Assembly (NCBI GenBank): GCA_001247695.2
Contig: LGRX02034414.1
Span: forward strand, 1 to 64,000
DNA from: Cymbomonas tetramitiformis
Lineage: Eukaryota > Chlorophyta > Pyramimonadophyceae > Pyramimonadales > Pyramimonadaceae
DNA: 64,000 nucleotides
Direction of reading: 5' to 3'
How positions within the stretch are numbered: the first letter of the stretch is position 1; the number at the start of each line of letters is the position of its first letter. Made by a program: the position numbers and the translations under genes. The notes beneath the pieces are model-generated. The model was not told the origin of the DNA. It ran no database searches and saw only the letters and a list, made by a program, of their open reading frames with translations. This document shows positions 1 through 64,000 of this stretch, in pieces.

Positions 1-118
1 CATTACACCCCATTACACCCCAAACCATCCCCCATTACACCTCAAACCATCCCCCAACACCCCCTAAACCATGCACCGAACAACGCCCCCAAACCATGTC
101 CCAACACCCCTCATACAA
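1..118. repeat. C-rich degenerate tandem repeat
   Basis: The first 118 bases are built from short C-rich units, alternating versions of CATTACACCCC and CCCCAAACCAT, with no credible coding frame. The 118-residue plus-strand frame that starts in it is a product of low complexity. It marks the left edge of the window and may be part of the leader or 5' flank of the decayed gypsy copy to its right. Confidence 0.6.
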
Positions 119-120
119 CC

Positions 121-285
121 GGTACAGGCTGGCCTGTACCAATTGCAGGTGGTAAAGGCGGGCCTGTACCGGTGGCGGGCTCATACCGCGAGGGGGTCAT
201 GCCAATCGGTACAGGCGGGCCTGTACCAGTGGAATCGGTACAGGCGGGCCTGTACCAATGAAATCGGTACAGGCGGGCCTGTACC
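121..285. repeat. Array of five 20-bp palindromes
   Basis: Five copies of a near-perfect palindrome, consensus GGTACAGGCGGGCCTGTACC with 9-bp arms around a GG centre, lie at 121-140, 151-170, 208-227, 237-256 and 266-285. The first two copies carry one change each; the last three are identical. The spacers differ in length (10, 37, 9 and 9 bp), so this is not a simple tandem array. Each unit can form a strong hairpin. It could be a clustered protein-binding site, a chain of small hairpin insertions or a relic of a transposon end. No function can be assigned. Confidence 0.85.
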
Positions 286-339
286 GAAATCGGCCGGTAT
301 ATACCAGCGGCGGGCTCATATCGTAACATATATATATAC

Positions 340-2400
340 TACCAGTTTGATCACGCTAACAACTGGAACACTAGCATCATATTGCAATATATTGAACATT
401 GCACAAGCATATTGCAGTGCATGCTAAGTTATATTAGAACCCATGTTAGCATAAGGTGCCTGAAAGTAATCTCAACACCATAATTAGCTCGTCATGTCCC
501 AGTGGAGCCGAGATGCTCTTCGGATCACATGCACGTTCTATGGTGGATTACTGGATGGAATGCACACCAGAGCTACATGTAAAATAAACAAGCAACTCAT
601 TATTGTGAATGAGATAATAACAGGATTACAATAACTCCTAACCTGATATATATCATGCTAGATTCATTCAGTACATGGTATGCTGATCATCATCCTGCAT
701 GATAAACTATCTGGGAATATTGTAATACCAGAAGTTATCTTCCTGTAAGTGTGTAAAGTGAACACACACACACTTGCAAAAGTACTAATCAACAAGTACT
801 GCACATTGCACACACACTGACATTACTGTATATGATGACATTCACTGACTCAGAGTGAATTGATCAACTATAATGTCCATTATGTGCATGATAATATAGA
901 TACCATTCCACAAACACATGTGCGTGTGGAATGTCAGAAGAGATGGCGATAGATATGGGAGCAGGATAAAATAACATGCTGTAGGGCTGGATGGAGATAT
1001 CTCCAGACCCGAAGGCAGAATACTGTGCTCATTATAACAGCTGGCAACTGTTAAGCACAGTCCATCCACTCTCACATATCGCTGGAGCAACAACAACCAC
1101 TATACTGCATTCTGACAATTGACTCAGTATTGATCAGCACAAAAGCATGTACCTAATCAGATCAGTACATATATATATTGAGCTGACATAGGTTGTTGTG
1201 GACACACACACACACACATATATGTGTTGTGCTAAACTGCTTTGATTATTATCAAGCTGTGTCCAGATATGTTTGGAATTTAGAGATATCATTTTGATAT
1301 ACTCTTAGTGCACAGTCATATGCCCAAACATATCATAGGTTGATAAGTTATCACTAAAGTGGATAATCCGCTTATAGTTGGTACACCTAATATATCATCA
1401 GGGAGTGCATTAACTTCCATGGGTTTCAAATCAGTAAAACCCACATTTTTGATCAACCACATATGTTGATTATCAGAGATATTCACTTTTATGCCATGAA
1501 AATTGTCATGTGCAAAGGTGAAGTAAGTTGCAGTACTTCTGTACCTTGCAGCTTACACACATATTGAGATATATTACTGTGGTAAACTATAAATAGCCGA
1601 AAAATGGGCAAAATGGGTGAAAATCGTTGGCGATAAATTTCAAAATTGAAATTTCGACCATATTTTATTTGATATTATGATTTTATACCTATTAAGGTAT
1701 CAGAAAATCATAATGACCATGGTCATATCTCGTGTAACACCCTAGATATTAGGTGTGTAATATATAGGGGTGTACATATTGGCTGTAACAAAATGCGTAA
1801 AAATGCTCCACGCATGATTTCAAAATGAAAAAGCCGGGTTGATTTTTTTTTGCTGATCTGATTATTCAGCTATCAACAAATATTCCCTGATTTATGCAGC
1901 ACTTGTAACACCCTGTAACACCCTAAAATTAAATGTGTGTGTCAGGGGTGTAACATACCTCCTGCAAACCACGTAACATACAGTGTGAAATTAAATGCAG
2001 TTTTGCTTAAATATGTTTGCAAAATGTTTATACTGCTTTAATTTAACCTATTTTAGGGTTACTGATACCAAGTAACACCCTAAACACACTGTGGGACATA
2101 TGGGTCACTGTAACGTAACATACCCTAAATGCCACCTAAATATTGGATACACTTCGTGTTTGGCATATATATATCATGCTGTAATCAGCACAGACATGAT
2201 AATATTTTGGGCAACAACCCAAGAACTGTTGGGCAACAACCCTAAAACTGTATAAGCCGCTTCCTACAAGGACTGCAAGCTATAAGCTATAAGCTATAAG
2301 CTGTAAGCTATAAGCTATAAGCTATATAGGCAACTGACCTGCCTATGCGTTCACACTTCCTCAAGGAGGGAAGAAGGTGGATAGGATCACACACATATCT
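340..2400 (+). other. AT-rich gypsy leader sequence, non-coding
   Basis: No gene is visible here. The segment reads as an inverted, diverged copy of about 24990-27090, and its last 500 bp match 48600-49090 directly. It carries a cluster of GTAACACCCTA-type motifs (about 1730-2110), CA/TG runs (about 1205-1220) and long AT tracts. By its position in G1, upstream of Gag, it is the long untranslated leader of the element family. The small minus-strand frame at 842-1096 has no recognisable domain. Confidence 0.6.
2277..2325. repeat. TATAAGC heptamer tandem repeat
   Basis: About seven head-to-tail heptamers (TATAAGC, one TGTAAGC) occur here. A shorter, more degenerate version is at the matching place in the parallel copy (49030-49070). 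The repeat therefore predates the duplication of the two gypsy copies and has drifted in length since. Confidence 0.8.
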
Positions 2401-2936
2401 ATTTTATATTCCGATCTGGTGATTTTTGATGGATTGCTTTTGATAAAATCACTGCATCCACAAATAACGTTGAAATCTGTACAACGTTAAACCCACCATC
2501 ACGCTAATAAAGTGTAAACTCGGATGGGAAACTACATCCCAATGACTATAAGTTAACTATTGCTCAGCATCTACATCCTCGAGTAAGTTCGGAATGCTGA
2601 ACTATATACATAACATATACCTGATACCATGCTTAATTTCATATCCTAGATCAGAAGATGATAGTTATATAATGTATATATATATCCCACCTGATACACT
2701 TTGGCACTATAGCCGTACATAAGAGTGGGAAGGACAAGTGCATCGCTGTAAGACTGGTTGATATAGTCCCAGTGCTGAAGGCAGAATGTGGCACCCGAAT
2801 AACAGCTGATAACTGTTGGGAGACCACCATGCAAGACCTTCTAAGCGTAACTCCTTTGTCCTATGATGCAAGTGAATTGTTCATAATATGTTGACATCAC
2901 ATAAAAGCATTCTGATAAAAACCCTATATATCCATG

Positions 2937-3610
2937 AGCCGTCGCATACCCCCCCGTGACACTTGGATATGTTGTGGTGGGGTAAGGCAACCTTCAAAAC
3001 TTCGCAAACATGACATTAAATCGTAGGCGTAAGGCTATTTGAGCCAAAATAGGCCTAAAATGCGGAAAACAGCCCGAAAACAGCGGTTTTCGGCCCATAT
3101 TTCTCAAAAAATAAATAAAAAATTCAAGAACCAACTTTTGTGTGACACTTGGATATGTTGTGGTGGGGTAAGGCAACCTTCAAAACTTCGCAAACATGAC
3201 ATTAAACCGTAGGCGTAAGGCTATTTGAGCCAAAATAGGCCTAAAATGCAGAAAACAGCCCGAAAACAGCGGTTTTCGGCCCATATTTCTCAAAAAATAA
3301 AAAATAAATCAAGAACCAACTTTTGTGTGACACTTGGATATGTTGTGGTGGGGTAAGGCAACCTTCAAAACTTCGCAAACATGACATTAAACCGTAGGCG
3401 TAAGGCTATTTGAGCCAAAATAGGCCTAAAATGCGGAAAACAGCCCGAAAACAGCGGTTTTCGGCCCATATTTCTCACAAAAAAAATTCAAAAACCAACT
3501 TTTTTCGTTGTCTTAGAATTCATCCCTTAAATTCTAGTGACTTCAAAACTTTCTAACGTTGAATTATGCATGTGACCACTTTGTGACGGCATAGGGAAAT
3601 GCGACGGCTC
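2937..3610. mobile_element. Small TIR element (MITE-like) with three internal tandem repeats
   Basis: The segment starts with AGCCGTCGCAT and ends with its exact reverse complement ATGCGACGGCT plus one C. CCATG lies on both sides (2932-2936 and 3611-3615). The parallel copy at about 49685-49700 has the uninterrupted sequence with a single CATATG at this place, so it gives the empty site. The interior is three copies of a unit of about 185 bp and encodes nothing. The 11-bp termini, 5-bp duplication and lack of a gene fit a non-autonomous DNA transposon. The superfamily is not clear. Confidence 0.8.
2956..3505. repeat. Three tandem 185-bp units
   Basis: Units begin at 2956, 3142 and 3327 with GTGACACTTGGATATG and are nearly identical. 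Each holds an imperfect hairpin near its centre (GAAAAC...GTTTTC). They fill most of the TIR element and are not seen elsewhere in the window. Confidence 0.9.
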
Positions 3611-4802
3611 CCATGTGAGTTGTCATTACTACAAATGACATGGGTTTCGAATCGTCGAAATGAGTATAACTCCGATGAATTCATTAGTACAGAATAGCTG
3701 TTGAGATTGTTCCTCCGGCTGGATTGCAATCATTTACAATCCCTGTACATTCCGGTGACAAAATATTGCACTGGACTGATCACCACATTTGGTATAATCT
3801 GTGATATATAAGTCACCAGAGAAAACATTGCAATCAGCACAATGCTGTCTAGACTCACAAAGATGAGTAACAGATATTTTCAGATGTAATAAATAAGAGG
3901 CACAATGTGACCTACGCTAAAATCGCGTATGATCGGGCACTGTATTGTGACCTGCGCTGAGATCGCGTATGCATGGACACAATATGACTCGTGCCAATGA
4001 CGTGGACACAATTCATACAACCTCCGGTACAAGCGGACAAGGTTGACTGCCACGACATCACATCTGAAATCAATAAATCACTCAGAGAGAAGGTGTGACA
4101 TCAGTACAACACCGTTATACATATAGTCATAAGGATTTTAAAGAAGACACAGTCTCTCCGATATTGACAAACATGGTACATATATTACCATGTTCTCTAA
4201 TCACATATCTGATATCCCACAGCATACGATGTTGGTAATAGCAAACCACTTCGCTGCTGGTGGGTAGTGTTGTATATATACAGCACATGCTTGGGCACTA
4301 TATGACCCACGCTGATGACGTGAATTCGGGCTGCATCCCAAAGACTGCGATGCACCTTTGTTGCAATGGGCTGCAACCCGAGAACTGCTATCCAGCTTCA
4401 TAGTAAGCTATCACGTCATCACATAGAGGTCGGACCTCTGTTGTATTTAAACGGCGCTTGACAACCGCCTAGCAATACACTTCCTTGAGGGGGGAAGATG
4501 ATAAGCTAAAAATACAACTAAAACCCAAATAAATAATAAAGACAAATAATAAAACAAAGTAAGTTGCATCATTGTTTTTGTTTTGGTAAGCCTGACTATA
4601 TACAGTCAAACCATGCAGAACTCCATGAAGTTGACACATATTTGTATCAAACAATTCTAAGGTCATCAGCCATGACATACATATGAGCTTGATTTTGAAG
4701 ACCTAGACATTGTATACATCTGGTCTAGCGTGTATCCAGACAAGAATTGTATATTGACACGGTGCAAGCACTATAGCCTCTGCCACCGATGATCATTGAA
4801 AA

Positions 4803-4975
4803 AGGGCAACCATTCTTGATATTTCATCTGATTGGATCATTAAAGGTGCCAAGATTACTCAATGCAATATGCAGGCTACGGCCTGAGTACAACACCTAGA
4901 AAGGTCAAAGCCAATGAGCTGACCAATGCAGCATAAATGCTAGCTGCCTTTGAAGGCTACATAATAAGCCTATTG
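4803..4975 (+). pseudogene. Degenerate chromodomain remnant of gypsy Pol
   Basis: Aligning by eye to the G1 chromodomain, the stretch around ATGCAGGCTACGGCCTGAG matches the sequence coding YAGYGPE. The downstream GAGCTGACCAATGCAGCAT matches the sequence coding ELTNAA. Stops and indels break every frame. The same broken sequence is at 50847-51020, so the decay is older than the E1/E2 duplication. Confidence 0.75.
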
Positions 4976-5175
4976 CCCTTATGTCTTGAAATGTATCCGT
5001 GTATTGGCATCTCTTTGAGGTAATCATACCTGCTGAATGAGCCATACCAACCATCTTGTCTTCGTTGATCATTACATATCTGATCATACCGCCATTGAAC
5101 AATGCCTATTCTGTGAGATTATTATATCACGAGGCATTTCAGTAGTGCACATTAAACAATTGTAGTGCAGCAAAG

Positions 5176-5470
5176 ATCATCAGCTCTTCATCATACCTAA
5201 AGGTTGAGTTGTTGTCAAAAGCATTGATTCATCAGACACCATATCTCCGAGGTCTGCTCATCATGGAAGACAGAATCTGTGCAATCATGGCTATTCAGCC
5301 TTCAACATAGCTAACATAGCTATACAGTCTATGACCCAACCGTTGTTAAGCAGCCTCCACGCCATATGGCTAAAAGATGGCAAGCAATCTCTTCGGTCAT
5401 TCTTGGGCATAGAGCAATCAAGCACAGCCAATTCAAGATGTTTATCCCAAATTCTCCAAGAATTACTCAT
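5176..5470 (+). pseudogene. Degenerate reverse transcriptase remnant
   Basis: The segment matches the part of G1 RT that follows the active-site region. It begins with the sequence coding the end of the palm and thumb, continues through a GAAGACAGAATC stretch (coding IEDRI in G1), and ends with the stretch matching RSFLG and FIPKFSK. It has internal stops and small indels and cannot be translated. The sense is plus, the same as the chromodomain remnant upstream. The parallel copy is at 51228-51520. Confidence 0.75.
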
Positions 5471-5564
5471 GTTGTCCATGTGTCATTTGAAAACAGCCAA
5501 TATACCGCCCTATGATGGGAGTCATCTCCTTCAGCGAGGGAAAGTGGTTATGCTGTAAAGTTGA

Positions 5565-6470
5565 CCAATCTGATCATCACAAAAGTGACAGATTTGAGAA
5601 AATCGATTGAAACTTGTATTGAAATGAATTCCTTACAATAAGGTATTGCACCTAAAGGAATAAAGGTTTCATCGTCTGAAATAGGAAAAGAGTTTTACAT
5701 TGACTCTAGTTCCTGAATCCAGAATCACATAGAAAATATGTTTTATCCTGTGCATATAAAAAGTACATTAGATTCAGATTCTGAGCATACAAGTGGACTT
5801 GAATGCACTCGGGTTTGTACTGAGTTGCAATTGTCCAAAGTTTTTATTCTGATATCACTACTTATTTGTGGAATAACATACAATGGTATAAACCATCCAC
5901 ATATAGATTGACACCATACTTGTGGTTTCATATCATTTTGGCACATAAAACAAGCATGCTTCATTGAGGAATAAAGACTCTTTGAAAGCTCATTCTGGAA
6001 TGTTTATAAATTTGTTGCCTCGTCCATTAGGCCACGAAGTCTTGGGAAAAGCCATGGCGGAACTCGAACCCGCAATCTACAGATGGTTTCCAAGCGCAAT
6101 TCATCCTCATTCTGGAAAGTGACAGAAATTTTATAGTCATCAACAAGTCACAATTCTATCGGATTGAAATGGCACATTCATCATTTATACTTCCTTATCA
6201 TGACAAGTCTCTGAATAGTGTTTGCCCAAAAATAAAATGGGCACCATTGAAATAAGCGATCATGTACTAAAGAATATACACATATCACTAGGCAATGCCA
6301 TGTTCTAATCATAATGAAATGACATGCCAGCCATCCATCAACTACGGAAATACAACTCGTAGTAAGTTGTTGTCATTACAGACACTTCTTGATTGACTCT
6401 TCATTAGCTTCGATACCAAAGTTAGCTTCGGTACCATCACTGATTTCGTTGTTCATCATGACAATCATTA
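5565..6470. other. Interior of decayed gypsy copy, no gene
   Basis: No open frame longer than about 75 codons and no recognisable domain. 5745-6470 aligns with 51880-52570 of the parallel copy. 5565-5740 has no counterpart there, because E2 carries a different 300-bp segment at that place. A tRNA-arm-like stretch lies near 6018-6110 on the minus strand but does not make a tRNA. Confidence 0.5.
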
Positions 6471-6482
6471 TCCAGAAACATT

Positions 6483-6566
6483 GTCTAAGTTGGGCACATC
6501 ATCGTCTAAGTTGGGCACATCATTGTCTAAGTTGGGCACACCATTGTCTAAGTTGGGCACACTATA
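6483..6566. repeat. Four tandem copies of a 21-bp unit
   Basis: The unit GTCTAAGTTGGGCACATCAT is repeated four times. The parallel copy has only one unit (about 52574-52600). Copy number therefore changed after the two gypsy copies separated. Confidence 0.9.
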
Positions 6567-8010
6567 GTGACCCTGAACTGACAATGTATGTGGGCTGCAA
6601 CCCAAAACCTGCATATCGAATCACAGTGAATTGACAATTTGGCATTTGCCACATTCAAAAACGTCAGGCATATTGCCGGTATGGCGTAGAAAGAATCGGT
6701 GTTCATATTGACATTGTTACCTCGAAAGCATTCGATGAGTAATCTCAGTCTGATTTTCTATCAAACCATTTTCAAATAACATAATGATTGAATAACATTC
6801 TCCATCACCATCTGATTGGTTTGATACACCTCTTTTTAAAGGGGGAGGAAGAAGTATAGATTCATTCATTCTTTATACAGCTGCCACAAATTGATTTTAC
6901 ATCATTGTGATTTTGCTTGGAAGATTAAAAATCTTATCAAAAGTTCCAGCATTTGTATATAGCAGCCATAAAGTTGATGACACGGTACATCATGCCGATT
7001 GAAGCATCAAATGAAGTCTTATTTGACTTACTGACACATAAAGTTCATTATGAAGAAATCATAGATACATATTTCTCCGGCTCTATCATATTATATGAAG
7101 GGCACTGACATAGGAGAACGATGGTTTTTCAAATGTGAATAAGCTATATTGTAAGCTTACGACCATCACTTTGACGTCAACAGCCTAAGATGCTGATTGT
7201 CGAAATTCAAGAGTTGAAGGATTCGTTGAATCAACCTTGGTAACATGTGTTTTAATTGATGAATTGTTGATCCATGGTTTCTCCCTAAATCTAGAGAAGC
7301 TGGCACACAAGTTGTTGCCAATGTCTTAAGGAAAGCATCTGAGCAAAGGATTGCCAGTTGCGCCATCAGGCATCGAATTCCATAACAGCAAAGCCGAGTG
7401 AGTGAGATCCGCCACTCTAGCTATTGCCCGTCATTCCATCCAGGTTCATGACAAGAGACAATTCATCAAAGTCATACACCAATGCATAAGTCACATGCAT
7501 GGTTGCACAGTTTGTATCCGAATGCCATCCCATCAAGGTTAAGCATCTAAACAGTAACTCTGGCCAACCAAAAGCCTTCCTGTCTTCGAATATCTTGAGC
7601 ATTCTCATTTCCAGCTCCATTATGGACTAGAAAGCATCATGACTGTGCCTCGCCAGGACGCTGATCCTCAAAGCTGCACACTTGAGGCGAGCCTTATGAG
7701 ACAGCGACCTTTGGTATGTGGGGCGTCAACCCCTTATCAAATCCTGAACACTTGTTAACACCTGGATAGATTTATCATGATGCAACTTAAGTGGGATTAT
7801 AAGTTCCACATAATCATATTGTCTACGTATGCTGAAGGCATAACTGCCGCATATGGTTACAATAGGTCGCAGCTTCTATAACATTGTGGCTTCTGAGTCA
7901 AAAGCTGATAGCCGATGACTTTTGCCAATAATTGCCGACCAAATAATAATAAGGCCGTGGAAACATGTACCCAAGGGTTTTCGTCGATCGGTCGTATATA
8001 TATATATATC
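6567..8010. other. Interior of decayed gypsy copy, no gene
   Basis: The sequence is over 90 percent similar by eye to 52600-54030. Two short minus-strand frames (7166-7366 and 7417-7620) occur in both copies, but one is cut short in the right-hand copy and neither shows a recognisable domain, so I do not call them genes. A polypurine stretch GGGGGAGGAAGAAG lies at 6841-6854. Confidence 0.5.
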
Positions 8011-8011
8011 A

Positions 8012-8136
8012 GGGCTGCATCCCAAGAGCTGCAGGGCTGCATCCCAAGATCTGCAAGGCTGCATCCAAAAAAACTGCAGGGCTGCATCCCAAAAACTGCA
8101 GGGCTGCATCCCGAGAACTGCAGGGTTACATCCCTA
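8012..8136. repeat. 22-bp GGGCTGCATCCCAAGAACTGCA repeat
   Basis: About six imperfect head-to-tail copies precede the 3' LTR. The parallel copy has fewer (about 54029-54105), and single or double units occur at about 4325-4395 and 50365-50430. It is a mobile or expanding minisatellite of this gypsy family, just upstream of the LTR. Confidence 0.85.
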
Positions 8137-8179
8137 ACATGTTTACCCTGCATCAAATTGATATGACAGGAGCAGGAAT

Positions 8180-9764
8180 TGATCCTTCCTTGCTAAGGTG
8201 TAGTGAGCCTTGTATAAATCATACCCTTACACAGATAGGCATATACGGGTACCAATATCTGTGAAAAACTGCTAATGCTACCTTTGCCAAGACCGTGGTT
8301 TGTCATCGGATCCTATGGCCAGTCATCCGAAGCTACCGGAGACATCGACTGAGGTAGACGGAGTTGTGATCCTAAGTTATGCCTGACAAACATAACTAAA
8401 ATAAATCTCACATTAGTACGTGGCGAATCCACTCTCACTCATCGCGACAGATGTTCGTCAAAGCGTGCGTACTGGACCAATAATTCAAGAGTGAGCAGAC
8501 CGGGTAAAGGATTATAAATCCAATCCCGTTAAGCAGCGCCACTCTGTTTGCATTAAAACAAGCCCCCGGTGAAATAACTCCGGAAACATCCAAAGGGCTC
8601 CCCATGACCGCCTGTGAACCTCCGAAGTTGCTTCAAGAGGGGAGGAAGGGTTGGGTGCACAATATATAATAACTGTGGAAACGAACAGCAAACGATCAGT
8701 TATGTATATATAAGGCCGAGAATCGTTCGATTAATGAGAAATTGTTAATTCGTGGGATCATCGTTCGCAAAAGCGTCGACGGCTAGCGCAAATAATCCGT
8801 AACGTACACCTCGGATACTTTGAATCGTCACTCTGACGCACGATACGTGTGGATCAATCAGTAATCCAGCGTCAATCTGTATCACGAAACGCAATTCATT
8901 GAACCTTGAATCGTCACTCTGCAATACGATACGCAAATCAAAGGGGGCTACATCCTAAGAACTGTAAGGCATTAGCCTGTAAGGCATCATGCTAAGGTGA
9001 GGGACTAAAGTGAACTCAGTTTTCCCCAAAATCCTAAAAACACCATGAGGGACGCCTCAAATCGGTGTAAGAAGACTCGTACCAGCAAGAAGCAACAACA
9101 ACAAAGACATCAAAGACATATACAAAGGTATGCCCGTTGTGAGGTCACAACTCTTTTAAGAGGGGAGATCTGTCAGGGTTATGACCGATGACACATGTGT
9201 CATACATGTCATACATGTCATACTGTCATACCTGTCAGACATGTCATACCATGTCATGTCATGTCGAGTCATGTCATATATTATAATGACAGACAGTCGT
9301 CAGTACGGTCGACTATGACTGTACATGTCATCGAGATGATAAGTCACATCATCTGTCATTATTCAAGGAAAGACTTGAATGACACCTGTCATCGAGAGTT
9401 CGTATGTCGAACTCGAAGATGGCGAAGCAAGATACAATCTTGAAGTACCAAACGGTTCGGAGAAGAAATCATCTTCGCTTCTAGCATGTGCGGAACAAGC
9501 ATGCGGGTATCATAGGGCGAACGCATCATTCATTCTGCCGATACCAGTCGTTCAACCAATGTCTCGGGTTCACAACCCAATGGCGGTACCATCTATGCGA
9601 TGGGAGACATTCGGTATAGATGAGCTAGCGTTGTGCTAGAGCAGTATCTTCTCACAGAAGTCTGCACTCATCCCCGCTAACAACTTACGCGTGTGTTACC
9701 GTCCTATAACACAGCGCTTTCTATTATTTTATATGATATACTAAGGGCTCGCATATCAGCCCGT
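8180..9764 (+). repeat. Gypsy 3' LTR (copy A)
   Basis: It starts TGATCCTTCC after a purine-rich stretch (GACAGGAGCAGGAAT), the expected place for a polypurine tract and LTR start. It ends around a degenerate form of the shared terminal sequence AGCCCTAA. It matches 9957-11451 in inverted orientation and 54150-55698 directly. It contains a run of CATGTCATA-like units (about 9195-9275). A and B are tail to tail, separated by 192 bp. Confidence 0.7.
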
Positions 9765-9956
9765 ATCACTTCTAATTTATATATGCAAAATATTTCTAAA
9801 AATCATATATACATTACACTGGGGCTTCAATTGATATAATATGCATACAGCATACACTGTGTCGTGTACAACCTACGATATGGGCGTCAATTTTTGCACT
9901 GTTGACGCACTGAATTTCATCCGTCCTTGCAAGCATTTCTGGGAATTGCGGGAATT
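9765..9956. other. Spacer between two convergent LTRs
   Basis: The 192-bp spacer contains one partial copy (about 9780-9905) of the unit that is tandemly repeated at 44440-45016. There is no gene. Since the same sequence lies next to LTR copy C at 44440, it may be the original genomic or repeat context at both ends of G1. Confidence 0.5.
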
Positions 9957-11451
9957 CTTAGGGCTAGATAAGCGAGCCCTCAGTATATCATATAAAATAC
10001 AAGTAAACGCTGCGTTATAGAACAGTAACACAAGCGTAAGATAATAGCGGGGGATGAGTGCAGACTTCTGTGTGAAGATGCTGCTGAAGCACAACGCTTC
10101 CTCATCTATACCATACGTCTCCCATCGCATAGATGGTACCGCCATTGGGCTGTGAACCCGAGACGTTGGTTGAACGACCAGTATCGTCAGAACGAATAAT
10201 ACGTTCGCTCCATAATACTGCGCATGCTTGTTCCGCACATGCTTAAAGCAAAGATGGTTCTTGTTTGTTACTTCAAGATGTATCTTGCTTTGCCATCTTC
10301 GAGTTCGACGTACGAACTCTCGATGACAGGTGTCATTCAAGTCTTTCCTTGAATAATGACAGATGACGTGACTTATCATCTGACGACATGTACAGTCATA
10401 GTCGACCGTACTGACGACTGTCATTATAATATATGACATGACTCGACATGACATGACATGGTATGACATGTCTGACAGGTATGACACGTATGACATGTAT
10501 GACACATTTGTCATCGGTCATGACCCTGACAGATCTCCCCTCTTAAAAGAGTTGTGACCTCACAACGGGCATACCTTTGTATGTGTCTATGATGTCTTTG
10601 TTGTTGTTGCTTCCTGCTGGTACCAGTCTTCTTACATCGATTTGAGGCGTCCCTCATGGTGTTTTTAGGTTATTGGGGGGAACTGAGTCCACTTTAGTCC
10701 CTCACCTTACAGTTCTTTGTTAGGATGTAGCCCCCTTTGAAGTTCGTATCGTATTTCAGAGTGACGTTTCAAGGTTCAATGAATTGCGTTTCGTGATACA
10801 GATTGACGCTGGATTACTGATTGATCCACACGTATCGTGCGTCAGAGTGACGATTCAAAGTATCCGAAGTGTACGTTACGGATTATTTGCGCTAGCCGTC
10901 GTCGCTTTGCGAACGATGATCCCACGATTTAACGATTTATAATCGAACGATTCTCGGCCTGATATAGTGCACCCAACCCTTCCTCCCCTCCTTAAGCTAC
11001 TTTGGAGGATCATAGGTGGCAACGGGGAGCCCGTGTTTGTTTCCGGAGTTATTTCACCGGGGGCTTGTTTTATTGCAAACAGAGTGGCCCTGCTTAACGG
11101 GATTGGACTTATAATCCTTACCCGGTCTGCTCACTCTTGATATGGTCCAGTACGCACGCTTTGACGAACATCTATCGCGATGAGTGAGAATGGATTCGCC
11201 ACGTACTAATGTGAAATTTATTTAGTTATGTTTGTCAAGCACAACTTAGGATCACAACTCCGTCTACCTCAGTCGATATCTCCGGTAGCTTCGGATGACT
11301 GGCCAAAGAATTCGATGACAAACCACGGTTTTGGCAAAGGTAGCATTTAGCAGTTTTTATTTATCCACAGATATGATATCTCGCATGTGCGTATCTGTGC
11401 AAGGGTATGATTTTGTACAAGGCTCACTACACCTTTAGCAAGGAAGGATCA
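9957..11451 (-). repeat. G1 3' LTR (copy B)
   Basis: About 1.5 kb, from TGATCC at 11451 down to the AGCCCTAA end at 9957. It lies directly downstream of the chromodomain stop at 11519. Near its 3' end the pair AGGGCT...AGCCCT can form a hairpin. The 213-codon minus-strand frame inside it is discussed under rejected items. The partner LTR is copy C at 43858-44431. Confidence 0.75.
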
Positions 11452-11518
11452 ATTTCCTGCTTCTATGCAACATAATGATAAAACATTAAGAGCAAGGTAT
11501 ATAGATGATCGACATGTA

Positions 11519-12296
11519 TTAGTATATATTACAAGAAGTAAGGGCATGAGGCTTAATATAATGTTTATAGCCTTCATAGGCAGCTATTATGTCTGCTGCA
11601 TTGGTCAGCTCTGTGGCTTTGGCCCAGGTGTCATGTTCAGGGCCGTAGCCTGCATATCGCACTAAATAGTACTTGACACCTCTAGTGATCTTATCTGAGA
11701 GTATATGTGATATCTCAAACAGTGGTTGCCCTTCTTCGGTGATCATCTGTGGCAGAGGCAAAGGTGCTTGGATCGAGTCATTGTACAGCTCTAATCTGGA
11801 TACAGGCTGTACCGGATGAATACGGATATCGAGGTCTCCGAAATCTAACTCGTATGCACGCCCATGGCTAAGCATTTTGGAAATGGTGAACGGCCCAATA
11901 TATGGCTGCTTAAAGTGTCTGCCTGCCTCTGTCAAACCAGTCCATTGAATAAACTCGGTCCGTAAAAGAACTTTTTGCCCAACTGCATACTGCCGAGGCA
12001 TGTGAGTCTTATTGAATCTGGCTTGGCTAATTTCTGCTGCTCGGGAAATGTTGTCTACCGCGTTGGCATGAACAGCCGAGTACTGGTCAAAATGATCTCG
12101 AATAGCTCTTTGTATTGGAACAGGAGCTTCTGGCGGAATAGTGATTACCAGGTCATGAGGCGAAAGTGGTTGCGCCATCGAGTCGAGATAAAATGGTGAA
12201 TAACCAGTTGATGCAGAAACTGTGTTGTTAATTGCAAACTCCGCCAGAGGCAACGTGTCCTCCCACGAATTGGCGGAAGTATCATTGCAACAACAC
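11519..12296 (-). CDS. G1 integrase 3' exon: catalytic-core end, C-terminal domain and chromodomain
   Basis: This is the second exon of the G1 integrase. It continues from the upstream exon (12383-13014) across an 86-nt GT-AG intron and starts with CCNDTSANSWEDTLPLAEF, the typical gypsy stretch after the third catalytic residue. A GPF-like region follows (YIGPFTISKML), then a chromodomain near the C terminus with aromatic and acidic residues in the usual places (YYLVRYAGYG, HDTW). In chromoviruses this domain reads histone marks and steers integration. The stop at 11519 is 68 bp from the 3' LTR. The exon is open, with no break. Confidence 0.85.
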
Positions 12297-12382
12297 CTGT
12301 GGATGAAAAAAAATACCACCTAATCAGTTTATAAACCAGAGGATGGTGAAATCGAATCATGAATCAACAATTTGAAAAGTAC
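12297..12382 (-). other. Spliceosomal intron inside gypsy integrase
   Basis: On the minus strand the donor is CTCAG|GTACTTTT and the acceptor TTTTTTTTCATCCACAG|GTG, 86 nt apart, with a clear polypyrimidine tract. Unspliced reading stops after a few codons. Splicing joins ...EDILR to CCCNDTS in frame, giving the conserved integrase sequence. Introns inside gypsy pol genes are uncommon. Confidence 0.85.
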
Positions 12383-13014
12383 CTGAGGATATCCTCGATG
12401 AAGGCATGGCTCCTCTCATTGGCTGCATTCGACTGTGGATGGTGTGAGGACGTCATAGACAATCTCGTACCAGTAGATTTCCACAGTGTTTGCCAGAATG
12501 TAGAGGTGAATCTGGGGTCTCGATCTGAGATGATGTTCCTCGGAAGACCATGGAGCTTGAAGATATGCTGCATATATATAGAAGCAGTATGCTGAGCTGT
12601 CCAGGTCATGCTGAAGGGAATGAGATGACAGCGATGAGAAAATTGGCACATTACCACAAATATACTGTCGTGCCCATTAGTGGTGATAGGCAGGTCAGTA
12701 ATCCAGTCAAGAGATACATCTAGCCATTTTGTCTTAGGCACAGAATATCGTATATGTGCCTGACCATAAGGCTTGTGTCGCCTCGTTTTCTGGCGCTGAC
12801 AAACGGGGCACTCCCGAATGTACTTGATGGCTGCCGTTGTCATTCCTGGCCAATAATATTGGCTACGCAGAAGATGAAGCATGCGATTTTTGCCTACATG
12901 ACCAGAAATAGTGGCTGAGTAGTGGCACTCATGAAGGAGAATGTGGCGAAGCTGTGTGATCGCACCGTCATCTGTGGGGACTTTAGCTGTTGGTGGAATG
13001 TACAGCTGTCTGTC
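12383..13014 (-). CDS. G1 integrase 5' exon: zinc-binding domain and DDE core
   Basis: The exon carries the HHCC zinc-binding region (H..H in HECHYSATISGH, then CPVC), followed by the integrase core: first Asp in SLDWITDLP, second in SDRDPRF and the Glu in SNAANERSH. This enzyme inserts the cDNA copy into the host chromosome. The exon begins abruptly at the left end of the CACTA insertion. The matching upstream part of Pol ends at 21126, and the two sides join in the same frame if the transposon and one ATA duplication are left out. Confidence 0.9.
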
Positions 13015-13017
13015 ATA
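13015..13017. repeat. ATA target-site duplication, left copy
   Basis: ATA lies immediately outside CACTA at the left end. The same ATA is at 21126-21128 outside the right end. Three bases is the usual duplication length of CACTA elements. Confidence 0.9.
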
Positions 13018-13032
13018 CACTACTGCAAGTAC

Positions 13033-13250
13033 TTTCTTAAGTTTTCTTAAGTTTTCTTAAGTTTTTCTTAAGTTTTCTTAAGTTTTCGATATAAACCCAC
13101 ACTATGCATATTTAAATCGGGGTAATTAGCTATTGGCCGACAGTATACTTAAGAATTATACTTAAGAGAACTTAAGAAAATGTAAGTACATGGAAGCTTC
13201 TTGGTAGGACGATATTGTCCACATGGCTTAAGGATAACTTAAGAAAACTG
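13033..13250. repeat. Left subterminal CTTAAG repeats of CACTA element
   Basis: Five or six units of CTTAAGTTTT run head to tail at 13033-13088. Scattered CTTAAG units follow in both orientations at about 13148-13250. They mirror the AAACTTAAG array at the other end. CTTAAG is itself palindromic. Confidence 0.85.
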
Positions 13251-13453
13251 GAGAATCTTATCCAAATGTAAGCACGTGATTGGCTGGAATGTAGGAGATA
13301 TGCACACGTGTAAGAAAGCTATATGCTGGATATTTAAAGATTGTACACACATGCATGCACGTAATTGGCTGTTAAGAAGACACGTGTAGGCAGGACAATG
13401 CTTCCCATCGCACAGATATTTACAAATGTAACATTGTGACTGGTTCCACATTT

Positions 13454-13482
13454 AGGGTCTAAACCCTAAACCCTAAAACCCT
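13454..13482. repeat. Short interstitial telomere-like repeat
   Basis: The run CTAAACCCTAAACCCTAAAACCC holds about three units of the plant-type telomere repeat (CCCTAAA). It lies inside the CACTA transposon, so it is not a chromosome end. Confidence 0.8.
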
Positions 13483-13558
13483 TCAATCAAACAGTCAGCA
13501 GCTGGGTACCGCGTACACTACTATGGGATGCTACCCATTCCATCCAGCTTCCAGTTAA

Positions 13559-13559
<1 letters not shown>

Positions 13560-13612
<53 letters not shown>
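13560..13612. repeat. ATCT tetranucleotide microsatellite
   Basis: About thirteen uninterrupted CTAT units. It lies downstream of the transposase gene, in the non-coding left part of the CACTA element. Confidence 0.97.
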
Positions 13613-13613
<1 letters not shown>

Positions 13614-13887
13614 GTATAACCCACGTGGCTTGGTGACATGCACGTGCAGAGTGACAGGCGAATGATTCTGCTGCCGTAGATAGATCTGCAGCACCGTTGG
13701 GAACGTCGGGGACTGCTCGCTGTTGCAGTTGAGAGAAGGCCTGGAAGCTGCGCATCCCACCCCAGATTCTCAGTAACTTACACCCCTTGCCGCTTGTGAA
13801 TTTTTCGAGCAGCCTATGAGAAAATGGCACGTACGACACCACAGGAAAGTTCACATTCTTATTACCTGAACGACGCGCGGAAGGGGA

Positions 13888-16800
13888 TCAATGAATGCCT
13901 TGGATCTCACGCAGCAGGTGCACCGCATGGTAGAGGTTGTCGCCCGTGTCTTTATTCTTTGTTTCAACGAATAATGCCTTCGTTCCGATGAGCGCGCATG
14001 GCAGTAGCAGCTCTACGTAATCATTTCTGGCGAGCACAGTGATTCCTTGGTTCTCCATATATGCATCTTCTACCTGACGGTACGCTCGCAAACTGGCCAA
14101 ACGGCACACCGTATGCTGGCTCTCGGTGTCTATCACCAGGTAGTATGCAAGGACCTTCGCATATGGGAATTCTGATAGGGAGTCCAGCCCAGTCGGGAGC
14201 ATGTTCCCGAAGCCAGTGTCCGAGATGGAAACGTGGTAGGAGACTCGCTTCTCCGCCCTCGTGTACAAGGAAGACGTGAATTCCTCCAGATTCAGGGACA
14301 TCCTCAAGTACACAATGATATCGCACGTGCATAATGCCTGTGCGCCCTGCTGCCGGGGGTGCAACATGCCAACCAAATGCTGCAGTTGTGCTAAGCAGCT
14401 TGCGAGGACGGGTGCGTCGTGAGCTACGCGCCTGCCGCTACCCATGAAATAGCAAGGAGATGTCTTAGCCTCCGCGGCTGGGTCCACAAGCCCAACCGAG
14501 ACCGCTGCTTGGCCGGGGTAAAGCTCGTTGGCTAACTCCGGTAGGGAGCGCATTGTTGGATGCAAAGCTTACATATGCCTCCAGGGCGAGCTTCTCGCAC
14601 GTCCCATTCATGATGGCCTCCACAGGCTTGTTCTTGACGTGAGAGTCTTTCACGATTTCTTTCGCCCGCTGAATACCTCGTTCCACCCAGAACTCCATGG
14701 CCGCACCCACATCCCCTAGATAGTATTCTTGCCGGAACAGGTGCACCACCGCCAGACGCATGTTGAATGTAAGCATCTTCGCCGGGCCCTTATCTTCCAT
14801 GATCGCGGCGTGCTCCCACAAATGCTCCTTTGCCACCTCCCGCGCCCGCCGTACCTCCGTCTCCGTGAGGGGGCTATCTGCTGTTACCATCCCTCGCGTG
14901 TAATGCAACACCGCCCGCCGCAGGTGTTGTCAGGCAGCCTCCATGACCATGTTCCAATGGACCAGCAGATCGCCAAACACCAAGGTGAGTAGTATACCAC
15001 GAAATTCAGGAAATCCTCCATGGTCCACATACCTGCCCCCCAACACCCCTCCCCGGGTACGATTTACACAAACTAACACAACAGCACACGCACTCCCCAT
15101 AACGACAAACACCATTGCGCTTGTTCATGGATAGGTCAGGCACAGCCGCACCCTCACGTACCCTGCACATGTCGCGAGTCATTTCAGTGCGTTTGAGCCT
15201 CTTTCTGAAATGATGAGCAGGGAAGACTGAACGTGTACGCACCCAAGTACTTCACCACGCAATGGTACGGGCGGCCTATGTCGTGAGGCGGTTGGATGAG
15301 GGCTGCCCGGCTTTGGATCTCATCAACAATCGCTTTCGGCAGAACCAGCCTAGGGTGCGTGTTGTTGCTCAGCTTGCCAAACCAGAGCTTGAGGCACCTC
15401 TTTACATTCCCGTAGAACACACAATGTGCGAATGGGTGGGCATATGCGTGCATCGGGTCAAAGTACGGAATGCGCTCCAAGGCACCTCGTCCGTGTCTCC
15501 CTGTGGCGTGTGCTGGTTTGGCGCCCGATTCTGTGCTCGCCACCATCGAGGCGTGCATCTGCTTCGTGATCATTGCATCGGCATCGTCCGCCCACACCTT
15601 CTTTGACCCTTTAGAGTTGGTCCATCCTTGCTGCTCCACTTCCTTGAAATAGCCCCGGAAATACATCCCTCGCCCCCCCGGACCAACAGTTCCCTCAAAC
15701 AGACTGTACGGATCGGCGCGGTAACTGCTAATTCCCATGAACCTGCCCATCGTTATCCGCATAACGGAGTCGGCATACACCATTCCCAGGATCACGGTCA
15801 GCTGGTAAGATTTCTTGAGGAACGCATCGTGCACCACAAAAGCTGCTCCGTCAGCCGTCTGACCCTTACTCAGGCTGAGCATCTCGTCTTCGAAGAGCCC
15901 CCATACCACCAACGGATTAACAATCTTCTGCCGTGGCCCTTTTGTCATCCATAGGTACTTGTGAAACTTGTCACGGTGCCTCATCTGCATTCGTGCCACC
16001 CCCATTCCACCTTCCATTCCTCAAAGATAGGCGATAGGATTTGGCTTCAGATTCCTGCAGAGTGCAAGTGGCGTTACCTAAAACAGAGCGCCAAACCCTT
16101 GGTTTGGAGATCTCGGTGAAAGTCCGAGATGCCACACATTTACGAGGCGCGCTTCCTCGCACTTTCCCTTCCCCTCTCTTTTCCTTCCCCTCTCCCCTTG
16201 CAAGCTTGCTACTGCCACCATAATAAGCTAATAATGCCACAAGCCACAAGCTACGCTGGATACCTGGATTAACCTGTAGCCACTCCACCATCCAGATCCA
16301 CCATCTTCATACGTACCGAGTAATGAAGGTCTTCGCTTTTGACCACCCCGACACCCATGGAGTAAGACCTGCACTCCACATCCCCGCGCACGCGCTCAGC
16401 CAGTTGCATCCGCGGCGGCTGGTTGCACGACATGCTTGTGTATATATGGGGTGTGCAAGATGGTGTGGGGGGGGGTCACCCAACATCTGAGTTGAACACT
16501 TGACAGTCATCCGCCCCGGGGGAAATCACCATCACGTGGTGCTCGGCGTATTCCACATAAGGATCACCTCCAACGGGGGTTTCGATCCTAGGAGCGTCCT
16601 GTAAGAGAGCGCCCTTAACGGACGCGTGGCGGTTTATGGTTCTCGCCAGTTCCGATGTCCAGAAGTCACACTGTAAGCGCGCGTCTCGGCGGGCACGGGC
16701 CTTGCAAAACTCTGGGCATTCCATCCATCTTCGGATGGTATCCTCGATCGGGAAATAATAGAACCACTCCTTCGGGCGCAACTTCTCCCCGTCCGCGGTT

Positions 16801-19800
16801 TTCACAACCTCAAACCGTCTTTCCTTGCAGCGCTTGACAACGATACCCGCTTCGTCTTTCTCCAGCACCACACCGCACTCCTCCATTGGGTCCCATTTCC
16901 TCGGATCTGCCTCTCGGGGGGAAATGTCGGCACCACCGCGGGCATACATGAACCGCATATGCCATGTGATCTTCTACTTGCATGTAAGTCCGCATCCTAT
17001 ATAGGGTGCTTGGCAAGCGACATCGGGTAGGCCCACCCATCAGCATGAGCAGGACCTTCAGAAATCGGTCAAAAGCTGGCCGTGACCAACCTTGGTCTAT
17101 TCGCAACTGCATGAAGTAGTAGACCGCCTCACCAACGGTTATATCATTATCCGGATTGTCAATAAACAGCGGTTCACCTGGGCGGATGTCCCATTGCAGG
17201 TTTTCCGGCGGAGGCATTTCCACGACATTTTCTTCCTCAGGCATGTCCACGTCCTGCTCTTCCTCGGCCGTGCGCAAGAGTTCATCCATGAGACCTGCCT
17301 CCGTGGCCGTGCGCTCGTCCCACACGTCGTAGTCTGTTGGCCACGCCTGGTCGCAACCGTGGGCATGGAAGGCCTGCTTTCAAACCGTGCGTACGAACCC
17401 CATACCGCATTGTTAGTTCTTTATACACCCGTTGTGGGCTGGCAATACACTTAGCACACAAGAATGTTGCTGTCGTACGTACCTGGACAAATATGTTTTC
17501 GTTATACTCGGTGGCATCACTTTCCAGACGTAGCTGCCCCAGTAGCCGTGCGGTCTCCGCGTCGTCAGGTCCCTCCTCGTCTGAGAAGCCATCGGCACTT
17601 GCTTTAAGAAGGTCAGGCACCTCCTCTAGGTCGAACGACATATTCTCTGGTACCGCGCTGTCATGTGAGGTCTGGTTCTCCGTTAATTGCTCGTCGGGGC
17701 CGTACAGTTCCCCAGGCATGCGCATGGCCCCAATACTGGCCGGCCACGTAGGTAGCTTCGTCACACGCCATCTCGAAGTAACATTGCCACTTGCCGCGTT
17801 TATTGTCTTCGCCACCTTGGTGAGGCGGTCATGCTCCGCCGGAAGGCATGGCCCTCGTCCTGCAGGGAGCGCTCCGTCTCGTCGACGGAGGAGTGATCGC
17901 AGACTAGTGCGGGTGCCCTTGGACTCCGATGCAATGTCCATCACGTCAGATAGGCTAAGGCCGTACGTTGCATAAAGATCCTGCAAAAATACGACGATTG
18001 TTAGTATTCCACCATGGTTGTTGGCAAACAAAGGTTGCACGCGCTGCCTCCCCCCCCCTCATCCCCACCCCGTGAACACTTGGCCAACAGGAGGACGATA
18101 GGCGCACCCGCAGCAATCATGTCGGCGAGGGAAGCTTTCAACCCGTGAGGCAAGTTGCGACAGGCAGTTGGAGCATGTACTTTGCGGGTTCTCAATATTA
18201 AAAATATTTGCATGTTTACGATGTCTAAGGGGCTGCGCCACGCCCTTCCCTAGCGCACTCACTAGTGCGTATTGCATGTGCCCCACGTCTGTTCTCACAC
18301 GACTGTCGTGTGGGTTCTATGAGTGATCGGGGTCCGCTATTTCCGTACTACGTCTCGGCGATTTATCAACACTACACCCGTTCCCAGAACGACGTGGTGC
18401 GCAGATGCTTCGGCCGCGCGTCCCCAAAGCCGCCTCGGTACTCGTCGGTTGTAAGTTCTCGGTTGTCACCGGAGCGATTTTTCCACCACACTCGGTAGTC
18501 CTCCGTGACGTATAGCTCTGGGACGCGAACCAGATTCATTTGCACCAGCTCGTCCCAGTCAAAAGTCTCCACGGAGAAGTCGTCGTGGAAAACAGAGTAA
18601 TCGAAGGCTCCGACGGGATCCTCCGGTCGGTCTTCCCACGCTTTCACGCCGATGCAATGGCACCGCATCACGGGGGGGTGCCCCAGCGCGCGCCACGCTG
18701 CTGGCGTGTCATGCTCGAAGCAATCCATGCCAACGAAGATCTCCAGGTCGCGCACTGTGCCATTTAAGTCATCAACATCCGCAGGGTATATTTCCCCGTA
18801 GTCCGCATGCGAGAAGTCCTCCAGCAGGAACTCCCCCGCCTGTGTATTCTGATTCACGTGGAGCTTCTTCTGGTCCCGAGAGGACATCCCGGTGCGCACA
18901 AGGTGGGCCTTCCGTCCGACGGGGCAGATTTTGCTCATGTGCTTGTTGCCCTGTACACGCGCAGGCGCCGGTGGTTCCGCCAAATGATGTTACACACATA
19001 CGACACGCCACAACCCACATGCGCCCACGGTCCGCCGCACCGGCCCGAAACAACCAGATATCTCCTACCGGCCACACCCCCTGAATATGGTCGCGTGTCA
19101 GAGGAGCTGTCCTCACACCACACCAAATATATCCCGTGTGCCCTACCCACATGCGCCCACGGTCCACCGCACCAACTCGACACAACCACATACATCCTAC
19201 CGGTCACACCCCCTTGTTATGGTCGCGTGTCGGAGGAGTTGTCCTCACACCGCACCATAGATATTCGGTGACCCCAACCCACATGCGCACACGGTCCACC
19301 GCACCGACCCAAAACACACACATACATCCTACCGACCACACCCCCGTTATTATGGTCGCGTGTCAGAGGAGCTGTCCTCACACCGCACCATAGATATTCG
19401 GTGTGCCCAACCCACATGCGCCCACGGTCCACCGCACCGACCCGAAACAAACACATACATCCTACCGGCCACACCCCCTTAATATGGTCGCGTGTCAGAG
19501 GAGCTGTCCTCACACCGCACCATAGATATTCGGTGTGCCCAACCCACATGCGCCCACGGTCCACCGCACCGACCCAAAACAAACACATACATCCCACCGG
19601 CCACACCCTTTTATTATGGTCGCGTGTCAGAGGAGCTGTCCTCACACCGCACCATATATATTCGATTTGCCCAACCCACATGCGCCCACGGTCTGCCGCA
19701 CCCACCCAAAACAAACACATACACCCTACCGGCCACACCCCCTTAATATGGTCGCGTGTCAGAGGAGTTGTCCTCACACCGCACCATACGTATTCAATGT

Positions 19801-20553
19801 GCCCTACCCATTTACGCCCACGGTCTGCCGCACCAACCCGAAACAACCTCAAAAATTCCAGCTACCACACCCCGTTTCAACCGAGCCACGGGTCCGGGGG
19901 CGCGCCTCGAGCCTTGAATAACAAGGACACGCGCACGCCTCTCCTAACCCACCGGCTGGGATCCTCACCTACCCCGACCGAAAATGCAATGATGACGAGT
20001 AGCCACGGGTACAGGGGGCGCGCAGCGAGCCTTGAATCAGGCCACGCGCACGCCGCTCCCGACCCACCGGCACCTCGTCGAGGAAAAAGACCAATATCTT
20101 TCCGTCATGCAGCGTTACCTCCCGAGCAGAATACCATCCCTCTCCGACGGCGGACCGTATTTTAAGATAAGCAAGTAGGTTCATAAAGCAAAGCATAAAG
20201 CCACAGAAAACTCACCGTCGGTTCTGCAGGCTCTTCAGGAGCGCCGCCTTCTTCACCCGCGGGCTCCTCGTTGACGTCCTTATTCAGGTCCAACGCGGCT
20301 GCTGCACCGGCTTGGGCAGCTTGCCCCACAGCCTGCACACCCGATAACCCGGCTGTGTGTGTGTGGGGGGGAAACATACGCAAAACACGGCCAACGAAAA
20401 ACGACGGTCTAAGACCATGATGTTTCACAAAATTTAAACTGAAGCTCGCACCGGTGGATCTCCCCCGTTCCCGCCGTTGGAGCGTCCCGCCGCAGCAAGG
20501 AGTCTTGCTGCGCGATGGCTACCAGACGTACGTGCCGGAGGAGAAGACGCCAT
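13888..20553 (-). CDS. CACTA transposase (TNP2-like), multi-exon, probably defective
   Basis: Proposed minus-strand exons: 20553-20532, 20352-20216, 18950-18378, 17980-17483, 17346-16480, 16368-16317, 15984-15243, 15032-14573, then about 14379-13888. Each junction up to the eighth exon has GT-AG ends and keeps frame, except as noted. Together they give about 1,280 residues. Landmarks are an acidic region (exon 4), a WFYYFP block (exon 5), ALERIPYFDPMHAYAHPF followed by CVFYGNVKRCLKLW (exon 7), and TFNMRLAVVHLF with EFWVERGIQRAKE (exon 8). These resemble the conserved blocks of TNP2-type transposases, which cut and join the CACTA ends. Defects: a one-base shift at a six-C run (16916-16921), a shift near 14990 and an in-frame TGA near 14935. 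The last acceptor and first exon are uncertain. Confidence 0.65.
18951..20215 (-). other. 1.27-kb intron of the CACTA transposase gene
   Basis: The donor at 20215 is ACG|GTGAGT and the acceptor at 18951 is GTGTACAG|GGC; the phase is 0 on both sides. Most of the intron is the 132-bp minisatellite. Long plus-strand frames over this stretch (for example 19401-20165) exist only because the repeat length, 132, is a multiple of three. Confidence 0.75.
19003..19856. repeat. 132-bp minisatellite, about 6.5 copies
   Basis: Successive copies start near 19003, 19136, 19271, 19401, 19533, 19665 and 19797. The best-conserved stretch is CCCACATGCGCCCACGGTC, followed by GGTCGCGTGTCAGAGGAG. The copies nearest the right edge are the most diverged. 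It is intronic and shows no similarity to other repeats in the window. Confidence 0.92.
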
Positions 20554-21055
20554 GTTTATTATATATTCAAACTTCAAAATTTCTACTAGGGCGGAAAGGG
20601 AAGGTGGTCAAAAAACCTTCTCTTTCGAAAGAACGAATAAGCCCCGCCCGCCGCAGTTTAAACCCTCGCCTGATTTGAAATCGAGTGTTCCAAGTATTTA
20701 TCATTTTACAGTATATATGTCACATGCGTGGGTATGATGACGATCGCGATTTTGATTGGACTACACCACTGACAGGCTTTCCCCATTCACGACATTCCCT
20801 GACATATTTATAGTGCACGCGAGCCTTCGCGAATCAGGTTGCCACAAACTTTTATACCTCGACTGATTCAGTGTGTATAATTACTCATCGTCGACTGCCA
20901 GACAAATCTTTGGCCTTTTACAAACCCAGCCTCTTCGAGTCATATCTCCTGGCATCGCGCCAGTCATTCTGGGGCTCTCGCGTGAACCCTGGGGCATCCT
21001 GAAGCGGGCTTGGTGACATTCCTATGTCATCGGGTGTATAATTCTACCGATTTAT
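20554..21055. other. 5' non-coding part of CACTA element
   Basis: No gene. It lies upstream of the transposase start and ought to hold its promoter, but no core element can be named with confidence. An AT-rich stretch near 20690-20715 (TATTTATCATTTTACAGTATATA) is the most TATA-like part, although it is read on the opposite strand. Confidence 0.4.
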
Positions 21056-21115
21056 ACCGACTTAAGCAAACTTAAGCAAACTTAAGAAAACTTAAGCAAA
21101 CTTAAGCAAAAACCT
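21056..21115. repeat. Right subterminal CTTAAG repeats of CACTA element
   Basis: Five units of AAACTTAAGC/A run head to tail just inside the right terminus. They are in inverted orientation to the array at 13033-13088. Confidence 0.88.
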
Positions 21116-21119
21116 TGTT

Positions 21120-23036
21120 CTAGTGATATATGGTCTTACGATATATCAACCCCTGAATGAGCTCGAAGCTGTAGCTTCTGACTGACTGTGATGAAGTCGA
21201 TGATGTCAGCTTAGCCAAAATAGTCTGTGCAAATGTATCACGATCATATTCGGATATAATGATGTTGTGTAGCTGATGAGCTGATGAAGAAGATATAAGA
21301 GCAATGAATGTAGGATCTGCAGATGGCATGACTTCGCTGATGTCCATGTGCTGAAGACAATCAGTGAGTTCAAAAAGTGCAGAGATACGAGTGAGTGCGT
21401 CTGCAACCTTATTCTTATCGCCAGCAATATGCTCTATACGGAAGTTGTACTCGGAGAGCTCATCCAACCACCTTGCCTGTTTGGGGCTCAGTGTGGATTT
21501 GGACTGGAAATAAACCAGTGGCTGATGATCTGAGCGTACAATGGTCTCAGGAGCTCCCAACAAGATGTGGCGAAAGAATCGGAAGCCCTCCACAATGGCA
21601 AATAGCTCGATCTCAGGAATAGGCCAACGTCTCTGTGTATCGGATAGAGTGACGCTGTGATAACCACATGGCTTCATACCTTTTCCTTGATCCTGGAGTA
21701 TCACTTGACCAACGTGTGTGCCTGATCCATCGACCTCCATAATAGATGGCAGTTTCTGATCTGGAAGCTGTAGTACTGGAGCGTTACAGATGGCACTTTT
21801 GAGGTTATCAAATGCCTGCTGCTGCTCAGATTCCCAGACAAACTCTGCATTATCTTTAAGGAGACGATTGAGCGGCTCGGCAACTTTGGAGAACTTTGGT
21901 ATGAATCTCCTGAATTGACCGACCATGCCCAAGAATGACCGAAGGGATGACTTGCCATCTTTAGCCATACGGCGTAGAGGCTGTTTTCCAACGGTAGGAC
22001 CATAAGACACTGGAGGCTGAATTGCCATAACTGCTCGGATTCTGTCTTCGATGATGGACAAGCCTGCTTCAGAGATGTGATGTCCGATGAAATCTATAGA
22101 TCTGACGAACAACTCCACCTTGGAAGGCCTGATGAAGAACTGGTGTTCTCTGCAACGCTGGAGAAACTGTCGGACATGACTCACGTGGCTGTCAAAATCC
22201 GGACTGTATACGATGGTATCGTCCATGAAAATGACAAGGAACCGATCGACGAAGTCGAAGAATGCCCGATTTCCTACACGTAGAGCTGTTGCAGGAGCAT
22301 TGGTCAATCCGAAAGGCATGACTGTCCACTCATAGGATCCGTATCTGGTGCGAATAGCTGTTTTGTGAATGTCATCTGGATGTATAGGAATCTGATGGAA
22401 AAACTGATTGAAGTCAAATCTGCTAAACCATCGTGCACCTTTTAGCTGTTCAAGCAGGGTGTCGTGAGGTGGCAATGGATACGTGTCCTTAATTGTGATG
22501 TTATTAAGGGCTCGATAATCACAGCACATCCTCCACTTCCCACCTGGCTTAGGAGCGAAAATGATAGGACATCCATATGGAGATGATGACGGACGAAGGA
22601 TACCTAAGTCGACATATTTGATGATCTGTCGTTTGAGCTCTTCCATCATGGGTACTGGTATGGTACGTACTGGCTGTGATGGTGGCTTATGCCCAGGTTC
22701 AATGTTGATTCGATGATAACCACCTTCAAACCGTTCTGGCCTATGACCAGCTGGAAGATCCTCCTGGAATATGTCTGAAAAGTCTTCTCTCATTTGATCA
22801 CGTGCTGCTGTGACCTCTGGGTCTTCCATAGTGGTGTCTGTGTCTGATGCTGTAAAGACCAGTTCACCGTCGACCTCTGAGAGAAATAAGAGATAAGCTA
22901 CGGCTTCTTCAGCCGAACCACTGGATCGAATACGACGAAGGTGCTTTCTCATGGTGGTGGCGCTGACCAATTCCATTTCAGGAAGGTCATCTGAGCCTGG
23001 AGTCTGTTCAACTCTGGATGGATAATACTGTGCGAA
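21120..23036 (-). CDS. G1 reverse transcriptase and RNase H
   Basis: The frame opens upstream of its first ATG (22976) with the linker APVFAQYYPSRVEQ, so it probably continues from the protease by frameshift or repair of an indel. RT motifs in order: LVxxGILRPSSSPYGCPI-like region, RFDFNQFFHQIPI, MPFGLTNAP and the catalytic FMDD (a variant of YxDD). RNase H follows with its Asp in MEVDGSGTHVGQV, Glu in EIELFAIVEGF and RSDHQPLVYF. It copies element RNA into DNA and degrades the template. The stop codon at 21120 comes from the CACTA terminus; integrase resumes at 13014 in the same frame. Confidence 0.93.
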   Translation of the reverse strand, partial: FAQYYPSRVEQTPGSDDLPEMELVSATTMRKHLRRIRSSGSAEEAVAYLLFLSEVDGELVFTASDTDTTMEDPEVTAARDQMREDFSDIFQEDLPAGHRPERFEGGYHRINIEPGHKPPSQPVRTIPVPMMEELKRQIIKYVDLGILRPSSSPYGCPIIFAPKPGGKWRMCCDYRALNNITIKDTYPLPPHDTLLEQLKGARWFSRFDFNQFFHQIPIHPDDIHKTAIRTRYGSYEWTVMPFGLTNAPATALRVGNRAFFDFVDRFLVIFMDDTIVYSPDFDSHVSHVRQFLQRCREHQFFIRPSKVELFVRSIDFIGHHISEAGLSIIEDRIRAVMAIQPPVSYGPTVGKQPLRRMAKDGKSSLRSFLGMVGQFRRFIPKFSKVAEPLNRLLKDNAEFVWESEQQQAFDNLKSAICNAPVLQLPDQKLPSIMEVDGSGTHVGQVILQDQGKGMKPCGYHSVTLSDTQRRWPIPEIELFAIVEGFRFFRHILLGAPETIVRSDHQPLVYFQSKSTLSPKQARWLDELSEYNFRIEHIAGDKNKVADALTRISALFELTDCLQHMDISEVMPSADPTFIALISSSSAHQLHNIIISEYDRDTFAQTILAKLTSSTSSQSVRSYSFELIQGLIYRKTIYH

Positions 23037-23560
23037 TACTGGAGCCTGATGAATGCTTCCTAGTGATCGTCAGATTTTTGGTCTGAAAGTCAATGTGTGG
23101 ATTTCTCCTCTCCAACCAATCTTGACCCAGAATGACAGTGAATGGTTTCATGTCAATGATGTAGAAATCTTCTGTATCCTTATACTTACCCAGCGTAAAT
23201 GTAGTTTTGGGAAGATAGGATGTGCATGGTAGTTGGCTTCCTCCAGCCAATCCCACTGAAAACGATGAAGAATCTGTGGGTGCTATACCAAGCTGAGCAG
23301 CGAACTGTCTGTCAATGAAAGACGATGTTGCTCCTGGATCTACCAAAATGTGAGTACTCTGTCCATATACTTTCCCTTTGTACAACAACAGCTTCTTCTG
23401 TGATTTCAGCTGTGCTGTTTGAGACTGCATTTGTGCGATGTGTTCTGAGGGAGTGTCCATCTGCTGAAACTGTAATGTCAGACTGGAAAGGACTTCTTCT
23501 GAGATACTCTCAACCCGGCCACTTGCTTCAGTGGCATCTTCAGGCTGATTTATCTTGGGG
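23008..23560 (-). CDS. G1 aspartic protease
   Basis: A retropepsin-like domain with the active-site loop LVDPGATSSFID, where D-P-G replaces the common D-S/T-G, and the flap and second strand ending ILGQDWLERRNP. It would cleave the Gag-Pol polyprotein. The first ATG is at 23460, but the frame is open upstream to the end of Gag and is -1 relative to it. Alternatively a 120-nt GT-AG intron (CAG|GTACCAG to TTTCAGCAG|ATG) would link Gag to protease in phase 0. The frame shifts again just before RT, around CTGACGATCACTAGG, which looks like an indel or a second recoding site. Confidence 0.8.
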
Positions 23561-24932
23561 GTGCTCTCAACACTGGTACCTGCGCAGTACCCTGAGAGTT
23601 TCCCTGAGGAGCTGGAGCTGAAGCTGGAACTGGAGTTGCAACTGCTGCATTAATGCTGTGCTGATTCTTCAGTTCCTTAACCAAGGTGTTGATCGTATTG
23701 ATGAGTTTGCCGGACCCATCCTTAGCACCCTGATTCTGTTGCTGCTGTCTCCGGTTCTGGAAAGGACTCTGAGCTGGTGGCTTACCCTTGATATCTTTTC
23801 CATCTGGGGTCTTGGTGGAATAACAATCCTTTTCGATGTGACCAACACGACCACAACGATTGCAAGACTGAGGATTCTGTGATTTCCCTTTTCCTTTGCC
23901 CTTGCCTTTTCCACCTTTTCCCTTGCTCCGATTTTGATTGGAGTTCTGGCTGCCACTCTGGTTCTGATTCCGATTTCTGTTGGATCTGTCATATGGCTTC
24001 TGGCCACGTCCTTTGTCCTTGTCCTTCTTGACTGGACCTCCTGATGACTGCTCCCTCTGACCCCGATAGTGAAGGGTTTCTGACTGCTTTGAATGAATGA
24101 CATAATTCAAATCAAGCAGTATCTGTGTGGTTTCTTGCCACGACAGATTATTCCTTTCCTGTTCTGTCAGGAATCTGAGTTGGAACTGTCTGCGGAGATC
24201 TGAATCCATACTGCTGACAAATCTATCCTTTATTAGCACATCGTTCAAATCAACTGCTGCTAGAGAAGCCAGTGATGTGAACGTGCGCAAATAATCTGAA
24301 AAGGTTTGGCTTCCTTGAGACAGTGCCATAAGGTGTTTCTTGGCTACTGATCTCTTGTGAGGATTACCAAATTGGCTGAGGAATGTCCGTCTGACCATTT
24401 CATAGGTGGCATTTGGCTGTTGTGCCAAGACCTGAAAATAGTGTCTGTCGTTGTTCTGAATAAGAGTCAGAAACACTGTAATCAAGTCCTTGTCCTTGAC
24501 TCCTGGATAGGTGAACTGGAAATATCGGTCCACCGTGTCCAACCAGACTTCCGCGTCCTGTCCTGATTTGAATTCCCTAGGTGGTGTCATTTTCACCTTT
24601 GGGACCAAACTAGGTGGAACTGGTGCTGGGACAGAATCTGTATCAGGATCTGTAAAGACCTTAGGAGGATTGTCTTCTGTGTACTCGGTCTCTGGTTCCT
24701 GCGGTTCATTGGCTGGATCCCTAAATCGGCTCATGTCTGGCTTCATACGACTGATGTCGTCGAAGTAGCCTATCTGGTCGTATCTGGTTTGAGTGTTGTC
24801 ATAACCAGCGATCCATTTCGGAACTTTAAACCGGCTGAATGCATCATATGAACCAAGAATGTCGAAAAACCATGTCGATGGATCTGGGTTGATAACTGGA
24901 ATCTCTGGCTCTTCCTCTTCGAGTACAACCAT
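23550..24932 (-). CDS. G1 Gag polyprotein
   Basis: 460 residues, starting ATG GTT GTA CTC after an intron-like TTTTGTTTTTAG. The N terminus is acidic. The centre (about 115-260) is a retrotransposon capsid domain (VWLDTVDRYF, FLSQFGNPHKRS, DYLRTFTSLA). Next come a Lys/Gly-rich basic stretch and a canonical zinc knuckle CNRCGRVGHIEKDC near residue 370, which binds RNA. The tail is rich in Gln, Pro and Ala. Gag forms the particle in which reverse transcription takes place. No stop or shift is seen. Confidence 0.92.
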   Translation of the reverse strand: MVVLEEEEPEIPVINPDPSTWFFDILGSYDAFSRFKVPKWIAGYDNTQTRYDQIGYFDDISRMKPDMSRFRDPANEPQEPETEYTEDNPPKVFTDPDTDSVPAPVPPSLVPKVKMTPPREFKSGQDAEVWLDTVDRYFQFTYPGVKDKDLITVFLTLIQNNDRHYFQVLAQQPNATYEMVRRTFLSQFGNPHKRSVAKKHLMALSQGSQTFSDYLRTFTSLASLAAVDLNDVLIKDRFVSSMDSDLRRQFQLRFLTEQERNNLSWQETTQILLDLNYVIHSKQSETLHYRGQREQSSGGPVKKDKDKGRGQKPYDRSNRNRNQNQSGSQNSNQNRSKGKGGKGKGKGKGKSQNPQSCNRCGRVGHIEKDCYSTKTPDGKDIKGKPPAQSPFQNRRQQQQNQGAKDGSGKLINTINTLVKELKNQHSINAAVATPVPASAPAPQGNSQGTAQVPVLRAPPR

Positions 24933-27649
24933 CTAAAAACAAAACACAACACAAAAATACCTTCAGCTAATCAACTAACCGAGTGTGTGTGATTTATATA
25001 TATATATATATAGTATATCTGTATGTTTACATACATGTAGTACATTTGTACGTAATAATGAGGTAGTTATACATATATATCCACCTTCTTCCCCCCTCAA
25101 GGAAGTGCGTGATATAAGGCAGTTGTCAATTGCCTGTACCTCATAAATAGTATGCATTCCTTATAGGAAGCATCTGTTACAGTTTTAGGGTTGTTGCCCG
25201 ATATATTATCATGTCTGTGTCGATTACAGCATGATATATTTATGCCAAACACGAAGTTTATCGAATATTTAGTGGCATTTTAGGGCATGTTAGGTTACAG
25301 TGGCCCATATTCCCAATAATGTGATTAGGGTGTTACATGGTATCAGTAACCCTAAAATAGGTAAAAATAAAGCAGTATAAATATTTTGTAAACATTTTAA
25401 AGCAAAACTGCATTTAATACCACACTGAATGTTACGTGGTTTTCAGGAGGTATGTTACACCCCTGACACACACATTCAATTTTTAGGGTGTTACAGGGTG
25501 TTACACATGCTGCATAAATCAGGGATTGTTTATTGATAGCTAAATATTCATATTAGCAAAAAAAATCAAACCGAAATTTTCATTTTTAAATCATGCGTAA
25601 AACATTTTTACGCATTTCGTTACAGCCAATATGCACACCCCTAGATATTTAACACCTGCTATCTAGGGTGTTACACGAGATATGACTATAGTCATTATGA
25701 TTTTCTCATACCTCAATAGGTATAAAATCATATTATCAAATAAAATAGGGTCCGATTTTCAAATTTCAAATCTATCGCAAACGGATTTTACCTATTTTGG
25801 CCGTTTTTCGGCTTGATAATTGTTTCCATAATAACATATCTCTGTGTGTGTGTGTGGACTGCAAAGTACAGAAGCACTGCATATCACTTCACCTTTGCAC
25901 ATGACAATTTTCATGGCATAAAAGTGAATTATTCTGCATATCAACATCTGAGGTTGATCATATTTGTGGGTTTTACTGATTGAAACCCATGGAAGTAAAT
26001 GTACTTCCTGATGATATTTAGATTTACCAACTATAAGCGGATTATCCACTTCAGTGATAATTTATCAATCTATGATATGTTTTGAGCATATGACTGTGCT
26101 CTAAGATATATCAAAAATGATATCTCTTGTTTTAAACATATCAGGACATAGCTTGATTATATAATCAAAGCAGTTTGACACAACACATATATGTGTGTGT
26201 GCTTGTCTTCAACAACCTATGTCAGCTCAATATATGTATGTATTGATCTGGTTAGGTACATGCATTTGTGCTGATCAGTACTGAGTCAATTGTCAGAATG
26301 CAGTATAGTGGTTGTTGTTGCTCCAGCGATATATGAGAGTGAATGAACTGTGCCCAACAGTTACCAGCTGTTGTATGGGCACAGTATATTGCCTTCGGGT
26401 CTGGAGATAACTCCATCCAGCCCTACAGCATGTTGGATTATTCTGTTCCCATATTTATCGCCATCACTGACACTCCACACGCACATGTGTTTGTGGAGTG
26501 TTATCCATATTATCATATACATGATAGATATTAAAGTTGGTCAATTCACTATGAGTCAGTGAATATCAATACATACAGTAATGCCAGTGTGTGTGCATGT
26601 ATCATAGTACTTATTGATTAGTACTTTTTTGCCAGTGTGTGTGTGTGTGTGCTCACTTTTACACACCTATAGGAAGATAACTTCTGGATTTAACAATATT
26701 CCCAGACAGTTTATCATGCAGGATGATGATCAGCATACCATGTACTGAATGAATCTAGCATGATATATATTAGGTTAGGGGTTATTGTAATCCCGAGATA
26801 ATCTCATTCACAATAATGAGTTGCTGGTCTATTTCACATATAGTTCCGGTGAGCAATCCTTTCAGTGATCCACAATAGAACGATATGTGGTCCGAAGAGT
26901 ATCTCGACTCCACCGGGACATAACGAGCTAATTATTGTGTTAAGACCACTGAATAGGCACCTTACACTATATGGGTTCGAATATAGTTAACATGCACAGC
27001 AGGTATGCTTTTGTGCATGTCTGATGCATTGTGATATGATGTTATATATTCCAGCTGCTATCGTGATCAAGCTGGTTTATACATAACATCTGCTAACATG
27101 ATGCATGCACAACTTACAATATTGCAGTCACTCAGTATAGAATGTATACATGATGTAATGCTGCATATACTCAGATGTTGCATGTTGGTGTATGCTGCAT
27201 GTTAGTGTGTGCATGTTAATGTGTGCTGCATTTTAGTGTATGCTGCAAATACTGCAAGTTCAGATAAACATCTCTTGCACACTATATTGCAAATAAATAA
27301 GCATGAAAATGCTGACAATTTGAATATTTCTGCAGTCATCAATATATGGTGTGAAATGCTGCAGTATAATAATCAGATGTCCATCATGCATCCATCCAAA
27401 ATATCCCTGCGCGCGAGTATACAGTTGTTTTGCAGAGTATTTTGACGCGAGTATGTAATGTACAGATGATCGTAGCAACATTTTGACATCATCATCATCG
27501 TAAAATTACAAGATAATCGTAGCACGCTGCAAATGAATTTATGCAATTGGGCGCGCTGCTGATGAAAAGCATATATCGTCGCCATTTCTCAGCGCATGAT
27601 ACGAGCGCTGACGTATGCTGACTTATGCGCGGATCATAAATCCGTCGAT
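24933..27649 (-). other. G1 leader, AT-rich, non-coding
   Basis: This is the untranslated region between the 5' LTR and Gag, cut from its first 640 bp (43219-43857) by the methyltransferase element. 24990-27090 is an inverted copy of about 2400-340 of E1. It holds AT microsatellites near 24998, CA/TG runs at 25840 and 26635, many GTAACACCCTA-like motifs (25320-25680), a CTTCCTTGAGGGGGGAAG-type hairpin on the minus strand at 25084-25105, and an imperfect TGCTGCATGTTAGTGTG repeat (27175-27255). A leader this long is unusual. Confidence 0.55.
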
Positions 27650-27653
27650 GATT
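27650..27653. repeat. GATT target-site duplication, left copy
   Basis: GATT immediately precedes TGTCGCGAAC at the left end of the nested retroelement. GATT also follows the right end at 43215-43218. Four bases fits gypsy-type integration but could match by chance. Confidence 0.6.
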
Positions 27654-27877
27654 TGTCGCGAACTTATGCACGAAGCGTCCACACAAAGCACAACCCTCTA
27701 GCCCTACTACTAGACAGTCTTACTTATTGTCAGTGCCTCCACAACACTAGCTTGACTTTGCATATGTTTCCTTATATGACTGCACAGTTATCTTGCTACT
27801 GTAACTATACAAAATCTCAAAATTTTTGATATCTCTTTATCTCTTCTCACAACTTGTGCAAGCTCTTTTTCTCAACA
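27654..27877 (-). repeat. 224-bp repeat R1, outer copy
   Basis: It begins TGTCGCGAAC and ends TTCTCAACA, so it has TG...CA ends on both strands. It is identical by eye to 28264-28487. The two copies flank the left 384-bp repeat. With the GATT duplication, this outer copy appears to be the true left terminus of the element, making the 3' LTR either R1 plus L or R1-L-R1. Confidence 0.85.
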
Positions 27878-28261
27878 TGAAAAAGACTGTTAATTACAGT
27901 TCTGACGCAGTCGCACAAGGACAAGTCCACAAATGTATATCCTTATAAGCAGAAGAATACTGTATCTTACAAATTATCTCATAACACTGCTGTTTTCGCG
28001 GTCTTAAGCGAGTCCTGGCTATTTTCGGAATCACTGTTACGAAGGCAAAACAAAAATGAGCGTCTGGCTCACCCTGCTACGCCGCCCTACATATCCTCGC
28101 TATCTCCAAACAAGTGTAACACCCATCCGTATTTCCGTATCTCGTCACTGTCATAACTCCTCGCGCGTATCGTACTGCGCGTGTCATACGTTCGTCACAG
28201 AGACTGCTACAGCAAGTGTCACAACCCGGCTGAGGTATACGATAAGCCGTGGTTTGTGACA
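27878..28261 (-). repeat. 384-bp terminal repeat L, left (3') copy
   Basis: Ends are TGAAAAAG...TTGTGACA on the plus strand, which is TGTCACAA...CTTTTTCA in element sense. It matches 42831-43214 base for base as far as I can see. In element sense its first 46 bp hold an inverted repeat (TGTCACAA...TTGTGACA). Confidence 0.92.
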
Positions 28262-28263
28262 GC

Positions 28264-28487
28264 TGTCGCGAACTTATGCACGAAGCGTCCACACAAAGCA
28301 CAACCCTCTAGCCCTACTACTAGACAGTCTTACTTATTGTCAGTGCCTCCACAACACTAGCTTGACTTTGCATATGTTTCCTTATATGACTGCACAGTTA
28401 TCTTGCTACTGTAACTATACAAAATCTCAAAATTTTTGATATCTCTTTATCTCTTCTCACAACTTGTGCAAGCTCTTTTTCTCAACA
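28264..28487 (-). repeat. 224-bp repeat R1, inner copy
   Basis: Same sequence as 27654-27877, separated from L by the two bases GC. Its inner end abuts a polypurine tract, so in element sense this is where the 3' LTR would begin by the usual rule. Confidence 0.85.
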
Positions 28488-28495
28488 TCCCCCAT
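28488..28495 (-). other. Polypurine tract candidate
   Basis: In element sense ATGGGGGA directly precedes TGTTGAG, the start of R1. A purine run next to the LTR start primes plus-strand DNA synthesis in LTR retroelements. It lies 28 bp after the ORF2 stop. Confidence 0.65.
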
Positions 28496-28522
28496 CTGTA
28501 GCTTCCACTGGTAGCACAGACA

Positions 28523-31500
28523 TTAGACAAGAGCTTGCTCAGCATCTTCTGTCGTAACGCCATCCATTGCGAACTTGCCCATGCTGAAGGTGAACATACC
28601 CACTCCAGAAGCTTCTCCTCCTCGCAACATCCTGGCTCTTGTCAAAGGGTTGCGAAACACCATGACCCACATGCATCTTCTGCCAATAGGTCCATGCTCC
28701 AAATGCCCAATCACATGTAAACGTCCAGCGTGACACAGCTTACGAAAGTATTGTGCCCTGCTTTCTGTCATATCTGTCATGTAGTGCGATGGCACATGAA
28801 TACAAGCCACCACACGACTGGCCAGTACTGCCAATGGCAACGCAATATCCAGCACTGCGAACCAGGGTGAAGTCACCACCGCGTCACACACCCCATACTT
28901 CTCCTTCCAGGCTCGATAATTGCCCGGTTGTAAAGCATTAAGGGCTTCGTGCCACTTCAACTGCGGATTCCAATCATTATTCATAACCTTCAGGTGAGGC
29001 CATTCCAGCGACATAACCTTGCCAATGACACCTGTGCCAGCCCAAGGATCCCACACCTGTGTGATCTTCTCCCAAGTCACCTCGTGCGCCAAACGTCTGA
29101 CCTCCTGAGGAACTGTCATCACCAATTCTAAGCCCCAATCCAGTTGACTGGCAATCTTCACCTGAGCTCTGCTCAGTTGCGTCACATCTCCTCTCTTCTG
29201 TACTTCCTCGGGGCTCATGGCCTGCACCGTGGACGTCTTGCGGAGACTTCTCGCGCGAGTGTGCTGCTCTGCACACTTCCTGCTCAAGATGGTGCGATGG
29301 CCCTCATGCCAGAATCCTGGCATCACTTCCGTGATCACTCTGCTGAGCTCCTCCTGGTTTCCCCAGGCCACTCTGTCAGGAAGATCCCCCATGCTCCCTT
29401 CTTTTCTGAGCATCTGCCGCGAGGTCAGCGCCTGCCATGGGTCTTCACGTCCCGGCCTCACTGCACGATGCGGACCCACGTCTGCAGGCAACAATACCAC
29501 ATCTGATCCCAGCTTCTCTCTCAGCTGCAGCTCCATGGCCGCCATCTTGTCGACGATTGACGCGCTCACCTCGGCGGCAGCTGCCACCACGGTCCCACCT
29601 AAGCACTTGGGACATTGCCAATCCCCTTCAGGTACTCCATCCAGCGCTGGATTCAGACACCACGTGTGATAACCACGGTTACAGGTGTCACATAGCAACA
29701 TGGCTGCCTCCCCATCTGTCCGCATGCACGCCTCACACGCGAGATGCTTGCTGGGAATGGCTGCACTGCAGTCGTACTGGTCTTTCACTTGTAGGTGACA
29801 TGGTGCAATATTTTGCACTGTGCTCTTCTCCCGCAGCTTCGTGCTGTCCTCCAACACTACCACTCCATCTCTTTGCACCTTGACTATCTTCAGGATGGCT
29901 GACTTGGTGGCCACCTCCATGCCAGAGCGCGGTTGTTGTCGTATATATACGAAATCGCCTGCCTTGAACTGGTGCGGCTTCGGCTCGTAACTGCCACTCC
30001 TCCTGTGCTCGTACCGTAAAGTGTCGCGGTGCTGAGCGATCTCCAGGTTGCACCCTGCATGTACCATGAGCCTCTTCACGATGGCGGCTCGCTGTAACAG
30101 ATCATCAGCCAGTGTCTTCTCCTCCTGCTTCCCAAAGTCCAACTCGGGTCGAGCACGAAGATCCGGTGGCACCGTGGCTTCCTGAGCGAACAGCAAGGTG
30201 AATGGCGCCACTCCAGTGGACTGCTGCCTAGCTGCGTTGTAGCTGAGTACGAGTGACCAGAGCATCTCATCCCACTCGAAGTCCAGGCCCTTGTCGAGGG
30301 CCATCTTCTTGAAGCAAAACTTGAGGGTGCGTACCACCCGTTCAGTTAAGCCATTGCTCTCTGGAGAACTCGGTGAAGTCACTCTTCGGTCAATGAGACA
30401 CTGCTCGCATAGAGCAGAGAACTCACCTTCAAACTCTGTGCCCCCATCCACCAAACATTCTGCAGGCGCCCCAAACACGGATAGGACATGATAGCGAAAT
30501 GCGCTGGCGATGGTGGCGGCCTCCTTGTCGGGGATTGGAACACACACGACGAATCGCGTGTAGTGCTCAATCATGACCAAGACGCGTTGGTTCCCAGCTT
30601 TCGTGATGCGTTTCGTAGGCCACGCTAAATCCAGGGACCAGCGATACATGAAGGACTTGATCTCCAGCGGCGTGAGATTCGCCTCCTCCCGTGCATAGTG
30701 CGTCTTCACCCTCTGGCAAGTCTGGCACTGAGTGACCACTGCTTGCACATCCTGTTTCATGCCTGCCCAGTAATGGCGTTGCCACAACAGGTTCAATGTC
30801 CGCCTGATGCCCCAATGGCCAGTCCTCTCATGGTACTCACGCACCAACTGAATCCTGTCACAGGGCTTGGGCACCAGCAGCTCCTTACCACTGACGGTGA
30901 CCATGTATAACTCGCCCATGAGCTCGTCCCAACGGTGACGCGCTGCCCTCTTCCTTACCCTGTGATATTCCTCCTTGGGCACCTCCACTCTTCCTCCTGT
31001 CTTGATCCACGCGAGGCATAGCTCGTCCTCGTGTATATCGGGGTATCTTTCTCGGAATGACTCCTGGTTGGTTACGCTGGCTAGCATGGCAACCATTCTC
31101 GTAGTGTCGGGCAGCTTAGGCAGCCTCATCTCTTTCTCCTTTGTCACTGGTGCCCACTCTGGGGCTGAGCTTGTCTCTGCTGGCTTGCCTCCAGGTCTTG
31201 AAAAGGCCTGCCGGTGACGTGCCTCGTAGCCCGCGAGCTTCATGGAGGCCATCTTCCACTGCCTGCGGCGTGGAACAGCGTCGGCGGTGCCTAGCCCCTG
31301 TGTACCTTTCTGTCCTTGGCTGCACATGCGTTGCAGTCGTTCTTCCCAGTCCTGATGGCTGAGGCGTCGCGCGACTTGCTGGGTGTAGCCGCTGGAACTG
31401 GTGATCCACTCTGCTAGTTGGGCTCGCACCGGCTCAGCCGTGCCCTCGGAGGTGGCAGCCACCTTGGTGGCTTTCGCGATGGGGATGGCAACTAGCGTGC

Positions 31501-34500
31501 CATGTTCCTCCTCCTCACTCTCCTCACTCTTCGGCAGTTTGGTCGTGCTGACCTCGGCAATCGCATACAATAGCTCCATTGCTCTTCGGTCCATAGCAAG
31601 GCCAAGCACTCCTGCCAATTCTTCGTCTTTCATGCCATGTGCCGCGCGCAGCTCACCTGCGCTGTATCCCATGGCAACTGCCTTCTCGTCCAGGTTAACC
31701 TCTCTGGTCTCCCCCACTTCATCATCGTCTCCCTTCCTCACCACTGTGCCTGCGCGAGGCGCGCGAAAAGCACGAGAGTTTTGCGTCGCCAAGATGGTTG
31801 GCAATACTCTCATAGGTTCCCCTACAACGTTGGCGGTGTAGTGAGGCTTCCTGTCTCCTGTGGCGACCCTGCGCGGCTTCCAGCCTCGCTGCAGAATATC
31901 GCGCACGTATCTGTCTGGTGGTCTGTCCACCCGCTCCATCACCAGATTGAACTGCTGATTTTGGAACAGATTGCTCCAATATGCTCGTAGACGATGCGCG
32001 TATGATCCCGCGCGCGCCGCGTCAAAGGACACCGGCTGGCCCACCACGCTGTTGATGATGGGAAACACCTCCTTCCTGATCTTCGAGTTCTCCCTGTGTG
32101 ACAGCGGAGAAACGTTTTCCAGCACATATGCTGGCGGTCTCTGAGGCTGCAGCTGTTGCAGCGTGGAGAGGACTCGCACTGCCTGGTAGAACAGTCTGCT
32201 GTGCCTGCCCTCCAGACCAGCCAGCTTACCAGCTGGTGACAGGTCCTGGCATGGATATCCACACACCATGACCCACTGCTCTCCACTCAATGCCCCTGCA
32301 TGTACAAGGTCACTGAGGCTGGTGTCTTCGATGTTGCTGGGCAGTTGCTCCAAGTGGGCTGCCTCGGCACGGAGCAAGTCAGGATGACGGCGGCTGAGCG
32401 CCATGCACCTGGCCCTGGCTACCGTCTGGCTGGACTTCGAGATGTCCTGGTAGAGGTACTTGTTAACCTTAACTCCGCAGCGCAAGAGCATCTCTAGTCC
32501 AGCACACAGGCCCCCACACGGCTCATAGCAGACCACGCCCTCTTCTCTGGCTTCCCGGAAGAAGCTCTTGTCAATCACTCTCGTGTCGATCTTCTTCGGC
32601 ACTTTGAGCTTACCACCCTCCATGGTCTCGTCGCCGTATATCGCTGGTGAGCCTCCGGAATGCATACCCCTGATCGGCCGTACCTGGCTGAGGGCATCCC
32701 AGGCGACTCGAGTCAACCTGCCCGAGCACCTGGCCACTTCCGGGTGGTCAGTGTCAAACATGACCCCCTTGTTACACTCCAGCTCTTCTTGGTAGTGCAC
32801 ATCAAACAGTCGATGGACTGCACTGGTCCCCAGCTGCTCCCTGACCATGTTCTCGCAGTAGTTGGCCACCTGAGCTTCTGGGCTTACTTCGGGACCAAGT
32901 GGTGGCTCCCTGGTCACTTCCAAGCAAATGATGTCTGTGAAGCAGCGCGTTGGCCTCTCGGCACGCCCCGCTTCCCTGGCTCGGTCCCCTTCACGATCCA
33001 AACGGGCACCAGTCTCGTCTGCGGTGCTGGGCAGTGGGTACCTGGATGGCACATCCGCGTTCTCATTCTTCGGACCTGGTCGGTACTGGACCGTGAACTC
33101 AAACTCCTGGAGGCTGATGGCCCAGCGTAGGTGTTGACCTTGTAGGTCACCCTTCTCCATGAGTGTTGTGAGCGGCGAATGGTCGGTGATCAGCGTGAAG
33201 TGGATCCCGTGCAGGTACTGTCGTAATGTGCGGATGGCCCACACCACTGCCAGCATCTCACCCTGGAAGCTCGCGTACTGTCTCTCGGTTTTCGACAGCG
33301 AGCGGCTGATGACCACACAGATGTGCTCTACGCCATTCTCGTCCTTCTGCCCCAGCACTGCGCCAATGCCATGGTTGCTCCAGTCTGTGTAGAGGAAGAT
33401 GGGCTTGCTGTAATCAATGGGCTTCAAACATCTCCCCGAACACAGGGCATCCTTCAATGCTTGCAATGCCTGGTCCTGATCCTTCCCCCAAGCTTCCTTG
33501 ACATCCAACACTTCCTTTCTGAGCAAGTCGTTCAATGGTCGTGCCATCTCTGAGTAGTTGGGTCCCATGGGTTCCCCCACCAGACCTTTGTAGTAGTTCA
33601 TGAGTCCAAGGATGGAGCGTACTCCAGTTTTGTCCTCGGGCTTGGGCAGCTCTTGGATGGCCTTGCACTTGATGTCCTGCGCGCCAATGGTGTTATAGCC
33701 GATGCGGTAGCCCAAGAAGTCCACCGTGGCTGACCCGAAGGTCGACTTGCCCGAATGCAGACGTATCCCTGCATCCCCCAAAGTGCGAAGCACGGCTTCC
33801 ACATCCTTGATGTGCTGCTCAGCGGTGTCTGAGTATATGCACACGTCATCGACGTACGCCACCGTGCAGTGTTGCAGGTGACGTAGCTCGTAGTCCATGA
33901 TCCTGATGAAGGCTGCGGTTGCTCCAGCTGCTCCAAACGGCATGGATGTGTAGCGATAAAGCTGGTTGCCCCACCAGAACGCTGTCTTGTCCCTGTCCTC
34001 CTCAGTGGTCATGGGAATCTGGTGGAACGCCTTGGTCGCGTCCAGGGTAGTCTTGAACTTGGCCTTGGCCACGCGCTGGTAGAGCTCTTCTGGACGATGT
34101 GGTAACGTGTTATCCTTCAGCGACAACCGGTTCGTAGACCGGAGGTCGACGCAGAATCTCGTCGAGGTCCACTGTCCAGTGTCGTGATCCTTCTTCCCCG
34201 CAACCACCACGTTGCTGGCGTGTCTGCAGTGCTGCGAAGCCGGCTCGATGAAGCCATATTCCAGCAGTTCCTTGCAGTGCAGGTCGATGATCTCCTGCTC
34301 TCCCGGGCTGTATTTCCTCGGTCGTTGGTAAGCTACCTTAGTCTCGTCCTTGAAAGGGATGGCGAAGGTCGCATGTGTCGCGCCCCCATGGTAGCCTTTG
34401 ATGTCCTGCGGCTTGTTGGCGAAGCAGTAGCTGCACCTCCTTACCACGTTGCGCATCTCCTCCCAATTCTCCTCGGTGAACTCGGGATGTCCTCCGAAGG

Positions 34501-35566
34501 TGGCATTGAGCTCGGTGTCCAGCCACGCGGCCTCGTCCTTGGTGACCCTGGTCGTGCCCCCTGGCTGTAACGTGTCCAGCACCGTGTGCGGAAGCACCTC
34601 GTCCTGCTCTGCCACCATAGCCTCCCATCCGGTGTCCCATTGGCGCGAAGACCTCTGGTCTTCCCAGGCGGTCCTGGCAGATCTGGTCGGCGAGCCCGAG
34701 CACGATCCCATCGTCAGCACGCCCTGAAACTCCCCAGGGGCCACAGCGGCCACCCAAGCAGCCACCGCTAGCAGCAGCAAAAGTTTTAAAATTCTGCTGG
34801 TACCCACTGGTTTAACTGGAGGGTGAAGGGTCAGTATGCAAGTCAACATCCTCCACCCCCCTTGCATACGGCCCAGGCCTCCTCCCGCAGACACGTAGAC
34901 CACCAGCGCCAAGACTGATATCACATAGACACAGTGCGCCACTTGGTAGCAAGCGGCTGTGACCTGCAGGCGCTGCAGTCGGGCGGCAAAGCGCGGCTTC
35001 TGCATGCGTCGAGGAACGGCTGCCAGCGTAGCCGGCCCTGCGGCCAAGATCCGCTGGGCGACCGCCAGCGCGCGACCTGCCTGAGTCTCCAGCGTGGCGA
35101 ACGTGCCACCATCGTAAATCAAGCCGGAGCATGGCAACCCATGGTGGACAACGTGGGCGCCAACTGTCAAGACGCACCCCAGAGTGCCGACCATGTGCGT
35201 GAAGTGCATGGCGAGCATGGCGAGACAGAACCGTAGCAATGGCACGTACCACAGCCCACGCCGGGCGTGGTGGAGCCCAGCTACCTCGAGAGCACCCTTG
35301 GTCAACAGCAGTAGGTGCCTGGCCAGCTCCAACAGCACTCGCAGAGGCGCCTGTTGATGTGCCCATGGCTTGAGTGGTGCTGCGCGCATGGCCCACAATG
35401 CGCGTGCCATGGCTCTGCGGGGCACTTCAGCGTGGAATGCCCAGCAGGCCACGACCTCACCAAGAAATCTGAATACCTCCATAGCCATCCATACTGCCAT
35501 CACTGCAAAATGAGGCAGCTGCGGCCAATGCAAGCGCACGAACACCCCCACGAGCAGGAAGCACAC
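28523..35566 (-). CDS. Pol polyprotein with membrane region, RT, RNase H, DNMT3-like methyltransferase, integrase, PHD and second methyltransferase-like domain
   Basis: 2,347 codons from a GTG; the first ATG is at 35500. Domains, approximate residues: hydrophobic stretches at 1-45, 120-160, 205-230 and 262-285; RT about 400-650 with SMPFGAAGA and YVDD (near 570); RNase H about 700-850 (LYTDWSNHGIGAVL, ITDHSPL); C5-methyltransferase about 1010-1335 with EPCGGLCAGLEML (motif I), GYPCQDLSPAG (IV), YVLENV (VI), AHRLRAYWSNL (VIII) and a GxAMDRRAM-type motif X; integrase about 1575-1760 with H..H, CQTC, SLDLAWP, LVDGGTEF and PESNGLTERV; PHD finger about 1942-1990; C-terminal DPWAGTG and VTSPWF (about 2171 and 2231). 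Presumably proteolysis releases the parts. The frame is -1 relative to ORF1 and overlaps its end, so frameshifting, splicing or reinitiation must join them. All catalytic residues I looked for are present. Confidence 0.93.
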   Translation of the reverse strand: MCFLLVGVFVRLHWPQLPHFAVMAVWMAMEVFRFLGEVVACWAFHAEVPRRAMARALWAMRAAPLKPWAHQQAPLRVLLELARHLLLLTKGALEVAGLHHARRGLWYVPLLRFCLAMLAMHFTHMVGTLGCVLTVGAHVVHHGLPCSGLIYDGGTFATLETQAGRALAVAQRILAAGPATLAAVPRRMQKPRFAARLQRLQVTAACYQVAHCVYVISVLALVVYVSAGGGLGRMQGGWRMLTCILTLHPPVKPVGTSRILKLLLLLAVAAWVAAVAPGEFQGVLTMGSCSGSPTRSARTAWEDQRSSRQWDTGWEAMVAEQDEVLPHTVLDTLQPGGTTRVTKDEAAWLDTELNATFGGHPEFTEENWEEMRNVVRRCSYCFANKPQDIKGYHGGATHATFAIPFKDETKVAYQRPRKYSPGEQEIIDLHCKELLEYGFIEPASQHCRHASNVVVAGKKDHDTGQWTSTRFCVDLRSTNRLSLKDNTLPHRPEELYQRVAKAKFKTTLDATKAFHQIPMTTEEDRDKTAFWWGNQLYRYTSMPFGAAGATAAFIRIMDYELRHLQHCTVAYVDDVCIYSDTAEQHIKDVEAVLRTLGDAGIRLHSGKSTFGSATVDFLGYRIGYNTIGAQDIKCKAIQELPKPEDKTGVRSILGLMNYYKGLVGEPMGPNYSEMARPLNDLLRKEVLDVKEAWGKDQDQALQALKDALCSGRCLKPIDYSKPIFLYTDWSNHGIGAVLGQKDENGVEHICVVISRSLSKTERQYASFQGEMLAVVWAIRTLRQYLHGIHFTLITDHSPLTTLMEKGDLQGQHLRWAISLQEFEFTVQYRPGPKNENADVPSRYPLPSTADETGARLDREGDRAREAGRAERPTRCFTDIICLEVTREPPLGPEVSPEAQVANYCENMVREQLGTSAVHRLFDVHYQEELECNKGVMFDTDHPEVARCSGRLTRVAWDALSQVRPIRGMHSGGSPAIYGDETMEGGKLKVPKKIDTRVIDKSFFREAREEGVVCYEPCGGLCAGLEMLLRCGVKVNKYLYQDISKSSQTVARARCMALSRRHPDLLRAEAAHLEQLPSNIEDTSLSDLVHAGALSGEQWVMVCGYPCQDLSPAGKLAGLEGRHSRLFYQAVRVLSTLQQLQPQRPPAYVLENVSPLSHRENSKIRKEVFPIINSVVGQPVSFDAARAGSYAHRLRAYWSNLFQNQQFNLVMERVDRPPDRYVRDILQRGWKPRRVATGDRKPHYTANVVGEPMRVLPTILATQNSRAFRAPRAGTVVRKGDDDEVGETREVNLDEKAVAMGYSAGELRAAHGMKDEELAGVLGLAMDRRAMELLYAIAEVSTTKLPKSEESEEEEHGTLVAIPIAKATKVAATSEGTAEPVRAQLAEWITSSSGYTQQVARRLSHQDWEERLQRMCSQGQKGTQGLGTADAVPRRRQWKMASMKLAGYEARHRQAFSRPGGKPAETSSAPEWAPVTKEKEMRLPKLPDTTRMVAMLASVTNQESFRERYPDIHEDELCLAWIKTGGRVEVPKEEYHRVRKRAARHRWDELMGELYMVTVSGKELLVPKPCDRIQLVREYHERTGHWGIRRTLNLLWQRHYWAGMKQDVQAVVTQCQTCQRVKTHYAREEANLTPLEIKSFMYRWSLDLAWPTKRITKAGNQRVLVMIEHYTRFVVCVPIPDKEAATIASAFRYHVLSVFGAPAECLVDGGTEFEGEFSALCEQCLIDRRVTSPSSPESNGLTERVVRTLKFCFKKMALDKGLDFEWDEMLWSLVLSYNAARQQSTGVAPFTLLFAQEATVPPDLRARPELDFGKQEEKTLADDLLQRAAIVKRLMVHAGCNLEIAQHRDTLRYEHRRSGSYEPKPHQFKAGDFVYIRQQPRSGMEVATKSAILKIVKVQRDGVVVLEDSTKLREKSTVQNIAPCHLQVKDQYDCSAAIPSKHLACEACMRTDGEAAMLLCDTCNRGYHTWCLNPALDGVPEGDWQCPKCLGGTVVAAAAEVSASIVDKMAAMELQLREKLGSDVVLLPADVGPHRAVRPGREDPWQALTSRQMLRKEGSMGDLPDRVAWGNQEELSRVITEVMPGFWHEGHRTILSRKCAEQHTRARSLRKTSTVQAMSPEEVQKRGDVTQLSRAQVKIASQLDWGLELVMTVPQEVRRLAHEVTWEKITQVWDPWAGTGVIGKVMSLEWPHLKVMNNDWNPQLKWHEALNALQPGNYRAWKEKYGVCDAVVTSPWFAVLDIALPLAVLASRVVACIHVPSHYMTDMTESRAQYFRKLCHAGRLHVIGHLEHGPIGRRCMWVMVFRNPLTRARMLRGGEASGVGMFTFSMGKFAMDGVTTEDAEQALV

Positions 35567-35631
35567 CTGAGTGCGCTTCGCCCGCCTATCATTGGCGGGC
35601 TGCGTGCCCGGCTTTTCGCCGGGGCTGCTTC

Positions 35632-38600
35632 TCAGTGACGGGCGCGCCGGGCTGCAGCCGGCCCGGTGCCCCCTTGAAAAGGCCCCAGTGCGCTCTGTCT
35701 TCTCCTCTCCTCCCAGATCTCATCATAACTTTGGCGTCTCTGGGGAGCACGCGACGCGCCAATGCCGGCATGTCGACCGCGAGCCGCGTCCTGACGATGA
35801 GCGCCTTCCCTGGGGCTCGGAGATCTCCTCCTGCGCTGACCAGCTCGTGGTGAACGTTGCTGTACGGCACTCTCAGTTGGACTCTGCGGGCGCGCTGCAG
35901 GATGGCCTGAAGGTCGAGTGTCGACATGCGCAACGAAGCCACTGGAACGCTCCGGGCTGCTGGGTGCTGTAGAGCTCGGGGTTGATGGCACGTACGAAAC
36001 GGAGTCCTGCTCTTGTGCAGCTGGAGGCACGGCTTCAGTCTGCTGCGTGCAGACGGAATGTGCCGGGGATCTCAGAATGTCGTTGATTGACCGGTGCTCA
36101 GGTCTCTGTGCCATGTTGCACTCCAAGCCCATGGTCGATATCCCGCCGAGAACTCGGCCAGAGTAGGGTGTCGGCGTGGGCGTGGCTCGCGCGCCATCAC
36201 GACCATCAAGCCCCGGGCAGTCTGGCCCAAGCGTGCTCATCCTCGCAGTTGCGTGGGCAGCACGAGGTCGTTCTTCATATTCTCTGATGATCGCCTGACG
36301 TGCCCGTATCGATTCCGAGAGAGCCGCCATGGTGGTGTGGTTTGCTGCGACCTCGGCCTGCCCTTGTGCCAAACTGGCAGACAGCCCAACAAGTCTTTCA
36401 CTGATGACCTCCACGCTGTCTTCATCCTCTGTCTGCGGTGATGGTGTTCTGGTGCGACCCGTGTGAGTGCTCACACCCTCAACAGCCGCGAGGTCGGAAG
36501 AGTATCCCGAGATGCTGCCATCTCCCTCCTGACTTCCTGCATCCTCTCCCTCGATTGGGTCCAGGCATCTCATAAAGTCGTTTCGAAGACGCGCCTGCAC
36601 CTCTGCCCGACGTGCCTCAGCTAGCAACGCCGGGCCCACCGAGGATGTGAACGCAGACAATGGTTCTCGGTGCATCACTGCCACCTTGTTCCAGGTCTCC
36701 CAGCTGCAGCAGTCGAACTTGCGCGTGCCTGAGGAGAGGTACTCCAAGGTGAACGCCATGTTGCTGGGTCCCCGCTCACTGTAGTAGCGATTGTCCTCGA
36801 AGAGGTAATATACGGCCTTGGACCGGGCGTTGGCACGGGTCTTGAAAACCCGTAGGGTGCCCTGCCGCGGGCCATCGCTCAAATGGCCTCTGGCGATCTC
36901 CAAGAGCTGAGTGCGATCAACCAGATGCTCCATATGTTTCTGCAAGGTGCCAAGGAGTCCTCCCGTGCAGCCTTTCGACTGCCCACCCAGAGGCAGAAAC
37001 TCTCCCCTTTGTCCCACTCCGGCGGAGGAGGCGTACTGGTGCAGGGTCTGGCTGCTGAGTCGCTGCGTGTGCACCCCCTTTCCTCGCTCCGCGAAGGGCT
37101 TTCCAAGCTGGAACTCGATCTCGCCCATGAAGCAACGGTACTGGATGTGGAAGACCGTCTGTCCATGCAGCGCCATGAACTCCGAGATCCCTCCCAGATC
37201 CAGCCAGTTGGCTTCCCCAGCTGTGTTCTCGCTGCGAGTGGGGGACTCTGGCTCGTAGGTGCCCTGGAACACTGCAGCGTGGTACTCTAACATGGCAGGG
37301 TCGAAGACGCCGTTGGGCCAGGTTTGATGCCGTAAACGAAGCGTGGCTGAGGATGGTGGCGGTGCGGAGCCAGATGGCCCCGCCTCATCCCCCCTGACCG
37401 TCTTCGATGTCCTGAGAGTCTTGGATGTGCGCACTGGAGGGTTCCTTCTGGCCCCATAAGTGTCCAGCGCATCCTGTGCTTGCTCCTCCGTCTTGCATGC
37501 ACCGAGCATCACTCTCGTGTTGTCCCCCAGGTGTAGGTACTCCACGGCGGCGGCGTTCGTGCTGACCACCTCGCCACTGCCTCCTTCCCCATCTGTCACC
37601 GGGTAGAACTTCCCCACTTTGTCCGCTGCGTCTGACAGCGTGAGCTGCGGGACCACATTCACATGCACGCCCTCCACACCAGCCACCTCCTCGTCGTATC
37701 TCACCTTCAGACGAGCTCGAAGGTCAGCGATGTCCACTCGCTGTACGTACTTTAGATGCTGGTACTGCCAGCGCTGGTCCTTCTCATAGTAAAAAGGCAG
37801 CTGGAACTCGCCAGTCATCTTACCCATGGGGTTCATGATGGTGACGCCTTCCATGGTGTGACGTACCATGCGCTCCATGAGATCCCATTGGGCGCGAGTG
37901 TGCTCGCTGAGTACGCAGAACTGGCGCGCCACCTTGTCCCACATGAGCTTGCCCGTCACGACCCCTGGGTACGTCTGATTGGTGTTGAGGATCTCCTGAA
38001 CACTCGCCATCGTGTACCTTCCAGCCTCCCGATGGGCACCACAGTCAGGGAGTGGGACCTGCTCGTTGTCCTTCCTGCCGCTCGCCCTTGTGGTCCAGGT
38101 CTCTGAGGGTATCTTCGTCTCCTTGTCAACCTTCTGGTCCACCAACGTAAAGTCGGGCCACAGTAGCTCCGTCTCCAGGATGGTCTTGTATTCTCCACAA
38201 CGCGAGAACTTGACCCGCACAAATCCTGCGTCCACACCACCTCCATCGCCCTCTTCGCAGAGTGTGCACAGACGAGCATAGCCCGTGCGGTCGATGTACA
38301 AGCGCTGCTGAGACCAGCTGCTCTCCTTGTCTTGGTAGTCCCACGGGTTCACTGCCATGCCCCCCCATGGCTGTACGCTGGCCAGCTTGAAGTCAGCTTC
38401 GCTCGCGGCCTCCTGCGCCAGCGTGAGGTCTGGATAGCGAGGGTCTGACTGAGTTGTGGTCAGGCTGGCTGGCGTGCGGGACCCCCTCGCATCTGGCTCT
38501 TCAGCACTGGACCACTCACCTCTGGTCGCCACATTGGCTTCCCGCTGGCTGCGTGATGATGCTTGTAGCATGCCCAGCATCTGGTCTGTCAAGGACGTAC

Positions 38601-41600
38601 CAGGCGGCGGAGGTTCGTACGTCGAGCTCTCGGTGTGTGAACTGACTCGCCCAGTGAGCTCGCCTTGCATCATCGAGCTGGGTCTCAGGAAGCCCGCCTC
38701 CACCATGGACTGGCAGCGCGCCTCGAGTCTCTCCTTCTCCTCCGAGTTGAACCTTCTCAGCCTCATCTCCTCTAGCCATGACGCCAGGCTGTCCATCAGC
38801 TCGGGGTGGTTTCGCGAGAATGCACAAGGTGCAGGCGCACACCTCTCCCCTGCGAGGGCCAGACGGTCTTCTCCCCTTGCGCCCAGGGACACTGCTTCAC
38901 GTGGTGGTAGCTCGCAATCCTCAAAAGCGGGGGCAAGAGTGCGCGCTGCCGTGGCATCGACGTCGAAGATCTCGGTCGCCAGGCACACTCTCGGGTCTTC
39001 GTTCCGCTTGCTCCTTGCATCGACGGGCGGCGTCAACTCGATCAATGGCAACGTGACCTTCTCCTTCATGCCCAGTGACACCGCGGCCTCAGAAGTGGCG
39101 ATGCCTCTGTAGAGGTCGATGGTCAACTTGAGGGCGTTCTTCAGGGGTCCCGTGCCCACCAAGAAGTCCCACGTCGTGTCATTGGTGTAGGTGACGAAGG
39201 CGTGGAGCCGATGCAGAGTCATGTACGGCGTGCCCGCGGCGAGAACCACATCCACGTAGCAGTACTTCGTGAATTCCGCAGGGCTGCCATCACATCTCGC
39301 CACCCTGGCCCCTGTCTCTGCATCAAAGATGGTCAAGCCCAACCTGTTGGCTGTCCTGATTGGGATAATGTTGCAGTTGGCCCCCGTGTCCAGGAGAAGC
39401 GCTTTGTACAACATAAGCAAGCCTCCAGAGGCCATCAGCGCCATCCCTTGTGCCAGAGACTCGTTCAGGAGCTTGCATACAGGCTGGACCTGTGCCATGG
39501 CAGTGAGCTGTTCCTCTGTAAGACCACTGAGCATCTTCTTCTTCAATAGCTCGTACGCCTTGGCCTCCATGGTCCCTGCGTGCAGCTCGCCCCTCTCGCT
39601 GAAGTCTCTCACCCCGTAGCTCTCCTGGACGGTGGCCGCTGCAGCTGTTACATGCACCGTCGTCCTCCCCTTCCTGGGCTGCTCCACCATGTCCTCCGGC
39701 ATCTCGTCCAGAGGAACCTCTTCTTCGTCACTGTCGTCGCCCGACTCCATGCCCGGGCAATCGTCATCATCGTCACTGTCGTCGCCCGACTCCATGCCCG
39801 GGCAGTCGTCATCCTCATCGCTGATGTCCTGGCAGTCTGCTGCTGAGGCTGTCGGCACGGGGAGCTGGTTGTTCTCAGCCAGTTCCACCAAGGTCTCCAC
39901 ACCCCTTGGAGCTGTTATGCGACCTTCTGCTACGAGTCCAGCAGCTAGCTTACGGAAAGCTGCTCCCAGGCTCTTGATCACGGAGGCCATGAGCTGCACC
40001 TTCCTCTGCATCTCGTCCGCCGCAGGCGCCATGGGCACCTGTGCGTCTGCCTCGTACTCCTCGGGTGTCTTCACTGGGAAGCCCCTCATGCGCTGGGTAC
40101 TTCCCAGGGCTACTGCTGGAGCCGCCGTGAGTTCAGACTCCGCACTCTTGCACAGCGTCTCGGGGAGTGCCCCCAGACCCAAGGTGTTGAGGGCGCTCGA
40201 GAGCTCCTCTTCGCCCATCTCCTCGGCCATGGCTGTGAGTAACTCGGTTGGAGGGCCAGACGACACTCCTACCCCTGCGCTGCCATGGTGGTGCGCGCGT
40301 GCATCGACGGTGTGAGTCTCCCTCTCCGCGACGTGCGCTGCGACTGGTTCCTCGTCGGAGCCCTCATCCTCGGACAGCACCTGCGACTTCACACTGCCCG
40401 CACGACTGGCAGTCTTCCTAGCAGCCACCATGCCCTGGTACTCTGCTTTCAACGCCTCGGGATTGCCAGTGGCGCTCTTCTGCTTGTCCTCCGGTGACTG
40501 TTTGGCTCTGTACTTGTCCTTCTCGTCGTTGGACAGCTGCTGCCAGTCCGTCACCAGGATGCCCCAGTCAGAGTTCTTGAAGCGGTTCTTCAGATTGTAC
40601 ATGCGCAGAGCGGCGTTCTCCGCGTCCCACCACTTGCTGGAGCCAAGCCTGCTCTCGTGGAATCCAGCAGGCATCTTGACGTGTTTATAACCACTCCTGC
40701 ACTGCTCGGGATCGGACTCATGCCAGCCCCCTCCAAAGCAGCGCAAGCACTTGGGCTTGTCGTTCGTACGCACGCCCTCTGCTGGCGGTGGCGTCTTGTT
40801 GTAGGAGGCCTTCTTAGCTCTTTCGGCCACATTCACCTCCTTCTTCATCTTCTTAGAAGGTGGCGTGTCTACCTTCTTGCTGTTCTCCGGTTCGCCTGAC
40901 TGCACCACCTCAGAGGACTCAATCTTCTTGATCGAGTTCTTTATGGCCTTGAGGTCAAGGCCATGCTGTCGCGCCTCCCAGGTGGAGTACTGGCAGCCAC
41001 ATCGTCTGGTGATCTCCTGGAGGAAGGTGAGGATCCAAGACTCTGCATCGCCCTTGAGCTTGTCTTGAACCTCGACGATGGCCTCCAGGTCCTTCCAGGT
41101 CACCCGATTGGGTGGCGGGAACTGTGCCCTCAGTTGCTCCTTCACCCGCGTCTGGAAGACCTTGATGCGTAGGTTGTCCACGCAGTCCTCGATGAAGGTA
41201 CGCAGCTCTTCATCGCTCAACACCTTCCCAGTGTTGAGCTGCATCTCCCTGCGTTGGCACATCTTCATGTAGGTCAGCCCATCCTGCCCCACCTCCTGTG
41301 GCTTCTGTGTCAACAGATCCACTTTCTCTTGAGTCCCTTTCATCATGAACTTCTTGTCAAGGGCAGCGATGAAGCCCCTGAGCGCGTAGAAGTACTGGGT
41401 ATCACGGGTGCCATCACGTCCCGTCAAGCCTTTCAGGGAGGTTCCATCAGTCAGATATTCGTCGGAAACCTCCCCTTGGGTGTCTTGGTTCGTCACCGGC
41501 CTCGCTATCACCCACGTGGTGCCAGTGTTCATCTCATTGAAAGGGGGCCTAGCGCATGGAATGGTACCCTCGAGTGGGCCATGCTCGCTAGTGTCCTTCA

Positions 41601-41937
41601 GGACTCGGTCCATGTTGGAGGCCACTACCCCCCCTCTTTCATAGTTCTCGCGCCACCAGCTGAGAGCTTGTGAGTTCTCTCCAGCCAGACACGCAGGGAC
41701 GATGTCCCACAGATATTCAAAGTCAGGGGGAGTCTCTCTCAGGGTCTTCATCTGTGCTTCGGTGAGAGTGCCAGCCCCGGACCTGAGCCTCTTCCTGACG
41801 TTGGCGTTGTGCTGCCGTACGAAATTCTCGCACATGTCGGCGAACTCCCTCAGGAACTTGGGCCGATCTTCTTCCTTGGTGCCCGTGTAGTTGGGCAGCG
41901 TACCAAGGTTGACACGAGCGTAGTCAGTGTACTCCAT
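35632..41937 (-). CDS. ORF1: giant Gag-protease polyprotein with unassigned C-terminal half
   Basis: The open frame reaches back to about 42200. The first ATG is at 41937, and a good acceptor (TCTCTTCTCCACCAG|AAAGG at 42160) suggests a spliced leader. It is about 2,100 residues long. The N-terminal third is a Gag-like capsid region (FLREFADMCENFV, YFYALRGFIAALDKKFM). Then come a variant knuckle CLRCFGGGWHESDPEQC (C-x2-C-x5-H-x6-C), an acidic stretch with a duplicated DDDCPGMESGDDSD unit, and an aspartic protease near residue 850 (LLLDTGANCNIIP). About 1,100 residues follow that I cannot assign; they include CTLCEEGDG, FYYEKDQRWQYQH and a putative coiled coil before a basic, proline-rich tail. 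Gag of this kind would build the particle and bind RNA. Confidence 0.88.
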   Translation of the reverse strand: MEYTDYARVNLGTLPNYTGTKEEDRPKFLREFADMCENFVRQHNANVRKRLRSGAGTLTEAQMKTLRETPPDFEYLWDIVPACLAGENSQALSWWRENYERGGVVASNMDRVLKDTSEHGPLEGTIPCARPPFNEMNTGTTWVIARPVTNQDTQGEVSDEYLTDGTSLKGLTGRDGTRDTQYFYALRGFIAALDKKFMMKGTQEKVDLLTQKPQEVGQDGLTYMKMCQRREMQLNTGKVLSDEELRTFIEDCVDNLRIKVFQTRVKEQLRAQFPPPNRVTWKDLEAIVEVQDKLKGDAESWILTFLQEITRRCGCQYSTWEARQHGLDLKAIKNSIKKIESSEVVQSGEPENSKKVDTPPSKKMKKEVNVAERAKKASYNKTPPPAEGVRTNDKPKCLRCFGGGWHESDPEQCRSGYKHVKMPAGFHESRLGSSKWWDAENAALRMYNLKNRFKNSDWGILVTDWQQLSNDEKDKYRAKQSPEDKQKSATGNPEALKAEYQGMVAARKTASRAGSVKSQVLSEDEGSDEEPVAAHVAERETHTVDARAHHHGSAGVGVSSGPPTELLTAMAEEMGEEELSSALNTLGLGALPETLCKSAESELTAAPAVALGSTQRMRGFPVKTPEEYEADAQVPMAPAADEMQRKVQLMASVIKSLGAAFRKLAAGLVAEGRITAPRGVETLVELAENNQLPVPTASAADCQDISDEDDDCPGMESGDDSDDDDDCPGMESGDDSDEEEVPLDEMPEDMVEQPRKGRTTVHVTAAAATVQESYGVRDFSERGELHAGTMEAKAYELLKKKMLSGLTEEQLTAMAQVQPVCKLLNESLAQGMALMASGGLLMLYKALLLDTGANCNIIPIRTANRLGLTIFDAETGARVARCDGSPAEFTKYCYVDVVLAAGTPYMTLHRLHAFVTYTNDTTWDFLVGTGPLKNALKLTIDLYRGIATSEAAVSLGMKEKVTLPLIELTPPVDARSKRNEDPRVCLATEIFDVDATAARTLAPAFEDCELPPREAVSLGARGEDRLALAGERCAPAPCAFSRNHPELMDSLASWLEEMRLRRFNSEEKERLEARCQSMVEAGFLRPSSMMQGELTGRVSSHTESSTYEPPPPGTSLTDQMLGMLQASSRSQREANVATRGEWSSAEEPDARGSRTPASLTTTQSDPRYPDLTLAQEAASEADFKLASVQPWGGMAVNPWDYQDKESSWSQQRLYIDRTGYARLCTLCEEGDGGGVDAGFVRVKFSRCGEYKTILETELLWPDFTLVDQKVDKETKIPSETWTTRASGRKDNEQVPLPDCGAHREAGRYTMASVQEILNTNQTYPGVVTGKLMWDKVARQFCVLSEHTRAQWDLMERMVRHTMEGVTIMNPMGKMTGEFQLPFYYEKDQRWQYQHLKYVQRVDIADLRARLKVRYDEEVAGVEGVHVNVVPQLTLSDAADKVGKFYPVTDGEGGSGEVVSTNAAAVEYLHLGDNTRVMLGACKTEEQAQDALDTYGARRNPPVRTSKTLRTSKTVRGDEAGPSGSAPPPSSATLRLRHQTWPNGVFDPAMLEYHAAVFQGTYEPESPTRSENTAGEANWLDLGGISEFMALHGQTVFHIQYRCFMGEIEFQLGKPFAERGKGVHTQRLSSQTLHQYASSAGVGQRGEFLPLGGQSKGCTGGLLGTLQKHMEHLVDRTQLLEIARGHLSDGPRQGTLRVFKTRANARSKAVYYLFEDNRYYSERGPSNMAFTLEYLSSGTRKFDCCSWETWNKVAVMHREPLSAFTSSVGPALLAEARRAEVQARLRNDFMRCLDPIEGEDAGSQEGDGSISGYSSDLAAVEGVSTHTGRTRTPSPQTEDEDSVEVISERLVGLSASLAQGQAEVAANHTTMAALSESIRARQAIIREYEERPRAAHATARMSTLGPDCPGLDGRDGARATPTPTPYSGRVLGGISTMGLECNMAQRPEHRSINDILRSPAHSVCTQQTEAVPPAAQEQDSVSYVPSTPSSTAPSSPERSSGFVAHVDTRPSGHPAARPQSPTESAVQQRSPRAGQRRRRSPSPREGAHRQDAARGRHAGIGASRAPQRRQSYDEIWEERRRQSALGPFQGGTGPAAARRARH

Positions 41938-42084
41938 GTCTTCTTCAAAGATTATTAACGGCTCCTGGGCCTGGGCTTGCAGTTGTGCTGGTGCTTGTGC
42001 CTCAGGCTGTACTAGTGCTTGGGCCTCAGGCTGGCCACCGGCAGCCCCTTCCTCTCCTTCCAGCTCTGTGAAGTGCTGGCTCAC

Positions 42085-42830
42085 TCGTATCGCTCTCTGG
42101 GCACGCCTCTCTGCCCTTTGCTGATCCTGACGGTCAGTCTTGGATTCCGTTGCTACCTTTCTGGTGGAGAAGAGATACTGGTGTGAAGGCTCTTTTCACT
42201 CCACACTTCCCAGCTTACCAGTACGGATGAATCCGTCCCTGGCCTCACCTTTCAGTGCTTTGCTCTAAGTAGCAATCACTGCCAGGATAATCTCGTCCAC
42301 GACTGGTGAGCAGGGTTCCATCGGTGACCCGGTCTTATATTGGCTCTCCCAGATGTCCAGCAAGGTTGCCTCTGCCCTCAATGTCTCTGGTCCACGCAGT
42401 AAGTCAGCAGAACGCCAGCATGAGTCAAGTGACCACAAAGAATGCTGTCGTGATGGTGTCCACTGACAGTCCTGTTTCGCTCCACGCCTTCAGGCGTACC
42501 AGTACGGATGAATCCGTCCCTGGCTTTACCGTCTGGTGCTTTGCTCCAGCAGGATGTCACTTCCCGAAATAGCCCAGTACATAATTCTCAACGCTGCCAT
42601 CATGTTCGCAAAATTAGCAACTGGTTCTGCTGTGACCGCTGTCGCTGTACTTTGCAAGACTGGTGAACTTCGAGTGTCGCAACAGCCTGCTTCACTCAAC
42701 CTCTTCCAAGGCTTACCAGTACGGATAAATCCGTCCCTGGCATCACCATTCAGAGGTCTCGTTCTTCAGGACTGCTGTTGAACTCTCAGCATTACAGACG
42801 ACATGTCTGTAATAAGGCACATTTTTGTTT
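42085..42830 (-). other. Leader of the methyltransferase element with three hairpin repeats
   Basis: No gene. It runs between the 5' terminal repeat and ORF1. No TGG-type primer-binding site is visible next to the repeat, where the element-sense sequence reads AAACAAAAATGTGCC. Three copies of a short hairpin unit and a likely splice acceptor near 42160 are the only structure I recognise. Confidence 0.6.
42217..42740 (-). repeat. Three copies of a palindromic leader hairpin
   Basis: The palindrome ACGGATnAATCCGT lies at 42222-42235, 42503-42516 and 42721-42734 (the third has AAA for GAA). Each sits in a conserved 25-30 bp context: CCAGT before and CCCTGG after on the plus strand, which extends the stem. 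Two of the copies are also followed by a TTTGCTC stretch. Repeated self-complementary hairpins in a retroelement leader suggest RNA dimerisation or packaging, but this is inferred. Confidence 0.8.
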
Positions 42831-43214
42831 TGAAAAAGACTGTTAATTACAGTTCTGACGCAGTCGCACAAGGACAAGTCCACAAATGTATATCCTTATA
42901 AGCAGAAGAATACTGTATCTTACAAATTATCTCATAACACTGCTGTTTTCGCGGTCTTAAGCGAGTCCTGGCTATTTTCGGAATCACTGTTACGAAGGCA
43001 AAACAAAAATGAGCGTCTGGCTCACCCTGCTACGCCGCCCTACATATCCTCGCTATCTCCAAACAAGTGTAACACCCATCCGTATTTCCGTATCTCGTCA
43101 CTGTCATAACTCCTCGCGCGTATCGTACTGCGCGTGTCATACGTTCGTCACAGAGACTGCTACAGCAAGTGTCACAACCCGGCTGAGGTATACGATAAGC
43201 CGTGGTTTGTGACA
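42831..43214 (-). repeat. 384-bp terminal repeat L, right (5') copy
   Basis: Identical by eye to 27878-28261, including the same chance 67-codon frame. In element sense it starts TGTCACAAACC directly after GATT. Unlike the left end, no R1 sequence accompanies it. It should carry the promoter of the element. Confidence 0.92.
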
Positions 43215-43218
43215 GATT
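43215..43218. repeat. GATT target-site duplication, right copy
   Basis: It matches GATT at 27650-27653 on the other side of the insertion. Confidence 0.6.
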
Positions 43219-43857
43219 GCTATGCCGTATCTCATTCCGAACAATTTTCAAATGCGAATCATCCATGCGCGTGCATGTAATTGACGCGCATGCTTATGAT
43301 TGCGAATCACTTCTGCGAGAACATGTGATTGTCGCGCATGCTGTCAACTGCGAATCAGTCTCTCGCGCATCGACATATATGATAGCCGTACAGTAAGCGA
43401 TTTGATGCGATCATGAAAATTGTAATAGTGCGCGCTGATGATTTTTGAGTACATCTCGTCGCAGTATGTCTAGCACATGATACGAGTGCTGATTTTCGCG
43501 CGGATAATGATTCCGCTGATGATTTTTGCGTCCGCGTCTCATTTGCGAATTTATGTACATCTGCGAATCATATATGCGCGTACATCTCATCGCTGCGCGC
43601 ATGTATGCCGTATGCACACCTTGTCGCGCAGTATATGTGCGATCAGCTGTTGTATGCGATCCTGCGAATGCGACAATTATCTCGCGCACTGTCTTCGCTA
43701 TTGCAGCGGTATATGCGATATGTCAATTATTCGTATTATTCGACTGCGTCGCCTTATATGCTTGAGCTCCGCAACCTGTCAACACAAAATTATTGATATC
43801 TACGCGCTGCACTTGAGTTCTCGTGTTCGTGCCTTGACGAGCTTAGAATACCATCTC
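43219..43857 (-). other. First part of the G1 leader, GCGAATCA-rich
   Basis: It lies between the truncated 5' LTR of G1 and the methyltransferase element. It is filled with scattered GCGAATCA and CGCGCATG units without a regular period, and similar sequence continues at 27540-27653 across the insertion. In G1 sense it begins just after the LTR with TGGTATTCTAAGC (43853-43841), a TGG-starting stretch at the right place for a tRNA primer-binding site that partly matches the initiator-Met type. The short frames over it look random. Confidence 0.5.
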
Positions 43858-44431
43858 TTAGGGCTAGATAAGCGAGCCCTCAGTATATCATATAAAATAC
43901 AAGTAAACGCTGCGTTATAGAACAGTAACACAAGCGTAAGATAATAGCGGGGGATGAGTGCAGACTCTGTGTGAAGATACTGCTGAAGCACAACGCTTCC
44001 TCATCTATACCATACGTCTCCCATCGCATAGATGGTACCGCCATTGGGTTGTGAACCCGAGACGTTGGTTGAACGACCAGTATCGTCAGAACGAATAATA
44101 CGTTCGCTCCATAATACTGCGCATGCTTGTTCCGCACATGCTTAAAGCAAAGATGGTTCTTGTTTGTTACTTCAAGATGTATCTTGCTTTGCCATCTTCG
44201 AGTTCGACGTACGAACTCTCGATGACAGGTGTCATTCAAGTCTTTCCTTGAATAATGACAGATGACGTGACTTATCATCTGACGACATGTACAGTCATAG
44301 TCGACCGTACTGACGACTGTAATTATAATATATGACATGACTCGACATGACATGACATGGTATGACATGTCTGACAGGTATGACACGTATGACATGTATG
44401 ACACATATGTCATCGGTCATGACCCTGACAG
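43858..44431 (-). repeat. G1 5' LTR, truncated (copy C)
   Basis: The terminal 574 bp of the same LTR as 9957-11451, in the same orientation and nearly identical to it. It stops at CTGACAG, losing the first 900 bp in element sense, and goes straight into a tandem repeat. Its loss probably removed the G1 promoter. Confidence 0.75.
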
Positions 44432-44439
44432 GAATGAAG

Positions 44440-45016
44440 ACCTGATTTATATATGCAAAGTTACTCCAGAAATTATATACACACTACACTCGGGCTTCAA
44501 TTGATATAATATGCATATAGCATACAATGTGTCCTGTACAGCCTACGATATGGGCGTCAATATTTGCACTGTTAACGCACTGATTTTTTTCCCGATTTTT
44601 CAAAAGAGGGGGAATCTTCGATTTCATCTCCGATTTTCCCCCCAATATTTCTAAAAACTATATATACATTACACTGGGGCTTCAATTGATATAATATGCA
44701 TACAACATACATTGTGTCGTGTACAGCCTACGATATGGGCCTCAATATTTGCACTGTTAACGCGCTGAATTTTCCCCCATTTTTTCAAAAGAGGGGGAAT
44801 CTTCGATTTCATCTCCGATTTTTTCCCCAATATGCAAAATTACTCCAGAAATTATATACACACTACACTCGGGCTTCAATTGATATAATATGCATACAGC
44901 ATACAATGTGTCGTGTACAGCCTACGATATGGGCGTCAATATTTGCACTGAATTTTTCCCCGATTTTTCAAAAGAGGGGGAATCTTCGATTTCATCTCCG
45001 ATTTTTTCCCCAATTC
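44440..45016. repeat. Three tandem units of about 190 bp
   Basis: The shared core TTCAATTGATATAATATGCAT occurs at 44496, 44681 and 44875 (periods 185 and 194). Each unit also carries GGGGGAATCTTCGATTTCATC. A fourth, partial unit lies at about 9780-9905 beside the other LTR of G1. The units are AT-rich and non-coding. Confidence 0.9.
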
Positions 45017-45240
45017 GGTTTAACCGTAGTAACCAGTTAGGCCAGTTAACTAGTTAGACCCAGTTACTACCAGTTATTGTTACTAGCTAGTTAATCAATT
45101 CCATTTTTATTAACTAACTGACCCTAGCTAGTTAATTAATTCGCACTAACCGGTTGTAGCTAGTTAATTAATTTTATTAATCGAATTAACTACTTAGTGG
45201 CAGTAACGAGCTGACCCCCCTCAAAATTTATTAATTACCG
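45017..45240. repeat. GTTAACTAG-type AT-rich degenerate repeat
   Basis: It is made of shuffled TAGTTA, TTAACTAG and TTAATTAATT words with no fixed period. It separates the tandem units from the start of the non-LTR element and has no gene. Confidence 0.65.
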
Positions 45241-45525
45241 GTTAATCACCCATGTCGCCCATCGCGATCGGTCGGAAAATCGAAAAATCGAGATCTCTGA
45301 TTTTCGACACGGCCTCAGCGGTCAGCGCTAGGAACACCTTAATCGCGCGAGACGACACGAGTGTCATGAGCAGCAGTCGAGTGTCGAGCGTTTTCACGAA
45401 GCCATTTGTCGTCTTTACACACACCTTACTGTACAGTCAACAGTGTCGCAAACACAACTCACAAATTCTGCAGAACTGTCCGTTGCGTGGATATAGATAT
45501 ACCGCGCTAAAGTGTGTTGGATATA
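45241..45525 (+). other. 5' untranslated region of the non-LTR element
   Basis: No gene. The base composition changes here from the AT-rich repeat to balanced sequence, and the ORF start follows, so this is probably the element's 5' UTR with an internal promoter. The exact 5' end cannot be placed. Confidence 0.4.
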
Positions 45526-48500
45526 ATGGGGCGAACAAAGAAAAAGCTTCCGACTGCAGCTTCAAAAAGCGGTCCTCGAGGTGAGGGTGGCAATGCTTCG
45601 GTTGTCGTGGACGGTAAGAAGGGGGGAATACGTCGAACTCGGAAGCATTTGGCGGATACCGCAAGCGGATCGGAAGAGTACCTCATTGAGGACATCCTCG
45701 CCATGCGGTGGACAAGAGGCCGACGCGAGTGGCCCTTGAGCAAAGCCCACAGGGAAACCCTCCAAAGCGTCCTCCTCAGAACACACGACTATGCCAGGAC
45801 TGCTAAGCTGAAAGACATGACAGAGATAGCCGCCCAATGTAGGGAAGAAGGCAACAGGCAGGTGGCACATGCCACCATAGACAGAGCAGGAGAGGCAGTG
45901 CTGAGTATACTCAACAGAGCAAACAATTGCGCGCTGAAGGACGAGGAACTACCAACGGTGATAACTGGAAGAACCTCCACCCATGGGGCAACGGACCTGC
46001 TAATGAGCAAAAAGGACAGAAAAGAAAGAGATGCCGCGATACTCAAAATGCGGATGCACAAGAAAACCAAACGACAACTACGAAACCCACACACGGAACA
46101 CGCAACTCTCCGCCACCTGAAGGAAGGAGAAACAAAAGGCCCGACAAACAAGGACAATGCAGCCACAAAGGAATGGGTCTCCTGGCTCACCGAGGAGGCC
46201 AAAAAAGAAAGGTCGGCTGCCCACAAAGTGGTCAAACAGCACTGGAAGCGAGCCAAACAAAGGCATAATGACAAAACAGTAAGAGAATACTGGAACAACC
46301 AGAAACGATACCACAAAAGGATTTATGCCAAGGCCCGAGAAACAGGCCATGCCCCCACGGCGAATATACAGGCCTTACAGGACAGGGAGGGCAACCTAGC
46401 TGTAGGCCACAAGAACATTGCGAACGCACTAGTGGACCACATGGCCCACTCGGCACCATATAGGATGGAACACCTAGCACCCCCACCATGGGAAGACCCA
46501 GCCCACAAGGAGCGACTCAGAAAGGCACCAAGACCGGACCCCAAGGGAATGGTCCTCACGATAAGTAGACAGGGCTACAGCAAGGCAGTACACACCCTAA
46601 ACAACAACAAGGCACCAGGCCCCACCAGAACCCCTAACGAAATTCTCAAGTACATGCCAGAGGACTTCCACGATGCCTTGCATGCGCTCATGCTGGAGAT
46701 GTGGAACAGCAAACACGTCCCCCTCACCTGGAAGAGAGGGACATTCTGTTTCCACCACAAGAAAGGAGATGTCACCCTACAGCAAAACTATAGGCCCATA
46801 GCCCTACTGGAGGGAATATTCAAACTATACACCTCGCAAATAGCAAACATGCTCTCCACGTTCTGCGAAACACAGGGGATACTAGCCCAGGCACAGGAAG
46901 GCTCCAGAGAGAAAAGAAACACACTCAGACAACTCACGAGAGTGACCAACGCAATAGAGGACGCAAATGTCTCCGGACGGGAACTGCATGGCCTGTATGT
47001 AGACTTTGAAAATGCATATGGCTCAGTGGACCACAACAAGCTACTACATACAATGCAGTACCTTGGAATACCTGAGGAACTTACACAAGTAGTGCGAGAT
47101 GTCCTAGGTACACAAAGTCATGACACCATGTCAATGTACACCAGAGTAGGAGGGGAAACCTCTCACGAAATGGTCCAGGTGCAAAGAGGTCTCCTCCAAG
47201 GAGACAGTATGAGCCCCCTTCTCTTCATAATATACCAGGAACCGCTGTTAAGATGGCTGGAGGTGGGGGAGCACGGATACCAACACAAACACGCAGCCGA
47301 GCAGGAAAGACTGGGCCCCCTCAGGACGACAGCAGGGGCGTTCGTCGACGACCTGCTCATACTATGCCCCACGATTTTCCACATGCGAGCCCAGCTACAC
47401 AAGCTAGAGGCATTCTCACGATGGAGTGAACTCAAAGTTAACCTTACCAAGTCAGCCATAACCGGCATAAAAAATGGGGTCTCCATACCTGAACAACTCC
47501 ATAAGGACCTCAAAACGGTTGGGGTGGATGGTAAGCTGAGCCACTTCAAAATACTCAAACCGGACGACACATACAAGTACCTAGGAGTACTACTGGCATT
47601 CACAGGCAGATGGGACAAGGAGAAGGAAGCTGCCAGGGAGGAAATGAACCACAGGATACAAGCACTACTGCGCTCGCCGCTGACGCCAGACCAAAAAGAG
47701 TACTCCCTCCACTCTGCAATACTGGGAAAGTTCAGGTATGGACTGCACTTAGGCCTCTACACCGCGGGTGAAATAGACGACTTTGACAAGGTAATAGGTG
47801 GGGCCACAAAGAACATACAAGGCCTGCCCCGTAACGGAACACCGAACATTTTCACCACACAAGAAAAGGAAAGGTTCGGATTGGGCATGGTGCCACTCCA
47901 GGCAGTCTACGCTCAGGCAATTTGGAGCGGACTGCTGGAAGCCATGCACAGTGAGGAGGACAGAGGAGCTGTACGGGGCCCAGTGTGGAGGCAAATAAAC
48001 CTGAAGTCAAGACTCAGAATGTCCCACGTCAGCAGGTCCACCAGAGGACTGATAGAATACCACTGCACCACACGCAGGAATTGCACAGACCTTGATAAAC
48101 TCTGGGGGGGGGCACCAGACAAAACACAACACACTAAGAAAACTCAATGCCCTTCTTAGATACAACATTACGCCCCAAGGAACAGAAGGGATGCTCAAAC
48201 AACTCCAGACCCCAGTACCGAAGATAATGGAGCAGCTAAAAGGGGCGACAAGAAGGAAGTCTGACAAAGAGATGGAAGGAACCACGAGAAAAACAAAAGC
48301 TGGCAAAATGGTGGATGGGGACCTGCCGGCGCCTCCGGACTGGCAAGCGATGTGCACAGACCAAACCGCCAAGCTCACAATACCCAAGGACACGCCGACT
48401 GCGATAAATTTCACGACGTGCCTCAAACTATTCACGCATTTCCCGGACCTAGCCTTCCTTACCACCAGAGATGGCCAACACGCGATTAGTCAGGTGAATG

Positions 48501-48604
48501 TCAGGGAACAATGCAAAGATGCAACCCTCAGCGCAGACCGCAGTGCCAACACTAAATCGGTCAAAATGCTGTACGTGAAATACATTTTGAAAATTTCGGA
48601 TTGA
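45526..48604 (+). CDS. Non-LTR (LINE-like) reverse transcriptase, frameshifted and 3' truncated
   Basis: It starts at ATG GGG CGA (an upstream GTG gives four more codons). A basic N-terminal region (1-360) has no recognisable apurinic-type endonuclease. The RT core follows (about 360-720): NNNKAPGPTRTPNEIL, QQNYRPIALLEGIFKLY, LYVDFENAYGSVDH, QRGLLQGDSMSPLLF and the catalytic AFVDDLLIL. The frame ends at 48159, just after a run of nine Gs (48104-48112). Sequence in the -1 frame continues the protein to 48604, so one base was gained or lost there. The 3' end with any endonuclease, UTR or tail is missing where the gypsy copy E2 begins near 48584. Confidence 0.85.
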
Positions 48605-50846
48605 TTTTTTTTTTGCTAAAATGAATATTTAGCTATCAAATAACAATCCCTGATTTATGCAGCATGTGTAACACCCTAAAAATTGAATGTGTGTGTCAGG
48701 GCTGTAACATACCTCCTGAAAACCACTTAACATTCAGTATGGTATTAAATGCAGTTTTGCTTAAAAATAGTTGCAAAATATTTATACTGCTTTATTTTTA
48801 CCTATTTTAGGGTTACTAATACCATGTAACACCCTAATCACATTATTGGGTATATGGGCCACTGTAACCTAACATGCCCTAAAATGCCACTATATATTTG
48901 ATAAACTTCGTGTTTGGCATTAACATATCATGCTGTATTCGACACAGACATGATTATATATCGGGCAACAACCCAAGAACTGTTGGGCAACAACCCTAAG
49001 ACTGTATAAGCCGCTTCCTACAAGGATTGCAAGCTATAAGCTATAAGCTGTAAGCTATGAGCTATAAGATATATAGGCAACTGACTGCCTATGTGTTCAC
49101 ACTTCCTCAAGGGGGGAAGAAGGTGGATAGGATTACACACATATCCATTTTATATTCCGATCTGGTGATTTCTGATGGATTGCTTTTGATAAATTCACTG
49201 CATCCACAAGTAACGTTGAAATCTGTACAACGTTAAATCCACCATCACTAATAAAGTGTAAACTCGGATGGGAAACTATATTCCAATGACTATAAGTTGA
49301 CTTTTGCTCAGCATTTACATTCTCGAGTAAGTTTGGAATGCTGAACTATATACATAACATATAACCTGATACCATGCTTAATTGCATATCCTGGATCAGA
49401 AGATGATAGTTATATAATGTATATATATATATATATATCCCACCTGATACACTTTGGCATTATAGCCGTACATAAGAGTGGGAAGGACAAGTGCATCGCT
49501 GTAACACTGGTTGATATAGTCCCAGTGCTGAAGGCAGAATTTGGCACCCGAATAACAGCTGATAACTGTTGGTGACCACCATGCAAGACCTTCCAAGCGT
49601 AACTCCTTTGTCCTAAGATGCAAGTGAATTGTTCATAATATGTTGACATCACATAAAAGCATTCTGATAAAAACCCTATATATTCATATGAGCTGTCATC
49701 ACTACAATGACATGGGTTTTTGAATCATCGAAATGAGTATAACTCCGATGAATTCATTAGTACAGAATAAGCTGTTGAGATTATTCCTCCGGCTGGATTG
49801 CAATCATTTACAATCCCTGTACATTCCGGTGACAAAATATTGCACTGGACTGATCACCACATTTGGTATAATCTGTGATATATAAGTCACCAGTGAAAGC
49901 ATTGCAATCAGCACAATGCTGTCTAGACTCACAAAGATGAGTAACAGATATTCTCAGATGTAATAAATAGAGGCACAATGTGACCTACGCTAAAATCGCG
50001 TATGCTCGGGCACTGCATTGTGACCTGCGCTAAGATCGTGTATGCATGGACACAACATGACTCGTGCCAATGACGTGGACATATTTTATGCCACGACATC
50101 ACATCTGAAATCAATAAATCACTCAGAGAAAAGGTGTTGACATCAGTATAGCACCATTATACATATAGTCATGAGGATTTTAAAGAAGACACAGTCTCTT
50201 CGATATTGACAAACATGGTACATATATTACCATGCTCTCTGATTATATATTGATATCCCACGGCATACGATGATGGTAATAGCAAGCCACTTCGCCGCTG
50301 GAGGGTAGTGTTGTATATATACAACACATGCTTGGGCACTATATGACCCACGCTGATGACGTGGATTCGGGCTGCATCCCAATAACTGCAATGCACCTTT
50401 GGTGCAATGGGCTGCAACCCGAGAACTGCTATCTAGCTTCATAAAAAGCTTCCACGTCATCACATAGAGGTCGGACCTCTGTTGTATTTGAACGGCGCTT
50501 GACAACCGCCTAGCAATACACTTCCTTGAGGGGGGAAGATGATAAGCTAGAAATACAACTAAAAACCAATAAATAAATAATAAAGACAAATAATAAAACA
50601 AATATAAGTTGCATCATTGTTTTTGTTTTTGTACGCCTGACTATATATAGTCAAACCATGCAGAACTCCATGAAGTTGACACATGATATGTATCAAACAT
50701 TTCTAAGGTCATCAGCCATGACATACAAATGAGCTTGATTTTGAAGACCCAGACATTGTATACATTCAGTCTAACATGTATCCAAACAAGAATTGTATAT
50801 TGACACGGTGCAAGCACTATAGCCTCTGCCACCGATGATCATTAAA

Positions 50847-51020
50847 AAGGGCAACCATTCTTGATATTTCACACATATCATCTGATTGGATCATTAAAGG
50901 TGTCAAGAGTACTCAATGCAATATGCAGGCTACGGCCTGAGTACAACACCTAGAAAGGTCAAAGCCACTGAGCTAACCAATGTAGCATAAATGCTAGCTG
51001 CCTTGAAGGCTATACAATAA
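50847..51020 (+). pseudogene. Degenerate chromodomain remnant in E2
   Basis: The same broken chromodomain as 4803-4975, recognisable from ATGCAGGCTACGGCCTGAG and GAGCTAACCAATGTAGCAT. Stops and indels are shared with E1. Confidence 0.7.
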
Positions 51021-51227
51021 GCCTATTGCCCTTATGTCTTGATATGTATCCGTGTATTGGCATCTCTTTGAGGTAATTATGCCTACTGAATGAGCCATAC
51101 CAACCATCTTGTCTTCATTGATCATTACATATCTGATCATATCGCCATTGAGCAATGCCTATTCTGTGAGATTACATATCACTAGGCATTTCATTATTGC
51201 ACATTAAACAATTATAGTGCAACAAAT

Positions 51228-51520
51228 ATCATCAGCTCTTCATCATACCAAAAGGTTGAGTTGTTGTCAAAAGTATTGAATTTTCAGACACCATTTATCA
51301 GAGGTCTTTTCATCATGAAAGACAGAGTCTGTGCAATCATGGCTATTCAGCCTCCGACATAGCTGGCATAGCTATTTAGCTTATGACCCAACCGTTGTTA
51401 AGCAACCTCCACGCTATATAGCTGAAAGATGGCAAGCAAATTCTTCGGTCATTCTTATGCATAGAGCAATCAAGCACAACCAATCCAGGATGTTTATCCC
51501 AAAATTCTCTAAGAATTATT
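51228..51520 (+). pseudogene. Degenerate reverse transcriptase remnant in E2
   Basis: Parallel to 5176-5470 and broken in the same way. It ends at ATTCTCTAAGAATTATTC, shortly before the unique segment. Confidence 0.7.
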
Positions 51521-51592
51521 CATGTATCATATGAAAACAACAATAGACCACCCTATGATGGGAGTCATCTCCTTCAGTGGTAATTTTGCATA

Positions 51593-51874
51593 GTGACTTT
51601 CTTGCTGTTTATTTTCTTCGCATGCTGCAGGTCTGCTGCCTCCCTGTGTGATTCGTCCTCGATGGAAGAACAAGACATGTTGAAGCCAGTTTTGCTTTTG
51701 GATGAAGAAAGCTCAGAAGATGAGCTAGTAGATTCCAGCAAGTTTCATGGCTGGTACAACGTTCCGGATGTAGCAGTAGCAAAGAGGCGCTTGCAGAATA
51801 AGAAAAAAGCTGAGCGTGATGCCAAAAGACGTAGGAAACAATGTCCTCAGTGGATGTTGGATAGTCAATGGTAG
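51593..51874 (+). CDS. Small acidic-basic protein or captured exon in E2
   Basis: 93 codons ending in a clean TAG. The likely coding part starts at MEEQDMLKP, after an acceptor-like TTTTCTTCGCATGCTGCAG at 51612-51630. The protein has an acidic block (LDEESSEDELVDSS), a middle stretch with two Trp (GWYNVP, WMLD), and a nuclear-localisation-like basic block (KKKAERDAKRRRKQ). E1 has unrelated sequence at this place. Codon-like composition in otherwise decayed DNA suggests a recently acquired last exon of a host gene, or a surviving piece of a gypsy accessory gene. I do not recognise the family. Confidence 0.45.
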   Translation: MTFLLFIFFACCRSAASLCDSSSMEEQDMLKPVLLLDEESSEDELVDSSKFHGWYNVPDVAVAKRRLQNKKKAERDAKRRRKQCPQWMLDSQW

Positions 51875-54149
51875 CTCTAGCTAGAAAAGTACATTAGATT
51901 CAGATTCTGAACATTTAAGTGGGCTTGAATGCACTCAAGTTTGTACTGAGTTGTCCAAAGTTTTTACTCTGACATCATTACTTATTTGTGGAATAGCATA
52001 CAATGGTATAAACCATCCACATATAGATTGACACCATATTTGTAATTTCATATCATTTTTGCACATAAGACAAGCATGCTTCATTAAGGAATGAAAACTC
52101 TTTCAAAGTTCATTCTGGAATATTTAAAAATTTGTTGCCTCATCCATTAGGCCACGAAGTCTTGGAAAACCCGCAATCTGCATACGGTTTCCAAGCGCAG
52201 TTCATCCTCATTCTGGAGAGTGACAGAAGGTTTATAGTCATGAAACAAGTCACAGTTCTATCGGATTGAAATGACACATTCATCATTCATACTCCTTTAT
52301 CATAACAAGTCTCTGAATAGTGTTTGCCCAAAAAATAAAATGGGCACCATTGAGATAAGTGATCATGTACTGAAGATTATACATATATCACTAGGCAATG
52401 CCATGTTCTAATCATAATGAAATGACATGTCAGCCATCCATCAACTACGAAAATACAACTCGTAGTAAGTTGTTGTCATGACACTTCTTGATTGACTCTC
52501 CATTAGCTTCGATACCAAAGTTAACTTCGGTACCATCACTGATTTCTTTGTTCATCATGACAATCATTTTCCAGAACATTGTCTAAGTTGGGCACACTAT
52601 AGTGACCCTGAACTGACAATGTATGTGGGCTGCAACCCAACGACTGCATTTGACATCATCTGGCATTTGCCACATTCAAAAAGGTCAGGCATATTGCCAA
52701 TATGACGTAGAGAGAATCAATGTTCAGATTGACATTGTTACCTCTAAAGCATTCGATGAGTAATCTCAGTCTGATTCTCTATCAAACCATTTTTCACATA
52801 ACACAATGATTGAATAACATCCTCCATCACCATCTGATTGGTTTGATACATCTCTTTTTACGAGGGGGAGGAAGAGTATAGATTCATTCATTTTTTATAC
52901 AGCTGCCACAAATTGATTTACATCATTGTGATTTTGCTTGGAAGATTAAAAATCTTATCAAAAGTTCCAGCATCTGTGTATAGCAGCCATAAAGTTGAGG
53001 ACACGGTACATCATGCCGATTGAAACATCAAATGAAGTCTTATTTGACTTACTAACACATGAAGTTCATTATGAGGAAATCATATATGCATATTTCTCCG
53101 GCTCTATCATTTATATGAAGGGCACTGACATAGGAGAACGATGGTTTTTCAAAGATGAATAAGCTATATTGTAAGCTTAAGACCATCACTTTGACGTCAA
53201 CAGCCTGAGATGCTGATTGTCGAAATTCAAGAGTTGAAGGATTCGTTGAATCAACCTTGATACATGTGTTTTGATTCATGAATTGTTGATCCATGGTTTC
53301 TCCCCAAATCTAGAGAAGCTGGCACACAAGTTGTTGCCAATGTCTTAAGGAAAGCATCTGAGCAAAGGATTGCCAGTTGTGCCATCAGGCATCGAATTCC
53401 ATAACAGCAAAGCCGAGTGAGTAAATCCGCCACTCTAGCTATTTGCCCGTCATTCCTTCCAGGTTCATGACAAAAGACAATTCATCAAAGTCATACACCA
53501 ATGCATAAGTCACATGCATGGTTGCACAGTTTGTATCCGAATGCAACCCCATCGAGGTTAAGCATCTTGACAGTAACTTTGGCCAACCAAAAGCCTTCCT
53601 GTCTTCGGATATCTTTTGCATTCTCATTTCCAGCTCCATTATGGACTAGGAAGCATCATGACTGTGCCTCGCCAGGACGCTAATCCTCAAAGCCGCACAC
53701 TTGAGGCGAGCCTTATGAGACAGTGACCTTTGGCTTGTGGGGCGTCAACCCCTTATCAAATCCTGAACACTTGTTAACACCTGGATAAATTTATCATGAT
53801 GCAACTTAAGTGGGATTATAAGTTCCACATAATCATATTGTCTACGTATGCTGAAGGCATAACTGCCGCATATGATCACAATAGGTCGCAGCTTCTATAA
53901 CATTGTGGCTTCTGAGTCAAAAGCTGATAGCCAATGACTTTTGCCAATAATTGCCGACCAAATAATAATCAGGCCGTGGAAACATATACCCAAGAGGTTT
54001 TCGTCCATCGGTCATATATATATATATCAGGGCTGCATCCCAAGAACTGCGATGCGCCTTCGGTGCAATGGGCTGCAACCCGAGAACTGCAGGGTTATAT
54101 CCCTAACATTTTTTACCCTGCATCAAATTGATATGACAGGAGCAGGAAT

Positions 54150-55698
54150 TGATCCTTCCTTGCTAAGGTGTAGTGAGCCTTGTATAAATCATACCCTTAC
54201 ACAGATACGCATATGCGGGTACCAATATCTGTGAAAAACTGCTAAATGCTACCTTTGCCAAAACCGTGGTTTGTCATCGGATTCTTGGCCAGTCATCCGA
54301 AGCTACCGGAGATATCGACTGAGGTAGACGGAGTTGTGATCCTAAGTTGTGCTTGACAAACATAACTAAAGAAATTTCACATTAGTACGTGGCGAATCCA
54401 TTCTCACTCATCGCGATAGATGTTCGTCAAAGCGTGCGTACTGGACCATATTAGAGTGAGCAGACCGGGTAAGGATTATAAGTCCAATCCCGTTAAGCAG
54501 GGCCACTCTCTTTGCAATAAAACAAGCCCCCGGTGAAATAACTCCGGAAACAAACACGGGCTCCCCGTTGCCGCCTATGATCCTCCAAAGTAGCTTAAGG
54601 AGGGGAGGAAGGGTTGGGTGCATTATATCAGGCCGAGAATCGTTCGATTATAAATCGTTAAATCGTGGGATCATCGTTCGCAAAGCGACGACGGCTAGCG
54701 CAAATAATCCGTAACGTACACTTCGGATGCTTTGAATCGTCACTCTGACGCACGATACGTGTGGATCAATCAGTAATCCAGCGTCAATCTGTATCACGAA
54801 ACGCAATTCATTGAACCTTGAAACGTCACTCTGAAATACGATACGAACTTCAAAGGGGGCTACATCCTATGAACTGTAAGGTGAGGGACTAAAGTGGACT
54901 CAGTTCCCCCCAATAACCTAAAAGCACCATGAGGGACGCCTCAAATCGGTGTAAGAAGACTGGTACCAGCAAGAAGCGACAACAACAAAGACATCATAGA
55001 CATATATAAAGGTATGCCCGTTGTGAGGTCACAACTCTTTTAAGAGGGGAGATCTGTCAGGGTCATGACCGATGACATATGTGTCATACATGTCATACAT
55101 GTCATGTCATACAGACATGTCATACCATACAGGATCATGACCGATGACATATGTGTCATACATGTCATACGTGTCATACCTGTCAGACATGTCATACCAT
55201 GTCATGTCATGTCATGTCGAGTCGTGTCATATATTATTATGACAGTCGTCAGTACGGTCGACTATGACTGTACATGTCGCCAGATGATAAGTCACATCAT
55301 CTGTCATTATTCAAGGAAAGACTTGAATGACCCTGTCATCGAGAGTTCGTACGTCGAACTCGAAGATGGCAAAGCAAGATACATCTTGAAGTAACAAACA
55401 AGAACCATCTTGGCTTTAAGCATGTGCGGAACACGCATGCGCAGTATGAACGAACTATTCGTTACCACAATACTGGTCGTTCAACCAACGTCTCGGGTTC
55501 ACAACCCAATGGCGGTACCATCTATGCGATGGGAGACGTATGGTATAGATGAGCGAAGCGTTGGGCTTCAGCAGTATCTTCACACAGAAGTTCTGCAACT
55601 CATCCCGCTATTATCTGACGCTTGTGTTTGCCGTTCCACAGCACAGCGCATATTTGTATTTTGTATGATATATTGAGGGCTTACTTATCTAGCCCTAA
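54150..55698 (+). repeat. Gypsy 3' LTR (copy D)
   Basis: It starts TGATCCTTCC after GACAGGAGCAGGAAT and ends TATCTAGCCCTAA. It is about 1.55 kb. Compared with copies A and B, it has a duplicated ATGACCGATGACATATGTGTCATAC stretch (about 55065-55170). Confidence 0.75.
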
Positions 55699-56112
55699 CA
55701 CTCTTGCTCTTCTCTTCTTTACGGTTTCGGACTTATACTATTCTACACTTATTAAACGACCGCACGAGGTATGATTACGTTTGGTCAACTACAAGACTTC
55801 GGTTTCGTAAATCTTTATAGTTATGCTTGTGCTTTCAAGTGTATGCTTTCAATACACAATATACAGCAGTTACGGCTCTTACTTTTTATGTTACAATTCT
55901 CAGTTCAGTTCTCATCTCCGAAACTGGTTACACTTAGAGTTCTTATGCAAGGCTCATGAACTCTTTCCATAACTCTACTGTACTGAGTACTCCGTACAAC
56001 AGGCTAGGCACCTCACATCAACATCATTCTGATCGGTCCTACTGTACTCCGTACTGAGTACTCTTGCGTTTTATACTTAGCCGTTTTTCTTGCTCTTGTG
56101 CTTGCCTCCTAG
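55699..56112. other. Intervening sequence without a gene
   Basis: Nothing recognisable as coding. Two near copies of TACTGTACTGAGTACTCCGTAC-like words (about 55977-55999 and 56039-56062, the second rearranged) make small inverted repeats. A splice-acceptor-like CTTGCCTCCTAG precedes the chromodomain fragment. Confidence 0.4.
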
Positions 56113-56290
56113 CACATGATCGCCCAAGAAGGGCAACCACTGTTTGAGATATCACACATACTCTCAGATAAGATCACTAGAGGTGTTAAGTACTATTTAG
56201 TGCGATATGCAGGCTACGGCCCTGAGCATGACACCTGGGTCAAAGCCACAGAGCTGACCGATGCAGCATACATGATAGCTGCCTATGATC
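56113..56290 (+). pseudogene. Chromodomain fragment of a third gypsy copy
   Basis: The frame from MIAQEGQPLFEISHILSD to YMIAAYD matches the last part of the G1 integrase almost residue for residue, with YAGYGPEHDTWVKATEL intact. It is cut off sharply after AAYD and nothing else of this copy is present. The good preservation separates it from the old E1/E2 remnants. Confidence 0.85.
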
Positions 56291-56425
56291 GAGCAGCCAG
56301 AGGGTTGGGAGGTGATTGAGGATCTTTCTTAATATTCCCTCGGTTGTGGGCGAAAGCTGTACTTCTTGCCCAGGGGCGATTACCCATACCGCCCTGTCGC
56401 CGGCGTGCCGCCGGCGGGAGGACAT
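56291..56425. other. Junction between chromodomain fragment and orphan Gag gene
   Basis: Short non-coding junction with the perfect hairpin GCCGGCGTGCCGCCGGC near 56399-56415, just beyond the stop codon of the minus-strand Gag gene. No terminal repeat or target duplication is visible, so how the two elements came together is unclear. Confidence 0.4.
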
Positions 56426-59400
56426 TCAGTCCTCCTCCTCCGCAGACTGCTGACCCGAGGAGGACGCTGCGGCCGATTCCTCGTTCTGAAAATACTCCAG
56501 CGCTTCAGCTTCATCTTCCAAATCCTCCCATTCTGTCTCCAGCGCTGCGATATGGGATTCATTTGCAGCGCGGCGGCGTGCCAAACGAGCTGGGGCGTCA
56601 GCAATCCAGGCTCGTTTCTTGGCCTCGTCGGGACAGTTAGCCCATAAATGGGAGTCAGAGTTGCAGACGTAGCATCGGCGTGGCGGCCTGGTCAATCCCG
56701 CAGGACTGGGAGGCACAGCGTGTTGCACTCGAAGGTCCGCGGTGTCGAGGTCAGTAGCGCCTTCCTCCCCAGCGTCCTGCACTGCGTTAAGTCTTGAGGA
56801 AGAGCGACCATTCCTCCAGGCAGGATTTCGGTTCGCAGGTGCAGAGGCGGGAGAGGTTCGCGCTGCAGTCAGAGCTTCGCTGCGCTCTAGTTTGGTGGCC
56901 ACTGTGATGATATGCTGCAGCGCGGTGGATCCGGGATGATTGCTCTCCCATCCCGCTGGACTTTGCAGATCCAACCGATCCTCAATAAGGCGATCCATCA
57001 CAGCTTGCTTCAGTCGCAGTCCAGACCAGAAGAACTGATATAACAGCTGTTGCTGACTGATGGCGTGGTAGTTGGGCATGGCGTCTGCCAATAACTGCAC
57101 TACCTCGTGCCAGGATACCAAACGAGTGGCGAACAAGCGCGCAGTCTCTTCTCGTCGCTGCGCCATGCGCATCACGGTCTCCGCCAGTCCTACCAGCGCG
57201 ATGTCATCCAGCACGCTCCTGGCTACGTCGGCCAGGAAAGGCGCCAAAGTGGCGTAACGCCGGTTCCAGGCCTCCGAGTTCAACATACCACCTTGCTTGA
57301 GAAAAGTCAGGGATCGCCGCTGTAATTTGCGTTGCGCCACTTCCTTCAAGATCTCCGGCATGGTGATTATGGTCAGGTCTAGGCGATAAGAACTCATGCG
57401 GCCCAGGGCGAAGGTGACTACGCCCATTGACAGAAAATTGACCAGCGCTTCAGAAAAAGGTGGAAGCGCGGCAATGTCGGCGTCAGTGGTGATGAGTTCT
57501 GCGGAGGAGGGGTACATAGGAATGTCTCTGATTAGCTTGAGCACATCAGCCACTGTCTTGGATTCTCGGTAGACATCGCCTGGGGAAGCCGCTCCCATAA
57601 GGTCGCGGTGCCCTGGAAATTGAGAAAGGCGCTGGTCCACCGGCAGGAGTCCCGGAGCCGCTGGCAAGGAATTTCCAGGCGATCTGTACTCTTCTGCGCT
57701 GGGAACACCAGAGGGAAACCGGTTGACGCCCAGTCTTGCCGGTACAGTGGCGGGAGTTGGTTGGTTGCCGGCAGCCATTCCCCGAAACAGGTACGCCTCG
57801 GAGGCTGAAAAGGCTGCCCAAATTTGGAGTCCAAGGGGGTCAAATTCGGTCAGCTCGGACTCCAAGGCATTGTCAGAGATGGTCACCCATGAGTACAATG
57901 GCAGGCGCCTCTGCTGGGTTCCAGTACGGCTTTCAGCGCAACGCCGTGCTTCATCCACTTGCGTTTTCTCCACTTGCAAAGTGAAAGCTTCACTGTCCTC
58001 AATCTCAGTCAGGCGCACAGGAGTATGCACTGTTCCATGCTGCGCCAGGTCTTGGATGTCCACTCCGATGTGCCGCATAGTCATCCAAATCCGATTTGTG
58101 TCGGTTATGAAGTGACTGGCGCTTCCGGGCATGGTTGGCAGTCGGTAAGAATATTGGGCCTCAGCGCCATGGCTGAAAGTCACTGAGGAAGAAGAGGACA
58201 GGTGATTTCTCAACCAGAAGGAGGCTCCTTCTAAAGTCCAGAGTATCACATCTAGACGCCTGTGTCGTGAGTCACCATTGTCTGAAGGCGGGGGCGAGTT
58301 CCCTGGTGACGGATGATCAGGATCGGCTGAGTCAGAAGGCGATGAGCCGGTAGCCGGTGGATCAGCCGGTGCCGGTGGATCTGGCTGAAATGGTGCCGGC
58401 GCCGATTGAGCCGGTGCTGGTACCAGCCAGGGACCTGATCCAGCTGCTGGCGCCGGTGCACCTGGTAAACCGCTCGCCCATCCTAAGGTGTGCTGGTATG
58501 GCGTCATAGGTAGAGCGCCCACCGCTGGTAGACTCGAAATCAGATGAGGATAGCGTTGGATCACTTGCTGATGTAGATTTTGCATGTACTCTGATACTTC
58601 CAACATCATCTGATTCTGCATTAGGGCTTGATGCTGATGGTTCAGTGCTGGGATGGAGGCATCTGCGGGCGTTCTGGCTGAGGCGGGGTCAGAGAAGAGT
58701 ACTCTGCGCTGTTCTGCCAGTCGCTGCTGGTGTTGTTCCCATCGCTGATGGCGTCTCTCCCGGCGAGAAAGCTGGTTCACGGAGTCTTGGCTCAGAGGTA
58801 AGTTTCTGACTGGGATTCGACTGAGGACATCTGCTTGGGAAGGGGGCTCGATGACTGGGAGAGGAGGCGGCTGGTAGGCGGCGAGTCCGATGGCACGCCT
58901 GCACGCGAGGTCGGCATAACTGACTGAACTGACTGTATTGACTGGCTGCTCCGTAGTTGTTGAGGTCAGCGAAGTAGTCAGAGGTCTGGAATCGCGGTTC
59001 AACAGGGACTCGAGCATAGCCGTATCCGTAGCTGCCTCCGTAGCTGCCTCCGTAGTCGCCTGAGTCAGTGAAGGAGTCAGTGAGGTTGCCTCGCTGTCCA
59101 TCTCTGACTCAAAAGTCACCGATAACCTTGCCAGAGCGTCACCGATCACCTTATGCTCCGTAGCGATATCCGTAATCGGTGAGGTCAGCGAGTCACCGGT
59201 CACCTTCTGCGTAAGCGTTGAGGTCAGCGAGTCACCGATCACCTTCTCCGTAAGCGGTGATGTCAGCGAGTCACCGGTCACCTTATTCTCCGTAGCGATA
59301 TCCGTAATCGGCGAGGTCGTCAGCGGCTGCCCAGAATATGCTATGCTTATGTGGCGTGGGCCACCTGTCAAGCCGGAGCCACCTGTCCTCCCCGCTGCCC

Positions 59401-60514
59401 CCACCTCCCCGTTGCTCGTTGAGGAGGGAGTTGGATGCATTGAGTGTGCAGTGGGTTCGCCAGCAATGCTTTGGTTCATGCCCTCTGACCTCCCCGCTGC
59501 CCCCACACCCCCTTGGTTAGGGCGCGGAGTCCAGGCGAGAGTCGCACCCTGCTGCTGGCGCGTTCGCCAGTTGGCCACATCGGAGCGGGAGGGGAATTGG
59601 CGGAGTCCCTGTTTCTGCTCATTCGCTTCGTTCTGCATGTCCTGCTCAGATGTTGGAAGTTTAACTTCTGCCATTTCTCGCACTGCTATCGGGTCGCGAG
59701 ATGGTAGGCCAGCAGGTAGATGTTGTCCAGCAGAAGCTGCTCCAGCAGGCTCACCCAGAGGCGCGTTCTCGCTGAAGGGCGTGGGCAGCTGTCCGTGCGG
59801 GGAGGTCATCACCGTAGCTCCAGACCAAGTGTGTGGAGTCCTGTAAGATGGCAAAGGGCTTCGCTGTCTCGGAGCTGGAGGACTCAGGTCGCGCGTCCGC
59901 GGTGGGCTCCTGCGGCGCGGCGGTGGCGGGGTCCGGTCACGAGCCCGAGGCGGACTTCGCTGGCGCGGAGGTGGAGGGCTCATATCGCGGCTTCCAGGCA
60001 GTCGCATGATGCCAGGGGAAGGGGTGGTCATCAGGTTGACATACCGCTGGGGAGTCGCCCTCATGTTCCGCCCTGCACCAGGGGTGTCAACAGTCAGCAC
60101 CCGTGGTGACGCCGCTCTTGCATGACGCAGGGGCGGATTAGGGCGCTGCTTAGGTACCGTTACAGCCTCCTCCATGGGAGGTGTCACACAAGCTGTTCCA
60201 GTAGCCAGAACCAGAGGAGTCGTGCTGTGGAACTCAGGGGCCGCAGCTGACAAAGTCGACTTCTTTTTGGGTATCTGGAAGCTCGGCTCACCTGCTGCTG
60301 TCGCAGCCTGCGGCGGCTGACCCGGAGAGGGCGCCTTGTAGGTGCCCTTCGCCCCCTTGCCAGTGGCTCCAGTGGCCGCAGCGCCTCTCGTGCTGCGCTG
60401 ACTGGCGTGTCGTCCTCTCGTACGCCTGGGTGTAGACGTAGGCGACGTTGGAGGTGAGCGCCCCGTGTTAGCGTTCTGCATCATGATGAATTGAGCGCTG
60501 AAAAGTGGAGACAT
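56426..60514 (-). CDS. Large orphan Gag-like protein with zinc knuckle
   Basis: About 1,360 residues, taking the first ATG at 60514; a TTG six codons upstream keeps the frame open. The N-terminal half is low complexity: Arg/Ser/Pro repeats of the SPPPPRQRSPPR type, then four copies of a KVTGDSLTSPLT-like unit. A Gln/Pro-rich linker follows. A globular region (about 820-1230) includes SFWLRNHL, IWMTMRHIGVD, FLKQGGMLNSEAW and LLYQFFWSGLRLKQAV, reminiscent of a retrotransposon capsid. The C terminus has a knuckle CYVCNSDSHLWANC (C-x2-C-x4-H-x4-C) and an acidic tail. No protease or Pol follows downstream: an unrelated chromodomain fragment does. Either a Gag-only non-autonomous element or a deletion product. 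Confidence 0.8.
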   Translation of the reverse strand: MSPLFSAQFIMMQNANTGRSPPTSPTSTPRRTRGRHASQRSTRGAAATGATGKGAKGTYKAPSPGQPPQAATAAGEPSFQIPKKKSTLSAAAPEFHSTTPLVLATGTACVTPPMEEAVTVPKQRPNPPLRHARAASPRVLTVDTPGAGRNMRATPQRYVNLMTTPSPGIMRLPGSRDMSPPPPRQRSPPRARDRTPPPPRRRSPPRTRDLSPPAPRQRSPLPSYRTPHTWSGATVMTSPHGQLPTPFSENAPLGEPAGAASAGQHLPAGLPSRDPIAVREMAEVKLPTSEQDMQNEANEQKQGLRQFPSRSDVANWRTRQQQGATLAWTPRPNQGGVGAAGRSEGMNQSIAGEPTAHSMHPTPSSTSNGEVGAAGRTGGSGLTGGPRHISIAYSGQPLTTSPITDIATENKVTGDSLTSPLTEKVIGDSLTSTLTQKVTGDSLTSPITDIATEHKVIGDALARLSVTFESEMDSEATSLTPSLTQATTEAATEAATDTAMLESLLNRDSRPLTTSLTSTTTEQPVNTVSSVSYADLACRRAIGLAAYQPPPLPVIEPPSQADVLSRIPVRNLPLSQDSVNQLSRRERRHQRWEQHQQRLAEQRRVLFSDPASARTPADASIPALNHQHQALMQNQMMLEVSEYMQNLHQQVIQRYPHLISSLPAVGALPMTPYQHTLGWASGLPGAPAPAAGSGPWLVPAPAQSAPAPFQPDPPAPADPPATGSSPSDSADPDHPSPGNSPPPSDNGDSRHRRLDVILWTLEGASFWLRNHLSSSSSVTFSHGAEAQYSYRLPTMPGSASHFITDTNRIWMTMRHIGVDIQDLAQHGTVHTPVRLTEIEDSEAFTLQVEKTQVDEARRCAESRTGTQQRRLPLYSWVTISDNALESELTEFDPLGLQIWAAFSASEAYLFRGMAAGNQPTPATVPARLGVNRFPSGVPSAEEYRSPGNSLPAAPGLLPVDQRLSQFPGHRDLMGAASPGDVYRESKTVADVLKLIRDIPMYPSSAELITTDADIAALPPFSEALVNFLSMGVVTFALGRMSSYRLDLTIITMPEILKEVAQRKLQRRSLTFLKQGGMLNSEAWNRRYATLAPFLADVARSVLDDIALVGLAETVMRMAQRREETARLFATRLVSWHEVVQLLADAMPNYHAISQQQLLYQFFWSGLRLKQAVMDRLIEDRLDLQSPAGWESNHPGSTALQHIITVATKLERSEALTAARTSPASAPANRNPAWRNGRSSSRLNAVQDAGEEGATDLDTADLRVQHAVPPSPAGLTRPPRRCYVCNSDSHLWANCPDEAKKRAWIADAPARLARRRAANESHIAALETEWEDLEDEAEALEYFQNEESAAASSSGQQSAEEED

Positions 60515-62150
60515 GACCGTTGAGGAAGTCAAATCTGTCCAATTTGGGCAAATTCCCCAGAAAACTCAGAAAAACATTTAATTGTCGCAGTGGAAGTCGT
60601 GGTGAACAATAAAATATGCTTTCCCGTGTGCAATGCTGTTTCTGGTGGTCAAATTTCAAAAATTGAGTGACAATCGGCAAATTGGGTAAATTCCTGCCGG
60701 CCATCCCGAAGCAATCCGGACGAATTGGCTTGTTCTCAGTGGTGGAGACTATTTTTAACCTTCAAAGAATATTTAAAAAATGGAAAACTATTCTTCTGGG
60801 CTTCAATTTCCTCCTATGTAGTCTGTTGAGCTCAAATTTGTCTAATTTTGCCTCTGTCGTGCCGGTTGGCCATCCCAATTTAAAATGTCGAGATCTGTGA
60901 GGACCCAGGTGTCGGGGCCAGGTTCCAAACGAAAAAACCCCATCAAGAAGTGTCAGGAATTTTTTTGTCCACGTTAAAACTGCCTCCGAGGTCCTCCTTT
61001 TTCAATCTGGCTAATTGTCCACTTTTCACTCTCGGCTCGGGGCAATTTGGTTGTTAATCCCGGTGAATTTGACTTGGTGGCGGCTTCAGCTCCCACTTTC
61101 TGACCAGTTTGCAGCATAACAGTTTTGGTAAAGCGACTGTATTCATGCAGGGTGAAAGGCAGGGAGCAAAAGGCGCAGAGCAATACCACTTCCAAGTGAA
61201 GCCTTCGTGAGCACTTGACTGTATCCGAGCAAGAGCTCAAGGGTCAGTCAGAGGTAAAATCTGCTTCCAATCTTGGGGCACAGGTCCGTTCTCGGCAATT
61301 TTGCAGTGTACAAAATTGCTATGTTTTGCCATACCCACCAAATACTTGTTGCGAGTTGCTACAGTTCAATAGCAGCCGCATAGTCTGAAAGGTTGAATAT
61401 CAACCTTGACATCGTGGATGGCCTTAAGAAAATGTGTGTTCACCTTTGCGTGATTGCTTTGCAGCTCATGCCTGCGTACATTTGTATCATGTTATATTCG
61501 GTTGTAAGCTTGTAACCTTCGCATGTAAAATGTGCGCGAAGTACCATAACGAGCTCATGTTGTGCAAGTTGGTAGACTTTTGTGCCAACGCGCATTATTG
61601 GACCCACCGTACAAGCTCTCCGAGTTTAAACACCTAGAGCGGCGGAATCGGGGTTTCTTGACCAACGACCGCATAGTATCCTCGGCAAGTCTGCTTACGA
61701 TGCTGACTGGAAGCCCAAGCCCAAGCCCGTTGCCGATTTTATTGTCGCCAAACTGGTTGCTGAAAAGCCTGTGCGTAAGAAGAACACAGAGTGACCTTTT
61801 TCGAGGATTCTTACGTGAAGAAGATATAGTTGGCACTGCTAGGGTTAGTCGAGTTTTTGTTTTTTAGGAATGCGATAAACAAGGCTACAATTAAGCAATT
61901 GCAATATCTTTATGGCAGGAAAGATTGACCAGTATTTTAACAGGTTGAGCAACAGCTCCTCCAAATAATTACTTATTACAAGCTAGAACAGCCTCCACTG
62001 GGCAAGAATTCATGTCTTATACTTTCAAGGCGCGCATTTCATATCTCTGATCGATCTGTCCCATGTCGGCTGGCATATCATCATCTGCCACCTATACAAA
62101 TCCTAATCAGAGAATCTGCATTTGGACAATCCTAATCAAGACAGTTGATT
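60515..62150. other. Non-coding region upstream of the orphan Gag
   Basis: I see no gene. Short frames have no recognisable domain. A phrase around CCGGCCATCCCGAAGCAATCC (60696) recurs in altered form near 60860 (CCGGTTGGCCATCCCAATTT). It is probably the leader, and perhaps the 5' terminal repeat, of the orphan Gag element, but no second copy is in the window to prove a terminal repeat. Confidence 0.4.
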
Positions 62151-63095
62151 TCATTGTCCCTTGTTGGCCTTTGCCTTCTTCCTACGAGGAGCCACGTCTT
62201 GCACTTCTTCATCATCACTGTCACTGCCTCGGGTACATTCCAAATAAGCTATGTGCTCAGCTGTCCAACAGGCAGGATATTTCCTGGGTTGCCTCTTCGT
62301 CACTTCGGACACCCCAGCATTATTTTCACTCATTGAAGTCAATCCAGTATCTGGCCCAGATGGTTCCTTCGGTTGTACTTGAACAGTCTCCACCACAGAG
62401 GCTGGAGCATCCTCAGATATGGCCTCAGACTTCTGCTCGGTGATAGGCTGATCCTCTGGCTGAACGGGTGAGGTCGGGGAGGTGCCCTTTGGCACCCAGA
62501 TAAGTTCACCCTTATCATCCATGATCAACTGCAGTCCCAGTCTCTTCAACTTTCGAGCTTCAGCCTGTTCTTCAGCATCGTCAGCTACCAAGTCATCGAA
62601 CTCGCTGACGTCATCCTCAGTGTCATCATATTCAGGCGAGTCAGGCACCCATTTCGGACTGGCAGTATCCATGTCATGCTTACTGTCCGTGACACCCGCG
62701 TCATCATTGTCATCCGAATCTGGTAGCTTCTCCTTACTCCAGGTCACAGCACCTGTACCCGAATCGTCACTGTTCGTAGGCGTCGATCGTACAGACTTAC
62801 GCCCAGTGTATGGAATCCCGCGATACGCATACTCGTCCTTCACCCTCGCCTCCTCCCCGTACGCATTACTGAGCGGTAATGAAAATGGCGCTACAGGCTC
62901 CTTCGCTCGAGTGGCGTCTTCCAGAAACCAGCCACCGCCCCTATTACGCTCCCAGCGGCGTAGCGCTCCAGAAGGGTGGGCGATAATATGCTGCCGGCTA
63001 TAATCGAGCCCAGGCTTTCGCTCCCCATAGTACGCAGTCAATGGCTCGGGAGTCCCCTTCCGAGCCCATTGCCATTTCACTGCCCCACTGCGCAT
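62151..63095 (-). CDS. Unrecognised acidic protein
   Basis: About 314 residues from the first ATG at 63095; the frame opens 19 codons earlier at a TTG. The N-terminal 90 residues are rich in Trp, Tyr and Arg (VKWQWARKG, ALRRWERNRGGGWF) and may fold. The middle is very acidic (SDDNDDAG, YDDTEDDVSEFDD). The tail ends in a basic nuclear-localisation-like PRRKKAKANKGQ. No family is recognised. It is on the same strand as the orphan Gag 1.6 kb away and could be a first ORF of that element or a separate host or element gene. Codon-rich, stop-free sequence of this length argues that it is or was coding. Confidence 0.5.
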   Translation of the reverse strand: MRSGAVKWQWARKGTPEPLTAYYGERKPGLDYSRQHIIAHPSGALRRWERNRGGGWFLEDATRAKEPVAPFSLPLSNAYGEEARVKDEYAYRGIPYTGRKSVRSTPTNSDDSGTGAVTWSKEKLPDSDDNDDAGVTDSKHDMDTASPKWVPDSPEYDDTEDDVSEFDDLVADDAEEQAEARKLKRLGLQLIMDDKGELIWVPKGTSPTSPVQPEDQPITEQKSEAISEDAPASVVETVQVQPKEPSGPDTGLTSMSENNAGVSEVTKRQPRKYPACWTAEHIAYLECTRGSDSDDEEVQDVAPRRKKAKANKGQ

Positions 63096-63139
63096 AAATA
63101 CAATATGCCAATCGAATGGCTTGACATGGCCAGTGTTCC

Positions 63140-63390
63140 CTGGCACATGCAAAGAGATTGCGGTCTACCGGTCGATGCCTGCCGCCAAGACGTGGGACTG
63201 TCCTTTGCAGTGGTGGTCAGATAGAAACCATAACATGTCCAACCCGTTTCCGCGGATTATGCAGTTCCTAGGAACCCCTTTAAGCACAATTGGTGTTAAG
63301 CGTTCATTCATTGCGTGTGGGCAGAAAAAGAGGGTGACGGAGGGGACCCTAGAGCATTCTATGATGGCCTCGATTAACACTCGTCCTTAG
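63140..63390 (+). pseudogene. hAT transposase dimerisation-domain remnant
   Basis: The plus-strand frame ending at TAG 63390 has the C-terminal hAT pattern: CPLQWWSDRN, then FPRIMQFLGTPLSTIGVKRSF and LEHSMMASINT. This matches the WW, small-residue and SERxFS-type blocks of the hATC region, here with IGVKRSF. Nothing upstream on this strand continues the transposase, so only the 3' end survives. It overlaps the start of the unrecognised minus-strand ORF by a few bases only if the TTG start is used. Confidence 0.65.
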
Positions 63391-64000
63391 TTGCAAGCAA
63401 TTTTTTTTTGTATATCTGCGATCGATATCGTCTCGATAGTGATAACAGTGTTACCTTAACATCGTACGATTGCAACCTACATCATATACCGAAATTCTCG
63501 ATAATATCGATAACTGAAAAGTTGACTCGTCTCTCGATATATGTTTCTCTGTTGTTCGTATCTCTCGATAGGCACTTCATCGTTATTCGTATCTCTCGAT
63601 CCTCCCCCCCACACATCGTTATTCAAAGTTATCTATAGGCTATTTCGATTTGTCGGTATCGTCCCTTCGTTGCTCCATAGCACCACCTACCCCAAACGGC
63701 ATAGGTCTAACCGATCATACCTACTAGAACAAATGGACAAAACGTGGTATGTGGCCACGACCTAGCCGTATCGAAAGCGTATACTATACTCAAACGGTAT
63801 ATTGGAGTACAGAAGTCGGGCGACAAGTGACTCGTTATCTGTGAATATTTATAAGTGGAAATTGCCGACAACAAACCGAAACTATCCAAATCTCACCATG
63901 AATTTTTTTATCAAGTTCCCCTTGCATCCCCCCTTGCAGCAACAATAAGGGGATAACATGTAGGCTGCAGTTTCCCACTGTACGGAATCTCGGTTTTCAA
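63391..64000. other. Right-edge sequence without a gene
   Basis: Nothing coding is recognised. Words around CTCTCGATA and TATCGATA recur between 63420 and 63610 without a fixed period. The segment may be the 3' flank of the hAT relic. Confidence 0.45.

Follow-up and report, generated by a model that had tools for sequence, protein, structure and literature searches.

A Ty3/gypsy-type retrotransposon of the green alga Cymbomonas tetramitiformis with split direct repeats and a DNMT3-type methyltransferase domain in Pol

Introduction

Retroelements are usually targets of DNA methylation. Why should one of them encode a cytosine methyltransferase of its own? This question is raised by a locus in contig LGRX02034414.1 (assembly GCA_001247695.2) of Cymbomonas tetramitiformis, a prasinophyte and thus a chlorophyte of the Pyramimonadophyceae; the 64,000 nucleotides analysed here are referred to as the window. 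A DNMT3/DRM-like methyltransferase embedded between the RNase H and the integrase of a retroelement had been predicted there from the letters of the DNA, and its position had been called unusual.

Anatomy of the element

We are almost certain that the locus is a Ty3/gypsy-type retrotransposon with split direct repeats and a DNMT3-type domain between RNase H and integrase. It spans window positions 27654-43214 on the minus strand, with the sense order A1 - coding - B1 - GC - A2 - B2. From its 5' side, the features are:

43215-43218, unstranded: target-site duplication on the 5' side of the element, sense AATC
42831-43214, minus: repeat A1, about 384-385 bp, starting with TGTCAC; matches A2 exactly and stands alone at the 5' end, without an adjoining B
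42194-42763, minus: 5' leader in which a repeat of about 72 nt, with the hairpin-like core CCAGTACGGATRAATCCGTCCCTGG (plus strand), occurs three times
35632-42084, minus: ORF1, 2150 aa, Gag-like by eye, with a knuckle-like cysteine motif
28523-35566, minus: ORF2 (Pol), an open reading frame of 2347 aa
34667-35566, minus: hydrophobic stretch at the N-terminus of Pol, 36% identical to P0005 and P0006 of a second subfamily
33701-34108, minus: reverse transcriptase (RT), YVDD at aa 571 (RVT_1, E 2e-21)
33101-33490, minus: RNase H (RT_RNaseH, E 2.6e-32)
31547-32569, minus: DNMT3-type cytosine-5 methyltransferase domain, aa ~1000-1340; Cys1106, catalytic by motif, has its codon at 32249-32251
30701-30859, minus: H2C2 zinc domain of the integrase (E 1.1e-16)
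30227-30643, minus: DDE integrase core (rve, E 1.6e-6, below its cutoff; Ty3 integrase, the closest solved relative, E 9.3e-12)
29603-29737, minus: PHD finger (E 3.9e-10)
28592-29134, minus: C-terminal class I methyltransferase-like domain, putatively of N6-adenine type (DPWAGTG, TSPWF)
28489-28496, minus: polypurine-tract-like GATGGGGG, immediately ahead of B1 (by eye)
28264-28488, minus: repeat B1, about 225 bp, matching B2 exactly
28262-28263, minus: 2-bp spacer GC between B1 and A2 (GCGACA-GC-TGTCAC)
27878-28261, minus: repeat A2, matching A1
27654-27877, minus: repeat B2, matching B1, with the terminus ...GCGACA
27650-27653, unstranded: target-site duplication on the 3' side of the element, sense AATC

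The order of the domains in ORF2 agrees with the predicted location of the methyltransferase. Since the two A repeats (385/385 positions) and the two B repeats (225/225) are identical within this copy, the insertion is young. The ORF2 frame is open from position 35719 and overlaps ORF1 in a different frame, so a frameshift is possible. ORF1 contains an aspartic-protease-like LLDTGA (39373-39399), for which the match to Asp_protease_2 was weak (E 0.014, below the cutoff). A domain search of ORF1 and ORF2 gave no match to a tyrosine recombinase.

The leader repeats (42194-42265, 42475-42546 and 42692-42763) had no Rfam match at E≤1, nor did the whole window have one at gathering scores; they are possibly a packaging or regulatory signal. 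By eye, we identified no tRNA-complementary primer-binding site. At the location expected for it, just inside A1, lies a perfect 9-bp hairpin (ATTACAGAC-ATGTC-GTCTGTAAT in sense orientation, 42791-42813), and our guess is that it could serve as a self-priming device. Two stretches (aa 202-233 and 254-281) of the fast-evolving N-terminus of Pol (34667-35566) resemble membrane helices.

The methyltransferase domain

Both profile and structure searches with Pol aa ~1000-1340 ranked DNMT3A/B first, so that a C5-methyltransferase of DNMT3 type inside Pol, as predicted, was indeed recovered. In the comparison with solved C5 enzymes, the best 25 of the 53 rows were all DNMT3A, B or C, followed by HhaI, with DRM lower; in a second search, all 50 matches listed were DNMT3A, B or C. 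DNMT1-labelled matches were absent at E≤0.01 from the 53-row search and from the matches listed in two further searches. The domain shares with DNMT3A and DNMT3B the fold, the motif order and motif VIII (AHR.R..W.NL), but it is part of a polyprotein, its identity to their catalytic domains is 16-22%, and a domain search of Pol gave no match to an ADD or PWWP domain.

The motifs of the C5-methyltransferase fold follow each other as I, IV (Cys), VI (Glu), VIII (R.R) and X. DRM enzymes have a permuted order in which motifs VI-X precede I-V. The ordinary order found here therefore excludes a DRM in the strict sense, and of the proposed DNMT3/DRM form only the DNMT3 part holds. The catalytic residues have not been lost from the other members of the family: Cys, Glu and both Arg are conserved in 79 of the 80 aligned rows. 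Most of the aligned relatives have another residue in place of the motif IV proline (P in 22/83). We consider it likely that the domain is enzymatically active.

The PHD finger and the C-terminal domain

The PHD finger is closest to relatives from KMT2C, CHD4, KMT2D and KDM5, and some PHD fingers of this group bind unmodified H3K4. The finger may target integration.

N6-adenine DNA methyltransferases combine a class I fold with the motifs DP.AG.G and [DNS]PP[YF]; the C-terminal domain of the window copy has DPWAGTG and TSPWF. It matched none of the NCBIfam families; the single Pfam match was to an unrelated capsule-synthesis family (E 0.0054, below its cutoff), and a profile search against the PDB returned a chance row alone (E 0.41). 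Foldseek placed sugar and O-methyltransferases first, with weak scores, and VIA placed adenine enzymes first. We regard the domain as a putative N6-adenine-type methyltransferase.

Split repeats and target-site duplications

The repeats are arranged in a way that is not expected of a gypsy element: the complete pair of direct LTRs that flanks the coding part of Ty3/gypsy elements is not present, although the RT-RNase H-integrase order with H2C2 and DDE domains is, together with TG...CA ends and a short target duplication. Split repeats are found in DIRS elements, but the tyrosine recombinase and the lack of target duplication that characterize these are not seen here. We know of no replication scheme that has been worked out for split direct repeats with a DDE integrase.

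To see how general this form is, we compared the ends of 21 copies, namely the window copy and 20 others, all 20 with the full open frame. The 3' end read B-A-B in 16 of them and a solitary B in two (C76, C17123), and it was different or could not be determined in the other three: in C17672 the contig stops inside B1, in C7940 A2 is cut short after about 240 bases by other sequence, and in C17208 (249700-250578) the sequence beyond B1-GC-A2 enters the element's own leader, 114 bases from the contig end. The arrangement in C17208 is either a head-to-tail tandem, as from a circle or concatemer, or an assembly mis-join, and because the outer 3' end was not reached, no target duplication was obtained for this copy. 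At the 5' end, A was solitary in all 15 copies that could be read. All 12 copies in which both outer ends were reachable start with TG, end with CA and are flanked by a 4-bp target duplication, and the twelve duplications all differ. One of these is C76, a short A-coding-B copy whose own duplication is TGTG; this form could arise by recombination between B1 and B2 or by integration of a circle.

A second subfamily, with repeats of different sequence, has the B1/B2 pair in 8/8 copies and the A1/A2 pair in four of the six copies that include a 5' stretch (of the remaining two, C25704 offers only 694 bases, and C25446 showed no such pair). These four A1/A2 copies all have 4-bp duplications, for which a few bases' play at the repeat edges was allowed, provided that they abut TG and CA. 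Both subfamilies have the B1-A2 junction GACA-GC-TGT, which looks as if two ends of the element had been linked in head-to-tail orientation.

This junction, the short form of C76 with its own duplication and the run of A2 into the leader in C17208 are what would be expected if the split repeats were an abnormal form that results from a two-repeat circle having integrated, from recombination or from misassembly. However, the form is identical in 16 of 21 copies and recurs in the second subfamily with other repeats, and each evaluable copy has its own 4-bp duplication, which makes such an origin highly improbable. An assembly artefact in particular was judged unlikely given the 21 copies and the second subfamily, even though C17208 may hold one. 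We conclude that in the copies examined the repeats are usually split, and that the duplications are the mark of a DDE integrase. Split direct repeats can thus occur together with a DDE integrase and with target duplications of a clean 4 bp.

Relatives and descent of the domain

The best protein matches to Pol were C. tetramitiformis proteins (95-96% identical). Our set of relatives consisted of 105 sequences, the query and 104 matches. Of these, 93 contain the methyltransferase domain, 83 a PHD finger and 52 the C-terminal domain; as the search bait held the methyltransferase domain, relatives without it are under-sampled. The order RT/RNase H - methyltransferase - integrase occurs in 81 of the 105 sequences, from several chlorophytes and from metagenomes, followed by the PHD finger and the C-terminal domain in 47 and by the PHD finger only in 28. 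The placement called unusual in the original prediction is therefore so in comparison with other retroelements, but not within the element's own clade. RT and integrase without a methyltransferase domain were present in 11 sequences, and the remaining nine lacked RT or integrase. In four sequences, P0086 from Klebsormidium (KFL_009030040, partial), P0090, P0092 and P0093, the domain lies upstream of RT. The named hosts of domain-bearing matches were Cymbomonas, Haematococcus lacustris, Monoraphidium neglectum and Klebsormidium nitens; judging from its JGI label, P0130 is from Chromochloris zofingiensis.

The two positions within Pol would fit two separate captures, in which chlorophyte and Klebsormidium domains entered related Pol genes independently: the domain is upstream of RT in the four sequences named above and between RNase H and integrase in the 81 others. 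The trees argue against this. In a Pol tree of 40 rows, of which seven were outgroup rows from the same search, the 33 domain-bearing rows grouped together (100/99). P0092/P0093 branched off first, then P0090 (94/91) and then Klebsormidium (98/91), before the clade with the domain after RNase H (99/95); the Klebsormidium Pol is thus nested inside the domain-bearing clade. In the domain tree, which has long branches and much inner order without resolution, the upstream-of-RT group joined at 88/80, and all element domains fell together, apart from bacterial enzymes and from one DNMT3A fragment on a long branch (93/90). The two histories also agree with each other. Pol and domain distances were correlated (Mantel r 0.80 for 70 rows, 0.79 for 64 rows and 0.67 for 59 core rows, reached in 0/9999 shuffles each), and the two trees shared 28 of 56 splits, compared with at most three in 500 shuffles. 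Two captures are a possibility that we hold to be the lesser one; we read these sequence comparisons as a single old capture, after which Pol and the domain would have descended jointly, with one move of the domain within Pol.

Searches of viral contigs with the window domain and with alignment A3 found no relative. Among GTDB genome contigs there were four weak loci, all in bacterial records, with 24-43% identity.

Copies and selection

We searched the C. tetramitiformis assembly (851.7 Mb, 25,745 contigs) for further copies. The subfamily of the window has at least 121 copies of the domain that are 98-100% identical and free of internal stops (the best 121 of 3114 first-look candidates were scored), and the full 2398-codon frame is open in 41 of the 121. 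For the second subfamily, the figure is at least 120 copies, 99-100% identical to their query and likewise without internal stop (best 120 of 3092 scored). As the best candidates alone were scored, the absence of stops is partly owed to this choice. A few of these at least 241 copies may be alleles or duplicated contigs; C22006 and C10161, for example, have a common flank.

Ratios of non-synonymous to synonymous substitution (dN/dS) were calculated pairwise against the window copy and pooled, for 19 copies within the subfamily and for eight usable loci out of ten of the second subfamily. The pooled pairs are non-independent, as they share the window copy's own changes, and synonymous sites are saturated between the subfamilies (pS ~0.65). 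Within the subfamily, dN/dS of the methyltransferase domain was 0.102 (189 synonymous and 64 non-synonymous differences), a value that is biased downwards because the 19 loci were picked by the protein score of this same domain; it was 0.126 against the second subfamily. The corresponding values were 0.044 and 0.076 for RT, 0.137 and 0.072 for the integrase, 0.119 and 0.157 for a first linker, and 0.114 and 0.294 for the linker after the integrase. Protein identities to P0005 appear to tell much the same: 85% for RT/RNase H, 80% for the integrase, 69% for the methyltransferase domain, 46% for the linker after the integrase and 36% for the N-terminus. These comparisons show that the DNMT3-type domain is under purifying selection, which speaks for a domain that is used.

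Used for what is a separate matter, as the domain might be retained for nucleic-acid binding or for the folding of Pol and not for catalysis. Its dN/dS above that of RT and the frequent replacement of the motif IV proline are compatible with such a role, but the near-complete retention of Cys, Glu and both Arg seems to go beyond the needs of binding, and we consider a purely non-catalytic role improbable.

A clade that comprises chlorophyte and streptophyte elements, and in which purifying selection has preserved a methyltransferase of the elements' own, implies that an element benefits from carrying the domain. Since at least 241 near-identical copies of the domain, from two subfamilies, are present in a single alga that has been cultured and sequenced, the benefit that a retroelement draws from a DNMT becomes directly testable.

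Possible function of the domain

For their retroelements with a methyltransferase, de Mendoza and colleagues proposed that the enzyme methylates the cDNA (PMC5890265, as far as its available text goes). In the Cymbomonas element, the Pol polyprotein or its products would be packed in the particle beside reverse transcriptase and integrase. The DNMT3 domain could then act on freshly made double-stranded cDNA and methylate its CG sites no later than integration; in this way, the new copy would enter the genome pre-marked like host DNA. The PHD finger may tether the integrase complex to histone H3, and the C-terminal amino-methyltransferase-like domain may add, or may once have added, a second mark. 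We give about even chances to cDNA methylation being the selected role of the DNMT3-type domain.

If the element methylated itself, CpG depletion might be expected as a footprint, but it was not seen: the observed/expected ratio of the element (0.74) was close to that of the remaining window (0.79). Between copies, unpolarised transitions were about 1.35-fold more frequent at CpG (100/8370) than elsewhere (303/34350), which is a weak footprint. The copies are young and may have had too little time for CpG decay.

The missing depletion would also fit an enzyme that methylates the flanks of the insertion site or host chromatin instead of the cDNA, where early silencing would limit damage and the element would be tolerated. 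The many copies with intact domains in both subfamilies and the location of the PHD finger, on the same side of Pol as the integrase, are in line with this. However, older copies should then show methylation-driven CpG decay, and the excess is small, though the copies are young; we regard this explanation as unlikely. For the locus as a whole, we lean towards a recent Ty3/gypsy-type split-repeat insertion that carries in Pol a cargo for marking cDNA, consisting of the DNMT3, PHD and C-terminal domains. In its most far-reaching and tentative form, the element might be a mobile writer of two marks (5-methylcytosine by DNMT3, 6mA by the C-terminal domain) that joins them in one Pol with a PHD reader of H3 and stamps each cDNA host-like before or at insertion. 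It would then belong to an old Viridiplantae lineage of retroelements that combine split repeats with a DDE integrase, and whose single captured DNMT3 evolved together with Pol and was relocated once within the polyprotein.

Comparison with known elements

The element resembles Ty3 and the chromovirus gypsy elements in RT, RNase H, the H2C2 and DDE integrase and the TG...CA ends, and has a PHD finger in place of a chromodomain. Ty3 and chromovirus gypsy elements have ordinary LTR pairs and, to our knowledge, no methyltransferase.

Retroelements that have captured a methyltransferase, to which the original prediction had referred, have indeed been described from charophytes and dinoflagellates. 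KnitGypsy-Dnmt3 of Klebsormidium nitens has gypsy domains, a DNMT3-type domain in Pol and a DIRS-like repeat arrangement (de Mendoza et al. 2018, PMC5890265); the general kind is therefore already known. Gypsy domains, the DNMT3-type Pol domain, DIRS-like repeats and purifying selection are, from the available text, common to it and the Cymbomonas element (PMC5890265). Klebsormidium P0086, which is presumably a copy of KnitGypsy-Dnmt3, belongs to the same Pol clade and thus shares Pol descent with the Cymbomonas element, but differs in domain order (methyltransferase - RT/RNase H - integrase, as opposed to RT/RNase H - methyltransferase - integrase). The host is also different, a streptophyte for KnitGypsy-Dnmt3 and a chlorophyte for our element, and the available parts of its description do not mention a PHD finger, an amino-methyltransferase-like domain or a target duplication (PMC5890265). 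The KnitGypsy-Dnmt3 domain produced no methylation in yeast, a result that its authors call inconclusive, whereas SymbioDIRS-Dnmt3 domains from two copies carried out de novo CG methylation there (PMC5890265). SymbioDIRS-Dnmt3 of Symbiodinium is similar to our element in its A-coding-B-A-B repeats and in the DNMT3 domain in the Pol frame, but it has a tyrosine recombinase instead of a DDE integrase and a dinoflagellate host (PMC5890265). The same paper names DIRS elements with a Dam-like N6-adenine methyltransferase, which, as the Cymbomonas element does, combine split repeats with an adenine-methyltransferase-like domain, but which have a tyrosine recombinase and, in the available text, no DNMT3 domain.

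A survey from 2025 repeats the streptophyte and dinoflagellate cases and, in its available parts, names none from chlorophyte retroelements (PMC12344493). In the open-licence PMC literature, as far as its texts were available, we found no chlorophyte or Cymbomonas case of a retroelement DNMT, no gypsy element with split repeats beyond KnitGypsy-Dnmt3 and no retroelement that joins adenine and cytosine methyltransferases. As far as these searches go, the new points are the breadth of the green-algal clade, the location of the methyltransferase behind RNase H and ahead of the integrase, the presence in Pol of a PHD finger and a further methyltransferase-like domain, the combination of split repeats with 4-bp duplications, and a burst of copies under purifying selection. 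The published green case, from a single charophyte genus, is thereby extended to several green algae.

Surroundings of the element

The element is surrounded by nested repeats. It is flanked on either side by long duplications, both direct and inverted (1-11749, 25179-26882 and 43966-56288), most of the listed pairs being 82-99% alike, and a tandem array with a period of about 132 bp occupies 19011-19971. A second gypsy-type element (21120-24932) has a Gag-like frame and a 618-aa RT/RNase H frame that is 27% identical to the RT region of ORF2. By eye, we also found a LINE-like reverse transcriptase frame of 881 aa (45514-48159), around which A greatly exceeds T on the plus strand (AT skew 0.39 at 46001-48000), and a proline-rich frame of 1368 aa (56426-60532) with a CCHC-like knuckle near its end, which is probably the Gag of another retroelement.
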